This document shows, piece by piece, positions 1 to 54,057 of a stretch of DNA of 54,057 nucleotides. Under the pieces are notes generated by a model, which worked only from the letters and a program-made list of their open reading frames with translations, made no database searches and had not been told where the DNA came from. Made by a program: the position numbers and the translations under genes. This stretch comes from a virus. The DNA lies in IMG/VR virus record IMGVR_UViG_3300048930_000256, positions 1 to 54,057 of that record; one strand, given 5' to 3'. The number at the start of each line of letters is the position of its first letter. Positions within the stretch are counted from its first letter, which is position 1.

Positions 1-127
1 CTAGCCCGCTTTGGGATGCTATACAGCTCACCGCCAGTAGAAAGCCCGAGCTGCTGAAAACAAGAATCTATCGGTGTTGCTGCTGCTGGGTCGTCCCAAA
101 TCTTTGCTGCAATTCCTTGGCCGTCTA
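1..127. repeat. Terminal direct repeat, left copy
   Basis: These 127 bases are identical to the last 127 bases (53931-54057). An exact overlap of this length is what an assembler leaves when it closes a circle, so the molecule is circular or circularly permuted with a unit of 53,930 bp. The repeat lies inside a continuous reading frame, so it is probably not a physical terminal repeat. Confidence 0.95.
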
Positions 128-239
128 CACATTGAAGGCCACCAACGGGAGCGAGCTTGGCATTAAGTTCAAGTCTTCGAGTCACTGGGTCTACCAGTGA
201 GGATATCGAGCAGGTGTCATTTATGCACGGTGCAGACAC
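1..239 (-). CDS. Virion-associated protein, 5' part of a gene crossing the join
   Basis: A GTG start at 237-239 follows a strong AGGAGG ribosome site. The frame runs open through base 1 and continues from 53930 down to a TAA at 53264, giving a 301-residue protein when the circle is closed. The N-terminus carries two cysteines (SAPCINDTC). The gene lies between small tail genes and the tail collar gene, so a tail-tip or fibre-associated role is inferred. I do not recognise the family. Confidence 0.8.
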   Translation of the reverse strand, partial: MSAPCINDTCSISSLVDPVTRRLELNAKLAPVGGLQCVDGQGIAAKIWDDPAAATPIDSCFQQLGLSTGGELYSIPKRA

Positions 240-269
240 TATGTTCCTCCTAATTATTAGCTATGGAGT

Positions 270-620
270 TTACCCAAAGCTGCGCACGACAATTTCTTCG
301 CCGGTTTGTCCAGAGCGTACCCTTGCTTCATTCATAGAGGAAAAGCCAACATCTCCAACATAATAGAGTGTTTTAGAGTACCGCTCTGGTAGGGTGTATG
401 TGTTGCCGGAAAGCTGCGCAAGAACGCCAGTGTCAATCAATTCTTGAACGCCGGAGCCTCTAACATACTTCGTCGCTCCAGCAGCTTGCCCGCCGGCAGA
501 CTGAAGGAACGTCACCCGTATAACTTCTGGCTCTGGTTCGCCGAATACAATAGCATTGTTTCTGGTAGCGCCAGCTCTTGAACCGCCGCCTCCACCGCCG
601 CAGCTTCCGCACCTTGCCAT
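270..620 (-). CDS. Small Cys/Gly-headed virion protein, unknown function
   Basis: This 116-residue protein starts two bases after the stop of the preceding gene. It opens with a CGSC cluster followed by a run of six glycines, then has a mixed alpha/beta-like body without a recognised motif. Its place between the collagen-like fibre gene and the join-spanning gene suggests a minor tail or fibre-associated part. The Cys-x-x-Cys head resembles the N-terminal cysteine clusters of three other proteins in the late block. Confidence 0.75.
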   Translation of the reverse strand: MARCGSCGGGGGGSRAGATRNNAIVFGEPEPEVIRVTFLQSAGGQAAGATKYVRGSGVQELIDTGVLAQLSGNTYTLPERYSKTLYYVGDVGFSSMNEARVRSGQTGEEIVVRSFG

Positions 621-622
621 TG

Positions 623-862
623 CTACAGTACCTCTGCCATTCCCTGCGCGACAAGGCCGTTGATGAGCTTGTCTGTGCCGTCATGAAGAACTACGTCGCC
701 CTTGACATATTGATTCACATTAGCCTTGATAACAACTCGAACAATGGTATCTACTTCAGATTCTTCTTCAGCCGCATCGTCATCGATTGTCATGCCAAGA
801 GATTCTGCAACTTCCTTTAGTGGAATAATGTCTTTCCACTCGCCGCTATCTTCGTGTTCCAT
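623..862 (-). CDS. Small late-operon protein, unknown function
   Basis: This is a 79-residue acidic protein. I chose the ATG at 860-862 because a run of five G lies just before it at good spacing. A TTG 39 bases upstream in the same frame has no comparable site. An acidic run (DDDAAEEESE) lies in the N-terminal half and the C-terminal half looks like a compact beta domain (NQYVKGDVV). The family is unknown. It sits directly downstream of the tail-fibre gene, and a 71-base gap (863-933) separates them. Confidence 0.7.
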   Translation of the reverse strand: MEHEDSGEWKDIIPLKEVAESLGMTIDDDAAEEESEVDTIVRVVIKANVNQYVKGDVVLHDGTDKLINGLVAQGMAEVL

Positions 863-933
863 TTTTCGCCCCCATCGTGTTATGTTTTGTATTCTGCCCA
901 AAGCGTATCATTCCTACTCGTATCTTGCTAATT

Positions 934-2796
934 CTAATAATGAACAGTGACTATGCAAAGGCCGCCGGCTCCAACCCCTCCAGTATATCCAGTCGCTACA
1001 GCGGTGGCAGCTCCAGAGCCGCCGCTTCCTTCTGATTGACCGTTCCTGCCAACGCCAGATATCTCGCTCTTTCTTGTATTCGCGCCGCTCATGGCAGCGC
1101 CGCCGCCGTATGCTGCAAGCGCAGCCACGCCAGCAATTATACGACCATTTCCACCATCACTACCGCGAAGAAGAGTTGTCCCGGTCGTGCCAATTCCGCC
1201 AGCTCCGCCAAGGGCGACATCGTTGCCAGTGGTCCTAGTAGCCATACCGTTGCCACCAGAGCCGCCAGTTGCTATACAGTGAGCGCCGAAAGATGTCGTT
1301 CCGCCTGTGCCGCCATTGCCGCCAGTTGCGCTACCAGCAGTTCCACCAGCACCGACTGTTATAGTTTCGCTAACCCCGAGGCTTGCTACAGGAATAATGG
1401 CGCGAGCATAACCGCCACCGCCACCACCTGCGCCCTCTGCTTGTCCAGAGCCTGTTGAGTTTACGCCGCCACCACCGCCGCCAGCACCAAATGTTTCAAT
1501 GGTCACGCCAGTCATTCCGGGGTACGATGCCTTTGTGAATGAGTGTGGAGAGCCGGAGGTAGTGTAATTCAGGAGTGTTGGAACCGTAGTGGTGCCAGTG
1601 TCTCCCTTATCACCAGTGCGAACAAACTGCACGGTGCATGGGTCGTTGTTTACAAACGTGCCATTCGATGCAATCTGTACTACAGTGAATTGCCTGTATG
1701 TACCAACATCGGTCTGCGCTGCTGTGATATGCAGCACTTTCAATGTTGATGGAGTGGTCGCACTACGGATTATCAGATGCCCGCGAACAGAGCTGGTAGA
1801 GTCGTCCCACACATCAAGGAACGATGCAATGTTTACTGCATCGTTATCAGTCTCGCTTATTCGCAGCGTAGTGTTTCCGGCATTAAGTTTTAGCTTGCCG
1901 GTGCCCGGGTCTCCAGTGCCAGTGTCAGTGTTGTATTGGTATCTAACGCCAGCATCAAATCCTGTAGCGCCAGTGGGACCTGCCGGCCCCGTGGGTCCCG
2001 TAGGCCCTGCCGGTCCAGTCGGACCTGTTGCCCCCGTAGTACCAGTATCCCCTTTATCACCTGTCCTGTAAAATGCAACAGCGCAGTTCTCGTTGTTAGC
2101 AAAGGAACCGCTGCTTGCAAGCTGGTTTACGGTGAACTGCCTGTATGTACCGGAGTCAGTCTGTGTTGCTGTTATTTCTAGTGCCTTGAAAACTCCGGGG
2201 TTATCAGCGCTTTGCACAATGATATACCCGCGTGATGTTGATGTAGAGTCATCCCATACATCGAGGAAGCCTGCGATAAGTGCGCTGGTATTATCAGTTT
2301 CGCTTATGCGAAGCGTTGTATTACCACCATTGAGTTTCAGCTTCCCAGTGCCGGGGTCGCCTGTTCCAGTGTCCGTATTGTACTGATACAGGAATCCCGC
2401 GTCGATACCATCTGCTCCAGTGGCGCCAGTCGGTCCAGCGGGGCCGGTGGGACCAGCGGGGCCTGTAGCTCCGGTAGCACCAGTAGGACCGGTAGCACCA
2501 GTAGGACCGGTAGCACCAGTAGGACCGGGAGGACCAGCGGGGCCAGTAGCTCCGGCAGGGCCAGTTGCTCCATCTGCTCCAGCGGGGCCTTGTGGCCCGG
2601 GAGGACCCTGCTCTCCCCCTCCGCCAGTTCCGCTAGTAGAGCCATCTGGATTGACAACAAGCAGCTCGCCATTCGTGCTTTCTGCCCATGTAAAATCATC
2701 TGGGAGTACAGAGCGGTTGATAGACTTTTTGAGCTGCTTAATAGCATCCCAAATAGATTGGAACTCATTGCCTATGGCGTCCCTAGGATTTCCCAT
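934..2796 (-). CDS. Tail fibre with collagen-like repeats and glycine-rich tip
   Basis: About 620 residues. Order: a short helical N-terminus, a long Gly-X-Y collagen-like stretch (about 60-135), a first beta module (about 135-250), a short second collagen stretch, a near-duplicate of the module (about 285-410), and a glycine-rich C-terminal domain (about 430-620) with GGGGGG runs and ITVGAGG-like motifs. Both modules begin with the same [19 protein letters not shown] string. Glycine-rich C-termini of this kind are known at receptor-binding fibre tips, so receptor recognition is inferred. ATG at 2796 is preferred; a TTG at 2811 is possible. Confidence 0.88.
2473..2526. repeat. Three tandem 18-bp repeats in collagen-like region
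   Basis: Three exact head-to-tail copies of an 18-bp unit encode Gly-X-Y triplets of the fibre gene on the minus strand. The surrounding sequence contains degenerate copies. Exact tandem copies can expand or contract by slippage in steps of six residues without breaking the frame. Confidence 0.9.
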
Positions 2797-2812
2797 CTCT
2801 CGCCTAAACAAC

Positions 2813-3895
2813 CTACGCCTCCTCTTCTGTATCTATGAAGCCGCCGCTGTCATCATCAGCAGTTATACCCTCAACCTGCGCAAGCGTACCAATAGGCTGC
2901 AAGCTTATGCCTATCGTTTGTACGCCGGCAGCAACATCAACATCGACAGAACCAAGCCTGAAATCCTGTGTCTGCGCGTAGCATAGGTTCTCGAATTCAA
3001 GTGAGACAATTCTGCCGGGAATAAGTTCTTTTACATCAATAGCACCCTGCCGCAAGGTAAGAGCATCGCCAGCCCTAACAACCCTAGGGACAACGCCGCT
3101 GGTAAAGTCGTACCGAGAGCGGGCGGTAGCCGCTGCTGTGGCGTTCGAGTTGATTGACTCATCGAATACTAAGTCTTGCACAAGCGGGTAAATCTCTGAG
3201 CCTGACACAATGCCCGGAGGGTACTGCCCAACAACAGAGCGGGCGCCCTCAACTATCACTTGGTTAGCGAACAGCTCTCCGGCCTTTCTAAGAACAATAT
3301 CGCCAGAGAAGTCGTCACTGCCAAGCGTAAGCCTTTCACCAAAAGCTAGTGTGCCAACATACATCTGGTTGCCGATAACAGTCACATCAACCGCTGCATC
3401 CATAAGCTCTTTCAGAATGAACCAAACGATTCGCTTCTGCGTATTAGGATAGCGACGAGATGCTATGACGCCAGTAGCGCTAGTGATAATCTCAACAGGA
3501 ATAGGGCTATACTGCATAGCATTATCCCAAAGCTCTTTGAAGTGGATAGCCTCGTCCTGCTTTTTCTCGTATGGCTGTTGCAGCACCCTGCGCCTAGCCC
3601 ATGAAAGCATATCCTCTGCTTCAACAACGACAGTAGACCTACCGTACTCAACGGCTGTGATTGGTCCAGACCAGACTATATTGTTGTCTAGTAGTATCTC
3701 TAGGTTGTCGGCAAGCGGCTCGATGTCTCCCAGTAGTGAGCAGCAATCAGGGTCGTTGAGCGTATGAACTATCTTCGCCTTGGAAATCTCATCGTTGCGC
3801 CTACCCCAGCTAATGCTTTGTATTGTGTATGGGGCTACGCCAATAGCAGCGCCCCTAACGCCGTACCTGACCTCGTATGAAAAATCGCAATCCAA
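2813..3895 (-). CDS. Minor tail protein, probable tail-tip or hub component
   Basis: This 360-residue protein starts at a TTG that abuts the TAA of the upstream gene, which suggests translational coupling. The sequence ([27 protein letters not shown]) has the look of actinophage minor tail proteins similar to Gp37-like tail proteins, but that assignment is by general resemblance only. It lies between a cysteine-rich tail protein and the fibre, as expected for a tail-tip part. The C-terminus ends in an acidic tail. Confidence 0.75.
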
Positions 3896-5275
3896 TTACG
3901 ATAGCCACCTTCGGTATTTCGCTATTGTTGCTACAGAGCGAGACTTACCAGCACCAGTCTTAAGCTGCGTATTCGACTTATCCCATTCTACACATGCAAC
4001 CATTGGTGCGCAGCTTGTCACAAGTGGGAAGAGCTTCCCTCTAGCCGTGTCAATCTGGTATGGGAACGGAGTGCATTTTCCATCGCAAGACATGAAGACC
4101 CTATTGGAGCGCCCGTCTATGGTAAGCGTTGCGTTTGATGGTATGTATGGAATCTTGATTTCAAAGCGCGGGCTTGGCCGCGAAGCGCACCACGCATCGT
4201 ATGATTCCTCATCGTCGATACACTCTAGCTCATCTGGGTTATCGTAGATTGACACAGTGACATTGCGTAGGCCAAGTTCTGTGAAGGCTATGCCATCAGC
4301 GTCTTCAGCTGTATCAAACCCACTGAATATGTCAATCTTAAGTGCGGTATCATAGCCAGCCGCGCCAATGTCGTTCACGCAGCAGCATTGCACAATCTTC
4401 TCCAGAGGCTCACAGAAACAGCTTGAAGGTGTGATTGTAGTCGGAGTAGGAGCAGATGCCGAGAAACAGGTACACAGCGGGTCTGTGATACATCTATCGC
4501 AGGCCGGCTTAGGTTCATTGCAGCACTCATCGCGGCAGAACGATGACCAGTCGAAGCACCTAGTAAATGCCTCTGGGTCTGCTACCTGTGTGCAGGCAAC
4601 GTCTTCACAGCCAAAGCTATAAGGTGATTCGGATTGAATAACGACGTTTACCTTCTGCGCTACACACGAGCAGGTGTCAAAGAATTCTTCTGGAAGAATC
4701 TTGATGCCATCGACAACGCCAGAGCTTTCCCATGACCTAAGACCAGTATCACAGCCTTCAGAGTCGTCGCAGCTACGGCGAAGCGTTAGCCGGTTCCCAT
4801 AACATGCGCCGCACGGGTCTTGGTCACAAATGCAAAGCTCGGTCTCAAATACTCTTCGCAGCCATTCGATGCCATAGTCTTGACCACGACATGAGGTAGA
4901 CAGGACAAGCATCTCAATGGTCATTGAGCGGCCTGCAAGACTCGCCCTGTTAAGAATTGTGCCTACATCAAAAGCTGGCACAGGCTCCCTACGAATGGTG
5001 GAGTCTGAGGCGCCCTCAACTTTGAGAATCATAGCGCCAAGGAATTCTGTTGATGCGCTATCGTTCGGGTCGTACCAAGGAGCTGGGTCTTCCTCTGGGC
5101 TGACAGGCGGAGTATTCATGTCATCAAGCGGGCATGAACACTCCAGCATCTCTGGCCGGCAATCTTCTGGGTACATGTCGTTCTCACACGCCCACTTATG
5201 GTAAGCGTATGTTCGGGCATTGTCGGCAAATACAGCGCAACCATATTGAGCAAAGCTATGACGAGTTGTTGTCAT
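3896..5275 (-). CDS. Very cysteine-rich minor tail protein
   Basis: This 459-residue protein lies directly after the tape measure gene, the usual place for distal-tail or tail-tip proteins. I count about 35 cysteines (7-8%), mostly in the middle third, in patterns such as CICDQDPCGAC, CRDECCNEPKPACDRC and CCC. The flanks look like ordinary beta-rich tail domains. The cysteines could form disulfides in the mature tail or bind metal; nothing in the sequence decides this. ATG start with a weak AGG ribosome site. A tail role is inferred from position. Confidence 0.8.
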   Translation of the reverse strand: MTTTRHSFAQYGCAVFADNARTYAYHKWACENDMYPEDCRPEMLECSCPLDDMNTPPVSPEEDPAPWYDPNDSASTEFLGAMILKVEGASDSTIRREPVPAFDVGTILNRASLAGRSMTIEMLVLSTSCRGQDYGIEWLRRVFETELCICDQDPCGACYGNRLTLRRSCDDSEGCDTGLRSWESSGVVDGIKILPEEFFDTCSCVAQKVNVVIQSESPYSFGCEDVACTQVADPEAFTRCFDWSSFCRDECCNEPKPACDRCITDPLCTCFSASAPTPTTITPSSCFCEPLEKIVQCCCVNDIGAAGYDTALKIDIFSGFDTAEDADGIAFTELGLRNVTVSIYDNPDELECIDDEESYDAWCASRPSPRFEIKIPYIPSNATLTIDGRSNRVFMSCDGKCTPFPYQIDTARGKLFPLVTSCAPMVACVEWDKSNTQLKTGAGKSRSVATIAKYRRWLS

Positions 5276-8200
5276 CTACCTGCTAACCCCCTGTACCTGT
5301 GACCTTATTCTAGCATCGAGTAGCGATACTATCGTAGCAGGGTCATTAGAATTTGTATTGACAACAATCTGCCGGTTGTCATTCACCATAGACCCCGGCT
5401 GACCAACAGCTCCACCAGAGTTATTAAGCGCATCGATAAGGTTGCGCAAATCCTTGGCAGAAATGACAGAGCCGTTTGTCGATGGTACGAACAGTTCCCT
5501 GCCGCGCTCGCCAACCGTGTACGGGGTCATGGCGTTTACTTTGCCGCCCTGCGCCCTGAAGTTTCCTCCGCCATACTGCTTCAGATACTTCATGACCTTT
5601 GCAACATACGCGATGGTTTCGCCAAACGATGAGAGTGCAATTGCAGCGTTGCCCGGCCCGGCGTTATACGCAGCAAGAGCCATAGGGATATTACCGTTGA
5701 AAGCTTTGAGCTGCTGCTTGATGTACTTAGCGCCGCCGATAGCGTTCTGGAATGGGTCAAGGATATTGTTCACGCCGAGGCTTGCGGCGGTGGCCGGCAT
5801 AAGCTGCATGAGGCCGCGAGCGCCAGCAGGAGAGCCGGCATTAGGATTGAATGACGACTCTGCCCGAGCTATAGCGGCGAGCAGGTTGAAATCTACGCCA
5901 GTGACTTTAGCAGCGTTGGCAAGCGCATCCTCGACCTGCTTTGAGGCTCCGGCAATGTCAGCCATCATCTTCTCATTGCCACGTATCCATCCAAGGTGAA
6001 GGTGGTCATAGTGGCCAGATGATTGCCACAAGACTTCATCGAAGAACTTGCCTTGGTATTTCCGTGCCCACGCCGCTGCACTTGACAGCTCGCCGAATGT
6101 GTTGCCACCGCCAAGGCCGTAGTCCATAGCAAGGCCCTGTACGTGCAGGGAGTTTGCAGCCCCACCGATAGCAGCGTTGTATGCTGGGTTGTTGTACCGA
6201 CGCATCTGGCTTGCAATGTTCGGGGTAATGCCAAACATTTTGCCGATAGCAACAGCCTGCGCGATAGTGTCTTCCATGCCTGTGGACTGACCAATGCCAC
6301 CAGCAGCAAAGCCTAGCGTTCCTGCTATAGGAGCAATGTCGGCAAAGAATTCCTGCGGGTCAAAGTCAAGGTCTGCTCCGGCATTTCCAATAAGGAATTC
6401 CGCAGACATCTCTTTGAATAACTTGTCTGGAATTGTGTGCTTGGCAAGGTCAGGCCCTACACTCTTTACCCATCCCTTGACTTCACCAAAGCCGTCTTCA
6501 AGACCGCGCTTAAATCCGTGCATCATAGCTTCACCGGCAGGGCGTAGCAATTGCTTGTCGTATGAGATTGGGCCTTTGTTATTCTTAATCCATGTAGCAA
6601 TACTCTTGACGAATGGCTGAACCTCTTTCATCCAGACATCTTTGATTCCGTCCCTGAATCCGAGCATGACTTGTGTGCCTGCGTATGCGGCTGCAACCTT
6701 GCCCTTCTTCAGTGTATCGGTAGCGCCGTTAAGCGCGGCGCGGGCAGCAGACCTAGCTCTACCAGCGGCAAGGCGCATACCAGCAGCAAAGCCGCCAGCG
6801 ATAGCCATACCAGCAGCAAACGCAGATGCGGTAGCGATAGGCGTCCATAGCACGATGCCAGCAGATAGTCCGAGAACGCTTTCACGCCCGCGCTTCTTCA
6901 TGAGGCCGGACGGTGATTTGATTTGCATGTACCGCGTGAACGAGCTATCAAAGACGTTCGCCATTGTCACGCCAGCTTTTTTCGCTGTAGGCTCTGATGC
7001 CTTAGTTCCTGCTAGAAGCCCCTGCGCAGATTGCTGTGCGTACTTAAAGAAGTTCTCTTTTGCTCTTCTCGGAACAACAGCCCTAGATTGTATGGCCGCT
7101 GTCTGCTTGGCAAGGTTGCCAATTGCTATTTCTATATTAGCCTTAGTTCTAACAAACCCATCTCCGCCGAACAGGAACTGGTTCTGCATACTAGCGGTTG
7201 CTTTGTTATACAGCTCTCTCTGCGCTGCTGTGAGTTCACCTACTAGAGCTGGGTCTCTAATAGCGTCCCTAACAGCTTTGATTTGCGGCTCTACTATCGA
7301 GCGCGGAGAGAATGGAGCCTTAGCATTACCAAGATTCTGTCCACCAATAGACACCCGAAGCTCTAGTGGGCTTTGCTGTATGAAGCTTCTCGCAGCCTTT
7401 ATCTCGGCGTCAATCTTTTTTAAGAGCTGATTGCGCTGGTTCTTTGGAAGGCCGAGCGTAAGAATTGTATTGCGCTCTTTCTGAAGAACCTGTATCTGTC
7501 CAAGAACCGTTTGAACGGCTTCTTGATTAAGCCTTGGTGAGAACGCAAGGCCACTCTCCATCTTCTTGTTGAATTCAGAGAATGTGAACTGCCTAATCTC
7601 ATCCAGACGCTTTGTCTGTAATTGCGAAAGCTTTTCACTGGCTTTAAGCTGGCCAATACCAAGGAGCGAGCGGAGGCGTTCACCCTCAGCATTTTTCAAA
7701 GAAGCCTTGGCGTATAGGTCTACCAGCTTCTTAGTTTCGTTGTTTACGCCAGCAATAGTCTTTGATGCAAGGGTATTAGCTGTACTCTTCTCAATCTCTT
7801 TGTTAGTTTCTTTGAGCTGCTTATTCAGCTCTTTCACGCTATCCTTGCTCTGCTTGAAAGCATCATTAAGCTTGTTCGCTGCTTCATCTGACTTGAAAAG
7901 ACTGTCGCTTGCACTCTTTAGCTCAGAGCGAATATCCTTTATCATGCCGCCGATTTTAGGAATACGTTCAAGCGGTTTGAGTGATTCTCTTACAACATCA
8001 AGTATGAAGCCCGGTATGGCCTTGAACGGTGCAGACAGGTAGTCGAACATGCTGCCGCCGATAAGCTTGATGCCTTCGAGGAAGTCGCCGCCAAGTATTG
8101 CCTTCACTCCACGAGTGAACTTACCTATAGCCCCGAGTGTTGAGCCGACAAACCTACCAACAGCTCTGCCAAACGCAAAGAACGCTCTTCCCATGAATGA

Positions 8201-11182
8201 AAGCACGTCTGAAATAATCGGCTTGATTGCCTTGAACAAATCACTGAGCTTTTCAAAAGAGACAGAAAGACCGTCTATTACCTCGTTCGCATCTTTATTG
8301 CCTTTGAGCGATTCTGATAGACCCTTCTTGAACCCCTTGAAGACATTAGTGACTACTTGCACAGCAGCCACGACGAGTCCAAATACAACTGCAAGCTTAG
8401 AGCCTGCCTTTACAATTCCAGCGATTATCGGGCGAATACTTTTCAGTAGACCAGACAGCTTGGATATTCCCGAGAGCTGCCTTGGCGCGGCAAGCGCAGC
8501 AACGCCACTAGCAGCAGCAGCCTTGCTTTTTCCGCCACCAGCGACAAGTGTTGCGCCGGCAGCAGACTGTGAAGCAGCGACAGCGGCCTGAGCAGCAGCC
8601 ATACCGCGTAGCGCGGTAGTAGTCCTGTTCACAACTTGCAAATACTGTGAGCCAGCGGTAGCCCATGAGGTAAGCGTGTTCGCCCATTTGAGTCCAATGA
8701 TGGCGACCATGATAGCTTTTAGCTTTTCAAGCTGTGAAGCGAGTCCGACTATAGGAAGAACGAATAGCCTTAGCGCTTTACTTGTAAGGAAAAGCGTGAC
8801 CCACGAACGTATAAACGCCCTGACAGCAGCGTCGTTCTCACGAATGAACTTAACAAGAGTGCCGAGCGCCCTGCCAATTCTAGGAAGCGTGTTTTCCGCA
8901 AATCTTCCTAGCGCCTCGAACGCCTTGCCAAGCACAGCAAAGAATCCCATGTTAGAGCCAGCGCCAAACGCCTCGCTCCTAAACTCTGTGAACATTCCTG
9001 ATATACCTTTAAGGAATGATGCGTACCCCTTCTCTAATGAATTGAAGAATGATGCGCCTTCTCCACCAAACGCGAAGCGCTCGATAGCTGGAACGAAGTT
9101 TTCAGCAACAGCATTTCCTATAGCAATTGCCCTGTCCTCCAATTTTGTGAACAGGGATACAGAACCCTCCATCTCGCCATTAAGCTGCTTGAAAGTGTCT
9201 CGAAGTGAAAGGCCGATAGGCTCTGCCGCCCTTCGTGCAAGAGCGCCAATTTCGTTTGTAAACTGCTCAAACTGGAAGGAGAGTGTGTTGGTGAATACAC
9301 TAGCCTGTCGCTCTGTTGCCCCAGTAGCAGACTTTATTTGCGCTTCAAGGGCGTTGATACCATCCATTCCCATAGAAGAAATCTGTGGAAGAATCTGGAT
9401 AAGCCCTGCGCCAGACTTCTCAGTGAGGCCAAGTTCTTTACGCAGCCTTGCTAATCCTTGGCTACCCTCAGCCTCCCTAACCTTCTCGAATTGCTCGGCC
9501 ATCTGGACAAGCGTTTTGGTGAATGGAATTGTTTTCCCGTTTACCCTGCCAACTTGTATGCCGTACTTCTCGAAGGCTGCGGTTGTCTCTGGTGTCTTGG
9601 TAGACGCCTTGTTTATTTCACGGATGAGGATGCCCATTTGCTCACCGGCTTTGAGGCCGCGAACATTGGCTTTCGCAAATAGCGATAGAATTGTTAGCGT
9701 CTGAGAAATCTCTTGACCATACGCCCTAAACGATGGCGCTGCCCTGTTAGCAAACGCTTGCGCAACCTCTGTGGCTGATGCGTTGGTAGCGTTCGATACA
9801 AACGTGAACTGGTCTGTAAGGCGGGTAAGGTTCTTCATCTCCTCACCAGATGCGAAGATCGAGCCGGTCAGATGCTCGGTCGCTTCAGCGAGGTCTATCT
9901 GTTCGTTTTGTGCAAACCTAGAAACAGTGCCAAGAGTTGATTCAATCTGCTTGATGTCTAGGCCGGCCTGTGCAAGAGCCTTTGCGCCCTCTGCAACCTC
10001 TGTTGTGTTGAAGATGGTCTCAATAGCAACCTGCTCAGAAACTCTAAGAATCCTGTCGCCAAGCTGTGCCACAGAGCGCTCAAATCCTTTTGCCCCATCT
10101 TCGCCGCGAGACATAGCCTCAACAAAAGCGTCTGATGCTAGAACGCCTACGGCGCGAGCCGCTGCCTGTTCAGCCCTAGCGAAAGAAACTATGGCGCTGC
10201 CCGATATAGCGGCAAACGAGCCAGCTACTCCTGCCGTGAAAATACCAAAGCCTGTTGTCAGCCTTCGCAGAATTCTCGTGGTAGTTGCATCGAACTGTGA
10301 AAGGTCGTTTCGCAGGATTCGTAGTGTAGCCCTGTGTGACCCTTGAATCGATGCTTGCGCCCGCTCATTTATGAGAACTCTTTGGGCTGCGAACCTCTGG
10401 TCTTGCAGGAGCTGCTTACTTCTAAAGCGAGCCTCCTCCATAGACTGAGCATCGAGGCCAAGCTTCTTCGCGGCAAGTAAGCGTCCTTCAGTTGAAGCAG
10501 CAGAGGAAACTCTGATATCAGCAGCAGCCTTTGCCTTGGCAGCCTCGCGCTCGATGACCTTCGCTGCTTCAGCTTCAGCCATTCGAGTTTTGTTCTGGTA
10601 CAGCGTATCTATCCGTGCTTGCAGCGCGGCAGCAGTAGCAACAGCTTTAGCCCCAGCCTTGGCTATAGACTTCTCATCTAGGTCTATTGGTATATCAACT
10701 GGGTCGCCTTTGAGATTTACTTCAAGCTGCTTCACCTTCATGCGAAGCTCTCGAACAAGCTCCATTTTCTCGGTGTCTAGGTCAAGCTCGACACGAATCT
10801 TTGGCGGCTTAGTCTTCGCCTCTTTGAGTTTCCTGTTCGCATCCTTCAGCGCAGCGCGGGCATCTCGGGCTAGAACATTTAGGCCAACATTCAGAGTAGG
10901 CGGGTTCTTCAGCGTTTTAAGCTGTGCGTTTGCCTCTCTAATTGCAGCGGCGCCAGAGCCTCTTCGAACCTTCAGGTCTACAGGAATTGTGACAGGGTTT
11001 TTCTCAGCCTGCGCTTCAGCCTCTTTTTGGACAGACTTTACAGCGCCCTTTTTGAGATTCAGAACTACAGGAATATCGGCGACAACACCCTTTGTGGAGG
11101 ACTCTATTGCAGCCTGAAAAACCTTCCTATCAACATCGGGAAGAAGTTCAACGAATAACCTACCTGCAATCTCACCAGCCAC
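5276..11182 (-). CDS. Tape measure protein with peptidase and transglycosylase domains
   Basis: The 1968-residue length is typical of a tape measure that sets tail length. Residues about 300-560 match the TP901-type tape measure core. Hydrophobic segments lie mid-protein. Two cell-wall domains are near the C-terminus: a VanY/M15-like zinc peptidase at about 1636-1740 (HVQGLAMD and HYDHLHLG; ligands about H1680, D1687, H1729) and a lytic transglycosylase at about 1750-1860 (ARAESSFN with Glu near 1775, GLMQLMPATA, AYNAGPGN). They probably open the wall during DNA entry. GTG start. I see no cysteine in the whole protein. Confidence 0.97.
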   Translation of the reverse strand: MAGEIAGRLFVELLPDVDRKVFQAAIESSTKGVVADIPVVLNLKKGAVKSVQKEAEAQAEKNPVTIPVDLKVRRGSGAAAIREANAQLKTLKNPPTLNVGLNVLARDARAALKDANRKLKEAKTKPPKIRVELDLDTEKMELVRELRMKVKQLEVNLKGDPVDIPIDLDEKSIAKAGAKAVATAAALQARIDTLYQNKTRMAEAEAAKVIEREAAKAKAAADIRVSSAASTEGRLLAAKKLGLDAQSMEEARFRSKQLLQDQRFAAQRVLINERAQASIQGSHRATLRILRNDLSQFDATTTRILRRLTTGFGIFTAGVAGSFAAISGSAIVSFARAEQAAARAVGVLASDAFVEAMSRGEDGAKGFERSVAQLGDRILRVSEQVAIETIFNTTEVAEGAKALAQAGLDIKQIESTLGTVSRFAQNEQIDLAEATEHLTGSIFASGEEMKNLTRLTDQFTFVSNATNASATEVAQAFANRAAPSFRAYGQEISQTLTILSLFAKANVRGLKAGEQMGILIREINKASTKTPETTAAFEKYGIQVGRVNGKTIPFTKTLVQMAEQFEKVREAEGSQGLARLRKELGLTEKSGAGLIQILPQISSMGMDGINALEAQIKSATGATERQASVFTNTLSFQFEQFTNEIGALARRAAEPIGLSLRDTFKQLNGEMEGSVSLFTKLEDRAIAIGNAVAENFVPAIERFAFGGEGASFFNSLEKGYASFLKGISGMFTEFRSEAFGAGSNMGFFAVLGKAFEALGRFAENTLPRIGRALGTLVKFIRENDAAVRAFIRSWVTLFLTSKALRLFVLPIVGLASQLEKLKAIMVAIIGLKWANTLTSWATAGSQYLQVVNRTTTALRGMAAAQAAVAASQSAAGATLVAGGGKSKAAAASGVAALAAPRQLSGISKLSGLLKSIRPIIAGIVKAGSKLAVVFGLVVAAVQVVTNVFKGFKKGLSESLKGNKDANEVIDGLSVSFEKLSDLFKAIKPIISDVLSFMGRAFFAFGRAVGRFVGSTLGAIGKFTRGVKAILGGDFLEGIKLIGGSMFDYLSAPFKAIPGFILDVVRESLKPLERIPKIGGMIKDIRSELKSASDSLFKSDEAANKLNDAFKQSKDSVKELNKQLKETNKEIEKSTANTLASKTIAGVNNETKKLVDLYAKASLKNAEGERLRSLLGIGQLKASEKLSQLQTKRLDEIRQFTFSEFNKKMESGLAFSPRLNQEAVQTVLGQIQVLQKERNTILTLGLPKNQRNQLLKKIDAEIKAARSFIQQSPLELRVSIGGQNLGNAKAPFSPRSIVEPQIKAVRDAIRDPALVGELTAAQRELYNKATASMQNQFLFGGDGFVRTKANIEIAIGNLAKQTAAIQSRAVVPRRAKENFFKYAQQSAQGLLAGTKASEPTAKKAGVTMANVFDSSFTRYMQIKSPSGLMKKRGRESVLGLSAGIVLWTPIATASAFAAGMAIAGGFAAGMRLAAGRARSAARAALNGATDTLKKGKVAAAYAGTQVMLGFRDGIKDVWMKEVQPFVKSIATWIKNNKGPISYDKQLLRPAGEAMMHGFKRGLEDGFGEVKGWVKSVGPDLAKHTIPDKLFKEMSAEFLIGNAGADLDFDPQEFFADIAPIAGTLGFAAGGIGQSTGMEDTIAQAVAIGKMFGITPNIASQMRRYNNPAYNAAIGGAANSLHVQGLAMDYGLGGGNTFGELSSAAAWARKYQGKFFDEVLWQSSGHYDHLHLGWIRGNEKMMADIAGASKQVEDALANAAKVTGVDFNLLAAIARAESSFNPNAGSPAGARGLMQLMPATAASLGVNNILDPFQNAIGGAKYIKQQLKAFNGNIPMALAAYNAGPGNAAIALSSFGETIAYVAKVMKYLKQYGGGNFRAQGGKVNAMTPYTVGERGRELFVPSTNGSVISAKDLRNLIDALNNSGGAVGQPGSMVNDNRQIVVNTNSNDPATIVSLLDARIRSQVQGVSR

Positions 11183-11191
11183 GCCCAGAGC

Positions 11192-11638
11192 CTACCCTTC
11201 ACTATTAGTTGTCACTGACAGGTCTCCACTGTCGTCAGCTCCTATCGTGAAAGCGGGGGGCGCTTTGTCTTTTGAACCTTTGGTATTTGAGCGAGCGCCA
11301 GCACCGCCAGCGCGTCCAAAGAATTGGGTAAGGTCGCCAACAGGCTTCTTCTCGACAGGCTTGATATTAAGCCCGCCCTCTTCGCCCTTCTTAGCGGCAG
11401 CGATTCTCTTCTTCGCAGAAGCTTTAATCTCAACCATTCTCGGGTCGCCGAAGAATATCTCTTGGTATTCCTTCTCCCATACTTCTGGGTCGATTGTCTG
11501 CATTACCCATTCAATTACCAAGTTGCAGAACCTTCTACACGAAAGCCCCAGCAGGTCTGGTATCTGATGGTAATGCGCCTCTAACCGACAGTATGCGGCT
11601 CTTGTGATACCAACAAGAACCTCTATTTGGTAGGGGGG
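11192..11638 (-). CDS. Tail assembly chaperone, frameshift extension (T frame)
   Basis: This frame has no stop between the slippery CCCCCCT (11632-11638) and 11192. It is read when ribosomes slip -1 near the end of the upstream frame, giving a long fusion of about 280 residues. The first part after the slip starts YQIEVLVGITRAAYC. The downstream part has charged low-complexity sequence (KKRIAAAKKGEEGG). A separate start (TTG near 11521) is possible but not needed. Such G/GT pairs just before the tape measure act as its chaperones during tail assembly. Confidence 0.85.
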   Translation of the reverse strand, partial: PPYQIEVLVGITRAAYCRLEAHYHQIPDLLGLSCRRFCNLVIEWVMQTIDPEVWEKEYQEIFFGDPRMVEIKASAKKRIAAAKKGEEGGLNIKPVEKKPVGDLTQFFGRAGGAGARSNTKGSKDKAPPAFTIGADDSGDLSVTTNSEG

Positions 11639-12027
11639 CGGCCTGATACCGCCTCTACAATGTCAGAGAGAACTTGTGAGATAAACTCTGCGTCTGCTGG
11701 GATTTCAGCAGATGTATCCATGAGAGCAGCAACGAAGTCGTCGCCATCTTTGCCAATGAAGGCAGAGCGGATTGCGCTAACGAACTCACGCATATCAACG
11801 TCATCGCCGTCTTGGATTTGGCCAGAATGAACCAAGAAGGCTGCTGGCATTGGAGTGACAAGCTTGTATTCCTTACCACGGAACGAATACACAAGCTCTT
11901 CTCCCCGAGCTTTGAGGTATCGTTCACGAAGAGCGTTTTCAGCGTCAGCGCCCACAACTCGCCGTGGAACTGCTGGAACTACTGGTGCAACGCCTAGAAC
12001 TGGTTGGCCTACTGCTTCCTCTGTCAT
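11623..12027 (-). CDS. Tail assembly chaperone, short form (G)
   Basis: The 134-residue product ends at a TAG three codons after the slippery site. ATG start with an AGGGGGA ribosome site. Its position immediately before the overlapping second frame and the tape measure gene, and the slippery sequence near its end, identify it as the short partner of a frameshifted chaperone pair. The sequence itself (FVSAIRSAFIGKDGDDFVAA) has no catalytic motif and no cysteine. Confidence 0.88.
   Translation of the reverse strand: MTEEAVGQPVLGVAPVVPAVPRRVVGADAENALRERYLKARGEELVYSFRGKEYKLVTPMPAAFLVHSGQIQDGDDVDMREFVSAIRSAFIGKDGDDFVAALMDTSAEIPADAEFISQVLSDIVEAVSGRPPTK
11632..11638 (-). promoter_or_regulatory. 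Programmed -1 frameshift site CCCCCCT
   Basis: In the chaperone frame the codons are CGC CCC CCT ACC AAA TAG. Slipping back one base lets both tRNAs re-pair fully as CCC CCC, and the new frame stays open for about 440 bases to 11192. The frame shift needed (-1) matches the offset between the two reading frames. A conserved frameshift at this place is known in many long-tailed phages. Confidence 0.88.
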
Positions 12028-12036
12028 TACTTCCCC

Positions 12037-12945
12037 CTACATGTATTTTGCGGCTACTTCTCTCAGTGCCCGCCTGAGTATATCATATCCGTTGTATTTG
12101 CTTGTGGATTTGGCACCGAGATAATACTTGCCGTTCTCGCCTCTCATCATATACCCTTTTCGCTTAATTCTAAAAGGCCGGCTGTCGCGCATCCTCCCGC
12201 GCCTGTCTTTCCATGTAAATCTTTTTGAGTATCCGCGCCTCTGGTCTACAATCTGGCCACCCCTACTCTTCGTGCTTGAACGCTTTCCAGCAACTCCTCC
12301 CGACAATTTCAATGGGTCAAACTTTCCAGAAACCTGCCTGCGCTTCTTAGCCTCTGGGTCTCTACGGAAATACCTAGCCTGTGCAGATGCGGCGGCCTGA
12401 TATTCCTTGCTGGCAGAAACCCATCCCTTAGCCCGCTTCTGTGAAGCTGTATAGCTTTTGTTCATCGCGTTTATACGCTTCGCGTTAGCGACTGATATCG
12501 GGATATGGAATGGCTTCTTTCGTGCCGGAACCTTGGCACCTTCAGCCCCAGTGCCGCGCTCAACCTTGTTCGCAGACGGAGCAAGGTTATACACAGCAAC
12601 TCTCGTGTTCGACCCCTTGCCAGTGACAATAGCATTTGTAAATGATGACTGGTACTGTCTATCCCCTGCTCGCTCCCTGCGGAAAGCGTATGTTGGCCTA
12701 GGTGTGACCCTTCCGCCAACCTTCCTCGCCCTAAGCAGGCCGCCCTTGTTCCTTGGCCTGCGAGGATTCTCTGACGCTAAACCCTCAGCGGTTTCTGAGA
12801 TGAGATTACCAATCTCTACAAGGTCTACTCTTACCCTGCGCGTCTTCTGAAGCTTAGTGACGCCAGCAGTTCCCCTGCCACCAACAGTGACTTCACGGTA
12901 GACAGTAGCCTTAAAGTTCCTCGATGCTATAAATCTGTTCCCCAC
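12037..12945 (-). CDS. Basic neck or tail-completion protein (gp10-like position)
   Basis: A GTG start follows a perfect AGGAGG. The 302-residue protein is very rich in Arg and Lys, with segments such as RRQVSGKFD and RGRMRDSRPF, and contains no cysteine. Its place between the tail-terminator candidate and the chaperone pair is where HK97 gp10-like neck proteins are usually found, though it is about twice their usual length. The basic middle part may be an insertion. The assignment rests on gene order. Confidence 0.6.
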   Translation of the reverse strand: MGNRFIASRNFKATVYREVTVGGRGTAGVTKLQKTRRVRVDLVEIGNLISETAEGLASENPRRPRNKGGLLRARKVGGRVTPRPTYAFRRERAGDRQYQSSFTNAIVTGKGSNTRVAVYNLAPSANKVERGTGAEGAKVPARKKPFHIPISVANAKRINAMNKSYTASQKRAKGWVSASKEYQAAASAQARYFRRDPEAKKRRQVSGKFDPLKLSGGVAGKRSSTKSRGGQIVDQRRGYSKRFTWKDRRGRMRDSRPFRIKRKGYMMRGENGKYYLGAKSTSKYNGYDILRRALREVAAKYM

Positions 12946-12954
12946 TACGGCCTC

Positions 12955-13422
12955 CTAGCAGCATGAGTGGTGACGAGTAAAGGCAATTTCTATCGTAGCT
13001 CCATAGCAGCCGCCTGAAGCAGCCCTGTCAAGCATACCGCCGCTAACAGCGACCTCTTGACCAGTCCTAACATAATCCTTCAGCACTTCATATATGTTGC
13101 ACATGACACATTCAAGCATGGTCTCAAAGTCTTTGATGAAGCAGCGGGCATCCTCGTCTTCAAGGATTGGGTCGAAGTCTTCCCCGAGATTCTTTAGACA
13201 GCACCTATTCATAGAGATGGTGAAGTTCTCACGCACCTTCATCAAACACTTCTCGCTACCACCAAGCATTGTTGAGCCATTCCAGTATGCAGCAATGTGT
13301 GAGCAATCTGCCGGCGGCTCTCCGGGTGATACGAAGACATCATAGGGGCAGCCATTGTCAGCGTTCTCGATACAATCAGATGCAACTGCGAGCAGGTCAG
13401 CTAGGAAAGAGTACCTGTCCAT
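12955..13422 (-). CDS. Putative tail terminator, cysteine-rich
   Basis: This is a 155-residue protein with about 12 cysteines (near 8%), ending in HHSCC. The ATG overlaps the TAA of the previous gene as TAATG. It follows a head-tail adaptor and precedes a gp10-like protein, which fits a tail terminator or head closure protein, but no motif proves this. The C-terminal segment (GATIEIAFTRHH) looks like a beta strand typical of terminator folds. Confidence 0.6.
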   Translation of the reverse strand: MDRYSFLADLLAVASDCIENADNGCPYDVFVSPGEPPADCSHIAAYWNGSTMLGGSEKCLMKVRENFTISMNRCCLKNLGEDFDPILEDEDARCFIKDFETMLECVMCNIYEVLKDYVRTGQEVAVSGGMLDRAASGGCYGATIEIAFTRHHSCC

Positions 13423-14180
13423 TAGCCATGCCTCACATTGCGAGTTGAGCGCAATGCGTCAAACATTCTGGCCTTTCGGCAGCGCCCATGAACAGTAAGA
13501 GCGTGGTCGATAATTGGGTTGCCAGTAAGACCTTGCGCGAGAAGCTGTACCACATCATGCACTTCTATATCTACGCCGCGTCTGGCAACACTACGAACGT
13601 GCGCTGGAAGAGCGCAATTGTTTCCACCATTACAAGCTTTCTTCAACTCACAGACAAGCTCGGCGCAGGCCATCTTCAGCTCAACAGGAGGCTCACGGCC
13701 AGTCGCGTACGAAACAACAACCTCTTCAGAAGCAGAACCGCTACTAAGCGGAAGTCCAAGATTGTTCGATGTCGGCCACGGAAGCCCGTCAGTCTTGACT
13801 ACCCGAGCGTTCTCATCGAGGCGGTACAGTGAAGAGTCAAGCTCAACGCCGTTAATTGTCACGCTCTCCACAGAAAGAATCGGGAAGTCGCTGGTTAGCT
13901 CGATAGCGTAGTATGCGCCGCAGCCACAAGGGTTGCGATTACATGAGCAGCAATCAAGACACGGGTAAATAACCTGTTCACAAACGCCCGGATACCGATA
14001 GCATGTACGAGCATAGAGAAGATTTGATGCTGCAAGTATGAGCTGTTCGTCAGTCCATTTGAATACGAGGGAGCTGCTTTCACCATCACAATCGATGGAT
14101 TCAGCCTCCCCCTCGCAACATAAATCAGATGGTTCAATCCAGCCAGCACCACAAACAGTTTTAGGGTCGCGGTAGGCCAC
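13422..14180 (-). CDS. Head-to-tail adaptor
   Basis: This 252-residue protein resembles actinophage head-to-tail connectors: a helical part (WTDEQLILAASNLLYARTCYRY), strand pattern SVESVTINGVELDSSLYRLD, DGLPWP, and a late LPAHVRSVARRGVDIEV segment. It joins the portal ring to the tail. About 17 cysteines (near 7%) include a block CLDCCSCNRNPCGCG. GTG start with GGGGG upstream. Having it after the probable major tail protein is an unusual order. Confidence 0.75.
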   Translation of the reverse strand: MAYRDPKTVCGAGWIEPSDLCCEGEAESIDCDGESSSLVFKWTDEQLILAASNLLYARTCYRYPGVCEQVIYPCLDCCSCNRNPCGCGAYYAIELTSDFPILSVESVTINGVELDSSLYRLDENARVVKTDGLPWPTSNNLGLPLSSGSASEEVVVSYATGREPPVELKMACAELVCELKKACNGGNNCALPAHVRSVARRGVDIEVHDVVQLLAQGLTGNPIIDHALTVHGRCRKARMFDALRSTRNVRHG

Positions 14181-14192
14181 ATTGACCCCCTA

Positions 14193-14870
14193 CTAGTCTT
14201 GTGCTGGAACTGTCACGAATCCGCATGTTCCTTCAAGAGTCTCAGTGATAGAGTCATCGAAGAACTCCATGTAGTGAGACTGTGTACCAGCAGGAACAGT
14301 AGCGAAATCGTAAGGGCTGTCGTTGAAAGGACCGTCTGCCCAGTTAGCAATCTCGGCTGGTGATGTTCGCCCTTCAAACTTGACGATTCGGAATGGGTCT
14401 TCCTTCTCATCTGTTGGAAGCTTGAATCGAACTTTTGGCAATACGATTCGGCGATACTTATGGTCAGCTTCGCAGCTTTCATCAGGTACAGTCTCGAACA
14501 GCTCAACGCTAATCCAAGGAAGGCAGTTGAGTCCTTCTACTTGATACCAACCGATGTTCTCAGAACCGTTGTTGATGAGCGTCTGGCCAGTAAGAAGATT
14601 GGTCAGCTCATAGTCTGGGTTGAGAAGTTCAAACTCAATGTTGATGTCTTTGAGTTCATCACACTTCTTGGTTTGCCAGCACTTCTTGCCGCCCTCGTTT
14701 TTCAGTACGGTTTCATCTCCGTCCTCAATGTTCTTTGTCATTACAACATTGCGGAAGCAGTTGAAGATGTATCCGTTGGTTGCTCCTGCAAGTGGAGCGT
14801 CAGAACATTCATCGACAAGCGCAATACGAATTGCGTCAATGTGTCCTGCTGGCAAACATACCTGTGTCAT
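14193..14870 (-). CDS. Probable major tail protein
   Basis: This 225-residue protein has the size and beta-rich character of a tail tube subunit, with strand-like segments (DINIEFELLNPDYELTNLLT, RFKLPTDEKEDPFRIVKFEG). An ATG follows AGGGGGA. It has its own promoter-like element (14900-14923), shared with the capsid gene, as expected for a protein made in many copies. Eight cysteines are present. The assignment comes from size, composition and the shared promoter. An alternative is another abundant head or tail protein. Confidence 0.65.
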   Translation of the reverse strand: MTQVCLPAGHIDAIRIALVDECSDAPLAGATNGYIFNCFRNVVMTKNIEDGDETVLKNEGGKKCWQTKKCDELKDINIEFELLNPDYELTNLLTGQTLINNGSENIGWYQVEGLNCLPWISVELFETVPDESCEADHKYRRIVLPKVRFKLPTDEKEDPFRIVKFEGRTSPAEIANWADGPFNDSPYDFATVPAGTQSHYMEFFDDSITETLEGTCGFVTVPAQD

Positions 14871-14899
14871 TATCTTTCCCCCTAGAAAGCATATTTGGC

Positions 14900-14923
14900 T
14901 TCATTCAGAGTATAGCCGTGAAT
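14900..14923 (-). promoter_or_regulatory. Putative late promoter, copy 2
   Basis: On the minus strand this reads ATTC-N5-TATACTCTGAA-T-GAA. It matches the element at 19118-19141 in 19 of 24 positions and ends 29 bp before the next start codon, against 32 bp for the other. TATACT could be a -10 box. No TTGACA-like -35 is present at 16-18 bp, so a non-host sigma factor may be used. Confidence 0.6.
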
Positions 14924-14929
14924 GATGGG

Positions 14930-15277
14930 CTACTCTGCTGCGTCGCCCTCTTGCTCCGCCTCTTCTTTACTAACCTCTTTTACCGAGAGGACTTTAGATG
15001 TTCCGAGTGGCAATATAAGATGCTCAGAGCCGACAGAAAATGTTTCTGTGCCACCAGTTGTCTCAACCTCATACTTATGTCCGGCAGCTAGGACAAGGAT
15101 TTCCCTGCCGCCATGCTTGATAACATCGCTCGCAGCCCCCGTAAGCTTCTTGGCAGAACCTTTCGGCGTGTAGCCAATAGACTTGTCCTTGCCACCAGCA
15201 GAGAAACTGGTATTCATATTACCTTTGCCCGGGATAACGACGTGAGCGCCTCCCTTGTAAAATCCAAGAACTTTCAT
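14930..15277 (-). CDS. Head-module protein, unknown function
   Basis: This is a 115-residue protein with a glycine-rich N-terminal half (GGAHVVIPGKGN), a probable small beta domain in the middle (REILVLAAGHKYEVETTGG) and an acidic C-terminus. It lies in the head module after a fibre-like gene and a small gene. A capsid decoration or spike role is possible but nothing proves it. Confidence 0.7.
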   Translation of the reverse strand: MKVLGFYKGGAHVVIPGKGNMNTSFSAGGKDKSIGYTPKGSAKKLTGAASDVIKHGGREILVLAAGHKYEVETTGGTETFSVGSEHLILPLGTSKVLSVKEVSKEEAEQEGDAAE

Positions 15278-15278
15278 G

Positions 15279-15494
15279 CTACTCCTGTCCTAGTATGGTT
15301 TCGCCGATGCTTCGAGCGCTGTAGCCAGTTCTATGTGCAAATAGCCTAGGAACGGGCACAACCACTACATGATGCCCCTCATTGGCATTAGCGTGGATTT
15401 CCTTTGTCGCTTCTGCTACAGCAGCATCTCTTTGCCGCATAGCAACCTCGCCACATTGAGCGCACAGCGTATCGTAAAAAGCTATTTGAGACAT
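15279..15494 (-). CDS. Small late protein, unknown function
   Basis: The ATG at 15492-15494 overlaps the TAA of the preceding gene as TAATG and has GGAGGG four bases upstream, so I prefer it to a TTG 15 bases earlier. The 71-residue product has a CAQC motif near the N-terminus and a GHHVVVVPVPRLF segment. No family is recognised. Confidence 0.65.
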   Translation of the reverse strand: MSQIAFYDTLCAQCGEVAMRQRDAAVAEATKEIHANANEGHHVVVVPVPRLFAHRTGYSARSIGETILGQE

Positions 15495-16666
15495 TAGACC
15501 CTCCACCAAGCGCCCTGCGCTCCGACGAGTTTTACAGACTCATACGGAGTGAGTCCGATATTAATTGTTAAAGCGTTGTCAATCAATGATGCGTCGATGG
15601 TATCAACAGTGACAGTACCTGTAGCGCCATTAACCTCTTTGAGAATTACAACATCTCCGTCGCCGCTGACCTCTGGTATTGTGATTGTGAACGGAGCGGC
15701 GGCAGCGTCATACAAAACAATTGTGCCAGCATCAGTAAGAACCGTGTTGGCAGACACTACGCCTTCTACATTGTAGATTACCCGCTCTGGAAGCTCTATT
15801 GCTGGGGAGGCGGCAAGTTCATCGATGGCAGCCTGAACGTCATCTGCAACAAGACCGCTGACAACATTGCTATAGCGCAGGGCAGATGCGTCTGTAAAGA
15901 ACTGGTCAAATACTCCTCCGCCCATCTGCGGCTGAAGTATGCCCTCATTTAGATTGATAACAACACTCTGGATGAGGCGAACAAGTGTTGTTGCAGAGCT
16001 TACAAAAACATCATCAGCAAGGCTCGGTGTGTTGCCGCTCATGCTGTATGCAAGGAATCCAGCAAACCCGTCTTCTATTTCAACAACGGGGACGCCTCCG
16101 TATATTCCAACCTGAGTTGTGCTTGCTATTGCCGAGCCATCGGTGACGCCTATGACAAAAAATGAAGTTGTATTTGGAACAAATATAAATGGAGCGTTCG
16201 TGCTGGATATAGCACTGGCCCTTGCAATTGCGATAACCGTGTTCTCTGCAATGTAAATAGGAGAGCTGCTGCTAGACCAGAAAATGATGCCCTGCGTAAT
16301 AACGCAGTTCACCATGCTTGTTATAGTCACACCATCAGTGAACTCGACCGGCATACTGAACGGGTTGCCGTTGCCAAGGAATGTGATATTGCTGAAATCC
16401 CACGCACCGGCAGGAACAGTCTCTGGCTGTTCGATAAGCACAGACTTCGGCCCTTCCACAAGAGCCATCGCGTCAAACATGTCCTGCCAGTTGTTATACC
16501 TGTTGCCCTGCTGTGTGCCAGAAGAGTTATAGATATATGTGACGTATGGGGCGCTTCCCCAAACCGCATCGCCATTCGTATCAGTGATGAGTATTTGTAG
16601 CGGGTCTCCGCCTTCAGGAAGCCCGCCTCCGCCGTTAGAACAGGAGCATGGAGGAACAACAGCCAT
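15494..16666 (-). CDS. Fibre-like protein within the head module
   Basis: 390 residues from the ATG at 16666, which has AGGGGG upstream; a GTG codon just before is possible. The N-terminus is PPCSCSNGGGGLP, then a long beta-rich, Ser/Thr/Ile-rich body that resembles a beta-helix. A GLVADDVQAAIDEL segment (about 270-285) is a motif common in phage tail fibres. The C-terminus forms a small beta domain. Placed between capsid and tail genes, it may be a head fibre or capsid spike; a tail fibre placed out of order is the alternative. Confidence 0.7.
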   Translation of the reverse strand: MAVVPPCSCSNGGGGLPEGGDPLQILITDTNGDAVWGSAPYVTYIYNSSGTQQGNRYNNWQDMFDAMALVEGPKSVLIEQPETVPAGAWDFSNITFLGNGNPFSMPVEFTDGVTITSMVNCVITQGIIFWSSSSSPIYIAENTVIAIARASAISSTNAPFIFVPNTTSFFVIGVTDGSAIASTTQVGIYGGVPVVEIEDGFAGFLAYSMSGNTPSLADDVFVSSATTLVRLIQSVVINLNEGILQPQMGGGVFDQFFTDASALRYSNVVSGLVADDVQAAIDELAASPAIELPERVIYNVEGVVSANTVLTDAGTIVLYDAAAAPFTITIPEVSGDGDVVILKEVNGATGTVTVDTIDASLIDNALTINIGLTPYESVKLVGAQGAWWRV

Positions 16667-16675
16667 CACAACCCC

Positions 16676-17461
16676 CTAACAAAGCTCAGTGAGAATTGCG
16701 AAGGAGCAGCAAGGGTCGAACCTAAGAATAGCGAGCCTTTCAAGAAGGACAATCTGCTCATTCTGGATATGCTCAAAATTAGCGATGTCGAACTGCTCGG
16801 CAACCGCATACTCCACTGGTCCGGTAGCATACAAATATGCCTGCCCATCAGTAGGCTCTGCGCCGCCAGTAGGAGCCTCGTTCGGGTAATCATCAACGAT
16901 GAGCTTGTGCCCACCGATACGATACCCCTCGCCGTCAAACTTTACCAAATCATTCTTCATCAAGAATGGGAGCGCCACTCTAGGGGCGTGAATCCAAACT
17001 CCTCCGCCGCCGCAATCATCAGATGCAGAGAGTAGGCCAGCAACGCTACCAGCAATACAAGCAGGAGTGTCAGGCGTAATATCAGTAGCAGACGAAACAA
17101 TGTCTGGGTTTCCAACATTCACATCAGAGAGAACAAGTTCATGCGCAAGTGAGCGGGAAAGCCCACGGGTCAAAGCGTTCTGCGCAAGCAGACGAAGCTC
17201 TGCCTCATCAGGAGCGCCGCTACAACGAAAACCGCTATATATGAGGAATGGGTCGAACTCTGTCGGCTCACCCTTATCAATGATGTTCTGCTTGTCCTCC
17301 CCATACGAACAGCCCCAGCGGTCAGCGCCGCCACAGCTAGGCGTAAAGGTCACACCACCAGACCAGTCGTATCCCGACGGTAGCTCCCGAGCGGCATCAG
17401 CGAGACCGCCCGGGGCTACGTCAGGAAGAATAGGTGGAAGGTACTTGTTAGTGACAGTCAC
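16676..17461 (-). CDS. Head-module structural protein, unknown function
   Basis: 261 residues from a GTG. It follows the capsid gene by 13 bp. Visible segments include TEFDPFLIYSGFRCSG, a helical AELRLLAQNALTRGLSRSLAHEL, and a C-terminal helix pair ending AILTELC. Eight cysteines are present. Position suggests a capsid-associated or connector protein. I do not recognise a family. Confidence 0.7.
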   Translation of the reverse strand: MTVTNKYLPPILPDVAPGGLADAARELPSGYDWSGGVTFTPSCGGADRWGCSYGEDKQNIIDKGEPTEFDPFLIYSGFRCSGAPDEAELRLLAQNALTRGLSRSLAHELVLSDVNVGNPDIVSSATDITPDTPACIAGSVAGLLSASDDCGGGGVWIHAPRVALPFLMKNDLVKFDGEGYRIGGHKLIVDDYPNEAPTGGAEPTDGQAYLYATGPVEYAVAEQFDIANFEHIQNEQIVLLERLAILRFDPCCSFAILTELC

Positions 17462-17474
17462 CTAAGAACCGCCC

Positions 17475-19085
17475 TTAGCAAGCTTCTGGCTCTACGAGAG
17501 CTGTTGAGCCGCCAGTACCAGCGCCTGTGAGTTCGAGTGTGAAGCTCGGCACTTCTGGAACCATCTTCTCAAGGAACTCATGTCCTTCAAGGAAGTATTG
17601 CACTTGGTTCTGGAGAGTAAGAGCCGCGTCACGCTGGAAGCCAGCCTCAACAAGAACGCTCTCGCCTCGTGTGTACGCATTGACAGGAACGATGTTAAGC
17701 GTCCATGTGCCGATTGCGGTACAAGGGTCGAAGGCTACAGTGCTGCCCGGGTCTACATAGAGACCAGCAGCGGCAAGATAGTCAGCTTCTGCGGTGACAT
17801 CGGCATCCATTGCCTGTACGATTTGACCAACGCCAAGCTCTCGGAGCTGTGCTTCGATTGCAGCGCGGTTAGCGCCACGAGAGAAGCCGCGTCGATGTTC
17901 GTCAGCGATAAGCGCTTCCATCATTCCGGGAGGAAGGATGAGAGCGTAGTCGCCCCAGTTGATGCGGGTGCCGTAGCCTGCAACAGCCACAAGATGACCG
18001 AGTACAGCTTCAAGCTGGTTAAGCAGGCCAACGCCGTTGCCAAGGCCATAGGTAAGAACCGTGCTGTCTGCGCGAAGCGTGTTGAGCAGTTCTTGCTCTG
18101 CGGTTCGTGCGTACACGATTCCAAGCTTTGTGATGAAGTCATCAATAAGCTCTGGATGGCTGATTTGCTGGAAGATAGAATGGCGACCAGCAGCAACGAT
18201 TGCGTATGGGTCTACCTGTGTTGGCTCTTGGCAGGTAAGGTCTACATACGGCTTCCATGTTGATGGCGTGTCAGCTTCAACAGCAGCTTGGTCTACACAC
18301 GTCCACTTGGTCACGCCGGCAGCTACGTCTGCGAGCGCAAGGCCCTTGACATAGTTGAATGGACCTTGTACTGGAACAGCGCGGAAGAGGCTGGCAACAG
18401 GGCGAGCATCTTCACCAACAGAGCGAATTGTCTTGTCAGTCTCGAACGGGCCGCAATAACAAGCTGCTTGGATTGGCGATGCAAGAACAGCACCTTTCTC
18501 TGCTGCCTGCGACATGATGATTGTGTTCTCAATCGCGCTGTTGCGACCAGATACAATCTTCTGCCCAGCAATCTCTCGGTTGATGTTAGCGAATGAATAC
18601 CGCCCATCACCACTCTTAGAAGCTAGTCGGTGAACTCGCTCCCAGTCAGAGACTTCCATCTTCGAGCCGACGCTCATTCCGTAAGACGAGCTGGAAGCAA
18701 TGATTGTCAATGCTGGACCTTCGCCACCGCCATCGAGGTTCTGCTTTTTTGGTGCAGCGCTCTGCACGGCAGCAGCAATCGCCTCTGGCTCTGGGGTTTC
18801 GGCTGGTGCCTCTTCCTTAGCTGGCTCTTCAGCAGGAGCTTCAACTTCAGCAGGAGCTTCCACTTCTTCAGCGGGAGCCTCTTCTTCAGCAGCCTTTGGA
18901 GCTTCTGGAGCTTCAGCGGTCAGCTCTGCTACGAGCTTTGCGTCTTCAATCTTTGCTTCGAGTGCGATGCGCTCATCTCGAAGTGCGCGAAGCTCTGCTC
19001 GCCCATCTTCATCGATAACGTCTAGCTTGGCGATTTCACCAGCTCGCGCTCGGATTTCTTCCATTCGTTTTAGTAGCTCTTCCAC
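17475..19085 (-). CDS. Major capsid protein, HK97-type with scaffold-like N-terminus
   Basis: 536 residues from a GTG with GGGGAG upstream. Residues about 1-50 form a coiled coil like an HK97 delta domain, followed by an Ala/Glu/Pro-rich linker (about 55-115) and a capsid domain (about 130-520) with ASLFRAVPVQGPFNYVKG and ILPPGMMEALIADEHRR. Such N-terminal parts guide prohead assembly and are usually removed by the protease encoded upstream. A promoter-like element lies 32 bp before the start. Six cysteines are present. Confidence 0.93.
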   Translation of the reverse strand: MEELLKRMEEIRARAGEIAKLDVIDEDGRAELRALRDERIALEAKIEDAKLVAELTAEAPEAPKAAEEEAPAEEVEAPAEVEAPAEEPAKEEAPAETPEPEAIAAAVQSAAPKKQNLDGGGEGPALTIIASSSSYGMSVGSKMEVSDWERVHRLASKSGDGRYSFANINREIAGQKIVSGRNSAIENTIIMSQAAEKGAVLASPIQAACYCGPFETDKTIRSVGEDARPVASLFRAVPVQGPFNYVKGLALADVAAGVTKWTCVDQAAVEADTPSTWKPYVDLTCQEPTQVDPYAIVAAGRHSIFQQISHPELIDDFITKLGIVYARTAEQELLNTLRADSTVLTYGLGNGVGLLNQLEAVLGHLVAVAGYGTRINWGDYALILPPGMMEALIADEHRRGFSRGANRAAIEAQLRELGVGQIVQAMDADVTAEADYLAAAGLYVDPGSTVAFDPCTAIGTWTLNIVPVNAYTRGESVLVEAGFQRDAALTLQNQVQYFLEGHEFLEKMVPEVPSFTLELTGAGTGGSTALVEPEAC

Positions 19086-19117
19086 CGAAGTCTCCCCTTT
19101 TGTTTACGGCGTTGCGA

Positions 19118-19141
19118 TTCGTTCAGAGTATAAGCACGAAT
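19118..19141 (-). promoter_or_regulatory. Putative late promoter, copy 1
   Basis: This lies in a 72-bp gap before the capsid gene. On the minus strand it reads ATTC-N5-TATACTCTGAA-C-GAA and is nearly identical to 14900-14923. The conserved core is TATACTCTGAA, and both copies keep ATTC five bases before TATACT and GAA at the end. This sharing suggests an independent promoter for the most abundant virion proteins. Confidence 0.6.
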
Positions 19142-19157
19142 CTTTTATCGTTGTTGT

Positions 19158-20411
19158 TTATTCGGACAAAATAGCAGCGGTTCGCGCAGCGACAAGAGTG
19201 GCGACAGCTTCCTCTAGCGCGGCGATACGAACAACAGCATCGTCAATCTTTGCCATTACAGCTTCGTCCATGCCACCTTCTTTTCCGCCCATATCGGCAG
19301 AAGCGGTAATGTTGGCACCATCACAGTCACAGGCTGAAGCTTCAACCTTTCCGCATGGGCACTTCTCTTCCGCTTTTTGACAGTCGCATGGCGCAGAGCC
19401 ACAAGTTGTTTCTGGCATGGTATCCCCCTGTTGCTTTTCAGTCACAGCATACATCGCAAGTATATTGCCATTAACATCCATAGCGGTAGCTGCAATGGAA
19501 CCTTTTTCTGCGCGGGTCATGACCCCTTCGGCCCATGACTGTCCAGCATCTCCACCCCACAGCTCCCACGCTACTTCACCCGGAGTCGGCTTATCGTCTT
19601 CACGGTTCTTTGCCGAGCGGTCTACGCTGTGCCGAGCAAACCATGCCCGCATACGGGTCAGCTTGTCTAGCGATTGCTTCTCGCCAGAAGCCATGCTCTT
19701 CGCTTCTGATACAGTCTTTGGCCTAAGCCCAGCCCCAGAGTGCCCCTCTTCGTGCCATTTAAGTCCACGCTTTACGGCTTCGACAACGCCAGCCGGCGGT
19801 GAGAATGTTTCTCCAGAGCTGATACTCGCAGCTATGTTCTGCATCTGCCCGCTTGTCAGTGACACGTCGCCAGCGTTCGCCATCGGATAGCCGGGAATGT
19901 TCACGAAGCAGGCTCCAGCAAAGTCATAGCCGGATTCGCTTTCTCGCCACGAGCCTAGCCACCTCCAGTCGCCAGAGATGGGACTTGCGCGAATCTTTGC
20001 AATATCGAGTTCGTTCACGTCTGGCCAGAGTGCGCCGGCAAACCATAATCCCTTATCATCTTCGCCATAGCGAACCCGCATTAGCTGGGTATTGGTATTC
20101 TCATAGAATGATGGGACAGCAGCGTTCGCCTCATCAAGCGATGCGTGTCCAGCACCGCCACCGATATTCGCTGTGGCAATTATCGTTCCGTCTTCCAGCT
20201 CTGTCTCGCCTTGATGCGCGTAGCCGTAATCAGACGGAGAACCCTTTGGTGGGCGTAGGCAACCTTCGAGTCCAGAGTGGCACGTATCCCATAACGCTAT
20301 GTATCCATAGACTCGGCCATCTGCGGTGATTGTGATGCGGCGGTCTGTTGGTATCTCTTCTGGTGGAGAGAACCATTCGGCTGGTGGTTTGATTGGGATA
20401 TCCATACCCAT
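19158..20411 (-). CDS. Capsid maturation protease with C-terminal extension
   Basis: 417 residues. Residues about 25-180 match actinophage prohead proteases (VYGYIALWDTCHSGLEG with His near 45, GHASLDEA with His near 89, RASPISGDWRWLG). A second domain (about 205-300) carries RMRAWFARHSVD and PGEVAWELWGGDAGQSWAE, a pattern found in several phage head proteins. A Cys-rich segment of about 30 residues (CDCQKAEEKCPCG) and a C-terminal helix follow. It should cleave capsid scaffold regions. A C-G-rich 100-bp gap (20412-20511) separates it from the portal gene and holds G-runs but no clear gene. Confidence 0.88.
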   Translation of the reverse strand: MGMDIPIKPPAEWFSPPEEIPTDRRITITADGRVYGYIALWDTCHSGLEGCLRPPKGSPSDYGYAHQGETELEDGTIIATANIGGGAGHASLDEANAAVPSFYENTNTQLMRVRYGEDDKGLWFAGALWPDVNELDIAKIRASPISGDWRWLGSWRESESGYDFAGACFVNIPGYPMANAGDVSLTSGQMQNIAASISSGETFSPPAGVVEAVKRGLKWHEEGHSGAGLRPKTVSEAKSMASGEKQSLDKLTRMRAWFARHSVDRSAKNREDDKPTPGEVAWELWGGDAGQSWAEGVMTRAEKGSIAATAMDVNGNILAMYAVTEKQQGDTMPETTCGSAPCDCQKAEEKCPCGKVEASACDCDGANITASADMGGKEGGMDEAVMAKIDDAVVRIAALEEAVATLVAARTAAILSE

Positions 20412-20511
20412 AGAATAACCAAAGGGGGAAGCCAGCAGCAGCTCCCCCCTTGTGGCACCCTAGGTTGGTACGTGCCCCCCCAGACACAGGCATACTATAG
20501 CAGATGCCCTT

Positions 20512-21840
20512 TTACCTTTCTAGGTTCCGGTCTCCTACAGGCTCCCCCTCCGAGTCTCTAAAGTTCGAGCTTGGCATACGAACGGCTCCGTCTGGCTGAT
20601 TGCCGAGCCTGCCTGTAGAGCGCGGGTCATTGGCGTGTGGATGAATAAACTTGTCGTCCATGCCAGCGTAATGCAGCGCTCCTTCTCCAGATAGTGCGCC
20701 TGTTGCAAACATTCTGATAGCCGCGTCTGTGCGGTCTGGCTTCACGACCATCTCGGTGGCATCGACAATGACGTGCGCATCACCCTTGTCTCCAAGGTTC
20801 TTGGCTGTTGGATACACAAAGTTTTCCTCTACTGCCTTAGCGATGATATCGACTATTGGTATGAGGTAGTAGTTCGCTGTGTTCTGGTCTACCTTCCAGC
20901 CGGCCCAGTGATTCGTTCCGCCCATGCCGGTGATTACTTCTGTTGGCAGGTCGATGCCATCACCGTACCTCTTGGCATACGAAGACATGCGCGAGGCGAA
21001 AGCGTCTGCATCGTCAGCCCGCTCTGTCATGAGATGACGAAGGCCGTCAGAGAATTCAGAGCTACCAAACATGATGACAGGAACATAAGCGTCCTGCGTG
21101 TCCCTATCCCTAATGCTGTCGCTCATAGCGCCGCGAAGCCGCTGCTCGAAGTGCGCCTGTGTTCCCGGCTCTGGCTCTCCGCCGTCTAGGTCAGGCCCTT
21201 CAACAAACTCATCATTTGGAATGTAGATGATTCCTGCGCCTGCAAGGCGACTGGTGCCTATTGCTGTATCTGCAAGCTGGTGGACGTACATTGCTTCGAG
21301 TACATCTAGGAGCGCTTCATGTGTAGACCACGCCCTGTCTTCTCTGTCTGGGTCTGGCCGCCATACGCGAAACCACTTCCATTCATTGCCGAGCGGAGCC
21401 ATCTTCCCATTATCACCACGTACGAGAAGCGGTTTGTTCTGGTTCTCGTACTTGTAGTCGCCCTTGCCGATAACCTTCCAAGCTGTCTTCTTTGCTATAC
21501 GATCATATCTATAGGCGAGTATTACTTCTCCGACTAGGAAGATATTTGATGCTGCCCTGCCAATGTCTAGGCTCGATAGCTGCCGCGTTAGCGCGCTGTC
21601 ATTTGTGCCAGTGCCTGTGCAGACAAGCCTACATTTCTTTGTCGTGTTGTTTACGAAGAGCGATGCGTGTGCAACCTCTGGGATGCTTTTGCGAAAGGCG
21701 AGTGTTCGCTGCTGCCAATTCTCGGTGCGGCGGATTATCGACTCTGGGTTTGCTGGGTTTCCCCCGCGTACCACGCCACCACTTGCAGCTACGATTGGCG
21801 GCTTACCGCTAGTCTTTTTTCTTTTGTCAAATATCCCCAT
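20512..21840 (-). CDS. Portal protein
   Basis: About 442 residues. A basic N-terminus is followed by the actinophage portal pattern: FRKSIPEVAHASLFVNN, NIFLVGEVILAYRYD, WKWFRVWRPDPDREDRAWS and LLDVLEAMYVHQLADTAIG. A late AIRMFATGALSGEGAL segment follows. It forms the vertex ring for DNA entry and exit. The ATG at 21840 has AGGA seven bases upstream; an in-frame ATG two codons earlier is possible. It is the first protein gene of the late unit, directly after tRNA-Cys, and lies about 24 kb from the terminase genes. Confidence 0.93.
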   Translation of the reverse strand: MGIFDKRKKTSGKPPIVAASGGVVRGGNPANPESIIRRTENWQQRTLAFRKSIPEVAHASLFVNNTTKKCRLVCTGTGTNDSALTRQLSSLDIGRAASNIFLVGEVILAYRYDRIAKKTAWKVIGKGDYKYENQNKPLLVRGDNGKMAPLGNEWKWFRVWRPDPDREDRAWSTHEALLDVLEAMYVHQLADTAIGTSRLAGAGIIYIPNDEFVEGPDLDGGEPEPGTQAHFEQRLRGAMSDSIRDRDTQDAYVPVIMFGSSEFSDGLRHLMTERADDADAFASRMSSYAKRYGDGIDLPTEVITGMGGTNHWAGWKVDQNTANYYLIPIVDIIAKAVEENFVYPTAKNLGDKGDAHVIVDATEMVVKPDRTDAAIRMFATGALSGEGALHYAGMDDKFIHPHANDPRSTGRLGNQPDGAVRMPSSNFRDSEGEPVGDRNLER

Positions 21841-21858
21841 GCCCATATCCTACTCTAA

Positions 21859-21929
21859 AGGCGATGACGGGACTCGAACCCATGTTGCAGGTTTTGCAGA
21901 CCTGTGCCTAGCCGCTCGGCCACATCGCC
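21859..21929 (-). tRNA. tRNA-Cys (anticodon GCA)
   Basis: Read on the minus strand: acceptor GGCGATG pairs perfectly with CATCGCC; D-arm GCC-GAGCGGCTA-GGC; anticodon arm CAGGT-CTGCAAA-ACCTG with anticodon GCA; T-arm ATGGG-TTCGAGT-CCCGT. The next base is T, matching the U73 discriminator of cysteine tRNAs. No CCA is encoded. It is the only tRNA I see and stands at the head of the late transcription unit, just upstream of the portal gene. Confidence 0.95.
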
Positions 21930-21940
21930 ATGCCCCTAGT

Positions 21941-21968
21941 ATAAACGAAAGCCCCCATCACTGGGGGC
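21941..21968 (-). terminator. Intrinsic terminator before the late unit
   Basis: On the minus strand GCCCCC-AGTGAT-GGGGGC is a 6-bp GC stem followed by TTTCGTTT. It would end transcripts from the 22047-22979 gene. A TATACT box lies just after it, 10 bases before the tRNA, and could serve a tRNA/portal promoter, though it lacks the full late element seen elsewhere. Confidence 0.75.
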
Positions 21969-22046
21969 AATCGCCTATCACGTAAACATCCTCTTCACCA
22001 CCAATCACTATAGCTTACGTGGCGCGAGATGCAACTCATTCGCATA

Positions 22047-22979
22047 TCATGATACTAGCATAGCTTTCCGTCTTGCCCGCCTCTTCCTACAGTAGCAGGC
22101 TGCGCACATTCCCCTGCCAGCGTGTTTGCTTTCAGTTGTTCCACACTCTACGCAATGCGCATGATACCTACTCCATGCAGCGTCATCGAGTGGCGGTACA
22201 TAGTTTGGGTCATTGCGGTGCGGGTAGCAGGTGTGACAGTAGCCAGCAGCCATGTGCGGCCTCTTTGTTCGCAAGCATTTCTGGCAGTAGTCGTATTCAC
22301 TTGCCCACCTAAGAGCGCCTGTCTTGTGTGGGTACAGCTCATCTAGGTAGCCGTGTTCCCCTAGGCCGGTGAGCAGCTTGTCTACTTTTTCTAGGGTGAC
22401 TCCTTTGCCCAGTGTTTGCCGGTAGCGTATCTTCCTGACGAACTCATGGTGCAGGCCAGCGCTTTCACAGATGTCTTCGTCTGTGTATCGAGAATAGTTC
22501 TTGTCTAGGAATTCTATGATTGGCGTAGGGCTGACGCTTTCCCGCATATCCCTCTGCCTGCTGCTGGCCTTTGCCCTGCGAACACTATCCTTGTACCGAG
22601 CGCGTGAGCGCTTAATCCTTGCCCTTTGCTCCTTAGGGTTTTGCCTTCGCTCTTTTCCTATATCGCTATAGCACTTCTTGCACCTAGGGATTAGGCCGTG
22701 CGTTGTACCGCTTCCTTTCTGATGGTAATAGTTTTCTCGTGGCTGCCAGTCTAAGCAGCGGGTGCATCGGTAGATGGTTTCTCCTTCTACCTTCTTATGG
22801 AGGAACGGGTGCATAGCCTTCTTTGTTTTAGACACTACTGCTACTGCTGCTGCATCGAAGTAAACGCGGCCACCCTCTTTCTTCCTACCTATCATCCCCC
22901 GAGCTGCCCACCGCTCCAGTGTTGATGGGCTGACCTTATACTTCTCGGCTACATGTTTGGTGCGCATCCACTCAGTCAT
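22047..22979 (-). CDS. DNA-binding protein with HTH and zinc fingers
   Basis: 310 residues. The N-terminus (about 1-50) is a MerR/HTH_17-like helix-turn-helix (TKHVAEKYKVSPSTLERWAARG). Zinc-binding pairs follow: CTRC...CKKC (about 72-105), CQKC...CHTC (about 232-255) and CVEC...CAAC (about 276-300). A basic linker lies between. It is probably a regulator. The gene overlaps the upstream gene by 8 bp. A TATCATGATA palindrome (22045-22054) overlaps its stop codon. Confidence 0.8.
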   Translation of the reverse strand: MTEWMRTKHVAEKYKVSPSTLERWAARGMIGRKKEGGRVYFDAAAVAVVSKTKKAMHPFLHKKVEGETIYRCTRCLDWQPRENYYHQKGSGTTHGLIPRCKKCYSDIGKERRQNPKEQRARIKRSRARYKDSVRRAKASSRQRDMRESVSPTPIIEFLDKNYSRYTDEDICESAGLHHEFVRKIRYRQTLGKGVTLEKVDKLLTGLGEHGYLDELYPHKTGALRWASEYDYCQKCLRTKRPHMAAGYCHTCYPHRNDPNYVPPLDDAAWSRYHAHCVECGTTESKHAGRGMCAACYCRKRRARRKAMLVS

Positions 22980-23208
22980 CTCGCATCACCACCCGTACTC
23001 CCTTAGCCCGTAGGCTGTCTAGTTCTTGTAGCCATAATGATAGTTCTCCGCAGATATGCACTTCATCTGCTACGTCTATGCCCCATAAACCTTTCGGCTG
23101 GCTGACGATGGTTGCAGATGTTGGGCTTGCTGGCAGGTGCTTCTTATCTTGGTCGCGGCACCATAAGGCTCTTCTTTGCTGAGTGGATGCGTAGTATGTT
23201 TTTCTCAT
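22972..23208 (-). CDS. Small control-region protein, unknown function
   Basis: This 78-residue basic protein has one CGELSLWLQELDSLRAKG helix. It begins at an ATG with no clear ribosome site downstream of the AT-rich repeat region, so a leaderless or weak start is likely. Its stop overlaps the start of the zinc-finger protein, so the two are probably co-expressed. No family is recognised. Confidence 0.65.
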   Translation of the reverse strand: MRKTYYASTQQRRALWCRDQDKKHLPASPTSATIVSQPKGLWGIDVADEVHICGELSLWLQELDSLRAKGVRVVMRDD

Positions 23209-23565
23209 TGCAACATACTACACTAAGTCTTCTTCTGGGGGAAGTGTCTGGCCGTAGGAATTGGCCTGAAAAATTTTTCGGGGTGTCCTGTTTTACACGC
23301 GAAATATAATGAACCCTATAATGATATATCTCATGATATCTACTAGCATAATACCTATCATGATATACAAAATATATAATTAAGCATCATAATATATAAT
23401 TAAGCATTATAGTTCATAGACAATATCATGACCTATTAATTAAAAAAAGATATCATGATAGTAGTTTATCTAAAGCATTATAGTTCTTATTCAATTCATT
23501 ACCCAATAAATTAAATAACTATCATGATAGTAGTTTATCTAAAGCATTATAATTCATTATAGGCT
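23209..23565. promoter_or_regulatory. AT-rich control region with palindromes and TATAAT boxes
   Basis: This 357-bp region has no credible gene. It contains exact TATCATGATA palindromes at 23356-23365, 23451-23460 and 23520-23529, degenerate half-sites near 23331 and 23424, and CTATAATG or its complement at 23316-23323, 23405-23412, 23476-23483 and 23555-23562. In the two long repeats a TATAAT or near-TATAAT box on the minus strand sits about 16 bp before each palindrome. It could be a promoter/operator array or a replication origin. Confidence 0.75.
23451..23551. repeat. Two 32-bp direct repeats, 69 bp apart
   Basis: The identical copies are 23451-23482 and 23520-23551. Each starts with TATCATGATA and ends with AAGCATTATA. 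A shorter relative of the right end (AAGCATTATAGTTC) is also at 23403-23416. Such spacing fits iterons or paired operators. Confidence 0.9.
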
Positions 23566-23889
23566 TCAACGCCCAAGGATATAGTCTGCGAGTTCTTTAC
23601 GCTCAATGAGCGTTGAGCCAAGTTTATGCTGATAGTTTCCTTGACGGTATCTCCGTGCGCTATAAACCCAGCGCTCTAAGTCGCGCACTCTCCAAATGCG
23701 AATACCTGATGGAGATACATAGAAAGGCTTAGGGAAATTGTAATGCTTGAATTTTCCTTTGCTGCCCATAGAGGAGATAAGCTGATTGCAATACACAAGG
23801 CTTATCCCCAGAACAGCAGGCAGCTCTGATTGGAAAACAATAGAATTGAGTGGAACACTCTTCATCATCGTATCGCCAGTATGAATCAT
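23566..23889 (-). CDS. Small excisionase-like DNA-binding protein
   Basis: About 107 residues from the ATG at 23889; an ATG pair at 23863-23868 and a TTG at 23928 are also possible and no start has a clear ribosome site. The segment SELPAVLGISLVYCNQLISS followed by FYVSPSGIRIWRVRDLERWV has the layout of winged-helix excisionase or MerR-type DNA-binding proteins. Located beside the palindrome array, it is a candidate regulator of that region. Confidence 0.65.
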   Translation of the reverse strand: MIHTGDTMMKSVPLNSIVFQSELPAVLGISLVYCNQLISSMGSKGKFKHYNFPKPFYVSPSGIRIWRVRDLERWVYSARRYRQGNYQHKLGSTLIERKELADYILGR

Positions 23890-24067
23890 ATACACATGAT
23901 AGCACAGAGCGATACAACCATATACCAAGCACTATAAATCGCAAAAACATTATAGGAAGCAGAAGGAAGAGCAGAGAGAATCCCTATAATGAAAGAGCTT
24001 CCATATAACAAACTGGAAGAAGTGCAAAGAGTAGTAGGGGAAATGAAAAAGGGAAAATGAGTGTTTT

Positions 24068-24104
24068 AGCCAGCTCCCACTTGTCTTTCCCTCGGCTGGC
24101 TTTT
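24068..24104 (+). terminator. Possible intrinsic terminator or attenuator
   Basis: AGCCAGC (24068-24074) pairs with GCTGGCT (24095-24101) across a 20-base loop, followed by TTTT. It comes eight bases after the 23-codon mini-ORF, so the short leader transcript could end here. Confidence 0.55.
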
Positions 24105-24202
24105 GGTGTGTTAGTACCCGAATTGTTGGAATTTGCAGGGGTTTTATATTGCGTAATTGTGAGTGTCTTCCATCGCAAATTCGCCGATACTATAGGTGTA
24201 AG

Positions 24203-24218
24203 GTCAATCACGATTGAC
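24203..24218. promoter_or_regulatory. Inverted repeat, probable operator
   Basis: GTCAATC-AC-GATTGAC is a perfect 7-bp inverted repeat. It is 22 bp before the first early plus-strand start codon and differs from the TATCATGATA motif. It fits a repressor or activator site for the early operon. Confidence 0.55.
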
Positions 24219-24240
24219 ACTATTGACGGGAGATATCGCG

Positions 24241-24480
24241 ATGCCTAAATTAACGAGCGAACAACGTGCCCGCCGGCGTGACGCCAAACGGGTTGAATTA
24301 GCGTATCCTGAGCTACCGGATACTATGCGCAATTCACCTTTCAAGCGCAATTTGCGTAGTGAGCGCGATATACGCTTGACTAGCGGGTTAGGCGCACCAG
24401 ATATGAATTCACGCAGTACGCGCAAGGTTCCTCGCACGGACGGGGATTCTGGTAGGTACTTGCAATACCGCGCCAATTAG
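24241..24480 (+). CDS. First early gene, basic protein of unknown function
   Basis: 79 residues from the ATG at 24241, which has GGGAG upstream. The product is strongly basic (SEQRARRRDAKR, FKRNLRSERDIRL) and has no cysteine. A small basic protein made first after infection could bind nucleic acid or a host factor. No family is recognised. A 163-bp gap follows with a CCCCC-TAC-GGGGG hairpin (24497-24512, no T-run), and AATTCAAT-N6-ATTGAATT (24573-24594). Confidence 0.65.
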   Translation: MPKLTSEQRARRRDAKRVELAYPELPDTMRNSPFKRNLRSERDIRLTSGLGAPDMNSRSTRKVPRTDGDSGRYLQYRAN

Positions 24481-24643
24481 CTAGACGACAATTCAAGCCC
24501 CCTACGGGGGGCAACCATGATAACCGTTTCCGGCATGGTACGAGAATTCGGAATTCCCGAATTGTAGTGTAGAATTCAATTTCACGATTGAATTGTACGG
24601 TGCAATTCCGCGCCGAATTAAACTCAACGAGAGGATATATGAC

Positions 24644-24997
24644 ATGAGCAATTCAATCAAAATTTTCGTTTCTACAGGAAACGACGCTGCCCCGCAAGTA
24701 TTGCGGGCAGTAGCATCACCAACAATTGCGGTCGATGCTTGTAGGTCAGTCATCGCACAACAATTGGGCGATGAAACGGCAGACAAATTATTCGGAATTC
24801 GCGTACCCACTGAGCGCGGTTTCAAGCGTTCCGCGATGGAACGTGGAATGATTTCCGGCCTACGTAGTGGGGAAGGTTTCGCTACTATGGCCGGTGGCAT
24901 CACGGTGGCCGCCGCCGCCGATATGGATACGGCTATCGACGCTATAGCGGACGTTGAGCGGTTGGCAACGATTGGCCGCGATATCCTAACCTATTAG
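24644..24997 (+). CDS. Early protein, unknown function
   Basis: 117 residues from the ATG at 24644 after an AGAGG. A mobile-looking N-terminus (SNSIKIFVSTGNDAAPQ) is followed by helical segments; GGITVAAAADMDTAIDAIAD forms a glycine/alanine-rich helix. No family is recognised. Two tandem terminators follow it, so it is expressed apart from downstream genes unless read-through occurs. Confidence 0.65.
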   Translation: MSNSIKIFVSTGNDAAPQVLRAVASPTIAVDACRSVIAQQLGDETADKLFGIRVPTERGFKRSAMERGMISGLRSGEGFATMAGGITVAAAADMDTAIDAIADVERLATIGRDILTY

Positions 24998-25004
24998 CCT
25001 ATAT

Positions 25005-25040
25005 GCCCGTGGTGGGGATTCCTGCCACGGGTATTTTTTT
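25005..25040 (+). terminator. Intrinsic terminator
   Basis: CCCGTGG (25006-25012) pairs with CCACGGG (25025-25031), and a run of seven T follows at 25034. It is just after the stop codon at 24997. Confidence 0.85.
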
Positions 25041-25051
25041 GAAATTCGCGT

Positions 25052-25076
25052 ACCCGTCAATTTGGCGGGTATTTTT
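25052..25076 (+). terminator. Second tandem intrinsic terminator
   Basis: ACCCGTC pairs with GGCGGGT (one G-T pair) across an AATTT loop, then ATTTTT. It lies 12 bp after the first terminator and before the next gene. Confidence 0.7.
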
Positions 25077-25121
25077 ATAGCGGGAATTCCGCGCAACGGC
25101 CAAATTTTTGGGAAGGAAATT

Positions 25122-25250
25122 GTGAACGTATATCTCACCTATAAGCCAATTGGCGTGAACCGGAAAATTTTCCGTACACGTGAAACAGCAATTCGAGGGG
25201 CTGCATGGATACGTGCAGAGAAAGGAATGAAAATTCTATGGAAGGACTAA
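25122..25250 (+). CDS. Small early protein, unknown function
   Basis: 42 residues from the GTG at 25122, which has GGAAGGA upstream. An upstream in-frame start would extend across the second terminator and is less likely. The sequence (VYLTYKPIGVNRKIF) is basic and ends in WKD. Its end overlaps the next gene's start by 13 bp. Confidence 0.55.
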   Translation: MNVYLTYKPIGVNRKIFRTRETAIRGAAWIRAEKGMKILWKD

Positions 25251-25531
25251 GTACATACTGGGTTTGCGTGGATTGCTACATGCTACACGTAAACAATGAA
25301 TTGCCGGACGGCGTGACCGAACATAATTTTTTGTCGAATTTGGTCGATGAAGAATTGTATACCGGCCTGCTGTACGAGGAACATTCGTGCGGAAAGAAAA
25401 TTGATGACGATTTTAATATCGGGTGTGAGTGCGAACACCAAGAATTTTCTTGGAGTACGTGCGACGGCTGTAGCTCAACACTTGGCGGGCATAGGTTCGC
25501 CATAACGGGAAGGTATAAGTATGCGAAATAA
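25238..25531 (+). CDS. Actinophage-type zinc-ribbon protein
   Basis: 97 residues from the ATG at 25238; an in-frame ATG at 25205 is possible. The N-terminal YWVCVDCYMLHVNNE and C-terminal STCDGCSSTLGGHRFAITGR match a small protein type common in actinophage early regions. Two cysteine pairs suggest zinc binding. The function of the family is unknown to me. Confidence 0.75.
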   Translation: MEGLSTYWVCVDCYMLHVNNELPDGVTEHNFLSNLVDEELYTGLLYEEHSCGKKIDDDFNIGCECEHQEFSWSTCDGCSSTLGGHRFAITGRYKYAK

Positions 25532-25856
25532 ATTTAAGTCAAACGGATTCATGAGTCAGGAATCAATTTATATTGCCGACAAAATCGGTGATTCAAAATA
25601 CTACACGAAGGGAGGATTCCTAAATTCGTATTCACTGGCCTGCGGATACATAGAATCGCTGTGGGTAGGCGACCATAGGATTTCTATGGGATTCGAGGGC
25701 TGTTTCGACGTAAAATTTGCCGGAAATCTTCACGGCGAATATATCCGTATATGGGAAGGATTCGATTCTATAGGCGAGGCTAGGGTAGCGTTCCTACGCC
25801 TATGTAAATGGGTAATCGCTGCATCTGGGAAAGATGAAAGGGAATTTGTTCGATGA
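25521..25856 (+). CDS. Early protein, unknown function
   Basis: 111 residues, overlapping the upstream gene by 11 bp. Beta-rich segments (SLWVGDHRISMGFEG, DVKFAGNLHGEYIRIWEG) precede a C-terminal helix (EARVAFLRLCKWVIAAS). No family is recognised. The start of the next gene overlaps its stop as ATGA. Confidence 0.65.
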   Translation: MRNKFKSNGFMSQESIYIADKIGDSKYYTKGGFLNSYSLACGYIESLWVGDHRISMGFEGCFDVKFAGNLHGEYIRIWEGFDSIGEARVAFLRLCKWVIAASGKDEREFVR

Positions 25857-26050
25857 AACCTGAGACACCTATTCGCAGAATTCAATTCAACGATGACATT
25901 GAAATTGAAGTCTATGTAAATGGAATTGCCACAGTCTGCGTAGATTTTGGCGATTATGTTAGCTGGCGCAAATTCATGTGCTGGGAAAATGAAGACGAGC
26001 TGCTAGAGATGGTAGCAGACTACATAGAAAGGGTGAATGATAATGGATAA
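25853..26050 (+). CDS. Early protein, unknown function
   Basis: 65 residues with an ATGA overlap to the previous gene. It is acidic, with a probable two-strand sheet (FNDDIEIEVYVNGIATVCV) and a C-terminal helix (DELLEMVADYIERVND). No family is recognised. Confidence 0.65.
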   Translation: MKPETPIRRIQFNDDIEIEVYVNGIATVCVDFGDYVSWRKFMCWENEDELLEMVADYIERVNDNG

Positions 26051-26957
26051 GACGCTAGAAATAATTGCCAGTATGTTCAAGCAAAATACTGGGGTCGCGC
26101 TATGCGATAGTGGCGGCCACAATGGGCGCGGCTGGCAACGTCGCGCAGATAAATCACTAGAGGAATTAGCGCGTAGCTACGGGAAAATTGATGCCTATGG
26201 CTGGGTAGATAAAGAGGGTAAGAGCAATCTTGATTTCTACCCTGTTGTCAATACAATAAATTGGCTCAACGATCGGCTATGCTACGACGATGACCTGAAT
26301 AGGCTCATGGATTTATTCATATCGCAAGACGAAGATATGGATTCGTGGGAACAAAAATCTTCGTATGAGCTTCGAGAGGAATTTCCTGCATGGCTACACG
26401 CTAGAGCAAACGAATTCCTAGACGACGGCGGATCGTATTGTCCGGTGACGGACATAGAGCTAACAGAATTTCTTGAAGATGAAAGCTCTGAATGGGGAAT
26501 CAGTGACCCTATAACAGAAAATTCGTACAACTACGACAACACGCTCGACAACATAATTTTATTCACAGCGTTTCAGGGATACTGTGACGCGATTGTGATT
26601 CTACAGGTACACAACGGGGCAGATGCTAGAGGCGGGTACACGATGCCGAAGGTATTCCGCACCAATGACAGTGATGGAATCTACGGTATGCTTGATTTCA
26701 ATAGGGCTACTGTGTACTGCAATGAGTGTGATTCAAACTGGGAATCTGACTACACTCTAGGCGACATTCAAAATCTGCCAGCAATAATTTGCGAGAGCAG
26801 TATCGAAGCTGCTGCCAGAGCGAAAGGCTCATGCGAGAATCGTATCGAAGAGCTGGATATATCGAAAGCAGACTGGCATCACATTGTCTACTGCAAGGAA
26901 ACTGGGCAAGTATATTGCCCGAAATGCGGAGAGGGAACACTGGGGGCATCATCATGA
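26043..26957 (+). CDS. Conserved phage early protein with zinc ribbon
   Basis: 304 residues from the ATG at 26043, nine bases after AAAGGG; an ATG two codons earlier is too close to that site. The N-terminal MFKQNTGVALCDSGGHNGRGW pattern belongs to a phage protein type I have seen in many phage early regions without known function. The C-terminal half has CNEC and VYCPKCGEG pairs that could hold zinc. Acidic overall. Confidence 0.75.
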   Translation: MDKTLEIIASMFKQNTGVALCDSGGHNGRGWQRRADKSLEELARSYGKIDAYGWVDKEGKSNLDFYPVVNTINWLNDRLCYDDDLNRLMDLFISQDEDMDSWEQKSSYELREEFPAWLHARANEFLDDGGSYCPVTDIELTEFLEDESSEWGISDPITENSYNYDNTLDNIILFTAFQGYCDAIVILQVHNGADARGGYTMPKVFRTNDSDGIYGMLDFNRATVYCNECDSNWESDYTLGDIQNLPAIICESSIEAAARAKGSCENRIEELDISKADWHHIVYCKETGQVYCPKCGEGTLGASS

Positions 26958-27313
26958 CAGAAACACTATCAATGCTAGAAATGAAAATTGATTCGTGCCT
27001 GCGAGATGAAAATTCTGGTGCGTCAGTATTCGACATGTTGCCAGCATGGAAAGCTGAATATGAGTATGTAAACGGAATCGAAGTAGAGGGTAGCGGCGGA
27101 CTGACGCTACTCGACCACTATATGCGAATGGCAATGATTGATTCTGAATACGATGAAATCAAATACGTTCATGACGATTTTGTTATGAGCAGAATCGGTA
27201 GGTGTGTGTTCACACTCAACGGCTCAGGATTCTACGCAGCATGTCTGCATGATTCCATTGCAGACGCAGAAAAATTCATGAACGAATACTCGGAGGATAC
27301 AGATGAAGTATAA
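26954..27313 (+). CDS. Early protein, unknown function
   Basis: 119 residues from the ATG at 26954, which overlaps the previous stop as ATGA. In-frame codons upstream lie inside the other gene. The protein is acidic and has no recognised motif. It overlaps the next gene by 11 bp. Confidence 0.65.
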   Translation: MTETLSMLEMKIDSCLRDENSGASVFDMLPAWKAEYEYVNGIEVEGSGGLTLLDHYMRMAMIDSEYDEIKYVHDDFVMSRIGRCVFTLNGSGFYAACLHDSIADAEKFMNEYSEDTDEV

Positions 27314-27854
27314 GGTCGGAACAATAGTAAAGAAAGTGAACGGCGTAGATAATTTTCTAGCGTTCAACATACCAGACAAGGTTGCGTATAAATGGATACG
27401 TGAGAATGGAGATGACGAGCATAGATTCGTACCTACGCAGGATTCTGATATCTATTACGATGATGAGGTGTCGTATAAAGAATTGTGTGTGACGCTCGAC
27501 AATGCTGGGCATAGGGATATACAGCCGCCAACGATACGCAATAAGCGCGAACACCTTTACAATGAATTGGCTGACATCGCTGGCAGCATACTGTTCGCTT
27601 GGCTGAAAGAGCGTGTTGGATTCAATGGCTCTACAAATCTTGCCAAGAGCATTGAGGAAATAGCAGACCACGAGTACGGCATAGGAACAGCCAAGTATAT
27701 TTGGGCTGGGATTGTTGCAGAAATCTACGACTATGAACCAGATGTATGCACAATCGCCATTGTGCAGTATCATTACATAAAGCTCGACGAGGTTCCTACA
27801 CAACTAAAGGCAAGCGCAGTAGATGACTACTGGGAAAAGTACGGCAATGAATAG
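27303..27854 (+). CDS. Early protein, unknown function
   Basis: 183 residues. The N-terminal part has a beta-strand pattern (KYKVGTIVKKVNGVDNFLAF) and the rest is helical and acidic (SIEEIADHEYG, WAGIVAEIYDYEPD). The start has GGAGGA nearby. No family is recognised. Confidence 0.65.
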   Translation: MKYKVGTIVKKVNGVDNFLAFNIPDKVAYKWIRENGDDEHRFVPTQDSDIYYDDEVSYKELCVTLDNAGHRDIQPPTIRNKREHLYNELADIAGSILFAWLKERVGFNGSTNLAKSIEEIADHEYGIGTAKYIWAGIVAEIYDYEPDVCTIAIVQYHYIKLDEVPTQLKASAVDDYWEKYGNE

Positions 27855-28077
27855 CGTAAGGGAAATGATGATAGGCGAAATGATACTTGGCCTAGTGCAG
27901 ATGAAAATTTTCTGCAACATCACGGGCAAGGTGTTGGACTACAGGACATGCAAGGTGTTGTTCGATAAAGACGGTCTGCCAGAAGATGTTATCCATGAAT
28001 CTGCCGAAATACCATCAGAGATTGTGGAAACACTGGAAGGTCTTGGCTACACAATCAAATCACAGAAAGGAAAATGA
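27847..28077 (+). CDS. Early protein, unknown function
   Basis: 76 residues from the ATG at 27847, overlapping the previous gene by 8 bp. Segment KIFCNITGKVLDYRTCKVLFD resembles a small beta hairpin found in phage early proteins, with two cysteines. No family is recognised. Confidence 0.6.
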   Translation: MNSVREMMIGEMILGLVQMKIFCNITGKVLDYRTCKVLFDKDGLPEDVIHESAEIPSEIVETLEGLGYTIKSQKGK

Positions 28078-28078
28078 T

Positions 28079-28309
28079 ATGACCTACTTAGACACATTGA
28101 TGGAAGAGAAAGGTATTGATGACTACGATAGCTTCACCTTCGAGCATGATGGAGAAATGCACATCATGGAATATGGGTACATTCGGCAGGCTATCAACAG
28201 TGCGTCAAAGAAAGAACAGGAGGCCATACATAACACGCTACGGCAAATCGATTTCAGAAATGGCCGCGTAGAAAACTATCTAAAGCACCTTGCGCGAGCA
28301 TTGGTATAA
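28079..28309 (+). CDS. Early protein, unknown function
   Basis: 76 residues from the ATG at 28079, after GAAAGGAAAATGAT. Helical and acidic (ASKKEQEAIHNTLRQIDF). No family is recognised. A longer in-frame ORF upstream overlaps the previous gene and is rejected. Confidence 0.6.
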   Translation: MTYLDTLMEEKGIDDYDSFTFEHDGEMHIMEYGYIRQAINSASKKEQEAIHNTLRQIDFRNGRVENYLKHLARALV

Positions 28310-28327
28310 AGGGAAAGGAGAACGAAA

Positions 28328-28672
28328 ATGATGCAGTATAGCTTTACAATCACAATAGATGGAGATGACCTTGAATATACAGAGCTTCGTCCTGCACACT
28401 ATGATGACGAAGACTTCGACCATGAAGCGCTCGACGAGTTCATGGACAATGTTGTGTCTATCATGGAGGAATCCTATCAAGAGAGTAGCTTCTACAACGA
28501 CCTGAGAGAAGCATGGGCGTATGCCAAGACCTGCGCAGATAAGCCCGAGCTTCACCACCCCGACTGTGACTTCAAGGTTTCTTCGGACGCTAAACATGCC
28601 GCTGAAACCTTTGGCACTGACGAGAAGATAGAAGTCCACGAATGTAATCTTGGCTGCTTAGGAGGAGAATAG
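28328..28672 (+). CDS. Acidic early protein, unknown function
   Basis: 114 residues after an AAAGGAG site. A long acidic middle (HYDDEDFDHEALDEFMD) precedes a histidine/cysteine-containing tail (ELHHPDCDFKV, ECNLGCLGGE). A DNA-mimic role would fit the acidity but is speculative. Confidence 0.6.
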   Translation: MMQYSFTITIDGDDLEYTELRPAHYDDEDFDHEALDEFMDNVVSIMEESYQESSFYNDLREAWAYAKTCADKPELHHPDCDFKVSSDAKHAAETFGTDEKIEVHECNLGCLGGE

Positions 28673-28674
28673 AA

Positions 28675-28875
28675 ATGGAAGACCTATGTATCAACTGCGA
28701 GCGACCGGAAGAAGAGTGCGATGACGAGTATGTTTGTCTGGAAACACAGGCGTACATATCCCTCATGGACGTTTTGAAAAAACATGTTCCACAAGAGGCT
28801 ATGTCAGAGGTTGATATGGCTTTAGCAAGTTGGGGCGAAGCCGTACAGGAGCTAGGGCACTTCAATGGCTTATAG
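28675..28875 (+). CDS. Small Cys-headed early protein
   Basis: 66 residues. The N-terminus CINCERPEEEC-x6-C could bind zinc. The rest is helical (YISLMDVLKKHV, ALASWGEAVQEL). It follows the previous gene by two bases. No family is recognised. Confidence 0.65.
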   Translation: MEDLCINCERPEEECDDEYVCLETQAYISLMDVLKKHVPQEAMSEVDMALASWGEAVQELGHFNGL

Positions 28876-28900
28876 CTCGACTTACCAAAAAGGATAAATC

Positions 28901-29311
28901 ATGAACATCGACTACCAAGTAAAATACAAAGACGCTATACGAGAAGCCAAGCTGCTCCTATCTGACAACGGTGAGAACCCAGAGTATGACAGAGGTGTGG
29001 TGGAGATTATTGCCTACCTGTTCGATTTGGGCGATGAGCCAACCACGCAGGTGTGCGCAGATTTGGGGCTATCTTATCCAGAATATATCCCCTCGCTTGT
29101 TGAAACGGTTGAGGTTGCTGCTTCAAGAGTACACCAAGAGATAGAAATATACTCAGCAAACGAGCTGGTATCAGGAACGCCCATAGCTTGCGAGCTTATG
29201 AATATGGCGAGCGAATGGGCTGACATGTACCCAAACGCAAAGCAGGCGTATGCGGTAGTAAATAGGTATCGACGAGAGCTGGCTGAGTTGGCAGAAAAGA
29301 GCAGAGTATGA
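28901..29311 (+). CDS. Early protein, unknown function
   Basis: 136 residues with an AAAAGGAT site upstream. The protein is almost all helix, with two pieces (GVVEIIAYLFDLGDEP, ANELVSGTPIACELMNMASEWADM). No family is recognised. The next gene starts inside its stop codon (ATGA). Confidence 0.65.
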   Translation: MNIDYQVKYKDAIREAKLLLSDNGENPEYDRGVVEIIAYLFDLGDEPTTQVCADLGLSYPEYIPSLVETVEVAASRVHQEIEIYSANELVSGTPIACELMNMASEWADMYPNAKQAYAVVNRYRRELAELAEKSRV

Positions 29312-29661
29312 ATATCGAAGAGCTACATGAAGAGATAAGCAACTCGAAGCCTATTGGCTGCTGGCTAACAGGTGCAGACTATGAAGCAGAAACCATAGAC
29401 ATGTTCGCAAGAATGAGAGATGGAAGAAAGATAGTTGCAAGATTCAACCGCAAGCAATCTTTCGTAAGCCTCTACGTCGAAGAGATGGGACAGCTACAGC
29501 ATAAGGAGTGGTACAAAACACCAGCAGAAATTATGCTATCACTGTTCGGGTACTTCAATGCCCTGCCCATAGATGTAGACGAGTTCGATGGTGATGAACG
29601 CTTCGATGCAATGGAAGACTACATTGAAGAGGCATACAAGAAAGTAGGTATCAGGAAATGA
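29308..29661 (+). CDS. Early protein, unknown function
   Basis: 117 residues with ATGA coupling to both neighbours. Alternating strands (GRKIVARFNRKQSFVSLYVEE) and an acidic C-terminal helix (FDAMEDYIEEAYKKVG). No family is recognised. Confidence 0.65.
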   Translation: MNIEELHEEISNSKPIGCWLTGADYEAETIDMFARMRDGRKIVARFNRKQSFVSLYVEEMGQLQHKEWYKTPAEIMLSLFGYFNALPIDVDEFDGDERFDAMEDYIEEAYKKVGIRK

Positions 29662-30119
29662 AATACAAGAGCGATGTACGCAAAAAAGAATACAGGGATA
29701 CAAAAAACTATCGACTGGTACAAGTAAGTTATGGTCTTAGGTATATCAAGGGGAACCAACTACCGTACTTCTTCGCTGTGGGTAGCGCGTGGGAGTATGG
29801 GAATCTCTCAGCCAGTCCGAATGTTGCCGGCTATTTGTCTGACCTACGTGAGATTGATGATGAGCTGAAGCCATTCGTACAGCTACATCTCAGTGACACA
29901 GATGGAGTTCCGATACACGCCATAGATAATGGTTGGTACTGGTATCACGGTGGAAAATTAGAAACCTGTGCAGACGCTCTAAGAGTGAAGTTATCAGACC
30001 TGCCTACTGGTATGGAAAGCAAAAAAGAATTCTCAGAATTCGTAGACACCCTACGACCTACATGGAAGGAGCTGGCTACCGAAACAATCCTCAAGCATGA
30101 CCTCAAATACACAGAATAA
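29658..30119 (+). CDS. Conserved phage early protein, unknown function
   Basis: 153 residues. The pattern GNQLPYFFAVGSAWE, FVQLHLSDTDGVPIHAIDNGWYW is seen in a small protein carried by other actinophages, with no function known to me. Coupled by ATGA to the gene before it. Confidence 0.7.
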   Translation: MKYKSDVRKKEYRDTKNYRLVQVSYGLRYIKGNQLPYFFAVGSAWEYGNLSASPNVAGYLSDLREIDDELKPFVQLHLSDTDGVPIHAIDNGWYWYHGGKLETCADALRVKLSDLPTGMESKKEFSEFVDTLRPTWKELATETILKHDLKYTE

Positions 30120-30143
30120 CAATCAACTGAAAGGAGTTATGAC

Positions 30144-30713
30144 ATGGGCTGGACAAGCGCATATAAACCAGAGCGGCTAACCGCAAAGCAATTTATTAGT
30201 GAGGAGCTAAACGCAAACGGCTACGAAGTAGTAGCTGCATCATCTAAGGGAAGCACAGTGTACGCTGCCGTGCGTCACCCTGAAGGATACGTATTCGGCG
30301 TAGTCACAATAACATCTACTCGAAAGATTGATGGGTTCAACTTCTCATGGAAGATGATGGACGAATCTGAAGGGCCGAACGAATCTGAGATGCCGAAGAG
30401 TGTATTCGACAAACTCACACCGCTAGACGAGATGCCAACAGCTTCTGAGTATGCTGCTGAGTGGAGGGAAAGGGTGAAGGTGAACCTGTCAAAACCCAAA
30501 GTATCGCTGGCTGTCGGAGATACGGTGCTTGTATCAGAAGGTATCAGGATAACTAATGGCGATACGGTTTACAGCTTCACGTTTCTAGGAGGCTACGAAG
30601 CTGAAATAGAAACACGCGGAGAGCGGCTTCGTCTGCGGCTACCAAAAAGCTGGAAGCGAATGTTCAACTACACCGTAGTACCGCAAGGGCAACAGTCCAA
30701 TGCTGCGGGATAG
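30144..30713 (+). CDS. Conserved protein of the DUF6927 type
   Basis: 189 residues with AAAGGAG upstream. The layout ERLTAKQFISEELNANGYEVV, AAVRHPEGYVFGVVTIT, FNFSWKMMDESEGPNES is like a family found in plasmids and phages, often near anti-restriction genes. That neighbourhood is not seen here and the function is unknown. The C-terminal third (about 130-185) is a small beta domain. Confidence 0.65.
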   Translation: MGWTSAYKPERLTAKQFISEELNANGYEVVAASSKGSTVYAAVRHPEGYVFGVVTITSTRKIDGFNFSWKMMDESEGPNESEMPKSVFDKLTPLDEMPTASEYAAEWRERVKVNLSKPKVSLAVGDTVLVSEGIRITNGDTVYSFTFLGGYEAEIETRGERLRLRLPKSWKRMFNYTVVPQGQQSNAAG

Positions 30714-30771
30714 AACCTACCAAGCCTACATAATAGGGCTAATCATTGGTTATGCGATAGGCAAGCTCTAA
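30700..30771 (+). CDS. Membrane micro-protein (23 residues)
   Basis: An ATG overlaps the end of the previous gene by 14 bp, with AAGGG about 10 bases upstream. The product MLRDRTYQAYIIGLIIGYAI has a charged head and one hydrophobic helix with a small-xxx-small pattern. Similar tiny membrane peptides occur in actinophages. This remains a candidate only. Confidence 0.45.
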   Translation: MLRDRTYQAYIIGLIIGYAIGKL

Positions 30772-31158
30772 CAAACATCGACGGATAACGAAGAGCAAAT
30801 CCCCATCACAAACCTTAGCCAGCCCAAAGGTAGGAAGCGCATGACAGCTATTAATTTTCATTTGAAAGTATCATGATACTCAATGAAATATAACAGCAAG
30901 AAAATTACAAAAGTGTAAAGTTCGTCATATCTATAAATCATTATAGACAAGGACTTGCGCCGCACACATAGCTGGTATCTAGCCGTCGTCCACCTGCAAG
31001 ATATTGCTACCTTAGCTCGGTTCCGTATTCCACGGAAAGTGACCAACCTGAATCGCACTAGGCAACTATGGAGGGATATGAAGTAAGCAAGATAGCACAT
31101 GATAGAAATGCGAGTCAAATTACTGTATGCTACTTACAAATAACGGAAGGGAACCGTA
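30772..31158. promoter_or_regulatory. Intergenic control region with shared motifs
   Basis: No credible gene in 387 bp. The AT-rich part (30840-30950) holds AGTATCATGATACT, a perfect 14-bp palindrome (30867-30880), and CATTATAG (30939-30946) that matches motifs near 23.3-24.0 kb. A GC-normal stretch (about 30950-31100) with small hairpins, such as TTCCGT-ATTCC-ACGGAA, remains unexplained. Confidence 0.65.
30867..30880. promoter_or_regulatory. 14-bp palindrome containing TATCATGATA
   Basis: AGTATCATGATACT is fully self-complementary. Its core equals the palindromes at 22045, 23356, 23451 and 23520. A weaker outer TTGA...TCAA frame surrounds it. It is a probable operator for the genes starting at 31159. 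Confidence 0.7.
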
Positions 31159-31380
31159 ATGAATATCGAAGACCAAATGATAGACGAAGCTCTAGCCTCA
31201 CCAGAGTTCGCAGCGTACTCGGCAATCAAGGAAACCAAGAGGCTTGCGGAAATCTTATGGCACATAATGCCAGATTCTTCTGCTCACCAACGAGCGAAGT
31301 ATGCACTCATTCACCTACAATCTGCTGAGTATGAGATGGAGGCGGAGCTAGGCAAAGCAAAGACGCTGGCAGGTGATTGA
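31159..31380 (+). CDS. Early protein, unknown function
   Basis: 73 residues with GGAAGGG upstream. All-helical sequence (AIKETKRLAEILWHIMP, QSAEYEMEAELGKAKTL). It heads the operon that includes the recombination genes. No family is recognised. Confidence 0.65.
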   Translation: MNIEDQMIDEALASPEFAAYSAIKETKRLAEILWHIMPDSSAHQRAKYALIHLQSAEYEMEAELGKAKTLAGD

Positions 31381-31381
31381 T

Positions 31382-31630
31382 ATGCCAGACATCTATAGGC
31401 CATCAGTGCCTGTCGGCGAATGTACTACGCTGGTAGAAGCAAGCGAGAAGATGAAGTGCAGCTCAACAATGTTGATACAGCATAGGCGCAGAGGAACAGA
31501 AGGATTTCCAAATCCTGTAGCAAGGTTTGGTAGGTCTATCCTCTACGTTGAGTCAGAGCTTGAAGCTTTCTACAAGACTATGTGCTGGAGGCAGGCAGAC
31601 AAATCAATACAAGAGCTAATCGGGGGGTAG
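31382..31630 (+). CDS. Excisionase-like DNA-binding protein
   Basis: 82 residues from the ATG at 31382; a GTG at 31373 is also possible. The segment TLVEASEKMKCSSTMLIQHR followed by FPNPVARFGRSILYVESELEAFY has the winged-helix layout of excisionase/MerR-type DNA-binding proteins. No integrase gene is present, so a regulatory role is more likely than excision. Confidence 0.7.
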   Translation: MPDIYRPSVPVGECTTLVEASEKMKCSSTMLIQHRRRGTEGFPNPVARFGRSILYVESELEAFYKTMCWRQADKSIQELIGG

Positions 31631-31632
31631 CT

Positions 31633-31683
31633 ATGGAAATAATCGCTGTCATATTCGCAATACTAATCCTAATGGAGTTATGA
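31633..31683 (+). CDS. Possible membrane leader peptide (16 residues)
   Basis: ATG at 31633 encodes MEIIAVIFAILILMEL, almost entirely hydrophobic. Its stop overlaps the start of the nuclease gene (31680), so translation could be coupled. It may be a leader peptide only. Confidence 0.35.
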   Translation: MEIIAVIFAILILMEL

Positions 31684-32558
31684 TGTTCACAAATCAAGAC
31701 CTAGAATTCAATCCAAAATCACACAGGTATAAGGTCAAAGACTCTAAGCCTGCAATCTATGTTCCATCTGTGACTACCATCACAGGGCTGCTGGCAAAAA
31801 ACTTTCTAGTTGAGTGGGCTGCAAGGGAGTCTGCAACTGCGGCTGTGTTGGCTGCGATAGAACATGAAGGCGGCATCGAGGAATCGACCATCGATTCATT
31901 CATCAATGCTGGTAGACAGGCTCCAAGAGATATGCGAAAGCATGGGGCTGATGTTGGCACGATAGTTCACCAGCAGATACACATGATGATGCAGCCCGGG
32001 TGGATGCCAAAGCTAGAAGAGGTTCCAGAAGAGCTTCCAATAGAATCGGAGCTGGCGATGGAAGCGTTCGATACATGGCACTCTGAGTTTATGATTGCAG
32101 AAGGTATGGAGCCTGTTCTTGTAGAGCAGATAGTTGCTCACCCGAGCGGGCTGTACTGTGGGACATTCGACCTGCTCATGAGCAATGGTGAGAAGACTGT
32201 ACTTGTGGACTTCAAGACAAGTAATCAGTCTGAATCAAATCCACTTGCGATATACCCAGAATACTTCTTTCAGATTGCTGCATACTATAAGGCTGTCATG
32301 GACGGGAGGGTAATCGTAGGGGAAAATGTTGGAGTGATTGTAGACAAGATTGATGAGGCGCAGATAGTTGCGCTGGGCAAGAACGGCCAGCTTGGAACGA
32401 CCACTCTACAAAGAGATGAGCTTGAAGAATATAGTCAGTCATTCATGAAGGTTGCCGAGCTATATCCCACGTACAGAAAGATAGAGCGTGAGATACGAAG
32501 GCTCAACAAACAAGAGGCTACGCACAGAGCGGAGCTACTAGAAACCATAGGAGAATAA
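31680..32558 (+). CDS. RecB/Cas4-like PD-(D/E)XK nuclease
   Basis: 292 residues. Conserved pieces of the RecB/Cas4-type fold are visible: GTIVH (93-97), E149, GTFDLL with D164, VLVDFKTS with D177 and K179, and Q198 in QIAAYYKA. These support a DNA exonuclease. It precedes an ERF-type annealing protein, so the pair is likely to act in recombination and replication of the phage genome, like lambda Exo/Beta. No iron-sulfur cysteines are seen. Confidence 0.88.
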   Translation: MMFTNQDLEFNPKSHRYKVKDSKPAIYVPSVTTITGLLAKNFLVEWAARESATAAVLAAIEHEGGIEESTIDSFINAGRQAPRDMRKHGADVGTIVHQQIHMMMQPGWMPKLEEVPEELPIESELAMEAFDTWHSEFMIAEGMEPVLVEQIVAHPSGLYCGTFDLLMSNGEKTVLVDFKTSNQSESNPLAIYPEYFFQIAAYYKAVMDGRVIVGENVGVIVDKIDEAQIVALGKNGQLGTTTLQRDELEEYSQSFMKVAELYPTYRKIEREIRRLNKQEATHRAELLETIGE

Positions 32559-32560
32559 CA

Positions 32561-33262
32561 ATGGCAGATAATGTCGATAGGCAAACAACAATGCACTTGG
32601 AACACTTCAGGCCTGCTGGAGATACCACTCCATATATTCAAATAGTTGGAGAGCCTGCTGACAGAGCTTCACTATTTATGAAGCTCGCTCAACTCAATAA
32701 GAGCTTGAAGAAAATCAAGCACACTGGGAACTTCGACGCTGGTAATACTAAGTATAGCTACGCAACTGAGTCAGATGTTATTGAGCCAATAGCAGCGGTG
32801 CTTGGAAAGGTTGGACTAGCAACTGTTCCAAATGTCGTTGAACAGTGGTGGCACGATATACCAAGTAAGTACAACATCAATAGGGTTTGCACGGTTCATG
32901 CGCAGCTTCTCATTGGTGACACTGATACTGGCGCATATATCGTAGCGCACACATACTCAACAGCAGCAAATGGGGACAAGGCTTCTAACGCTGCATTTAC
33001 CACGGCAATCAAGTACCTGCTTGCAAAACTAACATTGGTTGCTTTCGGAGATGATGCTGATGAATACAGCATTGATGGCAAGAAGGCGGCAGCCCCTCGC
33101 TCTGCAACAAAAGCCAAGCTCGACGCTCTACACAAGAAGGTAAAGGAAGCTGGAGCTGAAGATGCTGTGAAGAAGTACCTGAAAGACAACACTGTTTCTT
33201 GGAGCAAGATGACAGAGCAGCAGGTGCAGGACGTAGAAAAAATAATCGAACAAGGAAGCTGA
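32561..33262 (+). CDS. ERF-family single-strand annealing protein
   Basis: 233 residues. YSYATESDVIEPIAAVLGKVGLATVPNV followed by NGDKASNAAFTTAIKYLL is the ERF superfamily signature. ERF proteins pair complementary single strands. A C-terminal helical extension (about 165-230) may contact SSB or the nuclease. The gene starts three bases after the nuclease stop. Confidence 0.88.
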   Translation: MADNVDRQTTMHLEHFRPAGDTTPYIQIVGEPADRASLFMKLAQLNKSLKKIKHTGNFDAGNTKYSYATESDVIEPIAAVLGKVGLATVPNVVEQWWHDIPSKYNINRVCTVHAQLLIGDTDTGAYIVAHTYSTAANGDKASNAAFTTAIKYLLAKLTLVAFGDDADEYSIDGKKAAAPRSATKAKLDALHKKVKEAGAEDAVKKYLKDNTVSWSKMTEQQVQDVEKIIEQGS

Positions 33263-33264
33263 CG

Positions 33265-33480
33265 GTGGCAGACAAGTACGCCCATAAGAAACCATACAAA
33301 GAGAAGGTGTTGCCAAACAAAAAGCTTAGGCAATGCTTTAGTGTATCCGGAGCATCAAAGGCGGCATACCCAAATATAACGGTAGCCAATGAGTACGCTG
33401 AGAAGTATGGTCTTAGGGCGTACTTGTGTCCCGTATGTAGAAAATATCATTTGACAAAGAAGGGAGTTAGTTGTGATTAG
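33265..33480 (+). CDS. Zinc-ribbon protein
   Basis: 71 residues from the GTG at 33265, just after the annealing gene. The end, RAYLCPVCRKYHLTKK, is a short CPxC-x-x-(W/Y)HLT motif common in actinophage small proteins. The N-terminal part is basic. The longer in-frame ORF upstream overlaps the annealing gene and is rejected. Confidence 0.7.
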   Translation: MADKYAHKKPYKEKVLPNKKLRQCFSVSGASKAAYPNITVANEYAEKYGLRAYLCPVCRKYHLTKKGVSCD

Positions 33481-33856
33481 TGAGCGTGATGTTTGGGCGC
33501 ATGTTTATGCGTATGACACGATGAGCGATAGTAATGAGGACGAGTTTGATGCAGATGTGCAGCTTGCGCACGTTGATGACGAGGTATTCGGCGAGTGGTT
33601 TGAGCGCAAGGTTTTACTTGGCCATGTGAGCCGTGATGGGAAGATTTTTCATCCTGAGCTTGCGTGGTTTGTGCGCACGTACTTCCCGCTATCTACTATC
33701 CAGCTTGTTGGTGCCAATGTGCTTGTCTGTGACAGGTGTTTTAGTAGCGGTAGCCGCCCGAATGGTAGCGGCATTGTGAGCGATGTTGAGGTTGAGGATT
33801 GCGATGATTGCGACGGCACGGGCATTGTTGCCGTTAATGGAGGGGCAGCACGATGA
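33473..33856 (+). CDS. Early protein with DnaJ-like zinc pairs
   Basis: 127 residues from a GTG overlapping the previous gene by 8 bp. The C-terminus has CDRCFSSGSRPNGSG and CDDCDGTGIVA, like a single DnaJ-type CxxCxGxG unit. The N-terminus has a FGEWFERKVLLGHVSRDGK segment. Codon use here favours GTG/GCG-type codons more than the 24-28 kb genes. Confidence 0.65.
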   Translation: MISERDVWAHVYAYDTMSDSNEDEFDADVQLAHVDDEVFGEWFERKVLLGHVSRDGKIFHPELAWFVRTYFPLSTIQLVGANVLVCDRCFSSGSRPNGSGIVSDVEVEDCDDCDGTGIVAVNGGAAR

Positions 33857-34437
33857 CACTGATTACTAGACAGCCAGACGATTTTCGGGTCGGCGATAGA
33901 GTGTACGACACTGAGCATAATACGATTCACCGTATAACATGGATTACTGATGATATGTGTGAGCTTGATGATTCTGGGGCTTCTACGCACAAGAAGCTAT
34001 TATTACGCGTTATTAAGCCGGGGGAGACTATCCCTAAAGGCGCAACTGTTCGCAGGATAACCGCCAGTGGATTAGCAGAACCGTTTGAAACAATGTACGA
34101 TACTACTCAGGTAGGCAGCGGCGGTATCCATGTTCTTGTTTCCCTCCCCGAACCAGAAGAAGAATTAGAAGATGTCAAGCAGGTGGCTGATGCGCCTATG
34201 CCGGCTAGTACAGGCACACAGTTAGCGGTTGATAGAAGTCCTGCTGGGGAACGGAACACCTGCGATTCCCCAGTGGGCACGGTTTCAAATGATGCGATTC
34301 TGCAAGCCGCCGCAACAATCTACGCGGGTACCGACACCTTTCTAGGTGCAGAAAAAATTACAGTATGGGCGGCGCGTACAGCTCGTGAATTAGCTGACCT
34401 AATCACACAGAAAGAAGGGATAGACCAATGGATTTAG
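33853..34437 (+). CDS. Early protein, unknown function
   Basis: 194 residues with ATGA coupling. The N-terminal half looks like a small beta barrel (FRVGDRVYDTEHNTIHRITWI), then a Pro/Glu/Ala-rich linker (SLPEPEEELEDVKQ) and a C-terminal helix (AARTARELADLITQ). No family is recognised. Confidence 0.65.
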   Translation: MTLITRQPDDFRVGDRVYDTEHNTIHRITWITDDMCELDDSGASTHKKLLLRVIKPGETIPKGATVRRITASGLAEPFETMYDTTQVGSGGIHVLVSLPEPEEELEDVKQVADAPMPASTGTQLAVDRSPAGERNTCDSPVGTVSNDAILQAAATIYAGTDTFLGAEKITVWAARTARELADLITQKEGIDQWI

Positions 34438-34604
34438 CAAAATATCTGGACGAACTCGCAAACCGCATAAACGACGATATGGATTACGTGCAAGATTCCT
34501 ATGCAGGGGAAAGTAGAGAACGGAGGTATGACACGCTGTGGTGTATTAAAAGTGTTATACAACACGCCTCCGAACTCGCAGCGAAGGTAGAGGCAGACGC
34601 ATGA
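34428..34604 (+). CDS. Small helical early protein
   Basis: 58 residues, from an ATG with AAGGG upstream, overlapping the previous gene by 10 bp and the next by 4 bp (ATGA). The sequence (YLDELANRINDDMDYVQD, IQHASELAAKVEADA) is helical and acidic. It is coupled on both sides, which supports it as a real gene. Confidence 0.65.
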   Translation: MDLAKYLDELANRINDDMDYVQDSYAGESRERRYDTLWCIKSVIQHASELAAKVEADA

Positions 34605-34879
34605 CAGCAATGATGCAGAACAAGACGCGCAAGCCGTGGGCACGAGGCGAGTTTGCGGAACGAATCTACTGCCAGTCGTGTGGCTGGCGAGGACGCGAGT
34701 GGTCAAAGCTGAACCCATGTATCTGCCCAGAGTGCGGCGCATGGCGTGGGCTTCCAGCAGGCGTGACCCGTGGAGACTGGGATACCGAGGTTAGTCGGTG
34801 GGAGTGGTTCCCGTTGCGCGGCATGGTATGGAGGCGTAGCGAACATGACAGGCACGTTGAGGTTGACGTATGGCCTTGA
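34601..34879 (+). CDS. Zinc-ribbon protein
   Basis: 92 residues. IYCQSCGWRGREWSKLNPCICPECGAWRG is a four-cysteine ribbon. The remainder is Trp/Arg-rich (EVSRWEWFPLRGMVWRR). ATGA coupling to the previous gene. Confidence 0.7.
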   Translation: MTAMMQNKTRKPWARGEFAERIYCQSCGWRGREWSKLNPCICPECGAWRGLPAGVTRGDWDTEVSRWEWFPLRGMVWRRSEHDRHVEVDVWP

Positions 34880-35298
34880 TTCCTAAACAAGAACGCGACA
34901 AGATGCGGCCGGTCTACAGTATTGAAAACGAAGCTTATCGTGACGATTGCGATATTACTCGCATTTACTTGATTCAAGCACTCGATCATGCTGATGCGAT
35001 GGACGACCTACTCGCCGAGCGTGATGCTGAAATCAAAAGGCTTACTTTGCAGAACCATTGTTGCCGCCAGTTTAGCGACCTATCCGGCCTAACCGTGGAA
35101 GAAATCGAACGAGTAGGTTCGTGCGGGTGCGTACAAGCGAAGAGGTTGTTAGAGCGTATGGCGGACGCATTGAAAGCCACAATGAAGCACTTGCATCCAC
35201 ATGCAACAGGATCAACACCAGACGGGTTGGCTGATTTTGTGGAAGATTCGCTGGTTATCCTTGCGGAGTTTGACGCGATGAAACGAGGCAACCAATAA
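34870..35298 (+). CDS. Coiled-coil early protein, unknown function
   Basis: 142 residues. A helix DAMDDLLAERDAEIKRLTLQN leads to a CCRQF and CGCVQAKRLLERMADALK region. It overlaps both neighbours. No family is recognised. Confidence 0.65.
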   Translation: MALIPKQERDKMRPVYSIENEAYRDDCDITRIYLIQALDHADAMDDLLAERDAEIKRLTLQNHCCRQFSDLSGLTVEEIERVGSCGCVQAKRLLERMADALKATMKHLHPHATGSTPDGLADFVEDSLVILAEFDAMKRGNQ

Positions 35299-35549
35299 TG
35301 GGATACGCACAATACACGCTAAGTGACGGACGAGAAGCTGGATACGCAGTACAGGCAACATGTGATGAGCCAAACTGTGACGCTAAAATAGATCGTGGTA
35401 TGGCGTACTGCTGCTTACCAGTAGGAGGAGGCGAGCACGGTTGCGGCCACTATTTCTGTTCAGACCATTTGACCTATAGCCTTGACGTTCCGAAAGGCGA
35501 AAGCCAATCATGCTTTGAGTGTGACAAGCTGAACGGAGGCGCGGAATGA
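35298..35549 (+). CDS. Cysteine-rich zinc-binding protein
   Basis: 83 residues with about ten cysteines and several histidines (CDEPNCDAKIDRG, YCCLP, HGCGHYFCSDHL, CFECDKL). The pattern fits a zinc finger protein. It is typical of the small zinc proteins in this block. Confidence 0.7.
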   Translation: MGYAQYTLSDGREAGYAVQATCDEPNCDAKIDRGMAYCCLPVGGGEHGCGHYFCSDHLTYSLDVPKGESQSCFECDKLNGGAE

Positions 35550-35767
35550 GTATTCATATCGAAATAAACATTGATTGCGACGGTTGGTTAACGGCAGGAC
35601 AAGAATGTGAAATGCGCGCCAAACACATACAAGAAGAAGATAACACCGCTTTCCCAATGGATGAAGGGTGGGTGACAATATCCGACGGCTCGCTCGATGA
35701 TTATTCAGTTCAGGGTGAACACTATTGTGGGCCATGCGCGAAACGACTAGGAGTATCGGAAAAATGA
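35546..35767 (+). CDS. Small zinc-finger-like protein
   Basis: 73 residues with ATGA coupling. It has a CDGW...C pair near the start and YCGPCAKRLGV at the end. An acidic middle lies between. Function unknown. Confidence 0.65.
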   Translation: MSIHIEINIDCDGWLTAGQECEMRAKHIQEEDNTAFPMDEGWVTISDGSLDDYSVQGEHYCGPCAKRLGVSEK

Positions 35768-36021
35768 TGACCGTTCATGAACTAAAAATCCAGCCACAAT
35801 ACCTTAGAGCAATTCAGCGACACGAAAAACTATTCGAGGTACGCCTTAACGATAGAGGCTACCAAAAAGGCGATTACCTACACTTATGCGAGATAAGCGA
35901 AAAGAACGGCCTTCGCACAGGTCAATCAGAGTACGTCAAAGTCTTATATGTACACAGCGGGCTTGGTATGGCAGAGAATTATGTGTGTATGAGCATCGAA
36001 GTAATAAAGGACGCGGAATGA
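35764..36021 (+). CDS. DUF3850/ASCH-like protein
   Basis: 85 residues from the ATG at 35764 (ATGA coupling). VHELKIQPQYLRAIQRHEKLFEVRLNDRGYQKGDYLHL is the DUF3850 pattern, related to ASCH/PUA-like RNA-binding folds. The substrate is unknown. Confidence 0.8.
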   Translation: MMTVHELKIQPQYLRAIQRHEKLFEVRLNDRGYQKGDYLHLCEISEKNGLRTGQSEYVKVLYVHSGLGMAENYVCMSIEVIKDAE

Positions 36022-36236
36022 ATACCGTCAATATGAAGCTAGAAGGTACAAGCTACACAGCTACCGCGTACCGTTGGGATGGTGGATCAGTGGACATAAA
36101 TATCAGTAAGGATGATGGTGGTTGGGGTGGGTGCGGGCACCCGGGCTATATCTCCTTGACGCGCAATGATTTGGTCCTGCTACTCGCAGCGGTCGATTAT
36201 GAGCTTGGTATTGCAATGAAACGAGGCGCGGAATGA
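36018..36236 (+). CDS. Early protein, unknown function
   Basis: 72 residues from an ATG coupled to the previous gene. A glycine-rich centre (KDDGGWGGCGHPGYISL) is followed by a helix (LLLAAVDYELGIAMK). A longer in-frame ORF upstream overlaps the previous gene and is rejected. Confidence 0.6.
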   Translation: MNTVNMKLEGTSYTATAYRWDGGSVDINISKDDGGWGGCGHPGYISLTRNDLVLLLAAVDYELGIAMKRGAE

Positions 36237-36406
36237 ATGAGTATTCCCCGCTAGAAATTCTCGAAGATTATAAGTACAGCATGGCCTATGGATGCAGGGA
36301 GATTCTTCGTGAAATGAATAAACAAAATTACGGAAAAGCGAAAGAAATGATTGAGCGACTGATATTTGATTATGGTAAAGAAGATGATGTGGGGTATCGC
36401 GGATGA
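36233..36406 (+). CDS. Small helical early protein
   Basis: 57 residues with GCGGA upstream and ATGA coupling to both neighbours. It is helical (EILEDYKYSMAYGCREIL, KAKEMIERLIFDYG). No family is recognised. Confidence 0.6.
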   Translation: MNEYSPLEILEDYKYSMAYGCREILREMNKQNYGKAKEMIERLIFDYGKEDDVGYRG

Positions 36407-36843
36407 CTATATTCAGACGCAAGAACAACAAGCAAAAACAGCTCGCGTCGAAGCATGTCGTGCAATCCGCAGAAGCAGGCTTCCCACAGGTATCAGGAGA
36501 GATTCGAGACGCGATTCGTGAGGATATTAAAAAGCTCAAGCGCGAACTAGCACAGGGCGGCTACTTCACAGGATTTAAGCCAATCATCATGCACGAGAAG
36601 GAATCTATTATGCGAAATTGCGGCTGCCAAAACCGTCACAGATGCAGTTATCATGAAGGGCACGTAGACGGTTATGCACAAGCGGAGAAAGACATCGCAA
36701 ACGCGATACGCACCGGCCGAATCGTTTCAAACATGCAACCCGCAACAGGTGACGATTGCGCTCATGGTGTGATCAGCTATCACGACTGCACTGAATGTAT
36801 CGCAGAGGGCATCGAACATGGCGAGCATCGGAGTAGCAAATGA
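36403..36843 (+). CDS. Early protein with Cys/His cluster
   Basis: 146 residues. Basic N-terminus (FRRKNNKQKQLASKH), then a CGCQNRHRCSYHEGHVDGY segment and a late CAHGVISYHDCTECI segment. The two cysteine/histidine groups could hold zinc. Function unknown. Confidence 0.65.
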   Translation: MTIFRRKNNKQKQLASKHVVQSAEAGFPQVSGEIRDAIREDIKKLKRELAQGGYFTGFKPIIMHEKESIMRNCGCQNRHRCSYHEGHVDGYAQAEKDIANAIRTGRIVSNMQPATGDDCAHGVISYHDCTECIAEGIEHGEHRSSK

Positions 36844-36986
36844 ATACACCCTGCCCAAACTGGGATGACGGCAGACACAACTGGCTTCAAGGTGGCAACG
36901 TATGGTGGAGAGCATGGCACAAACTAACGCCGTGGAAACGCTACCGAGTGTGTGTTAGCTGCGGATACAAGGAGTATACAAAGTGA
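36840..36986 (+). CDS. Small zinc-ribbon protein
   Basis: 48 residues with ATGA coupling. Cysteines near each end (PCPNW and CVSCGYKEY) frame a Trp-rich core (NVWWRAWHKL). Too short for long-ORF callers, but it lies between two coupled genes. Confidence 0.6.
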   Translation: MNTPCPNWDDGRHNWLQGGNVWWRAWHKLTPWKRYRVCVSCGYKEYTK

Positions 36987-37198
36987 GTATTCCTCGGCAA
37001 CATACATGCCATAAATGTGGTTGGTGCTACTACATCATGGAAGATTTGTCGCAGCCTGATTATATGCGCCGGATAGCACAATACGGTCTGCCGTTGTCGT
37101 GTGCGTGGTCGAATCTATGGCTAGGCATCGCGTACGCTTTAGGTATTCCGCGATTAGTGGATTGGTTGAGTAAGACCATACGAAAATGGAACACATGA
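36983..37198 (+). CDS. Zinc-motif protein with hydrophobic helix
   Basis: 71 residues from a GTG coupled to the upstream stop. CHKCGWCYYIM at the start and SNLWLGIAYALGIPRLVDWL later. It could be a peripheral membrane protein. Function unknown. Confidence 0.6.
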   Translation: MSIPRQHTCHKCGWCYYIMEDLSQPDYMRRIAQYGLPLSCAWSNLWLGIAYALGIPRLVDWLSKTIRKWNT

Positions 37199-37290
37199 GT
37201 GAATGGCTACTCGGACTTATGCTAGTACCACTACTCGGCTGGGTTCTATCATGCTGGGCAGAATCTAACAATCATACAGAACCAGATTAA
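37195..37290 (+). CDS. Membrane micro-protein (31 residues)
   Basis: An ATG coupled by ATGA encodes a single hydrophobic helix (WLLGLMLVPLLGWVLSCW) with a polar tail. A 34-residue start 9 bp upstream is possible. It is the last gene before a hairpin and a control gap. Confidence 0.5.
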   Translation: MSEWLLGLMLVPLLGWVLSCWAESNNHTEPD

Positions 37291-37300
37291 CAATCACATG

Positions 37301-37337
37301 AAAGTGAGCATGAAAGAGGCCATAACGCTCACTTTTG
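37301..37337 (+). terminator. Probable intrinsic terminator
   Basis: AAAGTGAGC (37301-37309) pairs perfectly with GCTCACTTT (37327-37335) over a 17-base loop, with TTTT at the end. It closes the early gene cluster. Confidence 0.6.
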
Positions 37338-37386
37338 CGTAAGCCTTACTAGAAGGTTTGCAGAGTAAGGGTTAGTAAGAGCTAGA

Positions 37387-37449
37387 CTTAGTGTTAAGCG
37401 GGTTAATAGCAATTGTATTTTCCATTAAACTGTATTTTCCAACACTAAG
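37387..37449. promoter_or_regulatory. Inverted repeat framing two direct repeats
   Basis: CTTAGTGTT (37387-37395) and AACACTAAG (37441-37449) are perfect complements. Between them TGTATTTTCCA occurs twice (37414-37424, 37431-37441). It lies upstream of the 37482 gene and the replication genes and may control them. The whole gap 37291-37481 has no gene. Confidence 0.55.
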
Positions 37450-37481
37450 AAAAAGGATATTCATAGACAAGGAGAAGATGA

Positions 37482-37763
37482 ATGATGTACGATGACCCAA
37501 TTAAAGTTATAGAGGAAATGTTTAACAAGGAGAGCAATGAGTCGTACGAGGCTGGCCAAGAGAACACGGTCGATGATATATGCCGCTGGCTTGAAAAACA
37601 GTCTAGGTATTGGAATGGCCGGTCTATAAATGCGGAGAATGATATTAGTGATCGCAGGTTCTATGATCGTGCGATTTTTTGCAAAGACCTTGCCCATGAT
37701 ATACGGGCTGGCAAGTACAAGAATTGTTTCGGCGTAGTATTCAAGGCAGGAGAAGATGAATAA
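37482..37763 (+). CDS. Protein preceding the replication genes, unknown function
   Basis: 93 residues with AAGGAG upstream. It is mainly helical and acidic (DPIKVIEEMFNKESNESY, DRRFYDRAIFCKDLAHDI). No family is recognised. Confidence 0.65.
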   Translation: MMYDDPIKVIEEMFNKESNESYEAGQENTVDDICRWLEKQSRYWNGRSINAENDISDRRFYDRAIFCKDLAHDIRAGKYKNCFGVVFKAGEDE

Positions 37764-37885
37764 TGACTAGCCGCAAGATGCCGTTATTATGCAGGCTTGG
37801 TCTACACCGCTGGCTGTATGGTAGGAATATCCTGCGATATAGGACGTGTAGTCGTTGTGCGAGTAGGGAGATTTTGAACGGATGA
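37763..37885 (+). CDS. Small zinc-binding protein
   Basis: 40 residues. The pattern LCRLGLHRWLYGRN...RTCSRCA is a C-x-x-G-x-H-x-W...C-x-x-C ribbon common in actinophages. It is coupled on both sides by TAATG and ATGA overlaps. Confidence 0.65.
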   Translation: MTSRKMPLLCRLGLHRWLYGRNILRYRTCSRCASREILNG

Positions 37886-38076
37886 GCATGTACGGCGACA
37901 CACCCTGCGAGATATGCGGGGCACATACAGATTACTGCATCATTCAGTATGGTGCTACAGTTCATTGCGGGGTTCCTTGTACGAGGATTCGTGGTAATAA
38001 CGATGAGACTGTGAGAGAACTCAAAGCGGAGGCGGATATTATGTTGCAGATAAGGAGTGAAAATGAGCAGAAGTGA
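37882..38076 (+). CDS. Small zinc-motif protein
   Basis: 64 residues with CEICGAHTDYC and HCGVPC pairs. The C-terminal part is a helix (DETVRELKAEADIML). Coupled by ATGA. Function unknown. Confidence 0.65.
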   Translation: MSMYGDTPCEICGAHTDYCIIQYGATVHCGVPCTRIRGNNDETVRELKAEADIMLQIRSENEQK

Positions 38077-38299
38077 AGAAGATTGGAATGAGGCTCGCAG
38101 CCGTGTGATTGAGGCGCGCAGGCTCTTGCGAGAATCCATAGAGCTTATTGACGACTTTCCCGTGGGTTTTTCTGAGGAGACATATACTGATTTTCAGAAA
38201 GCTATCAGCCTGTTTCGTGAGATGGAGGGCTTCTACAATCGTGCGATAGGTGCGCTCACCGTCACCATCTTTGATGATGCCGTAGATAACCATAAATAG
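38063..38299 (+). CDS. Helical protein upstream of the helicase, unknown function
   Basis: 78 residues from the ATG at 38063, which has AAGGAG; a GTG two codons earlier is possible. The whole protein is helical (ARSRVIEARRLLRESIEL, FQKAISLFREMEGFYNRAI). It is the last small gene before the helicase. A loader or regulator role is only a guess. Confidence 0.6.
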   Translation: MSRSEEDWNEARSRVIEARRLLRESIELIDDFPVGFSEETYTDFQKAISLFREMEGFYNRAIGALTVTIFDDAVDNHK

Positions 38300-38348
38300 A
38301 ATTGGTATTCTTTAATGAATAGTTTCGGCAGCGAAGGGAGCCAAGGGA

Positions 38349-39632
38349 ATGTCAGAAAGCGCACGGGCGATAATAGCGCAAGCAATAAAGGGTGATAGAG
38401 ACACGAGCTTATTGGTTGGAAGCATAGAGCCATCTTGGATAGAAGACCAGCATTGTTATGCAATCATCTCAACAATAATAGACCTGTCTATATCTGGCAA
38501 ACCTATAACGCCAAAGACAATAGCATCGCGCATAGCAGGTGTCATAGATAGAAAAGAGTGCGCCTCGCTATTCTCATCGCAGGCGGCAGTAAAGGAATAT
38601 GTTGAGTCGTGCGAGAATCCAGACGGCTCGCGCATAGAATCGCACATAGAGCAAATCAAGCTCGACTACACAAGGTCTTCAATAATTGCTGGCGCCAAGA
38701 GGGTGGTAGATAGCCTGCCAAAATACCAGACAGCAGAAGAAGCTGCATCAAGCTCGATAGAAATAATGGCTTCAGGCATGACCTCAACCATTGGTGACGG
38801 TGGCGCTGTCGATAGCATGAAGGCAATTGACTCTTGGCTAAAGAGCAGGGAGGAAGCGTCGTTCATTAGGTCGTGGGACTTCCCTTTCCAGACATGGCAG
38901 AAGCGGGCGAAGTTCAAGCAGAGTGAGATACTTGTCTTTGCAGCTCCATCAGAAAGCGGGAAGAGCTGGTTCGGCGACCAGATGCTAGAGCGCGGCTGCA
39001 AGTCAGGCTCTCGCGTTGCACTGTTCACTGGCGAGATGACGCCAGAAGAGCATATAGAGCGGCTAGTAAAGATGGGCGGGTATAGTAGTGACGAGCTTGA
39101 TTCTGACAGGGCGAAGAGGCGGCTGGCAGATATAGCCTCGTGGGACTTCACTATCTATGATGGCCTAATAACCATAGATAGGATTCGCGCTGCATGTGTT
39201 CGTGCAAGAGCCATAGGCAGGCCGTATCACATGGTCATCGTAGACCACGTACACCTTATGGCCTTCGAGGGTAAGAATGGGTACAGAATAGCCCTAAACG
39301 ATGCGATGTCTATATTCAAGGGCGAGATAGCTAACAAGGAAAAGTGTGGCGTTGTATTACTATGCCAATTGAGGAAGCCGGAAAACTCAGACCCATCAAG
39401 GCGGCCACGCAAGAGTGACATCAGGGAGAGTGCGGCAATAGAGAATATCGCTGACTGGATATTCCTCATGGCTCGCAACAATGATGACGATGTTGATAGC
39501 ACAGAAAGCACTATATGGTGTGACAAGCGTAGGGGCGGCAGAAGGTTCCCGACTATCGGTGTGGAAATACACCCTAAGTTAAACCGGCTTGTAGAGATAC
39601 CAGCGGGGTTCGCGCCGACAATGATTGTTTGA
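38349..39632 (+). CDS. DnaB-like replicative helicase
   Basis: 427 residues with AAGGGA upstream. The N-terminal helical domain (about 1-110) is followed by a RecA-type ATPase domain: Walker A APSESGKS (199-206), FTGEM (226-230) with catalytic Glu 229, Walker B MVIVDH (295-300), and CQLRKP for the sensor region. It unwinds DNA at the replication fork. SSB follows. No primase or polymerase gene is seen, so the host is likely to supply them. Confidence 0.9.
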   Translation: MSESARAIIAQAIKGDRDTSLLVGSIEPSWIEDQHCYAIISTIIDLSISGKPITPKTIASRIAGVIDRKECASLFSSQAAVKEYVESCENPDGSRIESHIEQIKLDYTRSSIIAGAKRVVDSLPKYQTAEEAASSSIEIMASGMTSTIGDGGAVDSMKAIDSWLKSREEASFIRSWDFPFQTWQKRAKFKQSEILVFAAPSESGKSWFGDQMLERGCKSGSRVALFTGEMTPEEHIERLVKMGGYSSDELDSDRAKRRLADIASWDFTIYDGLITIDRIRAACVRARAIGRPYHMVIVDHVHLMAFEGKNGYRIALNDAMSIFKGEIANKEKCGVVLLCQLRKPENSDPSRRPRKSDIRESAAIENIADWIFLMARNNDDDVDSTESTIWCDKRRGGRRFPTIGVEIHPKLNRLVEIPAGFAPTMIV

Positions 39633-39678
39633 TACAATCACCATCGTAATCGATAAGCAGCAATAGAAGGGGCACTAG

Positions 39679-40047
39679 ATGTTCAAGAACGAAGTATCAC
39701 TAGAAGGAATCCTCAAATGGGAGCCAAAGAAGTTTGACCCAAAGCAGGACGGGCAAAAGCCAATTATGGTATTTGCACTAGAGCAGACGCAGGAGAACAC
39801 TGACCGTCGCAGCCTATTTCATTGCAAGGCGTATGGAGACCTTGCCGGCACACTGGCGCAAGAGAACCTTTCACAAGGAGACCGCATCCTTGTCGAAGGC
39901 CGGCTGAACGAATCTAAGTGGAAAGACAAGCAGACCGACGAGTGGAAAAGCCGTATCGAAGTTTGGGCGCGTAAGGTTGAGTTTGTGGACAGGGTTGCTG
40001 CTGGCGTCGCGGCTGGCGGGGATGACTTTGATGACATTCCATTCTAG
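39679..40047 (+). CDS. ssb: Single-stranded DNA-binding protein
   Basis: 122 residues with an OB-fold pattern (SLEGILKWEPKKF, LFHCKAYGDLAGTLAQ, GDRILVEGRLN) and an acidic tail DDFDDIPF that is the SSB docking tip for partner proteins. It protects single strands during replication and recombination with the ERF protein. Confidence 0.92.
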   Translation: MFKNEVSLEGILKWEPKKFDPKQDGQKPIMVFALEQTQENTDRRSLFHCKAYGDLAGTLAQENLSQGDRILVEGRLNESKWKDKQTDEWKSRIEVWARKVEFVDRVAAGVAAGGDDFDDIPF

Positions 40048-40050
40048 TCG

Positions 40051-40326
40051 ATGAGAAAAAAGAGTGATGAACACCGTGGCGCAGAGTGGCTTCTTTATAG
40101 GAAGACGCTCGCGCTCGGTGACATCATTGATGAGTATGAGTCTGCAAAGATGCTTGGCATAACAGTCCACACATTTAGGGATGCCAAATATAAGGGGCAT
40201 ATATTCGGCCTTGATTTCCCAGAGCCGATATTTAGTTCGCAGAACAAATCGATATGGCTTATGTCTGAAATGCAGGACTTAGCTCGAAAGCATAGAGCAA
40301 AGAGGGCGGCAAGGAGAAAGCGATGA
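40051..40326 (+). CDS. Excisionase-like DNA-binding protein
   Basis: 91 residues. DEYESAKMLGITVHTFRDAKY followed by FGLDFPEPIFSSQNKSIWL has the layout of a small winged-helix DNA-binding protein. The C-terminus is strongly basic (RKHRAKRAARRKR). It overlaps the kinase gene by 4 bp. Confidence 0.7.
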   Translation: MRKKSDEHRGAEWLLYRKTLALGDIIDEYESAKMLGITVHTFRDAKYKGHIFGLDFPEPIFSSQNKSIWLMSEMQDLARKHRAKRAARRKR

Positions 40327-40952
40327 CTGTTTTGGTTGGCATTACAGGTAGGGCTGGCTGTGGGAAAGACACTGCGGTATCGATTATAGAGCAGATATAT
40401 CCAGCTAAGACAGTGGTTCAACTGTCGTTCACAAAGAAGCTTAAAGAGTCTACGGCTGCGCTGCTTGGTATCAGTGTTGAAAAGCTGGAAGATTTGAAGC
40501 GGTACTATGACAAGCCGCTAATCACCGTGAGGGATAAGGATGGGACAATACTTACCGAGCATACGTTCCGCTCTATCCTACAGGTGAATGGCACCGAGGC
40601 TCACAGAGATATATTCGGTGAAGACTTCTGGGTAGAACAGGCCGAGAAGGAGATAAAGACATGTTCCGATATGAGCGTTGATATCATTGTCTTTCCAGAT
40701 GTTAGGTACGCTAACGAAGCGCAGCTCATACAAAAGTATGGCGGCATAATCATAAGTATTTCCAGCGACAATCACGAGATAGGGATTGACCACGGGACAG
40801 AGGTTCCTATACCAGACGAGCTGGTAGACGCTGCCATACACAACGGAAACTTTGATGATAATATGGCTACACTGACTTCTGATATACGAGACGCCCTGAA
40901 ATTGCTCGAATGGAATTCAGGCGTGTCATTACAAGGTTCTTTCGTACCTTAG
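40323..40952 (+). CDS. Deoxynucleoside monophosphate kinase
   Basis: 209 residues. P-loop GITGRAGCGKDT (6-17), RSILQVNGTEAHRDIFGEDFW (about 80-100) and PDVRYANEAQLI (about 125-137) match the T4 gp1-type dNMP kinase. It phosphorylates dNMPs to dNDPs for DNA synthesis. The C-terminus ends in a short unstructured tail. Confidence 0.88.
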   Translation: MTVLVGITGRAGCGKDTAVSIIEQIYPAKTVVQLSFTKKLKESTAALLGISVEKLEDLKRYYDKPLITVRDKDGTILTEHTFRSILQVNGTEAHRDIFGEDFWVEQAEKEIKTCSDMSVDIIVFPDVRYANEAQLIQKYGGIIISISSDNHEIGIDHGTEVPIPDELVDAAIHNGNFDDNMATLTSDIRDALKLLEWNSGVSLQGSFVP

Positions 40953-40974
40953 TGTTATACCTACTAATAACCTG

Positions 40975-40999
40975 ATACCTACCAGTATTGGGTAGGTAT
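40975..40999. repeat. Inverted repeat overlapping a start region
   Basis: ATACCTACC (40975-40983) and GGTAGGTAT (40991-40999) are perfect complements around AGTATTG. The right arm covers the GGTAGG that could be a ribosome site and touches the ATG at 40998. It could be an operator or a translation-blocking hairpin for the transglycosylase gene. Confidence 0.6.
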
Positions 41000-41015
41000 G
41001 CTAGTATCGTTTGCT

Positions 41016-41417
41016 ATGAAACTAGCAAAAGAAATAATCATTGTCCTAGCAGTATCAATCGCAATTGTATTCGCAGCGACCAGTATCGCAGAAGCAGCAG
41101 GGCCGCCACGCGGCAGTATCGGCTACTGTAAAAAACACGCAGTAAACGACCTAGTGAAACGCAAATGTTATATTCGCGTTGTGTGGAAGAGCGAGGGTCG
41201 CCGCGTATCTGACAAGGCCGTGCGTGTTGCATGGTGCGAGTCGCGTATCAATCCGAGAGTATGGAGCCGTGGCGGTCACTACTACGGCACGTTTCAGTTC
41301 GGTGCGCCCGAGCGCAAGCGCTTCAACTATGGGCATACAGTTGTCAGCCAAGCACGAGCAGCACTCGCCTATTACAAGATTAGTGGTTGGAGGCCGTGGC
41401 CTAGTTGCGGCGCATAA
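41016..41417 (+). CDS. Secreted Rpf-like lytic transglycosylase
   Basis: 133 residues from the ATG at 41016; an ATG at 40998 gives six more residues. A signal peptide (about 1-28, KLAKEII then a hydrophobic core, AEA-AG cut site) is followed by a transglycosylase-like domain: VAWCESRINP with Glu 75, GGHYYGTFQFG, and a final WRPWPSC. This matches actinobacterial resuscitation-promoting/transglycosylase enzymes that cut peptidoglycan. Export suggests action on the outer wall, separate from the CHAP endolysin. Confidence 0.85.
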   Translation: MKLAKEIIIVLAVSIAIVFAATSIAEAAGPPRGSIGYCKKHAVNDLVKRKCYIRVVWKSEGRRVSDKAVRVAWCESRINPRVWSRGGHYYGTFQFGAPERKRFNYGHTVVSQARAALAYYKISGWRPWPSCGA

Positions 41418-41438
41418 TAATAAGCAGGAGGCGGCAAC

Positions 41439-42023
41439 ATGACTACCATAATAGACAGATATGACGCAATCCTCCTAGACCCGCCGTGGTATTACCCAAC
41501 CAGTAAGAACAATATGGGCGCGGCAGAGCATCACTATGACTGTATGAGCGATGCTGAGATAGCAGCAATGCCCATCAAGCAGCACTGTGCGAAACATGCG
41601 TATGTATTTGTCTGGGCGACTGGCCCGCTACTACACCGGCAGATACAGATGTTCGAGCATTGGGGGATACACTATCGCGGTATCGCGTATGTGTGGGTTA
41701 AGACCCGTAAGGACGGGCAGATTATGGGCGCAGCAGGTGTGCCGCCTACGTTCACGAAAAGCAACGCTGAACTCTTGCTCATGGGTACGACGTGCAAGAC
41801 TGGTCGGCCATATAAGATAGAGACATATACGGAGCCGCAGATTGTTCTCGCGCCGCGTGGTAAGCACTCTGCGAAGCCAGAGGTATTTCAAGATAGCATC
41901 GAGCGTGTGATAGGGTCTGACAAGCGAAAGCTCGAACTGTTCGCAAGAAGGCAAAGGGATGGCTGGACATGCACAGGCATCGAGCTTACAGGGCACGACT
42001 ATAGGGAAGGGAAGCTGATATGA
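41439..42023 (+). CDS. MT-A70-type adenine methyltransferase
   Basis: 194 residues. DPPW (14-17) and the VFVWATGPLLHRQIQMFEHWG, TKSNAELLLMGTT segments match the MT-A70 family that methylates N6 of adenine. In phage the target is more likely DNA than RNA and may protect it from host restriction. No matching restriction gene is seen. Overlaps the next gene by ATGA. Confidence 0.88.
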   Translation: MTTIIDRYDAILLDPPWYYPTSKNNMGAAEHHYDCMSDAEIAAMPIKQHCAKHAYVFVWATGPLLHRQIQMFEHWGIHYRGIAYVWVKTRKDGQIMGAAGVPPTFTKSNAELLLMGTTCKTGRPYKIETYTEPQIVLAPRGKHSAKPEVFQDSIERVIGSDKRKLELFARRQRDGWTCTGIELTGHDYREGKLI

Positions 42024-42673
42024 ATGTAATGCAAGCGCAATGGTGGATACAAGGCGGAATCACGCATGGATTCATCTATGATGTTAGGCACAATGGGAAA
42101 GAAGGTGAAGTGGCAAGCGTTGGTGGGGAAGTTATTCTTGATGACATCTACCAGCTATCATCATATCCCAAAGGGTGTAGGTGGGTAGACGCCGGCTGTC
42201 ACGCTGGTGTATTCTCTATAGCAGCAATTCAGGCTGGGCACACAGTTGCATCTGCAATCGACGTAGACTTAGATTGGTGCTTTGCATACTCATACACCAT
42301 AAATACTTTTATGAGCCAAATGGCTGCTCGGGGAATGGCTGCCTATAGTCAGGAGATAGACCCGAAAAACGAGATGCTTTTCTCGGCAGAGCAAATAATC
42401 TCGATAGCACTAGAAGATGTTAAGGGAATTCAGCATGACAGCAACGCGCTTAAACTGGATATACAGGGAGCCGAGTCATCTATACTCTCGGCACATGGAT
42501 GTAAACTTCTTGCAGACTATTTCAAATACATGGTTTTTGAATGGCATCACATAGACGACCAGAGTTATGCCGACACGCTAGAAAATAACGGCTGGTCAAT
42601 AGCATCTGTATCAAAACACACAGACACCTTAATGGGCATTGACACGCAGATTGTTAGCGCTGAAAGAAGGTAG
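42020..42673 (+). CDS. FkbM-like methyltransferase
   Basis: 217 residues. WVDAGCHAGVFSIAA (about 55-69) is a SAM-binding motif I pattern and LKLDIQGAESSIL (about 144-156) is the FkbM family signature. FkbM enzymes usually methylate sugars or small molecules, so the target here is unknown. It forms a coupled pair with the adenine methyltransferase. Confidence 0.8.
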   Translation: MNVMQAQWWIQGGITHGFIYDVRHNGKEGEVASVGGEVILDDIYQLSSYPKGCRWVDAGCHAGVFSIAAIQAGHTVASAIDVDLDWCFAYSYTINTFMSQMAARGMAAYSQEIDPKNEMLFSAEQIISIALEDVKGIQHDSNALKLDIQGAESSILSAHGCKLLADYFKYMVFEWHHIDDQSYADTLENNGWSIASVSKHTDTLMGIDTQIVSAERR

Positions 42674-42687
42674 GGTATGTGTAGTCT

Positions 42688-42906
42688 ATGGACAGAATGT
42701 CTTGGACTACGCAACATCTCATTGACGAGAACCAGATGCACATAAACGCTCTGCGCTCAATGATACTGGGCAATGTCATGGATGGTAGGCCATGTATGGA
42801 GATTCAGCGTACACTCTCGTTTGCGCTTGGCATTTTGCGGGAAAGAAGAGAAGTGCTAGAGGAGAGAGCGCGGGCAGAGGGAATAGTGTATGATACAGAG
42901 ACCTAG
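42688..42906 (+). CDS. Small protein, unknown function
   Basis: 72 residues from an ATG with no obvious ribosome site. Mostly helical (HLIDENQMHINALRSMIL, RERREVLEERARAEG). A hairpin with terminator features follows it. Confidence 0.55.
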   Translation: MDRMSWTTQHLIDENQMHINALRSMILGNVMDGRPCMEIQRTLSFALGILRERREVLEERARAEGIVYDTET

Positions 42907-42940
42907 TGATAAGCGCTTTATCATCAACGGTTCCCTTCAC

Positions 42941-42974
42941 AGCCAGTCTATGCTTTCATCATAGGCTGGCTTTT
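42941..42974 (+). terminator. Hairpin, probable terminator
   Basis: AGCCAGTCTATG (42941-42952) pairs with CATAGGCTGGCT (42960-42971) in a 12-bp stem with one G-T pair, then TTTTG. It sits between the 42688 and 42978 genes, so the sigma factor operon may have a separate promoter or be read through. Confidence 0.6.
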
Positions 42975-42977
42975 GAT

Positions 42978-43280
42978 ATGGTACGGGATATGAACGACAG
43001 CGGCAAGATACCAGAAGAATGGTATCCACATATAACAGAGGCAATCAGTAGGTCTACTGGCCTAAAGCCAACTGGAGGGAACCAAGTGAAAGAGCCTAGC
43101 GATATACCAACAATGGCTTTGCTTAATGTAATAGGCGAGCATGAAATGAAAATAGAGAAGCTGGAAAGTCGCGTTTCGATTATTTCGTTTAGAGCGAATT
43201 TTGCCTACGGGATATTCGTAGTAATCATTATGCTGCTTGTTGTTTCTCAGATATTAAACTTGGTGGAGGCTTGGCTGTAG
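42978..43280 (+). CDS. Membrane-anchored protein, unknown function
   Basis: 100 residues from the ATG at 42978; a longer frame from 42906 would read through the hairpin. A helical polar part is followed by a single hydrophobic segment (FVVIIMLLVVSQIL) near the C-terminus. It overlaps the sigma factor gene by 10 bp, so a membrane-linked regulator of the sigma factor is possible but unproven. Confidence 0.6.
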   Translation: MVRDMNDSGKIPEEWYPHITEAISRSTGLKPTGGNQVKEPSDIPTMALLNVIGEHEMKIEKLESRVSIISFRANFAYGIFVVIIMLLVVSQILNLVEAWL

Positions 43281-43999
43281 CGCATACCCCAGACGACGCG
43301 CAGCAGTACAGGAAAATACTTCAAGGCGATACCAAGGCTAGAGATAGGATGGTTGAAAAGCATCTTGGTCTAGTAAAGAAAAATGTTGTCTACTATGCTA
43401 GACGCAATCCAGAGATACCACTAGACGACCTCCTGCAAGAGGGGCATATAGGTCTAGTCATGGCGCTCAACAAGTTCGATGTAGACAAGGGGTACAGGTT
43501 TTCTACATACGCATCATTCTGGATTAAGCAAAGGATACAGCGGTTCGTTGTATTCAGCCATCCAAAGTCAGCTACAGCTAAACGCAAGGACATAGAAGAC
43601 TTCATCAATGGAAGAATGAGCGAAGAGCTGAAGCCGCTCTATAGCAATCGGTGCGGCTCATACTCGCCAATAGACTCGCCTGTGAGTAGGTCTGGAGAAA
43701 GTGGACTAGACTCAAACAAGGCAAGCAGTATAGCTGAAATGGCTTACGATGCCTGTCAGATGGAAGTGTCAGAGCTTGTAGAGGACAAGGATGAATGGAG
43801 GCACATGCGCTCCGTCATGATGGATGTCCTAGACCTTAGGGAGCTAACAATCATAGGTATGCGTTTCGGTGTGATGGGATGCACACAGAAAAAGATTGCA
43901 GACATAGCAGATGAGCTTGATATAACCATTGCCAGCCTAAGAAGCATTGAGGCTGTTGCTATGAAGAAGATTCGTGATGAGCTTGGAGTAGAATCATGA
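43271..43999 (+). CDS. Sigma-70-family RNA polymerase sigma factor
   Basis: 242 residues from a TTG after GGTGGAGG (short spacing). Region 2 (about 27-95) is clear: LVKKNVVYYARRNPEIPLDDLLQEG, then NKFDVDKGYRFSTYASFWIKQRIQRF. Region 4 (about 188-238) has a helix-turn-helix (TQKKIADIADELDITIASLRSIE). It should redirect host RNA polymerase to phage promoters. It lies before the endonuclease and terminase genes. The 24-bp element before the capsid and tail tube genes is the best target candidate. Confidence 0.9.
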   Translation: MAVAHTPDDAQQYRKILQGDTKARDRMVEKHLGLVKKNVVYYARRNPEIPLDDLLQEGHIGLVMALNKFDVDKGYRFSTYASFWIKQRIQRFVVFSHPKSATAKRKDIEDFINGRMSEELKPLYSNRCGSYSPIDSPVSRSGESGLDSNKASSIAEMAYDACQMEVSELVEDKDEWRHMRSVMMDVLDLRELTIIGMRFGVMGCTQKKIADIADELDITIASLRSIEAVAMKKIRDELGVES

Positions 44000-44343
44000 G
44001 CGGTCGAAGGTCTAGGTCAAAGGGTGCAAGGGGCGAGCTTGAAGTTGGCAAGCTTATAGCCGCCGCCGGATTCCACGGAGCGAGGATGGGAAGGAATGGA
44101 TACTCTGCCGAAGATGTCGAACATTCAATCCCAAACGTACACATCGAAGTAAAGCGTACAGAGAAGATGCTTTTTTCGACATGGATTAAACAGGCAGAGA
44201 GAGACTGTGGTGACAAAACGCCAGTGATTGTTCATAGGGGTAATGGTGAGCCTTGGAGAGCTTTGGTTCCATTCGACTACCTGCTTGATTTGATGGCGCG
44301 TGTCGAAGGTGTTGCGGAGGGGAATAACGATAGTACGCAGTAA
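43996..44343 (+). CDS. Holliday-junction-resolvase-like PD-(D/E)XK endonuclease
   Basis: 115 residues. SRSKGARGELEVGKLIAAAGF, then NVHIEVKRTEK and WIKQAERDCGDKTPVIVHR form a PD-(D/E)XK nuclease pattern like phage-encoded resolvases. It would cut branched DNA before or during packaging. Coupled by ATGA to the sigma factor gene. Confidence 0.8.
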   Translation: MSGRRSRSKGARGELEVGKLIAAAGFHGARMGRNGYSAEDVEHSIPNVHIEVKRTEKMLFSTWIKQAERDCGDKTPVIVHRGNGEPWRALVPFDYLLDLMARVEGVAEGNNDSTQ

Positions 44344-44361
44344 TTATTTGTGGGGGTAATC

Positions 44362-44556
44362 GTGGATTGTAGGAAGGCTATCGACTGGCTAGAGGTTAGA
44401 ATGGAGGGTGAAGTAATAGAGTATGAGGACTTCGCCAAGGCTTCCAAAGATAAGCAGTATTGGAACGGCAGAATCGCTGGGGCAAAGGATGCTCTGAAAA
44501 TAATACGAGGGGTCAAGATGAGACTTGAAATGGAGGAGATGAATGAGCGACGATAG
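44362..44556 (+). CDS. Small protein, unknown function
   Basis: 64 residues from the GTG at 44362, six bases after GGGGG; an in-frame GTG 12 bases earlier is less well placed. Helical, acidic and basic mix (AIDWLEVRMEGEVIEYEDF). No family is recognised. Confidence 0.6.
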   Translation: MDCRKAIDWLEVRMEGEVIEYEDFAKASKDKQYWNGRIAGAKDALKIIRGVKMRLEMEEMNERR

Positions 44557-44857
44557 CTATAGGGAGGAAGAGATTTCTGCTGGTGCGCTCATAATAGCCA
44601 CTGGCTCCATAGACGAAGCAGAGCGTAGAATAATCAAGGTTCTTGGACTTAGCCAAGAGAGGGCGCAAGATGTTGTAGCAGACGCATCGCTCATGCTTAT
44701 AGCTAACGCACCGCCAGAGATACGCAGGAGCTTTACTGCCGTATGCTCATACCATAGATGGAATCATCTGTTCGAGAAAGCTGCGCAGGCGCACGACAGT
44801 AAGACGATGATGGAGGCGCAGAAGAATATCGATGCTCTTATGAGGTCAGTACACTAA
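44543..44857 (+). CDS. Protein before the terminase genes, unknown function
   Basis: 104 residues, overlapping the previous gene by 14 bp. All-helical (SIDEAERRIIKVLGLSQERA, AQKNIDALMRSV). It could be a packaging accessory protein because of position only. Confidence 0.6.
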   Translation: MSDDSYREEEISAGALIIATGSIDEAERRIIKVLGLSQERAQDVVADASLMLIANAPPEIRRSFTAVCSYHRWNHLFEKAAQAHDSKTMMEAQKNIDALMRSVH

Positions 44858-45036
44858 TGCCTATTCATGATTACAAATGCGATTCATGCGGGTGTGTCAC
44901 AGAACATCACAGTGACGATATGCCAGAGTTTTGCGAAGGCACATGCGGTATGCACCCTGATTGCAATGGGAGGGTAAACAGGGTCTGGTCAGCGCCTCGG
45001 CTTGGAAGAATGAGTAGTGGGGAGCCTCCGCGATGA
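44857..45036 (+). CDS. FmdB-type zinc-ribbon protein
   Basis: 59 residues from the ATG at 44857, overlapping the previous stop (TAATG). MPIHDYKCDSCGCVTEH is the FmdB-family zinc ribbon start, and a second group CEGTCGMHPDC could complete the site. The function of these small ribbons in phages is unknown. Confidence 0.75.
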   Translation: MPIHDYKCDSCGCVTEHHSDDMPEFCEGTCGMHPDCNGRVNRVWSAPRLGRMSSGEPPR

Positions 45037-45560
45037 GCGAAGAGATAATCCACACAAAACAGACGCCATCATATAGCCGTAGGCCAGATGAGCCAGCGTC
45101 AGACTACGAGGCTTTTGTTGAGTGGTGCAGGATTCCACCATCAAGCAGGTCTACTGGAAACTTCTGTAGGCGAACAGGGTTCCCGCAGAAGGCTGTGAAA
45201 AGGATGCGTGAGAAGTGGCAATGGGATGCTAGGGCGGCAGCGTTCGACGCTGATAGCGTAGCCCTGCGGCCAGACCCTGCATCGATGGAAGAAGAGGCGG
45301 CGCTCGCCGGACAGATTGCTGCTGCAACCACGCTTATCGAGCTTGGCCTACGCTCTATCGAGCTGAAGAACCCATCGCTCATATCGGCAGACAAGGCGCT
45401 AAAGCTTGTAGAGAAGGGCGTGGAGATTCAGCGCAAGGCGCTCGGTCAGGCAGATGTCAATATAGAATTCTCCTCTGGCGACCTAAGCAGGGTGAACAAG
45501 CTTATAGAAGACCTAAACATAGAAGACGCAGAACTGGTAGACGAGGAGCTTGAAGAATAA
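45033..45560 (+). CDS. Terminase small subunit
   Basis: 175 residues. FCRRTGFPQKAVKRMREKWQWDARAAAFDAD (about 48-78) is the helix-turn-helix and Trp-containing pattern of small terminases, followed by a long helix (EEEAALAGQIAAATTLIELG) for oligomerisation and an acidic C-terminus. It recognises phage DNA for packaging. Its last bases overlap the start of the large subunit. Confidence 0.8.
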   Translation: MSEEIIHTKQTPSYSRRPDEPASDYEAFVEWCRIPPSSRSTGNFCRRTGFPQKAVKRMREKWQWDARAAAFDADSVALRPDPASMEEEAALAGQIAAATTLIELGLRSIELKNPSLISADKALKLVEKGVEIQRKALGQADVNIEFSSGDLSRVNKLIEDLNIEDAELVDEELEE

Positions 45561-47973
45561 GATAACAGCAGCCCAGTATGCAAAGCTGAGTGCTGCGGAG
45601 CGCTTGGCATTTTGTGGTGCGCTTGCAAGGAAGAGATGGGAGAAGCTTAGAAGGCCAGAACAAGTTCCGGGTATGTATCACCAAGATACATGGGTCACTC
45701 ACCTAACAATGGCTGGGAGAGGGTTCGGGAAAGAGCTTGCGCTTGATACGCCCATACTAACTGCAAATCGCGGCTGGATAACCATGGGTGATATTGAGGT
45801 TGGAGATGTTGTCTTCGACGAGTCTGGCGCTGAGTGTAATGTGACATTCGTTAGCGAGCCTACAAATGCCAAGCCGATGTTCCGACTCAACTTCTCGGAT
45901 GGCTCCAGCCTAGTAGCTTCAGACACGCATGAATGGCTAACGTCCAGCGCGTTAGAGCGTAAGGCTTCCAGAAGAAATGGCGGCGAGCTGAGGGCTACTG
46001 TTAGAGAAACTATTGAGCTGTATGCAACGCAAAAGCATGGGAGCAGGGGCGACACAAATCATTCCATACAGCTCTGCAAGCCAATTGTGTTCTCTCAAAT
46101 ACAGGAGTTAAAGGTAGACCCATACATGCTAGGCGTTTGGCTCGGTGATGGCGCCAGTAAGGAGAGGGTTTTACACCTCTCCAACAGGGATGAGTCATAC
46201 ATAGTATCTGGTATTGATTGCATAGAGAATGGCTTTAGAAAGCAATACAATGGATATGCCAAATATAGGATAGAGATGGATACATGGCAGGCGATGCGGT
46301 CGCATGGCCTTTCTGGGAACAAGCATATACCTCGCCAGTTTATGTCTGCTACTGTTGCCGAGCGAAAGTCTCTCCTTGCTGGGATTATAGACACCGATGG
46401 AACAATCAGCACTAAATCCGCCTGTGAAATAACACTTTGCAATGAGAGGCTTGCGCATGATGTTCACGAGCTTATCATCGGGCTTGGCATAAAGGCTGTT
46501 ATCAAGAAAAGCGCGGCGACGCTAAACGGGAAGACTGTTGGCGACAGGTGGAGGATAACATTCACCATCTATACAGGACACGAGATACCAGTTCGCTCAT
46601 CATTCAAGGCTGGAAGAATTAAGCCGGCTGGTAAGCAATCCACTCGGCAGGCGCACAGAATGATACGAAGTGTTGTGAGAACAGCCAATGTCCCATGTAG
46701 GTGTATTAGCGTAGATTCTCCATCAAGACTGTATCTTGCCGGCAGGCACCTTATTCCAACGCATAACACCCGTGCAGGCGCGGAATGGATTTTGAATGAG
46801 TGTATAAGTATGCCCGGAACTATGGCAGGCATACTAGCTCCAACATACGACCACGGCATAAAGGTCTGCTTATTCGGAGAGAGCGGCGTTATGTCACTAC
46901 TGGCTGACCACTCGACAGTAAAGTGGAATGAGTATAAGAAGCAGCTCACTTTTGCGAATGGAAGTATGATAACGCTCTACTCTTCAGAGCATCAGAAGAA
47001 CCTTGCAGGACCGCAGTTCCACAGGTTCTGGATTGATGAGCCGGCAGACCTAGCGCACGGCATGAGAGCATGGAAGAAGCTTAGGCCGGCGGTCAGACTA
47101 CCCACGATAGACGGCTCGCCGGCACGAATCCTCATCACGGGTACGCCGGCACCAGTCCCGCTTGTGCAGCATATCTGGGAGCTTACACAGAAGAACCCAG
47201 AGATTTACACGCTGTCTAATGGTCGCACGATGGATAACGAGGCCAACCTCGACCCAATGATGGTTCAGGAATTGTATGAGCGATACAAGGGCAGCAGATA
47301 CTTCCTTCAGGAGATGGAGGGGCAGCTACTCTTGCAAGCTGACGGCGCCCTATGGACATCGCAGGTTATACATGGGAACACGATACCGTATGACAAGGCG
47401 ATGCACTTCGATGAAGTTGTTGTTTCAATCGACCCAGCGGTATCAACTGAGAAACATGCTGACGAGACTGGCATCATCGTTGCTGGTATATCCGAGAAGA
47501 ATTGCTACATACTTGCAGACTATTCAGTTAAGGCCAGTGCCTTAGATTGGATTCGCAAGGCGTACTCCATAGCGCAAAAGCATGGCGCAAGAAAGATACT
47601 CTATGAGCGCAACCTAGCCGGGCCTATGATAGAGGACGTATTCAAGAAGGTTTTGCAAGAACACAACTCAAAGATTAAGCTAGTAAAGGTGCAGGCTAGG
47701 AAGTCTAAGGGTGTTAGGGCGGAACCTATTGCTGCGCTGTATGAGGCGGGTAGGGTGTTCCATGTGAGTGACACTCCAGACTCATGGGGGTCACTTGAAA
47801 AGCTAGAGTCGCAGATGACTACGTGGGAGCCTAAAGACTCTAAAAGCCCAGACAGGATAGACGCTCTTGTTCACGCCGTAAACTACCTTCTGGTCAAAGG
47901 AGCTGGAGGAGCTAGGGTCTACACGTCGAAGGACATCAAGACGAACATAACGATGACTGGCTGGAATAAGTGA
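45550..47973 (+). CDS. Terminase large subunit interrupted by an intein
   Basis: 807 codons from a TTG overlapping the small subunit by 11 bp. The host protein is split: AGRGFGK (55-61) and T407 RAGAEW join to a Walker A motif, then FWIDEP (493-498) is the Walker B region, TGTPAP is motif III, and a nuclease domain has VVVSIDPA (623-630), DETG and a final DRIDALVHAV (768-777). An in-frame intein (62-406) lies within the P-loop. After removal the mature terminase is about 462 residues. It powers DNA packaging and cuts the genome. Confidence 0.93.
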   Translation: MKNKITAAQYAKLSAAERLAFCGALARKRWEKLRRPEQVPGMYHQDTWVTHLTMAGRGFGKELALDTPILTANRGWITMGDIEVGDVVFDESGAECNVTFVSEPTNAKPMFRLNFSDGSSLVASDTHEWLTSSALERKASRRNGGELRATVRETIELYATQKHGSRGDTNHSIQLCKPIVFSQIQELKVDPYMLGVWLGDGASKERVLHLSNRDESYIVSGIDCIENGFRKQYNGYAKYRIEMDTWQAMRSHGLSGNKHIPRQFMSATVAERKSLLAGIIDTDGTISTKSACEITLCNERLAHDVHELIIGLGIKAVIKKSAATLNGKTVGDRWRITFTIYTGHEIPVRSSFKAGRIKPAGKQSTRQAHRMIRSVVRTANVPCRCISVDSPSRLYLAGRHLIPTHNTRAGAEWILNECISMPGTMAGILAPTYDHGIKVCLFGESGVMSLLADHSTVKWNEYKKQLTFANGSMITLYSSEHQKNLAGPQFHRFWIDEPADLAHGMRAWKKLRPAVRLPTIDGSPARILITGTPAPVPLVQHIWELTQKNPEIYTLSNGRTMDNEANLDPMMVQELYERYKGSRYFLQEMEGQLLLQADGALWTSQVIHGNTIPYDKAMHFDEVVVSIDPAVSTEKHADETGIIVAGISEKNCYILADYSVKASALDWIRKAYSIAQKHGARKILYERNLAGPMIEDVFKKVLQEHNSKIKLVKVQARKSKGVRAEPIAALYEAGRVFHVSDTPDSWGSLEKLESQMTTWEPKDSKSPDRIDALVHAVNYLLVKGAGGARVYTSKDIKTNITMTGWNK
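45733..46767 (+). other. Intein with LAGLIDADG endonuclease in terminase P-loop
   Basis: Residues 62-406 of the terminase. It starts with Glu instead of Cys or Ser (ELALDTPIL), ends in LIPTHN, and the next extein residue is Thr. The three residues diagnostic of class 3 inteins appear: W129 in DTHEW (block B), C385 in CRCISVD (block F) and T404 in PTHN (block G). The middle has the DOD/LAGLIDADG pair LGVWLGDG (194-201) and LAGIIDTDGT (276-285), so a homing endonuclease is present and both acidic residues are retained. Confidence 0.88.
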
Positions 47974-47985
47974 TAGGGTAATCTC

Positions 47986-48405
47986 ATGACCAACTTATTA
48001 GTGATATTGATTATTCTCGGAATTGGTACAGCTCGGATTACAGCGCTGCTTGCCAAAGACAAAATCTTCCACGGTCTTAGAGAGTTCATTTTCTACCGCT
48101 CTCCACCAGAAGACAATGACATGCTTGGCTACTACTATCAGGCGTATCACAAGGTCAGCAAAGAAGAGGCAGCTAAGAAACATTCACCGTGGCACAGTAA
48201 GAGGTATATCTGGAATAAGGATGGCGACGTGCGTAAAGAGGGATTCTTTGGCGCACTCTTTTCTTGCACTCGCTGCCTATCCGTATGGGTAGCTCTATTC
48301 AATTACCTTGCTTTCACCATCGAGCCTGTCTATACTATTTACTTCAATGTAGTAATGGGTATGTCATTCATATCTTCAGCAGCAATAGAAAGGTACTACA
48401 GATAA
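47986..48405 (+). CDS. DUF1360-like membrane protein
   Basis: 139 residues. An N-terminal hydrophobic helix (LLVILIILGIGTARITALLA), a basic polar middle and a GALFSCTRCLSVWVALF then FNVVMGMSFISSAA end match DUF1360-type proteins often found in actinophages. The function is unknown. It follows the terminase by 12 bp. Confidence 0.75.
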   Translation: MTNLLVILIILGIGTARITALLAKDKIFHGLREFIFYRSPPEDNDMLGYYYQAYHKVSKEEAAKKHSPWHSKRYIWNKDGDVRKEGFFGALFSCTRCLSVWVALFNYLAFTIEPVYTIYFNVVMGMSFISSAAIERYYR

Positions 48406-48653
48406 TGAGCAACATCATTCGTAGCGTTCGCGTTAGGCATCCAAAGGCTCCAGAGTTCGAGATAGCTATTGGCGTACAGTCAAGGCCAAAGAGACTGTCT
48501 GACCTAGAAGCAGACACTGAGATGGAGCGCTACCCAGTTGTAGAGTTTTGGTATCACAATGGCGATGCAATGCCAGTCGGCTCGATGCGCCTAGAAAACT
48601 TCAATGAGCTTGTCGAAGAGGTTGCCAAGATAGGCAGCCGCATCATGCCATGA
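48405..48653 (+). CDS. Protein of unknown function
   Basis: 82 residues from an ATG overlapping the previous stop (TAATG). Basic N-terminus (IIRSVRVRHPKAPEFEIAIG) and an acidic end (NELVEEVAKIGSR). No family is recognised. A longer in-frame ORF upstream is rejected because it overlaps a real gene. Confidence 0.65.
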   Translation: MSNIIRSVRVRHPKAPEFEIAIGVQSRPKRLSDLEADTEMERYPVVEFWYHNGDAMPVGSMRLENFNELVEEVAKIGSRIMP

Positions 48654-48892
48654 CAGAGAGCTGCCGCACATGCGGCCAGCACAGGTGGTCATTCGATGGA
48701 TATTGCCTATCAGTGAAATGCGCTGGCAGCTATAAGCATCCAAACTGGCCAAAGACAAAACCAGCCAACATTGCTGAAGAGCAGGCTGGAGCATTAGAAG
48801 TAAAGAGGCCGCGAAGCAAAAGGCTGCGCAGAGAAGCGGAAGCCTACTACGCATCAAAGGGCAAGGTCGCCCCGTGGCTGCTAGGAGATTGA
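48650..48892 (+). CDS. Small zinc-motif protein
   Basis: 80 residues. N-terminal CRTCGQHRWSFDGYCLSVKC could be a zinc site. The remainder is basic and proline-rich (KRPRSKRLRREAEAYY). Coupled by ATGA. Function unknown. Confidence 0.65.
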   Translation: MTESCRTCGQHRWSFDGYCLSVKCAGSYKHPNWPKTKPANIAEEQAGALEVKRPRSKRLRREAEAYYASKGKVAPWLLGD

Positions 48893-48893
48893 T

Positions 48894-49112
48894 ATGCAAT
48901 TACAAGAACACGATATTCACGGATTTCCAAATCATAAGCAGTTCGGTTTCCCAGATGAGGAGCTGTTTGGAGTCATGACATACTCTGGATACAACATAAT
49001 CCATGACGGCATTGGATATATGGGCGTGTGCGATAAGCATAGGTCGCGCTACTACTCAACAATCGAAGAGTGCGTAGCGTTCATCGACGGATTTCTTTTG
49101 AAGAATGGCTAA
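48894..49112 (+). CDS. Small protein, unknown function
   Basis: 72 residues with GGAG upstream. His/Phe/Asp-rich N-terminus (HDIHGFPNHKQFGFPDEELF) and a small beta domain. No family is recognised. A 71-bp gap follows before the secreted protein gene. Confidence 0.6.
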   Translation: MQLQEHDIHGFPNHKQFGFPDEELFGVMTYSGYNIIHDGIGYMGVCDKHRSRYYSTIEECVAFIDGFLLKNG

Positions 49113-49183
49113 AGTTTTCTGGATTCGTGCCGATAATCATAATACAGGCGGAAATATACTTGTTCAAATGATAATCGGGGGTA

Positions 49184-50140
49184 ATGATGAAATTCAGAAA
49201 TACAGCAATTCTGCTGGCTATTACAGGTCAGCTTGCTTTCTCTGGCACAGCAGCCGCAAACCAAGGGCAATTCCCTAGGCCATACGGCACGTTCTGCAAT
49301 ACAGCTCCAACGGTTGCGCATATCTGCGCCAATGTAGACGACTCATTCTCATACAAGCAGACAGCGGTTGATGCCACTGGTAGGGGATGGGGCTACCTAC
49401 GAACACACACTGGACAGCACACTCTGCACCACGACGGCTGCTACTACGTCTACAAGAGTATGCAGCAATGGTACTCAATGGGTTCACCAGTAGGCTCTAG
49501 GAATTGCGTGTATGTTGGCGGCCACTATGTAGACCACGTTCTATTCAAGTATATGTTCAATGACATACCAGCACAGGACATAGATGACTTCGTTCCATCC
49601 GAGCAGGTAATCATAGCGCAGCTTGTATCAGGTGGGCAAGTGATACAAGCAAATGTTGGCGTAAGCAAATCTAGTGGGACGAGCCTGAAAAGGTATTGTG
49701 AGTTCTATAGCGTCAGAAGCTGGATGACATCGCTTGGTAATCACATGAAAGAAGTTGCCTTAGATAGGACGCCGGATAGTATCATGCAGGCTTGCGGCTT
49801 CAAGCTTCGCTACAAGGACGCGCCAAAGAATGAGCCAGAGGACGGTTCAGGCTCATCAGACTCTAGCTCTTCACCAGAAGAAGAGACTGGCCAAGTAGTA
49901 GTTCCGGCAAACTCTAAGAAGTGCGGCACGGCTGGCCTAAAGAAAAAGCGTGTGGCTGTTCGCTCTACAAGCCTGAACTGCCGAGCGTCAAAGAATGTCA
50001 TCTCTTCTTACGCTAGGTCGTACAAGTCTCCAAAGGGATGGAGCTGTAGAGCAACGATTAGCGACAAGGGTGTTAGGGCGAAATGTGTTCGCAAATCTAA
50101 GAAGAGCAGGGTCGCTGCTTACGGGATATGGAGAAGGTGA
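49184..50140 (+). CDS. Secreted protein of unknown function
   Basis: 318 residues after GGGGGT. A signal peptide (about 1-25, FRNTAILLAITGQLAF then AAA) shows export. The body has Cys and His-rich, Tyr-rich segments (HHDGCYYVYKSM, CVYVGGHYVDHVL) and an acidic/Ser-rich linker (EDGSGSSDSSSSPEEE) before a basic C-terminal domain with four cysteines (KKCGTAGLKKKR, WSCRATIS). It is the last plus-strand gene and overlaps the opposite-strand phosphoesterase by 22 bp. A role outside the cytoplasm, such as cell-surface modification or superinfection exclusion, is possible. Confidence 0.75.
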   Translation: MMKFRNTAILLAITGQLAFSGTAAANQGQFPRPYGTFCNTAPTVAHICANVDDSFSYKQTAVDATGRGWGYLRTHTGQHTLHHDGCYYVYKSMQQWYSMGSPVGSRNCVYVGGHYVDHVLFKYMFNDIPAQDIDDFVPSEQVIIAQLVSGGQVIQANVGVSKSSGTSLKRYCEFYSVRSWMTSLGNHMKEVALDRTPDSIMQACGFKLRYKDAPKNEPEDGSGSSDSSSSPEEETGQVVVPANSKKCGTAGLKKKRVAVRSTSLNCRASKNVISSYARSYKSPKGWSCRATISDKGVRAKCVRKSKKSRVAAYGIWRR

Positions 50141-51057
50141 TTTGGCGCTGGGGATAGCATTGGTAAGTAGGGGACGCCATCAGACAAAAGCATATACCCC
50201 GGAGTCCACTTAGGGAATGTCGTAGTATATTGCCTAAGGTATGCTGTCTTGGCGTCATCGAACAAGCCGCCAAGCTCTACGCACCAGTGCTGTCCCCCTT
50301 TGTTCCTGCCAATAGCATGGTGATGCCTATGCCCAGCAGCAATGTGCATCTGGTGAATATCGCATAGCTCACGAGGAACAGTCAAAGGAATCTTGCTGTA
50401 TTGATTTGTGTGGCAGATATACCAAGTGCCAACCCCGCTCTCGACTAGAGCGTAGTCAAGGCCCGTCACATGTATCTTACTGAGGTCTTCTGCCGTCATG
50501 TCTGGCAAGAGCATCTTCACAGTCTGCTCAAAGCGAAGCCTGTACCCGAGTGACTCCATCACTCTATTGTCGTGATTACCTTTTGTGATAATTATTTTCT
50601 TGAACACTCGCAGCATAATCTCTAGTATCCGCTGGGCGTGAACCATCTCCACTTCCATGCCGGCGCCGGCCTGCTTAGGCGAGTACCTTGATAGGGCGTC
50701 TAGGTTGAATAGGTCTCCTGCTATGATTAGCCAATCCGTGCAGCCGAAGCGCATGGCATCGTCAATCATTTTCGCGGCGACTTCGTGCGAGATAAGCGGA
50801 ATATGCCAGTCTGAGCTGACTAGGCCACGTCCTCTTAGCACTATCTCCTGCATTGTTGATAGAGGCTCTACTGGATGCGGAAGTTCCAGCATCTCCAGTG
50901 CAACTTTGTTCAGCTCGCTTTTCTTGAATTTCTGAACTTGCCTCTGTATGGTTCGTTCGTGGAATCCGTGGTGATTCGCAATTGCCTTTGCATTTCCGTG
51001 AATTGCAAGCTCCTTGGCAATCCACTCCTTGTTCAAGTAAGGTTTCTTTGCGCTCAA
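50119..51057 (-). CDS. Metallophosphoesterase with N-terminal helix-turn-helix
   Basis: 312 residues from a TTG after GGGGGAG. A HTH (KAIANHHGFHERTIQRQVQKF, about 22-43) leads to a calcineurin-like metallophosphoesterase: SDWH (82-85), AGDLFN (113-118), GNHDNR (160-165) and GHRHH (242-246), the metal ligands of the family. The target is unknown; nucleic acid is possible given the HTH. It is the last gene of the late transcription unit. Confidence 0.9.
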   Translation of the reverse strand: MSAKKPYLNKEWIAKELAIHGNAKAIANHHGFHERTIQRQVQKFKKSELNKVALEMLELPHPVEPLSTMQEIVLRGRGLVSSDWHIPLISHEVAAKMIDDAMRFGCTDWLIIAGDLFNLDALSRYSPKQAGAGMEVEMVHAQRILEIMLRVFKKIIITKGNHDNRVMESLGYRLRFEQTVKMLLPDMTAEDLSKIHVTGLDYALVESGVGTWYICHTNQYSKIPLTVPRELCDIHQMHIAAGHRHHHAIGRNKGGQHWCVELGGLFDDAKTAYLRQYTTTFPKWTPGYMLLSDGVPYLPMLSPAPNHLLHIP

Positions 51058-51148
51058 CTCGGCTCCCCCTGCCGTCGCTTGCTATGACCTTTTGTGTGTG
51101 GCGACTAACCCTGCCAGCAGACTTTCTTCCCATAGTAAGGCGTATGCA

Positions 51149-51364
51149 CTATCCCTTACTTATGTATGTTGAAAGCATGAGTATAAGAATAGACTGTGTA
51201 ATCCCGTACACAAGTAGGGCGGCTTTGCCCCACGTAGAAACCGATGTCATAAACTTTGTGACCTCAGTATTGAATGTCTGCTGCTCTTTGGCCGCAACAG
51301 CCATCGTTTTCACGGCATCTTCAAGCTCGCTAATCCTATGCTCTATAATGCTCTGATTAGACAT
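51149..51364 (-). CDS. Small membrane protein, holin or spanin-like
   Basis: 71 residues. A coiled-coil-like N-terminal part (RISELEDAVKTMAVAAKEQQ) is followed by one hydrophobic helix at the C-terminus (AALLVYGITQSILILML). ATG overlaps the endolysin stop (TAATG). Its position next to the endolysin suggests a holin-type or spanin-like lysis role. Confidence 0.65.
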   Translation of the reverse strand: MSNQSIIEHRISELEDAVKTMAVAAKEQQTFNTEVTKFMTSVSTWGKAALLVYGITQSILILMLSTYISKG

Positions 51365-51927
51365 TATCGTAGCTTTCGTACAAACGCCTCGACTTGGCTG
51401 AGGCTCCGCTCTCTGCGCATAACCTTGCCGCCATTGTCATTGCTTGATAGTGAAGTGTTTCCCTCGATTGCGTAGAAGGTTCCAGCCTTCTTGTTAATCC
51501 ACTTCTCAAAAAGTCCAACGTGGTCTGCTGCTCCGCCATCAAAGTCGAAAGCTACTGCGTCACCTTCGCGCACCCTGTCTCGATGCACAATAGAAAGCCG
51601 GTGCTTCTTCTGTTTAGCTAGGCTGACAAGCTCTGGAACGTAATCAATCTTCAGTGCAAGCTCGCGTGGAATGTCGTGCCCAGCTTTGCGCCACCAAGAA
51701 GCAACGGCCATACCGCACCACGGTACGCCGTCTTGTCGCCACTCGCGGCCATACTTTGTCTTATTAGAACCAGCAGGGCTTTCAGAGTATCCCAAATCCT
51801 TCTTAGCAATCTCGATAGAGCGCTTTCCTAGAGCGCGGGCAGACATATCTCGCCAAGCCCTCTTGTATTTTGGCTTCGGCTTTCCAGTAGCCTTCCAAAC
51901 TTGAATCCATCTAGGTAGCTTTGGCAT
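51364..51927 (-). CDS. CHAP-domain endolysin
   Basis: 187 residues. The CHAP amidase/peptidase motif is complete: Cys 71 (PWCGMAVASWW), His 136 (ADHVGLFEKW) and the downstream YAIEGNTS (Glu/Asn near 155-157). The N-terminal 30 residues are basic and could bind the wall. It cleaves peptidoglycan to release progeny. No separate cell-wall-binding domain is seen. It lies between two membrane proteins, as expected for a lysis cassette. Confidence 0.9.
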   Translation of the reverse strand: MPKLPRWIQVWKATGKPKPKYKRAWRDMSARALGKRSIEIAKKDLGYSESPAGSNKTKYGREWRQDGVPWCGMAVASWWRKAGHDIPRELALKIDYVPELVSLAKQKKHRLSIVHRDRVREGDAVAFDFDGGAADHVGLFEKWINKKAGTFYAIEGNTSLSSNDNGGKVMRRERSLSQVEAFVRKLR

Positions 51928-52154
51928 TACTCTGTTCCATCCATTTCTTCGTAGTAGGTATCAGAAACCCGCATAGCTTCGTCGAAGCCGCCGGGTTTAT
52001 CTCTAAACGCTCCAAGGATATAGCTGGCCATACCAGCGACAATCATCTGCGCAAGACTATGGGTATCTTCTGGAGCGAAGACAAGCATCACAGCTCCGAC
52101 AATGAGCGTGATTACTGCTAATACTATGTCGATAGGCTTTCTCATGCTAACCAT
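51927..52154 (-). CDS. Putative holin
   Basis: 75 residues with two hydrophobic segments (IDIVLAVITLIVGAVMLVF and MIVAGMASYILGAF) and a charged C-terminus (FRDKPGGFDEAMR). The order small two-TM protein followed by endolysin is typical of holins. An in-frame ATG three codons later is a possible dual start. The assignment is from topology and position. Confidence 0.65.
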   Translation of the reverse strand: MVSMRKPIDIVLAVITLIVGAVMLVFAPEDTHSLAQMIVAGMASYILGAFRDKPGGFDEAMRVSDTYYEEMDGTE

Positions 52155-52163
52155 AGCCTAACC

Positions 52164-53264
52164 CTAAGTCTTGATGATTTTATTGACGACCGTAAAGGGC
52201 TGCATAATCGAGAACTGGTTTCCTGTAGGATTGCCGTTGCCACCAGATGTAGGAACGGTGACTCCAGAGCTTGCGCTGTTTATAGTGACTGTGTGCGAGT
52301 GCGAGCCATTGGATGATGTCAGTTCGTTGTTGAGCTGCTGCTTGTTTGTACCAGAACCGCTAACAACTATAGAGTGCTGGTCTCCAAGGTCAAGCTGCTG
52401 CACTGTTGGCCCGCCAGATGAGCCTGCTACCCACCTTGTCACACCTTCTGGCACTGTGGTATTAACACTTCTGTTGGTAAGCGTAGCAGTTGTAGCTGTC
52501 ACAAATGACCGTCCAGATGTTCCAGTGCCGTGCGTGTGGTCTGGAGTCGTGCTGACAGAGTTGGTATGCGTATGCCCAGCGTCTGTCACGGTATGGCTAT
52601 GTGCTGGCAGGTTGCCAACATCAAGCTCAACGAACTCTTGGCCAGAAATGTATCCCAAATCATCAGGGTTAGACAAGACGCCGGCATCTCCAGCCGGAGT
52701 TCCCATATCGTCAAGGCCAACGCTTACCCTACCGCGAAGGTCTGGTAGCTGGAACATACCGCCGCCGGGGTCTACGCCGCCGCTACCATTGTGCCCAATG
52801 ACAGCAAAGAGTGTTGAGTATGTAGCCTGACTAACAAGCGAGCCATCGCAGGCCAAGAAGCCTACTGGAGCATTGTCTGCAAAGAAGTCGATGATAGCGC
52901 CGGTTGGCAGGTCTCCACCAGAGGCGGGTATAAGACCGATGCTTAGTCCGTCTGGCCCTACATTGATGGGCACTGGGCTTGCTGGGTCTATCTTCACTTC
53001 AGCAGATATACCGCCAGAGCTAATCTGCATATCAACACTGTCAGAGTCCTCGATATTTACATTCAGCTCTGGGCTGTGGCCATACGGTCCTCCCGGAGTA
53101 ATGTCTATCGCGCCATCGGTGTTTGTTGCCGAGAAGATTGTCTCTTGAACTGTAAGTGTCCAGCCGCCACTAAGCGGGTCTCCGTTCCCTGACAGCGTGG
53201 CAAGCTCTTCCGGCTCAACCTGTAGCTGGCATGAACACTGGTCAAAGCAGCCGCACAAAGACAT
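52164..53264 (-). CDS. Tail collar/fibre protein
   Basis: 366 residues. The N-terminus has four cysteines (MSLCGCFDQCSC). A tail collar domain follows (about 122-190): PTGAIIDFFADNAPVGFLACDGS, TYSTLFAVIG, MFQLPDLRGRVSVGLD. The C-terminal half has GHTHTN, HSHT and SHSHTVT motifs, like the metal-binding histidines of phage receptor-binding tips. It probably forms part of a host-contacting fibre. Its ATG overlaps the previous stop (TAATG). Confidence 0.85.
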   Translation of the reverse strand: MSLCGCFDQCSCQLQVEPEELATLSGNGDPLSGGWTLTVQETIFSATNTDGAIDITPGGPYGHSPELNVNIEDSDSVDMQISSGGISAEVKIDPASPVPINVGPDGLSIGLIPASGGDLPTGAIIDFFADNAPVGFLACDGSLVSQATYSTLFAVIGHNGSGGVDPGGGMFQLPDLRGRVSVGLDDMGTPAGDAGVLSNPDDLGYISGQEFVELDVGNLPAHSHTVTDAGHTHTNSVSTTPDHTHGTGTSGRSFVTATTATLTNRSVNTTVPEGVTRWVAGSSGGPTVQQLDLGDQHSIVVSGSGTNKQQLNNELTSSNGSHSHTVTINSASSGVTVPTSGGNGNPTGNQFSIMQPFTVVNKIIKT

Positions 53265-54057
53265 TAGATTACTTCTCCGTTGTATGGCATGAATACTACT
53301 GTTCCGTCTACCTTAAAGCCTCGTTCGGTGAATCCGCCCGGCTGGTCTACAGTAATAAGATTGAGCGACTGGTTTGTTCCAACGTGCGATGCGATAGCAT
53401 TGAAGGACAATGTAGCGCCGCCAGCAACTTCGCCGATAATAATAGCCTCTTCCCAGCGTCGCTTATGGTGCGGGAGCCTGCTGTTTCTTTGTATGCCGCC
53501 AATATCCATAAACGTGCGGAGCGTTCCAACCCCGCCAAGTAGGTTGTTTACTGTCATCTGACAGTCAATGTGAGCGTTGAATGGTATGAACGCATTACCC
53601 TGTGTGACAGAATCTTCAGGGTTGTTATTGACATCATCAACCCACGCTCTAACAGCTCTCTGAGCAGAAGACAGGTTGTTGTCTCCTAGAATCGGGCTGA
53701 CAGAATCGTATGGAGAGATAAGGTCAAATCCAGAGCCATTACCAAAAGAGCTTCCGGGCGGCACAAAGCCGACACTGTATCCAACCCTAAATCGAGCTTT
53801 GATAATAGTAAGGCAGCGGCAAGAGTGCGGGTTTGTAATAGTGACCCCGTTTAGCGCGTTTGCACTAGCATCGCCCTCTGATGTACCCTGCGGTATATTA
53901 ATTGCATCGCCAGAATCAAAGAGCTTCCACCTAGCCCGCTTTGGGATGCTATACAGCTCACCGCCAGTAGAAAGCCCGAGCTGCTGAAAACAAGAATCTA
54001 TCGGTGTTGCTGCTGCTGGGTCGTCCCAAATCTTTGCTGCAATTCCTTGGCCGTCTA
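53264..54057 (-). CDS. Virion-associated protein, 3' part of the gene crossing the join
   Basis: This continues the frame that starts at 239; the final 127 bases repeat the start of the window. The full protein is 301 residues after closing the circle. The body is beta-rich with no recognised domain (segments SGFDLISPYDSVSP, NAHIDCQMTVNNLLGGVGTLR). Its end overlaps the tail collar gene start, so it probably takes part in the same tail structure. Confidence 0.8.
   Translation of the reverse strand, partial: DGQGIAAKIWDDPAAATPIDSCFQQLGLSTGGELYSIPKRARWKLFDSGDAINIPQGTSEGDASANALNGVTITNPHSCRCLTIIKARFRVGYSVGFVPPGSSFGNGSGFDLISPYDSVSPILGDNNLSSAQRAVRAWVDDVNNNPEDSVTQGNAFIPFNAHIDCQMTVNNLLGGVGTLRTFMDIGGIQRNSRLPHHKRRWEEAIIIGEVAGGATLSFNAIASHVGTNQSLNLITVDQPGGFTERGFKVDGTVVFMPYNGEVI
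53931..54057. repeat. Terminal direct repeat, right copy
   Basis: Identical to 1-127. Together the two copies show a circular map of 53,930 bp. Confidence 0.95.

Follow-up and report, generated by a model that had tools for sequence, protein, structure and literature searches.

The major capsid and major tail genes of the window, by which we mean the whole 54,057-nt stretch of viral DNA analysed here, are each preceded by a 24-bp promoter-like element, and the two elements probably serve as internal promoters for these two most abundant virion proteins. The initial annotation had proposed that a sigma factor encoded by the phage drives this extra transcription. The promoter half of that proposal is favoured by the position of the elements, the enrichment of -10 boxes in the late gaps and the elements present in relatives; the sigma factor as driver does not stand as firmly. 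It is a plausible reader, at about even probability, with host sigma-A as the main rival, and the joint claim, that the elements are promoters and that the phage sigma factor reads them, falls a little short of an even chance on the sequences compared.

Paired elements within the late operon

The genome (53.9 kb, G+C 49%) is actinophage-like, its portal and terminase being ~22–31% identical to those of Gordonia, Microbacterium and Streptomyces phages. Because the ends of the record are identical over 127 bp (1–127 and 53931–54057), a size that matches an assembly k-mer overlap, the genome is apparently complete and either circular or circularly permuted. Early-type genes occupy the plus strand; on the minus strand, the portal, protease, capsid, tail and tape measure genes belong to one long late operon, which spans the ends of the record. 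Where the early and late strands diverge lies an A+T-rich gap (23340–23560) in which CTATAATGCTTTAGATAAACTACTATCATGATA units recur and ATCATGAT palindromes are numerous; it may serve as an origin or control region. In the large terminase subunit gene (45550–47973), the Walker A motif is interrupted in frame by an intein (GRGFGK / ... PTHN / TRAGAEW) that contains a LAGLIDADG domain; its first residue is apparently Glu and the +1 residue Thr, and Trp, Cys and Thr stand at positions that we take to match those of class 3 inteins. A tRNA was the sole match in an Rfam search.

The major capsid protein gene (MCP; 536 aa, GTG start, 17475–19085, minus strand; PHROG major head protein, 9e-15) is preceded by the element ATTCGTGCTTATACTCTGAACGAA at 19118–19141 (minus strand, read 19141–19118; -10 TATACT at 19132–19127), and the major tail protein gene (MTP; 225 aa, 14193–14870, minus strand; PHROG major tail protein, 5e-19) by ATTCACGGCTATACTCTGAATGAA at 14900–14923 (minus strand, read 14923–14900; -10 TATACT at 14914–14909). 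These positions are exactly those given in the initial annotation. The two elements are identical at 19 of 24 positions, with an 11-nt core fully identical, and stand 32 nt (MCP) and 29 nt (MTP) from the start codon, in keeping with the earlier estimate of about 30 bp. The absence of a normal -35, also noted earlier, was borne out by inspection and by a scan at 16–18 nt spacing, neither of which found a -35 upstream of the MCP or MTP -10. Transcription is predicted to start 7 nt past TATACT, at G 19120 for MCP and G 14902 for MTP, which would give each transcript a leader of ~32–35 nt with a ribosome site.

The window has just two copies of TATACTCTGAA, in the MCP and MTP gaps, and the upstream pair of these two genes held the sole top rank among 435 pairs in a 24-nt ungapped comparison. 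A full-window search with a matrix built from both copies, suggested in the initial annotation, returned no third site above random, the third site scoring 14.7 bits against maxima of 11.5–15.6 bits in 12 Markov sequences. With the core confined to MCP and MTP and no third matrix site, the many intragenic copies that would speak against the promoters did not appear. A sequence in a gap on the plus strand (49123–49146, ATTCGTGCCGATAAT...) resembles the MCP element and was rejected as a third copy, its matrix score being at chance. That two short gaps are alike by chance alone is very improbable: there are only two copies, but against this stand the first rank of the pair and the recurrence, before MCP and MTP of relatives, of differently worded paired elements.

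Further promoter-like boxes lie on the minus strand of the late operon. The sequence GCTATAGT forms an extended -10-like box (TGCTATAGT) upstream of the head maturation protease gene (20494–20501) and a -10-like box in the gap preceding tRNA-Cys and portal (22007–22014), and a TATACT (21938–21943) follows a terminator-like hairpin 9 nt upstream of tRNA-Cys (21859–21929). The hexamers in these other late gaps are TATAGT (protease and portal) and TATACT (tRNA-Cys), and four of the eight late gaps contain a TATANT box, where shuffling predicts 0.9 (P 0.0075). Given these boxes and their enrichment, the late operon appears dotted with -10-type promoters, among which MCP and MTP look to hold an extended version common to both.

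The 24 bp could instead be an operator with the dyad TTCR-N15-YGAA, bound by a phage regulator that would control capsid and tail genes jointly. In both copies the outer four base pairs are complementary and co-vary (G-C in one, A-T in the other), and the MCP and MTP elements account for two of the six such dyads in the window. However, the remaining four are at unrelated places, three of them within genes, the conserved centre is the -10 rather than the spacer, and no common dyad was seen on inspection of the elements of two relatives, G002 and G004; we regard an operator as unlikely.

The phage sigma factor

The open reading frame at 43271–43999 (plus strand; 242 aa, TTG start, next start codon at 43349) is a sigma-70 family member by its regions 2 and 4. 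Both regions, recognized in the initial annotation, exceed the Pfam curated cut-offs (Sigma70_r2, 6.6e-13, 48.7 bits, cut-off 24; Sigma70_r4, 8.4e-6, 25.7 bits, cut-off 24.1), and a match to the PHROG sigma family (5.5e-37) covers most of its length. A role in core binding and initiation is predicted. Its closest solved relatives are RpoS and SigA; AlphaFold models of this sigma factor and that of G002 were poor, with mean pLDDT of 46 and 44.

Residues were numbered on E. coli RpoD by alignment, with the numbering checked. Region 2.4 (YRFSTYASFWIKQRIQR versus YKFSTYATWWIRQAITR in RpoD) retains Tyr425, Phe427, Tyr430, Trp434 and Gln437, with Thr440 replaced by Gln, and on this alignment the residues that read the -10 are kept. 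The substitutions Q437H and T440I in sigma-70 are known suppressors of a T-to-C change at -12 (PMC2613000). Region 4.2 reads ITIASLRSIEA where RpoD has VTRERIRQIEA, and therefore Arg584 and Glu585 are replaced. In sigma-70 these two residues touch the -35 box at -31 and -33 (PMC2613000), and by the same alignment the -35-contact residues of the window sigma factor are gone.

The two elements would be -10-only promoters within the long minus-strand late operon, from which the MCP and MTP genes would obtain transcripts of their own, added to upstream read-through. The likeliest reader would be the host core RNA polymerase with the phage sigma factor, in which the helix for recognition of a TATA-like -10 appears retained and the -35-reading residues lost. 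We infer transcription start at the elements, binding of the phage sigma factor and extra late transcription as the output.

Elements and sigma factors in relatives

No relatives emerged when MCP, sigma or portal served as a single query sequence. A terminase alignment search retrieved L013 and a trimmed capsid alignment search retrieved G002, G003 and G004; an MTP alignment search returned the same phages and nothing further, and no relative was found in the bacterial genomes searched. The first capsid scan was marred by a low-complexity pattern, and two distant contigs were obtained. When viral contigs were scanned with a 23-bp motif, six matches were rejected as chance, with no common gene order. 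G002 is a 57-kb contig with near kin L013 and L098, and G004 a 39.6-kb fragment, both uncultured. Capsid identity to the window is ~44–48% for the G002 group and ~35% for G004, and the window and L013 homologues are 44% (MCP) and 40% (MTP) identical. Genes in the gap analyses were predicted with a home-made caller, so the gap borders are approximate.

The MCP and MTP gaps of G002 have GTGGCGGCATAATACnnAGCGA in common, the best among 780 pairs, and GGCATAATA, taken from these two genes, predicted three more sites. The contig holds eight copies of GGCATMATA against 0.7 expected on both strands, a count that is partly post hoc in that the C variant was included only after inspection. All eight are on the late strand and at gene junctions, two overlapping the last few codons of the preceding gene, and several come immediately after terminator-like hairpins. 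Two GGCATCATA sites of G002 (L104–L106), at 42173 and 50586, end 6–7 nt upstream of the ATG of the protease and tape measure genes, which would imply leaderless transcripts. G004 has TATAATGT exactly twice, upstream of MCP and of the second only of its tandem MTP genes (14660–15340 and 16398–17069 in L099), and its MCP/MTP pair was joint first at 24 nt and unremarkable at 16 nt. An element whose position is kept at MCP and MTP and whose sequence changes among relatives is the pattern expected of functional promoters with changing readers.

Among isolated actinophages, no sigma gene was detectable in Zipp, Dexdert, TurkishDelight or Clawz. The first three have the leader element GCTGGYTnnGGGCCG upstream of both MCP and MTP, and Zipp and Dexdert have TACAGT/TACACT boxes upstream. 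Clawz has this leader element only upstream of the capsid-region gene 44, and GGTGACGCCCCC...TTACAGT is common to its MCP and MTP gaps. The gaps of FuzzBuster, whose tail gene is a guess, showed no comparable signal. In the stretches read from the four isolated actinophages, GCTGGYTnnGGGCCG lies upstream of major capsid or major tail genes only (9584 and 12979 in L119; 9130 and 12554 in L123; 7938, 13517 and 13556 in L122; 6046 in L121); it is possibly a short hairpin and has no Rfam match. Since actinophages without a detectable sigma gene have paired MCP/MTP signals, such pairs need no phage sigma factor.

Reading by the phage sigma factor is suggested because the MCP/MTP pair is unique in the window and relatives have differently worded shared elements at the same genes, and the residue pattern in two phages fits the link drawn in the initial annotation. 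The link is weakened by the paired signals of the sigma-less actinophages and of G004, whose elements are consensus TATAATGT and whose incomplete 39.6-kb fragment yielded no sigma when searched. It is weakened also because the extended element has only two copies and is absent from the other late-operon genes, whose gaps hold generic boxes, whereas a dedicated late-sigma regime predicts wider use. It is possible, at a probability somewhat under one half, that the elements are real internal promoters read by host sigma-A and that the phage sigma factor serves middle genes or host take-over. As -10 boxes, TATACT, TATAGT and TATAATGT are unexceptional, the sigma-less actinophages have promoter-like boxes and common sequence before MCP and MTP, and two distant contigs without a sigma match (L093 and L094) have promoter-like boxes upstream of MCP. 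Host sigma-A nevertheless leaves unexplained the 24 bp common to MCP and MTP beyond the -10, as well as the C at -12 in the eight G002 sites, which makes a poor sigma-A box. Should the reader be host sigma-A, separate MCP and MTP signals are still a recurrent actinophage design.

The G002 sigma factor is divergent (240 aa; PHROG 1.6e-9, Pfam matches under cut-off). Its region 4.2 reads ANAAKD versus RERIRQ in RpoD, with the -35-contact residues gone, and both phages have a sigma factor without Arg584/Glu585 and promoters without a -35. Gln437 and Thr440 are both absent from the G002 protein under either alignment of region 2.4, at an overall identity of only 19–20%. With CATMAT taken as the -10, all eight G002 sites have C at -12; the window elements have T at -12 and a sigma factor with Gln437 retained. 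As this pattern comes from two phages and an alignment at such low identity, it is a lead, not proof.

Tentatively, and with more doubt than for any single reader above, the relatives may form an uncultured actinophage family in which every member pairs a sigma factor of its own with a -10-only late promoter peculiar to it, the two having drifted together, with the capsid and tail genes as constant targets. The window sigma factor with Gln437 would then read T at -12, the G002 sigma factor without Gln437 and Thr440 would read C, and region 4 would have lost -35 reading in both. If true, this would be a natural series of phage sigma factors and promoters in which recognition shifted and the target genes remained the same, opening sigma-promoter co-evolution to direct test and offering a possible source of orthogonal -10-only promoters for actinobacteria. 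This possible drift between relatives is the part that deserves specialist attention.

Comparison with known phage systems

The concept has precedents in T4, in phiEco32 and 7-11, and in Microbacterium phages of clusters EC and EI. The EC/EI phages Quhwah, KaiHaiDragon and MementoMori are annotated with a sigma factor and repeat an intergenic motif 21–30 bp before start codons, with sigma binding left open by the authors (PMC7302621, PMC9224216). Like the window, they are actinophages that combine an RNA polymerase sigma factor with an intergenic motif, but theirs, TAGaCTATaGGTgTaAgC, is 18 bp long and sits chiefly at non-structural genes. The core CTATAGGTGTAAGC of that motif has no copy in the window, which is also without the TAGaCTATaGGTgTaAgC repeat. 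KaiHaiDragon differs further in that its annotated sigma gene is just 234 bp and its major tail gene has nearly no upstream gap.

In phiEco32 and 7-11, a sigma factor distantly related to sigma-A is accompanied by the 9-bp motif tAATGTAtA before phage genes, discovered, as here, through pairwise alignment of intergenic regions (PMC4331800). That motif is common to many genes and experimentally confirmed, whereas the motif of the window is putative and at two genes. T4 gp55 is a promoter-recognition factor at late promoters without an upstream or -35 element (PMC2988020), and the window resembles T4 in having probable late promoters without a -35 and a putative phage recognition factor. The T4 late polymerase, however, has no sigma-4-equivalent domain and works with gp33 and the sliding clamp, while the window sigma factor has region 4. 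Measured against systems of the T4 gp55 and phiEco32 type, the window has its own phage-encoded sigma factor; where one motif before many late genes is expected, it has two extended copies and G002 eight junction copies; and where a motif unlike the host -10 is expected, TATACT is compatible with host sigma-A, CATMAT of G002 less so.

Follow-up and report, generated by a model that had tools for sequence, protein, structure and literature searches.

A probable class 3 intein with a glutamate at position 1 in the Walker A motif of a phage terminase large subunit

The DNA analysed here (the window) is the 54,057-nucleotide IMG/VR virus record IMGVR_UViG_3300048930_000256. It carries a direct terminal repeat of 127 bases (positions 1-127 and 53931-54057), so the record is probably a complete phage genome, circular or terminally redundant. 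The gene for the terminase large subunit is located on the plus strand at 45550-47973, and encodes 807 amino acids from a predicted TTG start, with no internal stop. Both enzymatic domains of a terminase large subunit are recognized by Pfam, the ATPase at residues 407-603 (Terminase_6N, 4.9e-9) and the RNase H-like nuclease at residues 626-779 (Terminase_6C, 4.6e-13), and a homing endonuclease is found at residues 260-341. The identified tail, major head and portal-like genes are located far from the terminase, at 934-20411 on the minus strand. A phage-encoded sigma-70-like factor lies a little upstream of it (43271-43999; Sigma70_r2, 6.7e-13, and r4, 8.4e-6). The predicted major head protein (17475-19085) gave no match by tblastn against 50,697 phage records.

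The terminase reading frame is interrupted by an intein of 345 residues (residues 62-406 of the precursor; 45733-46767, plus strand), which we assign to class 3. The N-extein (45550-45732, plus strand) contributes 61 residues and ends in GRGFGK (LTMAGRGFGK), while the C-extein (46768-47973, plus strand) begins with the Thr of the Walker A motif at position +1 (TRAGAEWI) and contains the remainder of the ATPase and the nuclease domain (Terminase_6N and Terminase_6C). The intein is therefore positioned exactly between the Lys and Thr of Walker A (GRGFGK/TRAGAEW, with the slash indicating the junction). The two exteins, joined by a script, give a predicted splice product of 462 amino acids. Over the junction, this product shows no gap when aligned with terminases that lack an intein, from Dinoroseobacter phage R26L (35% identity, 9e-72) and from Curtobacterium phage Sunfish (35% identity, 2e-68). 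This empty-site alignment places the start of the intein at Glu and identifies the Walker A Thr as the +1 residue; an upstream Cys or Ser as the start was rejected for this reason. The original prediction had placed the intein between these two P-loop residues, starting at Glu, with a spliced product of about 462 residues, and the reading frame and the empty-site alignment agree with it to the base.

The intein region by itself is matched by several PHROGs families that are annotated as terminase large subunit (best phrog_36964, 9.8e-34), which suggests that some of the terminases in these families contain an insert of this kind. The same region also matches phrog_50 and phrog_510, whose annotations are helicase loader and primase. 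Viral contig scans with a single protein or with the C-extein found one locus each, and the one scan of genome contigs found a single relative, in Actinomadura. A nucleotide search of 46768-53000 among phages gave no match.

Class 3 inteins are defined by a Trp at B:12, a Cys at F:4 and a Thr at G:5, together with the lack of a nucleophile at position 1 (PMC3196547, PMC5050341 and PMC5222942), and a Ser or Thr at +1 is a stated trait of the class (PMC5222942). The first residue here is Glu1 (45733-45735), which is neither Cys, Ser nor Thr and is not nucleophilic. The Trp of block B is W129 (TGG, 45934-45936), located two residues after the His at B:10 (H127-E-W129). The Cys of block F is C385 (TGT, 46702-46704), the predicted initiating nucleophile. 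The intein ends in PTHN (T404, H405 and N406, at 46759-46767), with T404 at G:5, and is followed by Thr407 at +1. All of these codons are on the plus strand.

In a search that left out the window, the closest solved structures are two class 3 DnaB inteins, 6rix from Mycobacterium chimaera (E 8.1e-23) and 6bs8 from M. smegmatis (E 2.3e-19), with which the window intein shares its His, Trp, Cys, Thr, His and Asn residues one to one. The same catalytic columns (Trp, Cys and Thr, both His residues and the terminal Asn) are invariant in all 17 rows of an alignment in which the window intein is joined by 16 further members of the class, taken from phages, plasmids and one viral contig. They are likewise invariant in all 76 rows of a wider alignment, prepared for structure prediction with 75 relatives (plus-strand, near-copies excluded), and the block B His and Trp are found in 112/112 inteins. 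In three mini-inteins (L031, L041 and L045), the apparent gaps at Cys and Thr are produced by the alignment, as their letters end in PTHN with KCI before it. The 17-member profile, which includes the window, scores the terminase reading frame at 406 bits (E 7e-123) and matches no other part of the window below E = 1. The DnaB-like helicase of the window (38349-39632) has no intein in its P-loop, SESGKSW, a position at which class 3 inteins are found elsewhere. W129, C385 and the Thr of PTHN had been named as the class 3 residues in the original prediction, and the assignment has now gained support from the 6rix/6bs8 alignment, the conservation in both alignments, the profile and the predicted fold.

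An intein without a nucleophile at position 1 could also follow class 2-like chemistry, as class 2 inteins share this feature; the +1 Thr would then attack the N-terminal junction itself, leaving the block F Cys a bystander. Class 2 inteins lack the Trp-Cys-Thr triplet, however, whereas the window intein has this class 3-defining triplet in alignment with proven class 3 inteins, and three inteins of class 3 no longer spliced at all once their block F Cys was mutated (PMC5222942). We consider the chance of class 2-like splicing to be very slim.

Two features count against a plain class 3 reading: the uncommon Glu1 and a Ser at position 7 of block B in place of the usual Asp. The Asp is thought to assist (PMC6195587), and among the 112 inteins this position is Asp in 68, Gly in 16, Cys in 11, Ser in 10, His in 5, and Glu and Asn in one each. 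Both features could speak for an intein that has decayed and no longer splices, as in the Arth_1007 pseudogene of Arthrobacter FB24, with the terminase being dead or working in some other way. That pseudogene, however, has neither the Cys of block F nor the His of block B (PMC3196547), whereas the window intein has all its catalytic positions and endonuclease motifs intact and no stop interrupts either extein, which makes decay improbable.

The AlphaFold2 model of the intein, calculated from the 76-row alignment, has a pLDDT of 94.9 and a pTM of 0.93. With VIA-align, it can be superimposed on 6bs8 over 127 of 127 residues, with an rms distance of 1.5, a Z score of 20.6 and 40% identity, which identifies the Hint fold in the predicted structure. 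The overlay with PI-SceI (1vde), the yeast VMA intein, covers 323 residues (Z score 27.3, rms distance 3.2). The top families from Foldseek with this model are the same as those from VIA-align. The overall arrangement of Hint and LAGLIDADG domains is thus like that in PI-SceI, although the sequence identity is only 16-18% (PI-SceI rows) and the host of PI-SceI is a eukaryotic ATPase. PI-SceI splices by the class 1 pathway. In the model, the Hint splicing domain of the window intein is complete, with the LAGLIDADG endonuclease nested within it.

The endonuclease has two LAGLIDADG motifs with their acidic residues (Hom_end, 9.2e-8). The first is located in block C (PYMLGVWLGDG, 46120-46152, plus strand), with D139 in LGVWLGDG, and the second in block E (LLAGIIDTDG, 46372-46401, plus strand; Pfam Hom_end and LAGLIDADG_3), with D222 in LAGIIDTDG. 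Block D (NKHIPRQF, 46318-46341, plus strand) provides a conserved Lys. The window intein has intact forms of both motifs and of this Lys, all of which are conserved in the 17- and 76-row alignments, as the original prediction had anticipated for the endonuclease. This enzyme probably cleaves intein-free terminase alleles at the Lys/Thr codon pair.

The insert could in principle be a terminase-specific domain that is retained in the mature protein. We found no support for such a domain, and its precise insertion between the Lys and Thr of the P-loop, the final Asn, the Hint fold and the empty sites in relatives all argue against it, leaving it a negligible probability. The upstream start, class 2 chemistry, a pseudogene and a permanent domain were all rejected. 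We estimate a probability of about 0.93 that the Walker A site of this phage terminase large subunit holds a mobile intein of class 3.

The original prediction had singled out Glu at position 1 for comparison with known members. The comparison was made with the sequences gathered here rather than with InBase, and position 1 is variable among them. In the viral contig scan (82 inteins from the best 80 of 586 loci), this residue is Ala in 55, Gly in 8, Leu in 5, Arg in 4, Gln in 4, Asp in 2, Met in 2, Pro in 1, Cys in 1 and Glu in none, as assigned by profile alignment, with the assignment surely doubtful for L122 and perhaps for L048 and L079. A survey with the pattern GK/xLALDTP found at least 120 stretches, of which 119 were read; the 111 distinct ones all match the class 3 profile. 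Among these 111, position 1 is Ala in 88, Gln in 11, Gly in 7, Glu in 3, Arg in 1 and Ser in 1. A third pattern, targeted to Asp and Glu, found 25 stretches, including six loci whose class 3 inteins begin with Glu, five of which (L023, L024, L025, L028 and L029) form one group and the sixth (L033) another; the other stretches contain Asp1 inteins or unrelated proteins. The set of 112 inteins includes loci picked by the GK(D/E) pattern, and its counts for position 1 and for GK therefore describe an uneven sample.

These six inteins, from uncultured phages, share Glu1 and the Trp/Cys/Thr triplet with the window intein and are also located in the P-loop. Their site is Lys/Ser, however, with Ser rather than Thr at +1, and their Walker A contexts (KKNGK, KKCGK and SRVGK) differ from that of the window. 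Their host genes are unannotated and were named as terminases from the flanks and from similarity to other rows. Glu1 is thus uncommon, but at least two other groups of terminases provide precedents. No mention of Glu1 in class 3 terminase inteins was found in the literature searched, which was available in part; its absence there does not prove that it has gone unreported.

The block F region contains an extra Cys, C383 (46696-46698, plus strand), two residues before the catalytic Cys. The resulting Cys-x-Cys motif (C-R-C) is found in one of the 109 inteins compared, the three mini-inteins being left out of this count. In the DnaBi1 intein of M. smegmatis, oxidants convert the catalytic Cys to a disulfide and splicing stops (PMC6195587). 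By comparison with that intein, the motif could be a redox switch, which is a guess from one sequence. A scheme in which Glu1 and C383 would tie splicing to the redox state or the pH, with the packaging motor turned on only when C383 and C385 are reduced, seems quite unlikely.

Based on the proven class 3 inteins, C385 would attack the Lys61-Glu62 bond, in an active site shaped by His127, Trp129 and Thr404, and so produce a branched thioester. The N-extein would then be transferred to Thr407 at +1, cyclisation of Asn406 would release the intein, and an O-N shift would leave the joined exteins ...GRGFGKTRAGAEW... By this analogy, splicing would most likely restore the 462-residue terminase through the class 3 mechanism. 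With its ATP-binding loop split by 345 residues, the unspliced precursor is unlikely to be active as a packaging motor. An intein in the P-loop of RadA disrupts the ATPase function (cited in PMC6195587).

The class and the site are both well described, and class 3 inteins at the Lys/Thr position of phage terminases are abundant (PMC5050341, PMC7891396). Kelley et al. (2016) named the terminase P-loop site between the invariant Lys and Thr TerL1-a, a 'classic' P-loop insertion, and ranked terminases first among the intein hosts in mycobacteriophages (PMC5050341). Splicing has been shown for the terminase inteins TerL1-b, -c and -e, TerL6-f and Pham3880-g, all at other sites, and DNA cleavage by the endonuclease for those at TerL1-b and -c (PMC5050341). 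Hoffmann et al. (2020) collected 1701 class 3 inteins, 82.5% of which have LAGLIDADG motifs (PMC7891396). Among the 112 inteins compared here, some of them selected by a pattern that requires GK, the insertion site is GK/T in 46 and GK/S in 46.

The inteins of Mycobacterium phage Flypotenuse (L005), Clavibacter phage CMP1 (L006) and Escherichia phage kvi (L010) have the triplet, the Lys/Thr site and the LAGLIDADG endonuclease of the window intein. In our reading of their sequences against the site description in PMC5050341, TerL1-a includes class 3 inteins such as these. They contain 331-355 residues, compared to 345 in the window, and are 37%, 36% and 31% identical to it, respectively, with Ala or Asp at position 1 instead of Glu. 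The Mycobacterium DnaB inteins (M. chimaera DnaB1, 6rix/6riy, and M. smegmatis DnaBi1, 6bs8) have the same splicing domain and Trp, Cys, Thr and His positions, with 40% identity over about 130 residues, and DnaBi1 is likewise located in a P-loop. They differ in their host protein, DnaB, and are short chains without an endonuclease. None of the inteins compared is more than 41% identical to that of the window.

A quick tree (105 distinct sequences of the 112, with mini-inteins L031, L041 and L045 dropped) places the window intein apart from the same-site inteins of related terminases (L082 and L072; L107, L075 and L122), a pattern that would resemble several separate invasions. A tree that unites all six same-site inteins, missed by the quick search, is 132 log units higher (p-AU 0.999). 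Since this better tree holds the window intein and the other five together, independent invasions of this terminase family are not claimed.

Several of the terminases compared carry more than one intein. The L082 terminase (reading frame around 2788-6531) has two class 3 inteins with endonuclease, at the Lys/Thr of the P-loop and at EGE/S, and an apparent third element at Walker B, a small class 1-like Hint with a Cys start and a VHN end before CDE. The L107 terminase has a P-loop class 3 intein and an apparent class 1-like mini-intein at Walker B. Neither of the two class 3 inteins in the L117 terminase lies in the P-loop, and in the second of them Ser replaces the penultimate His. L031, L041 and L045 are class 3 mini-inteins of 137-141 residues without an endonuclease, at GRQ(V/I)GK/T, and L030 is a full-length form with the flank shared by these three.

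A working Glu1 class 3 intein would have modest engineering value if splicing were shown, as the first residue can limit use. For the family, the window intein is one diverged addition to a large known group, in which Glu at position 1 occurs at several loci.
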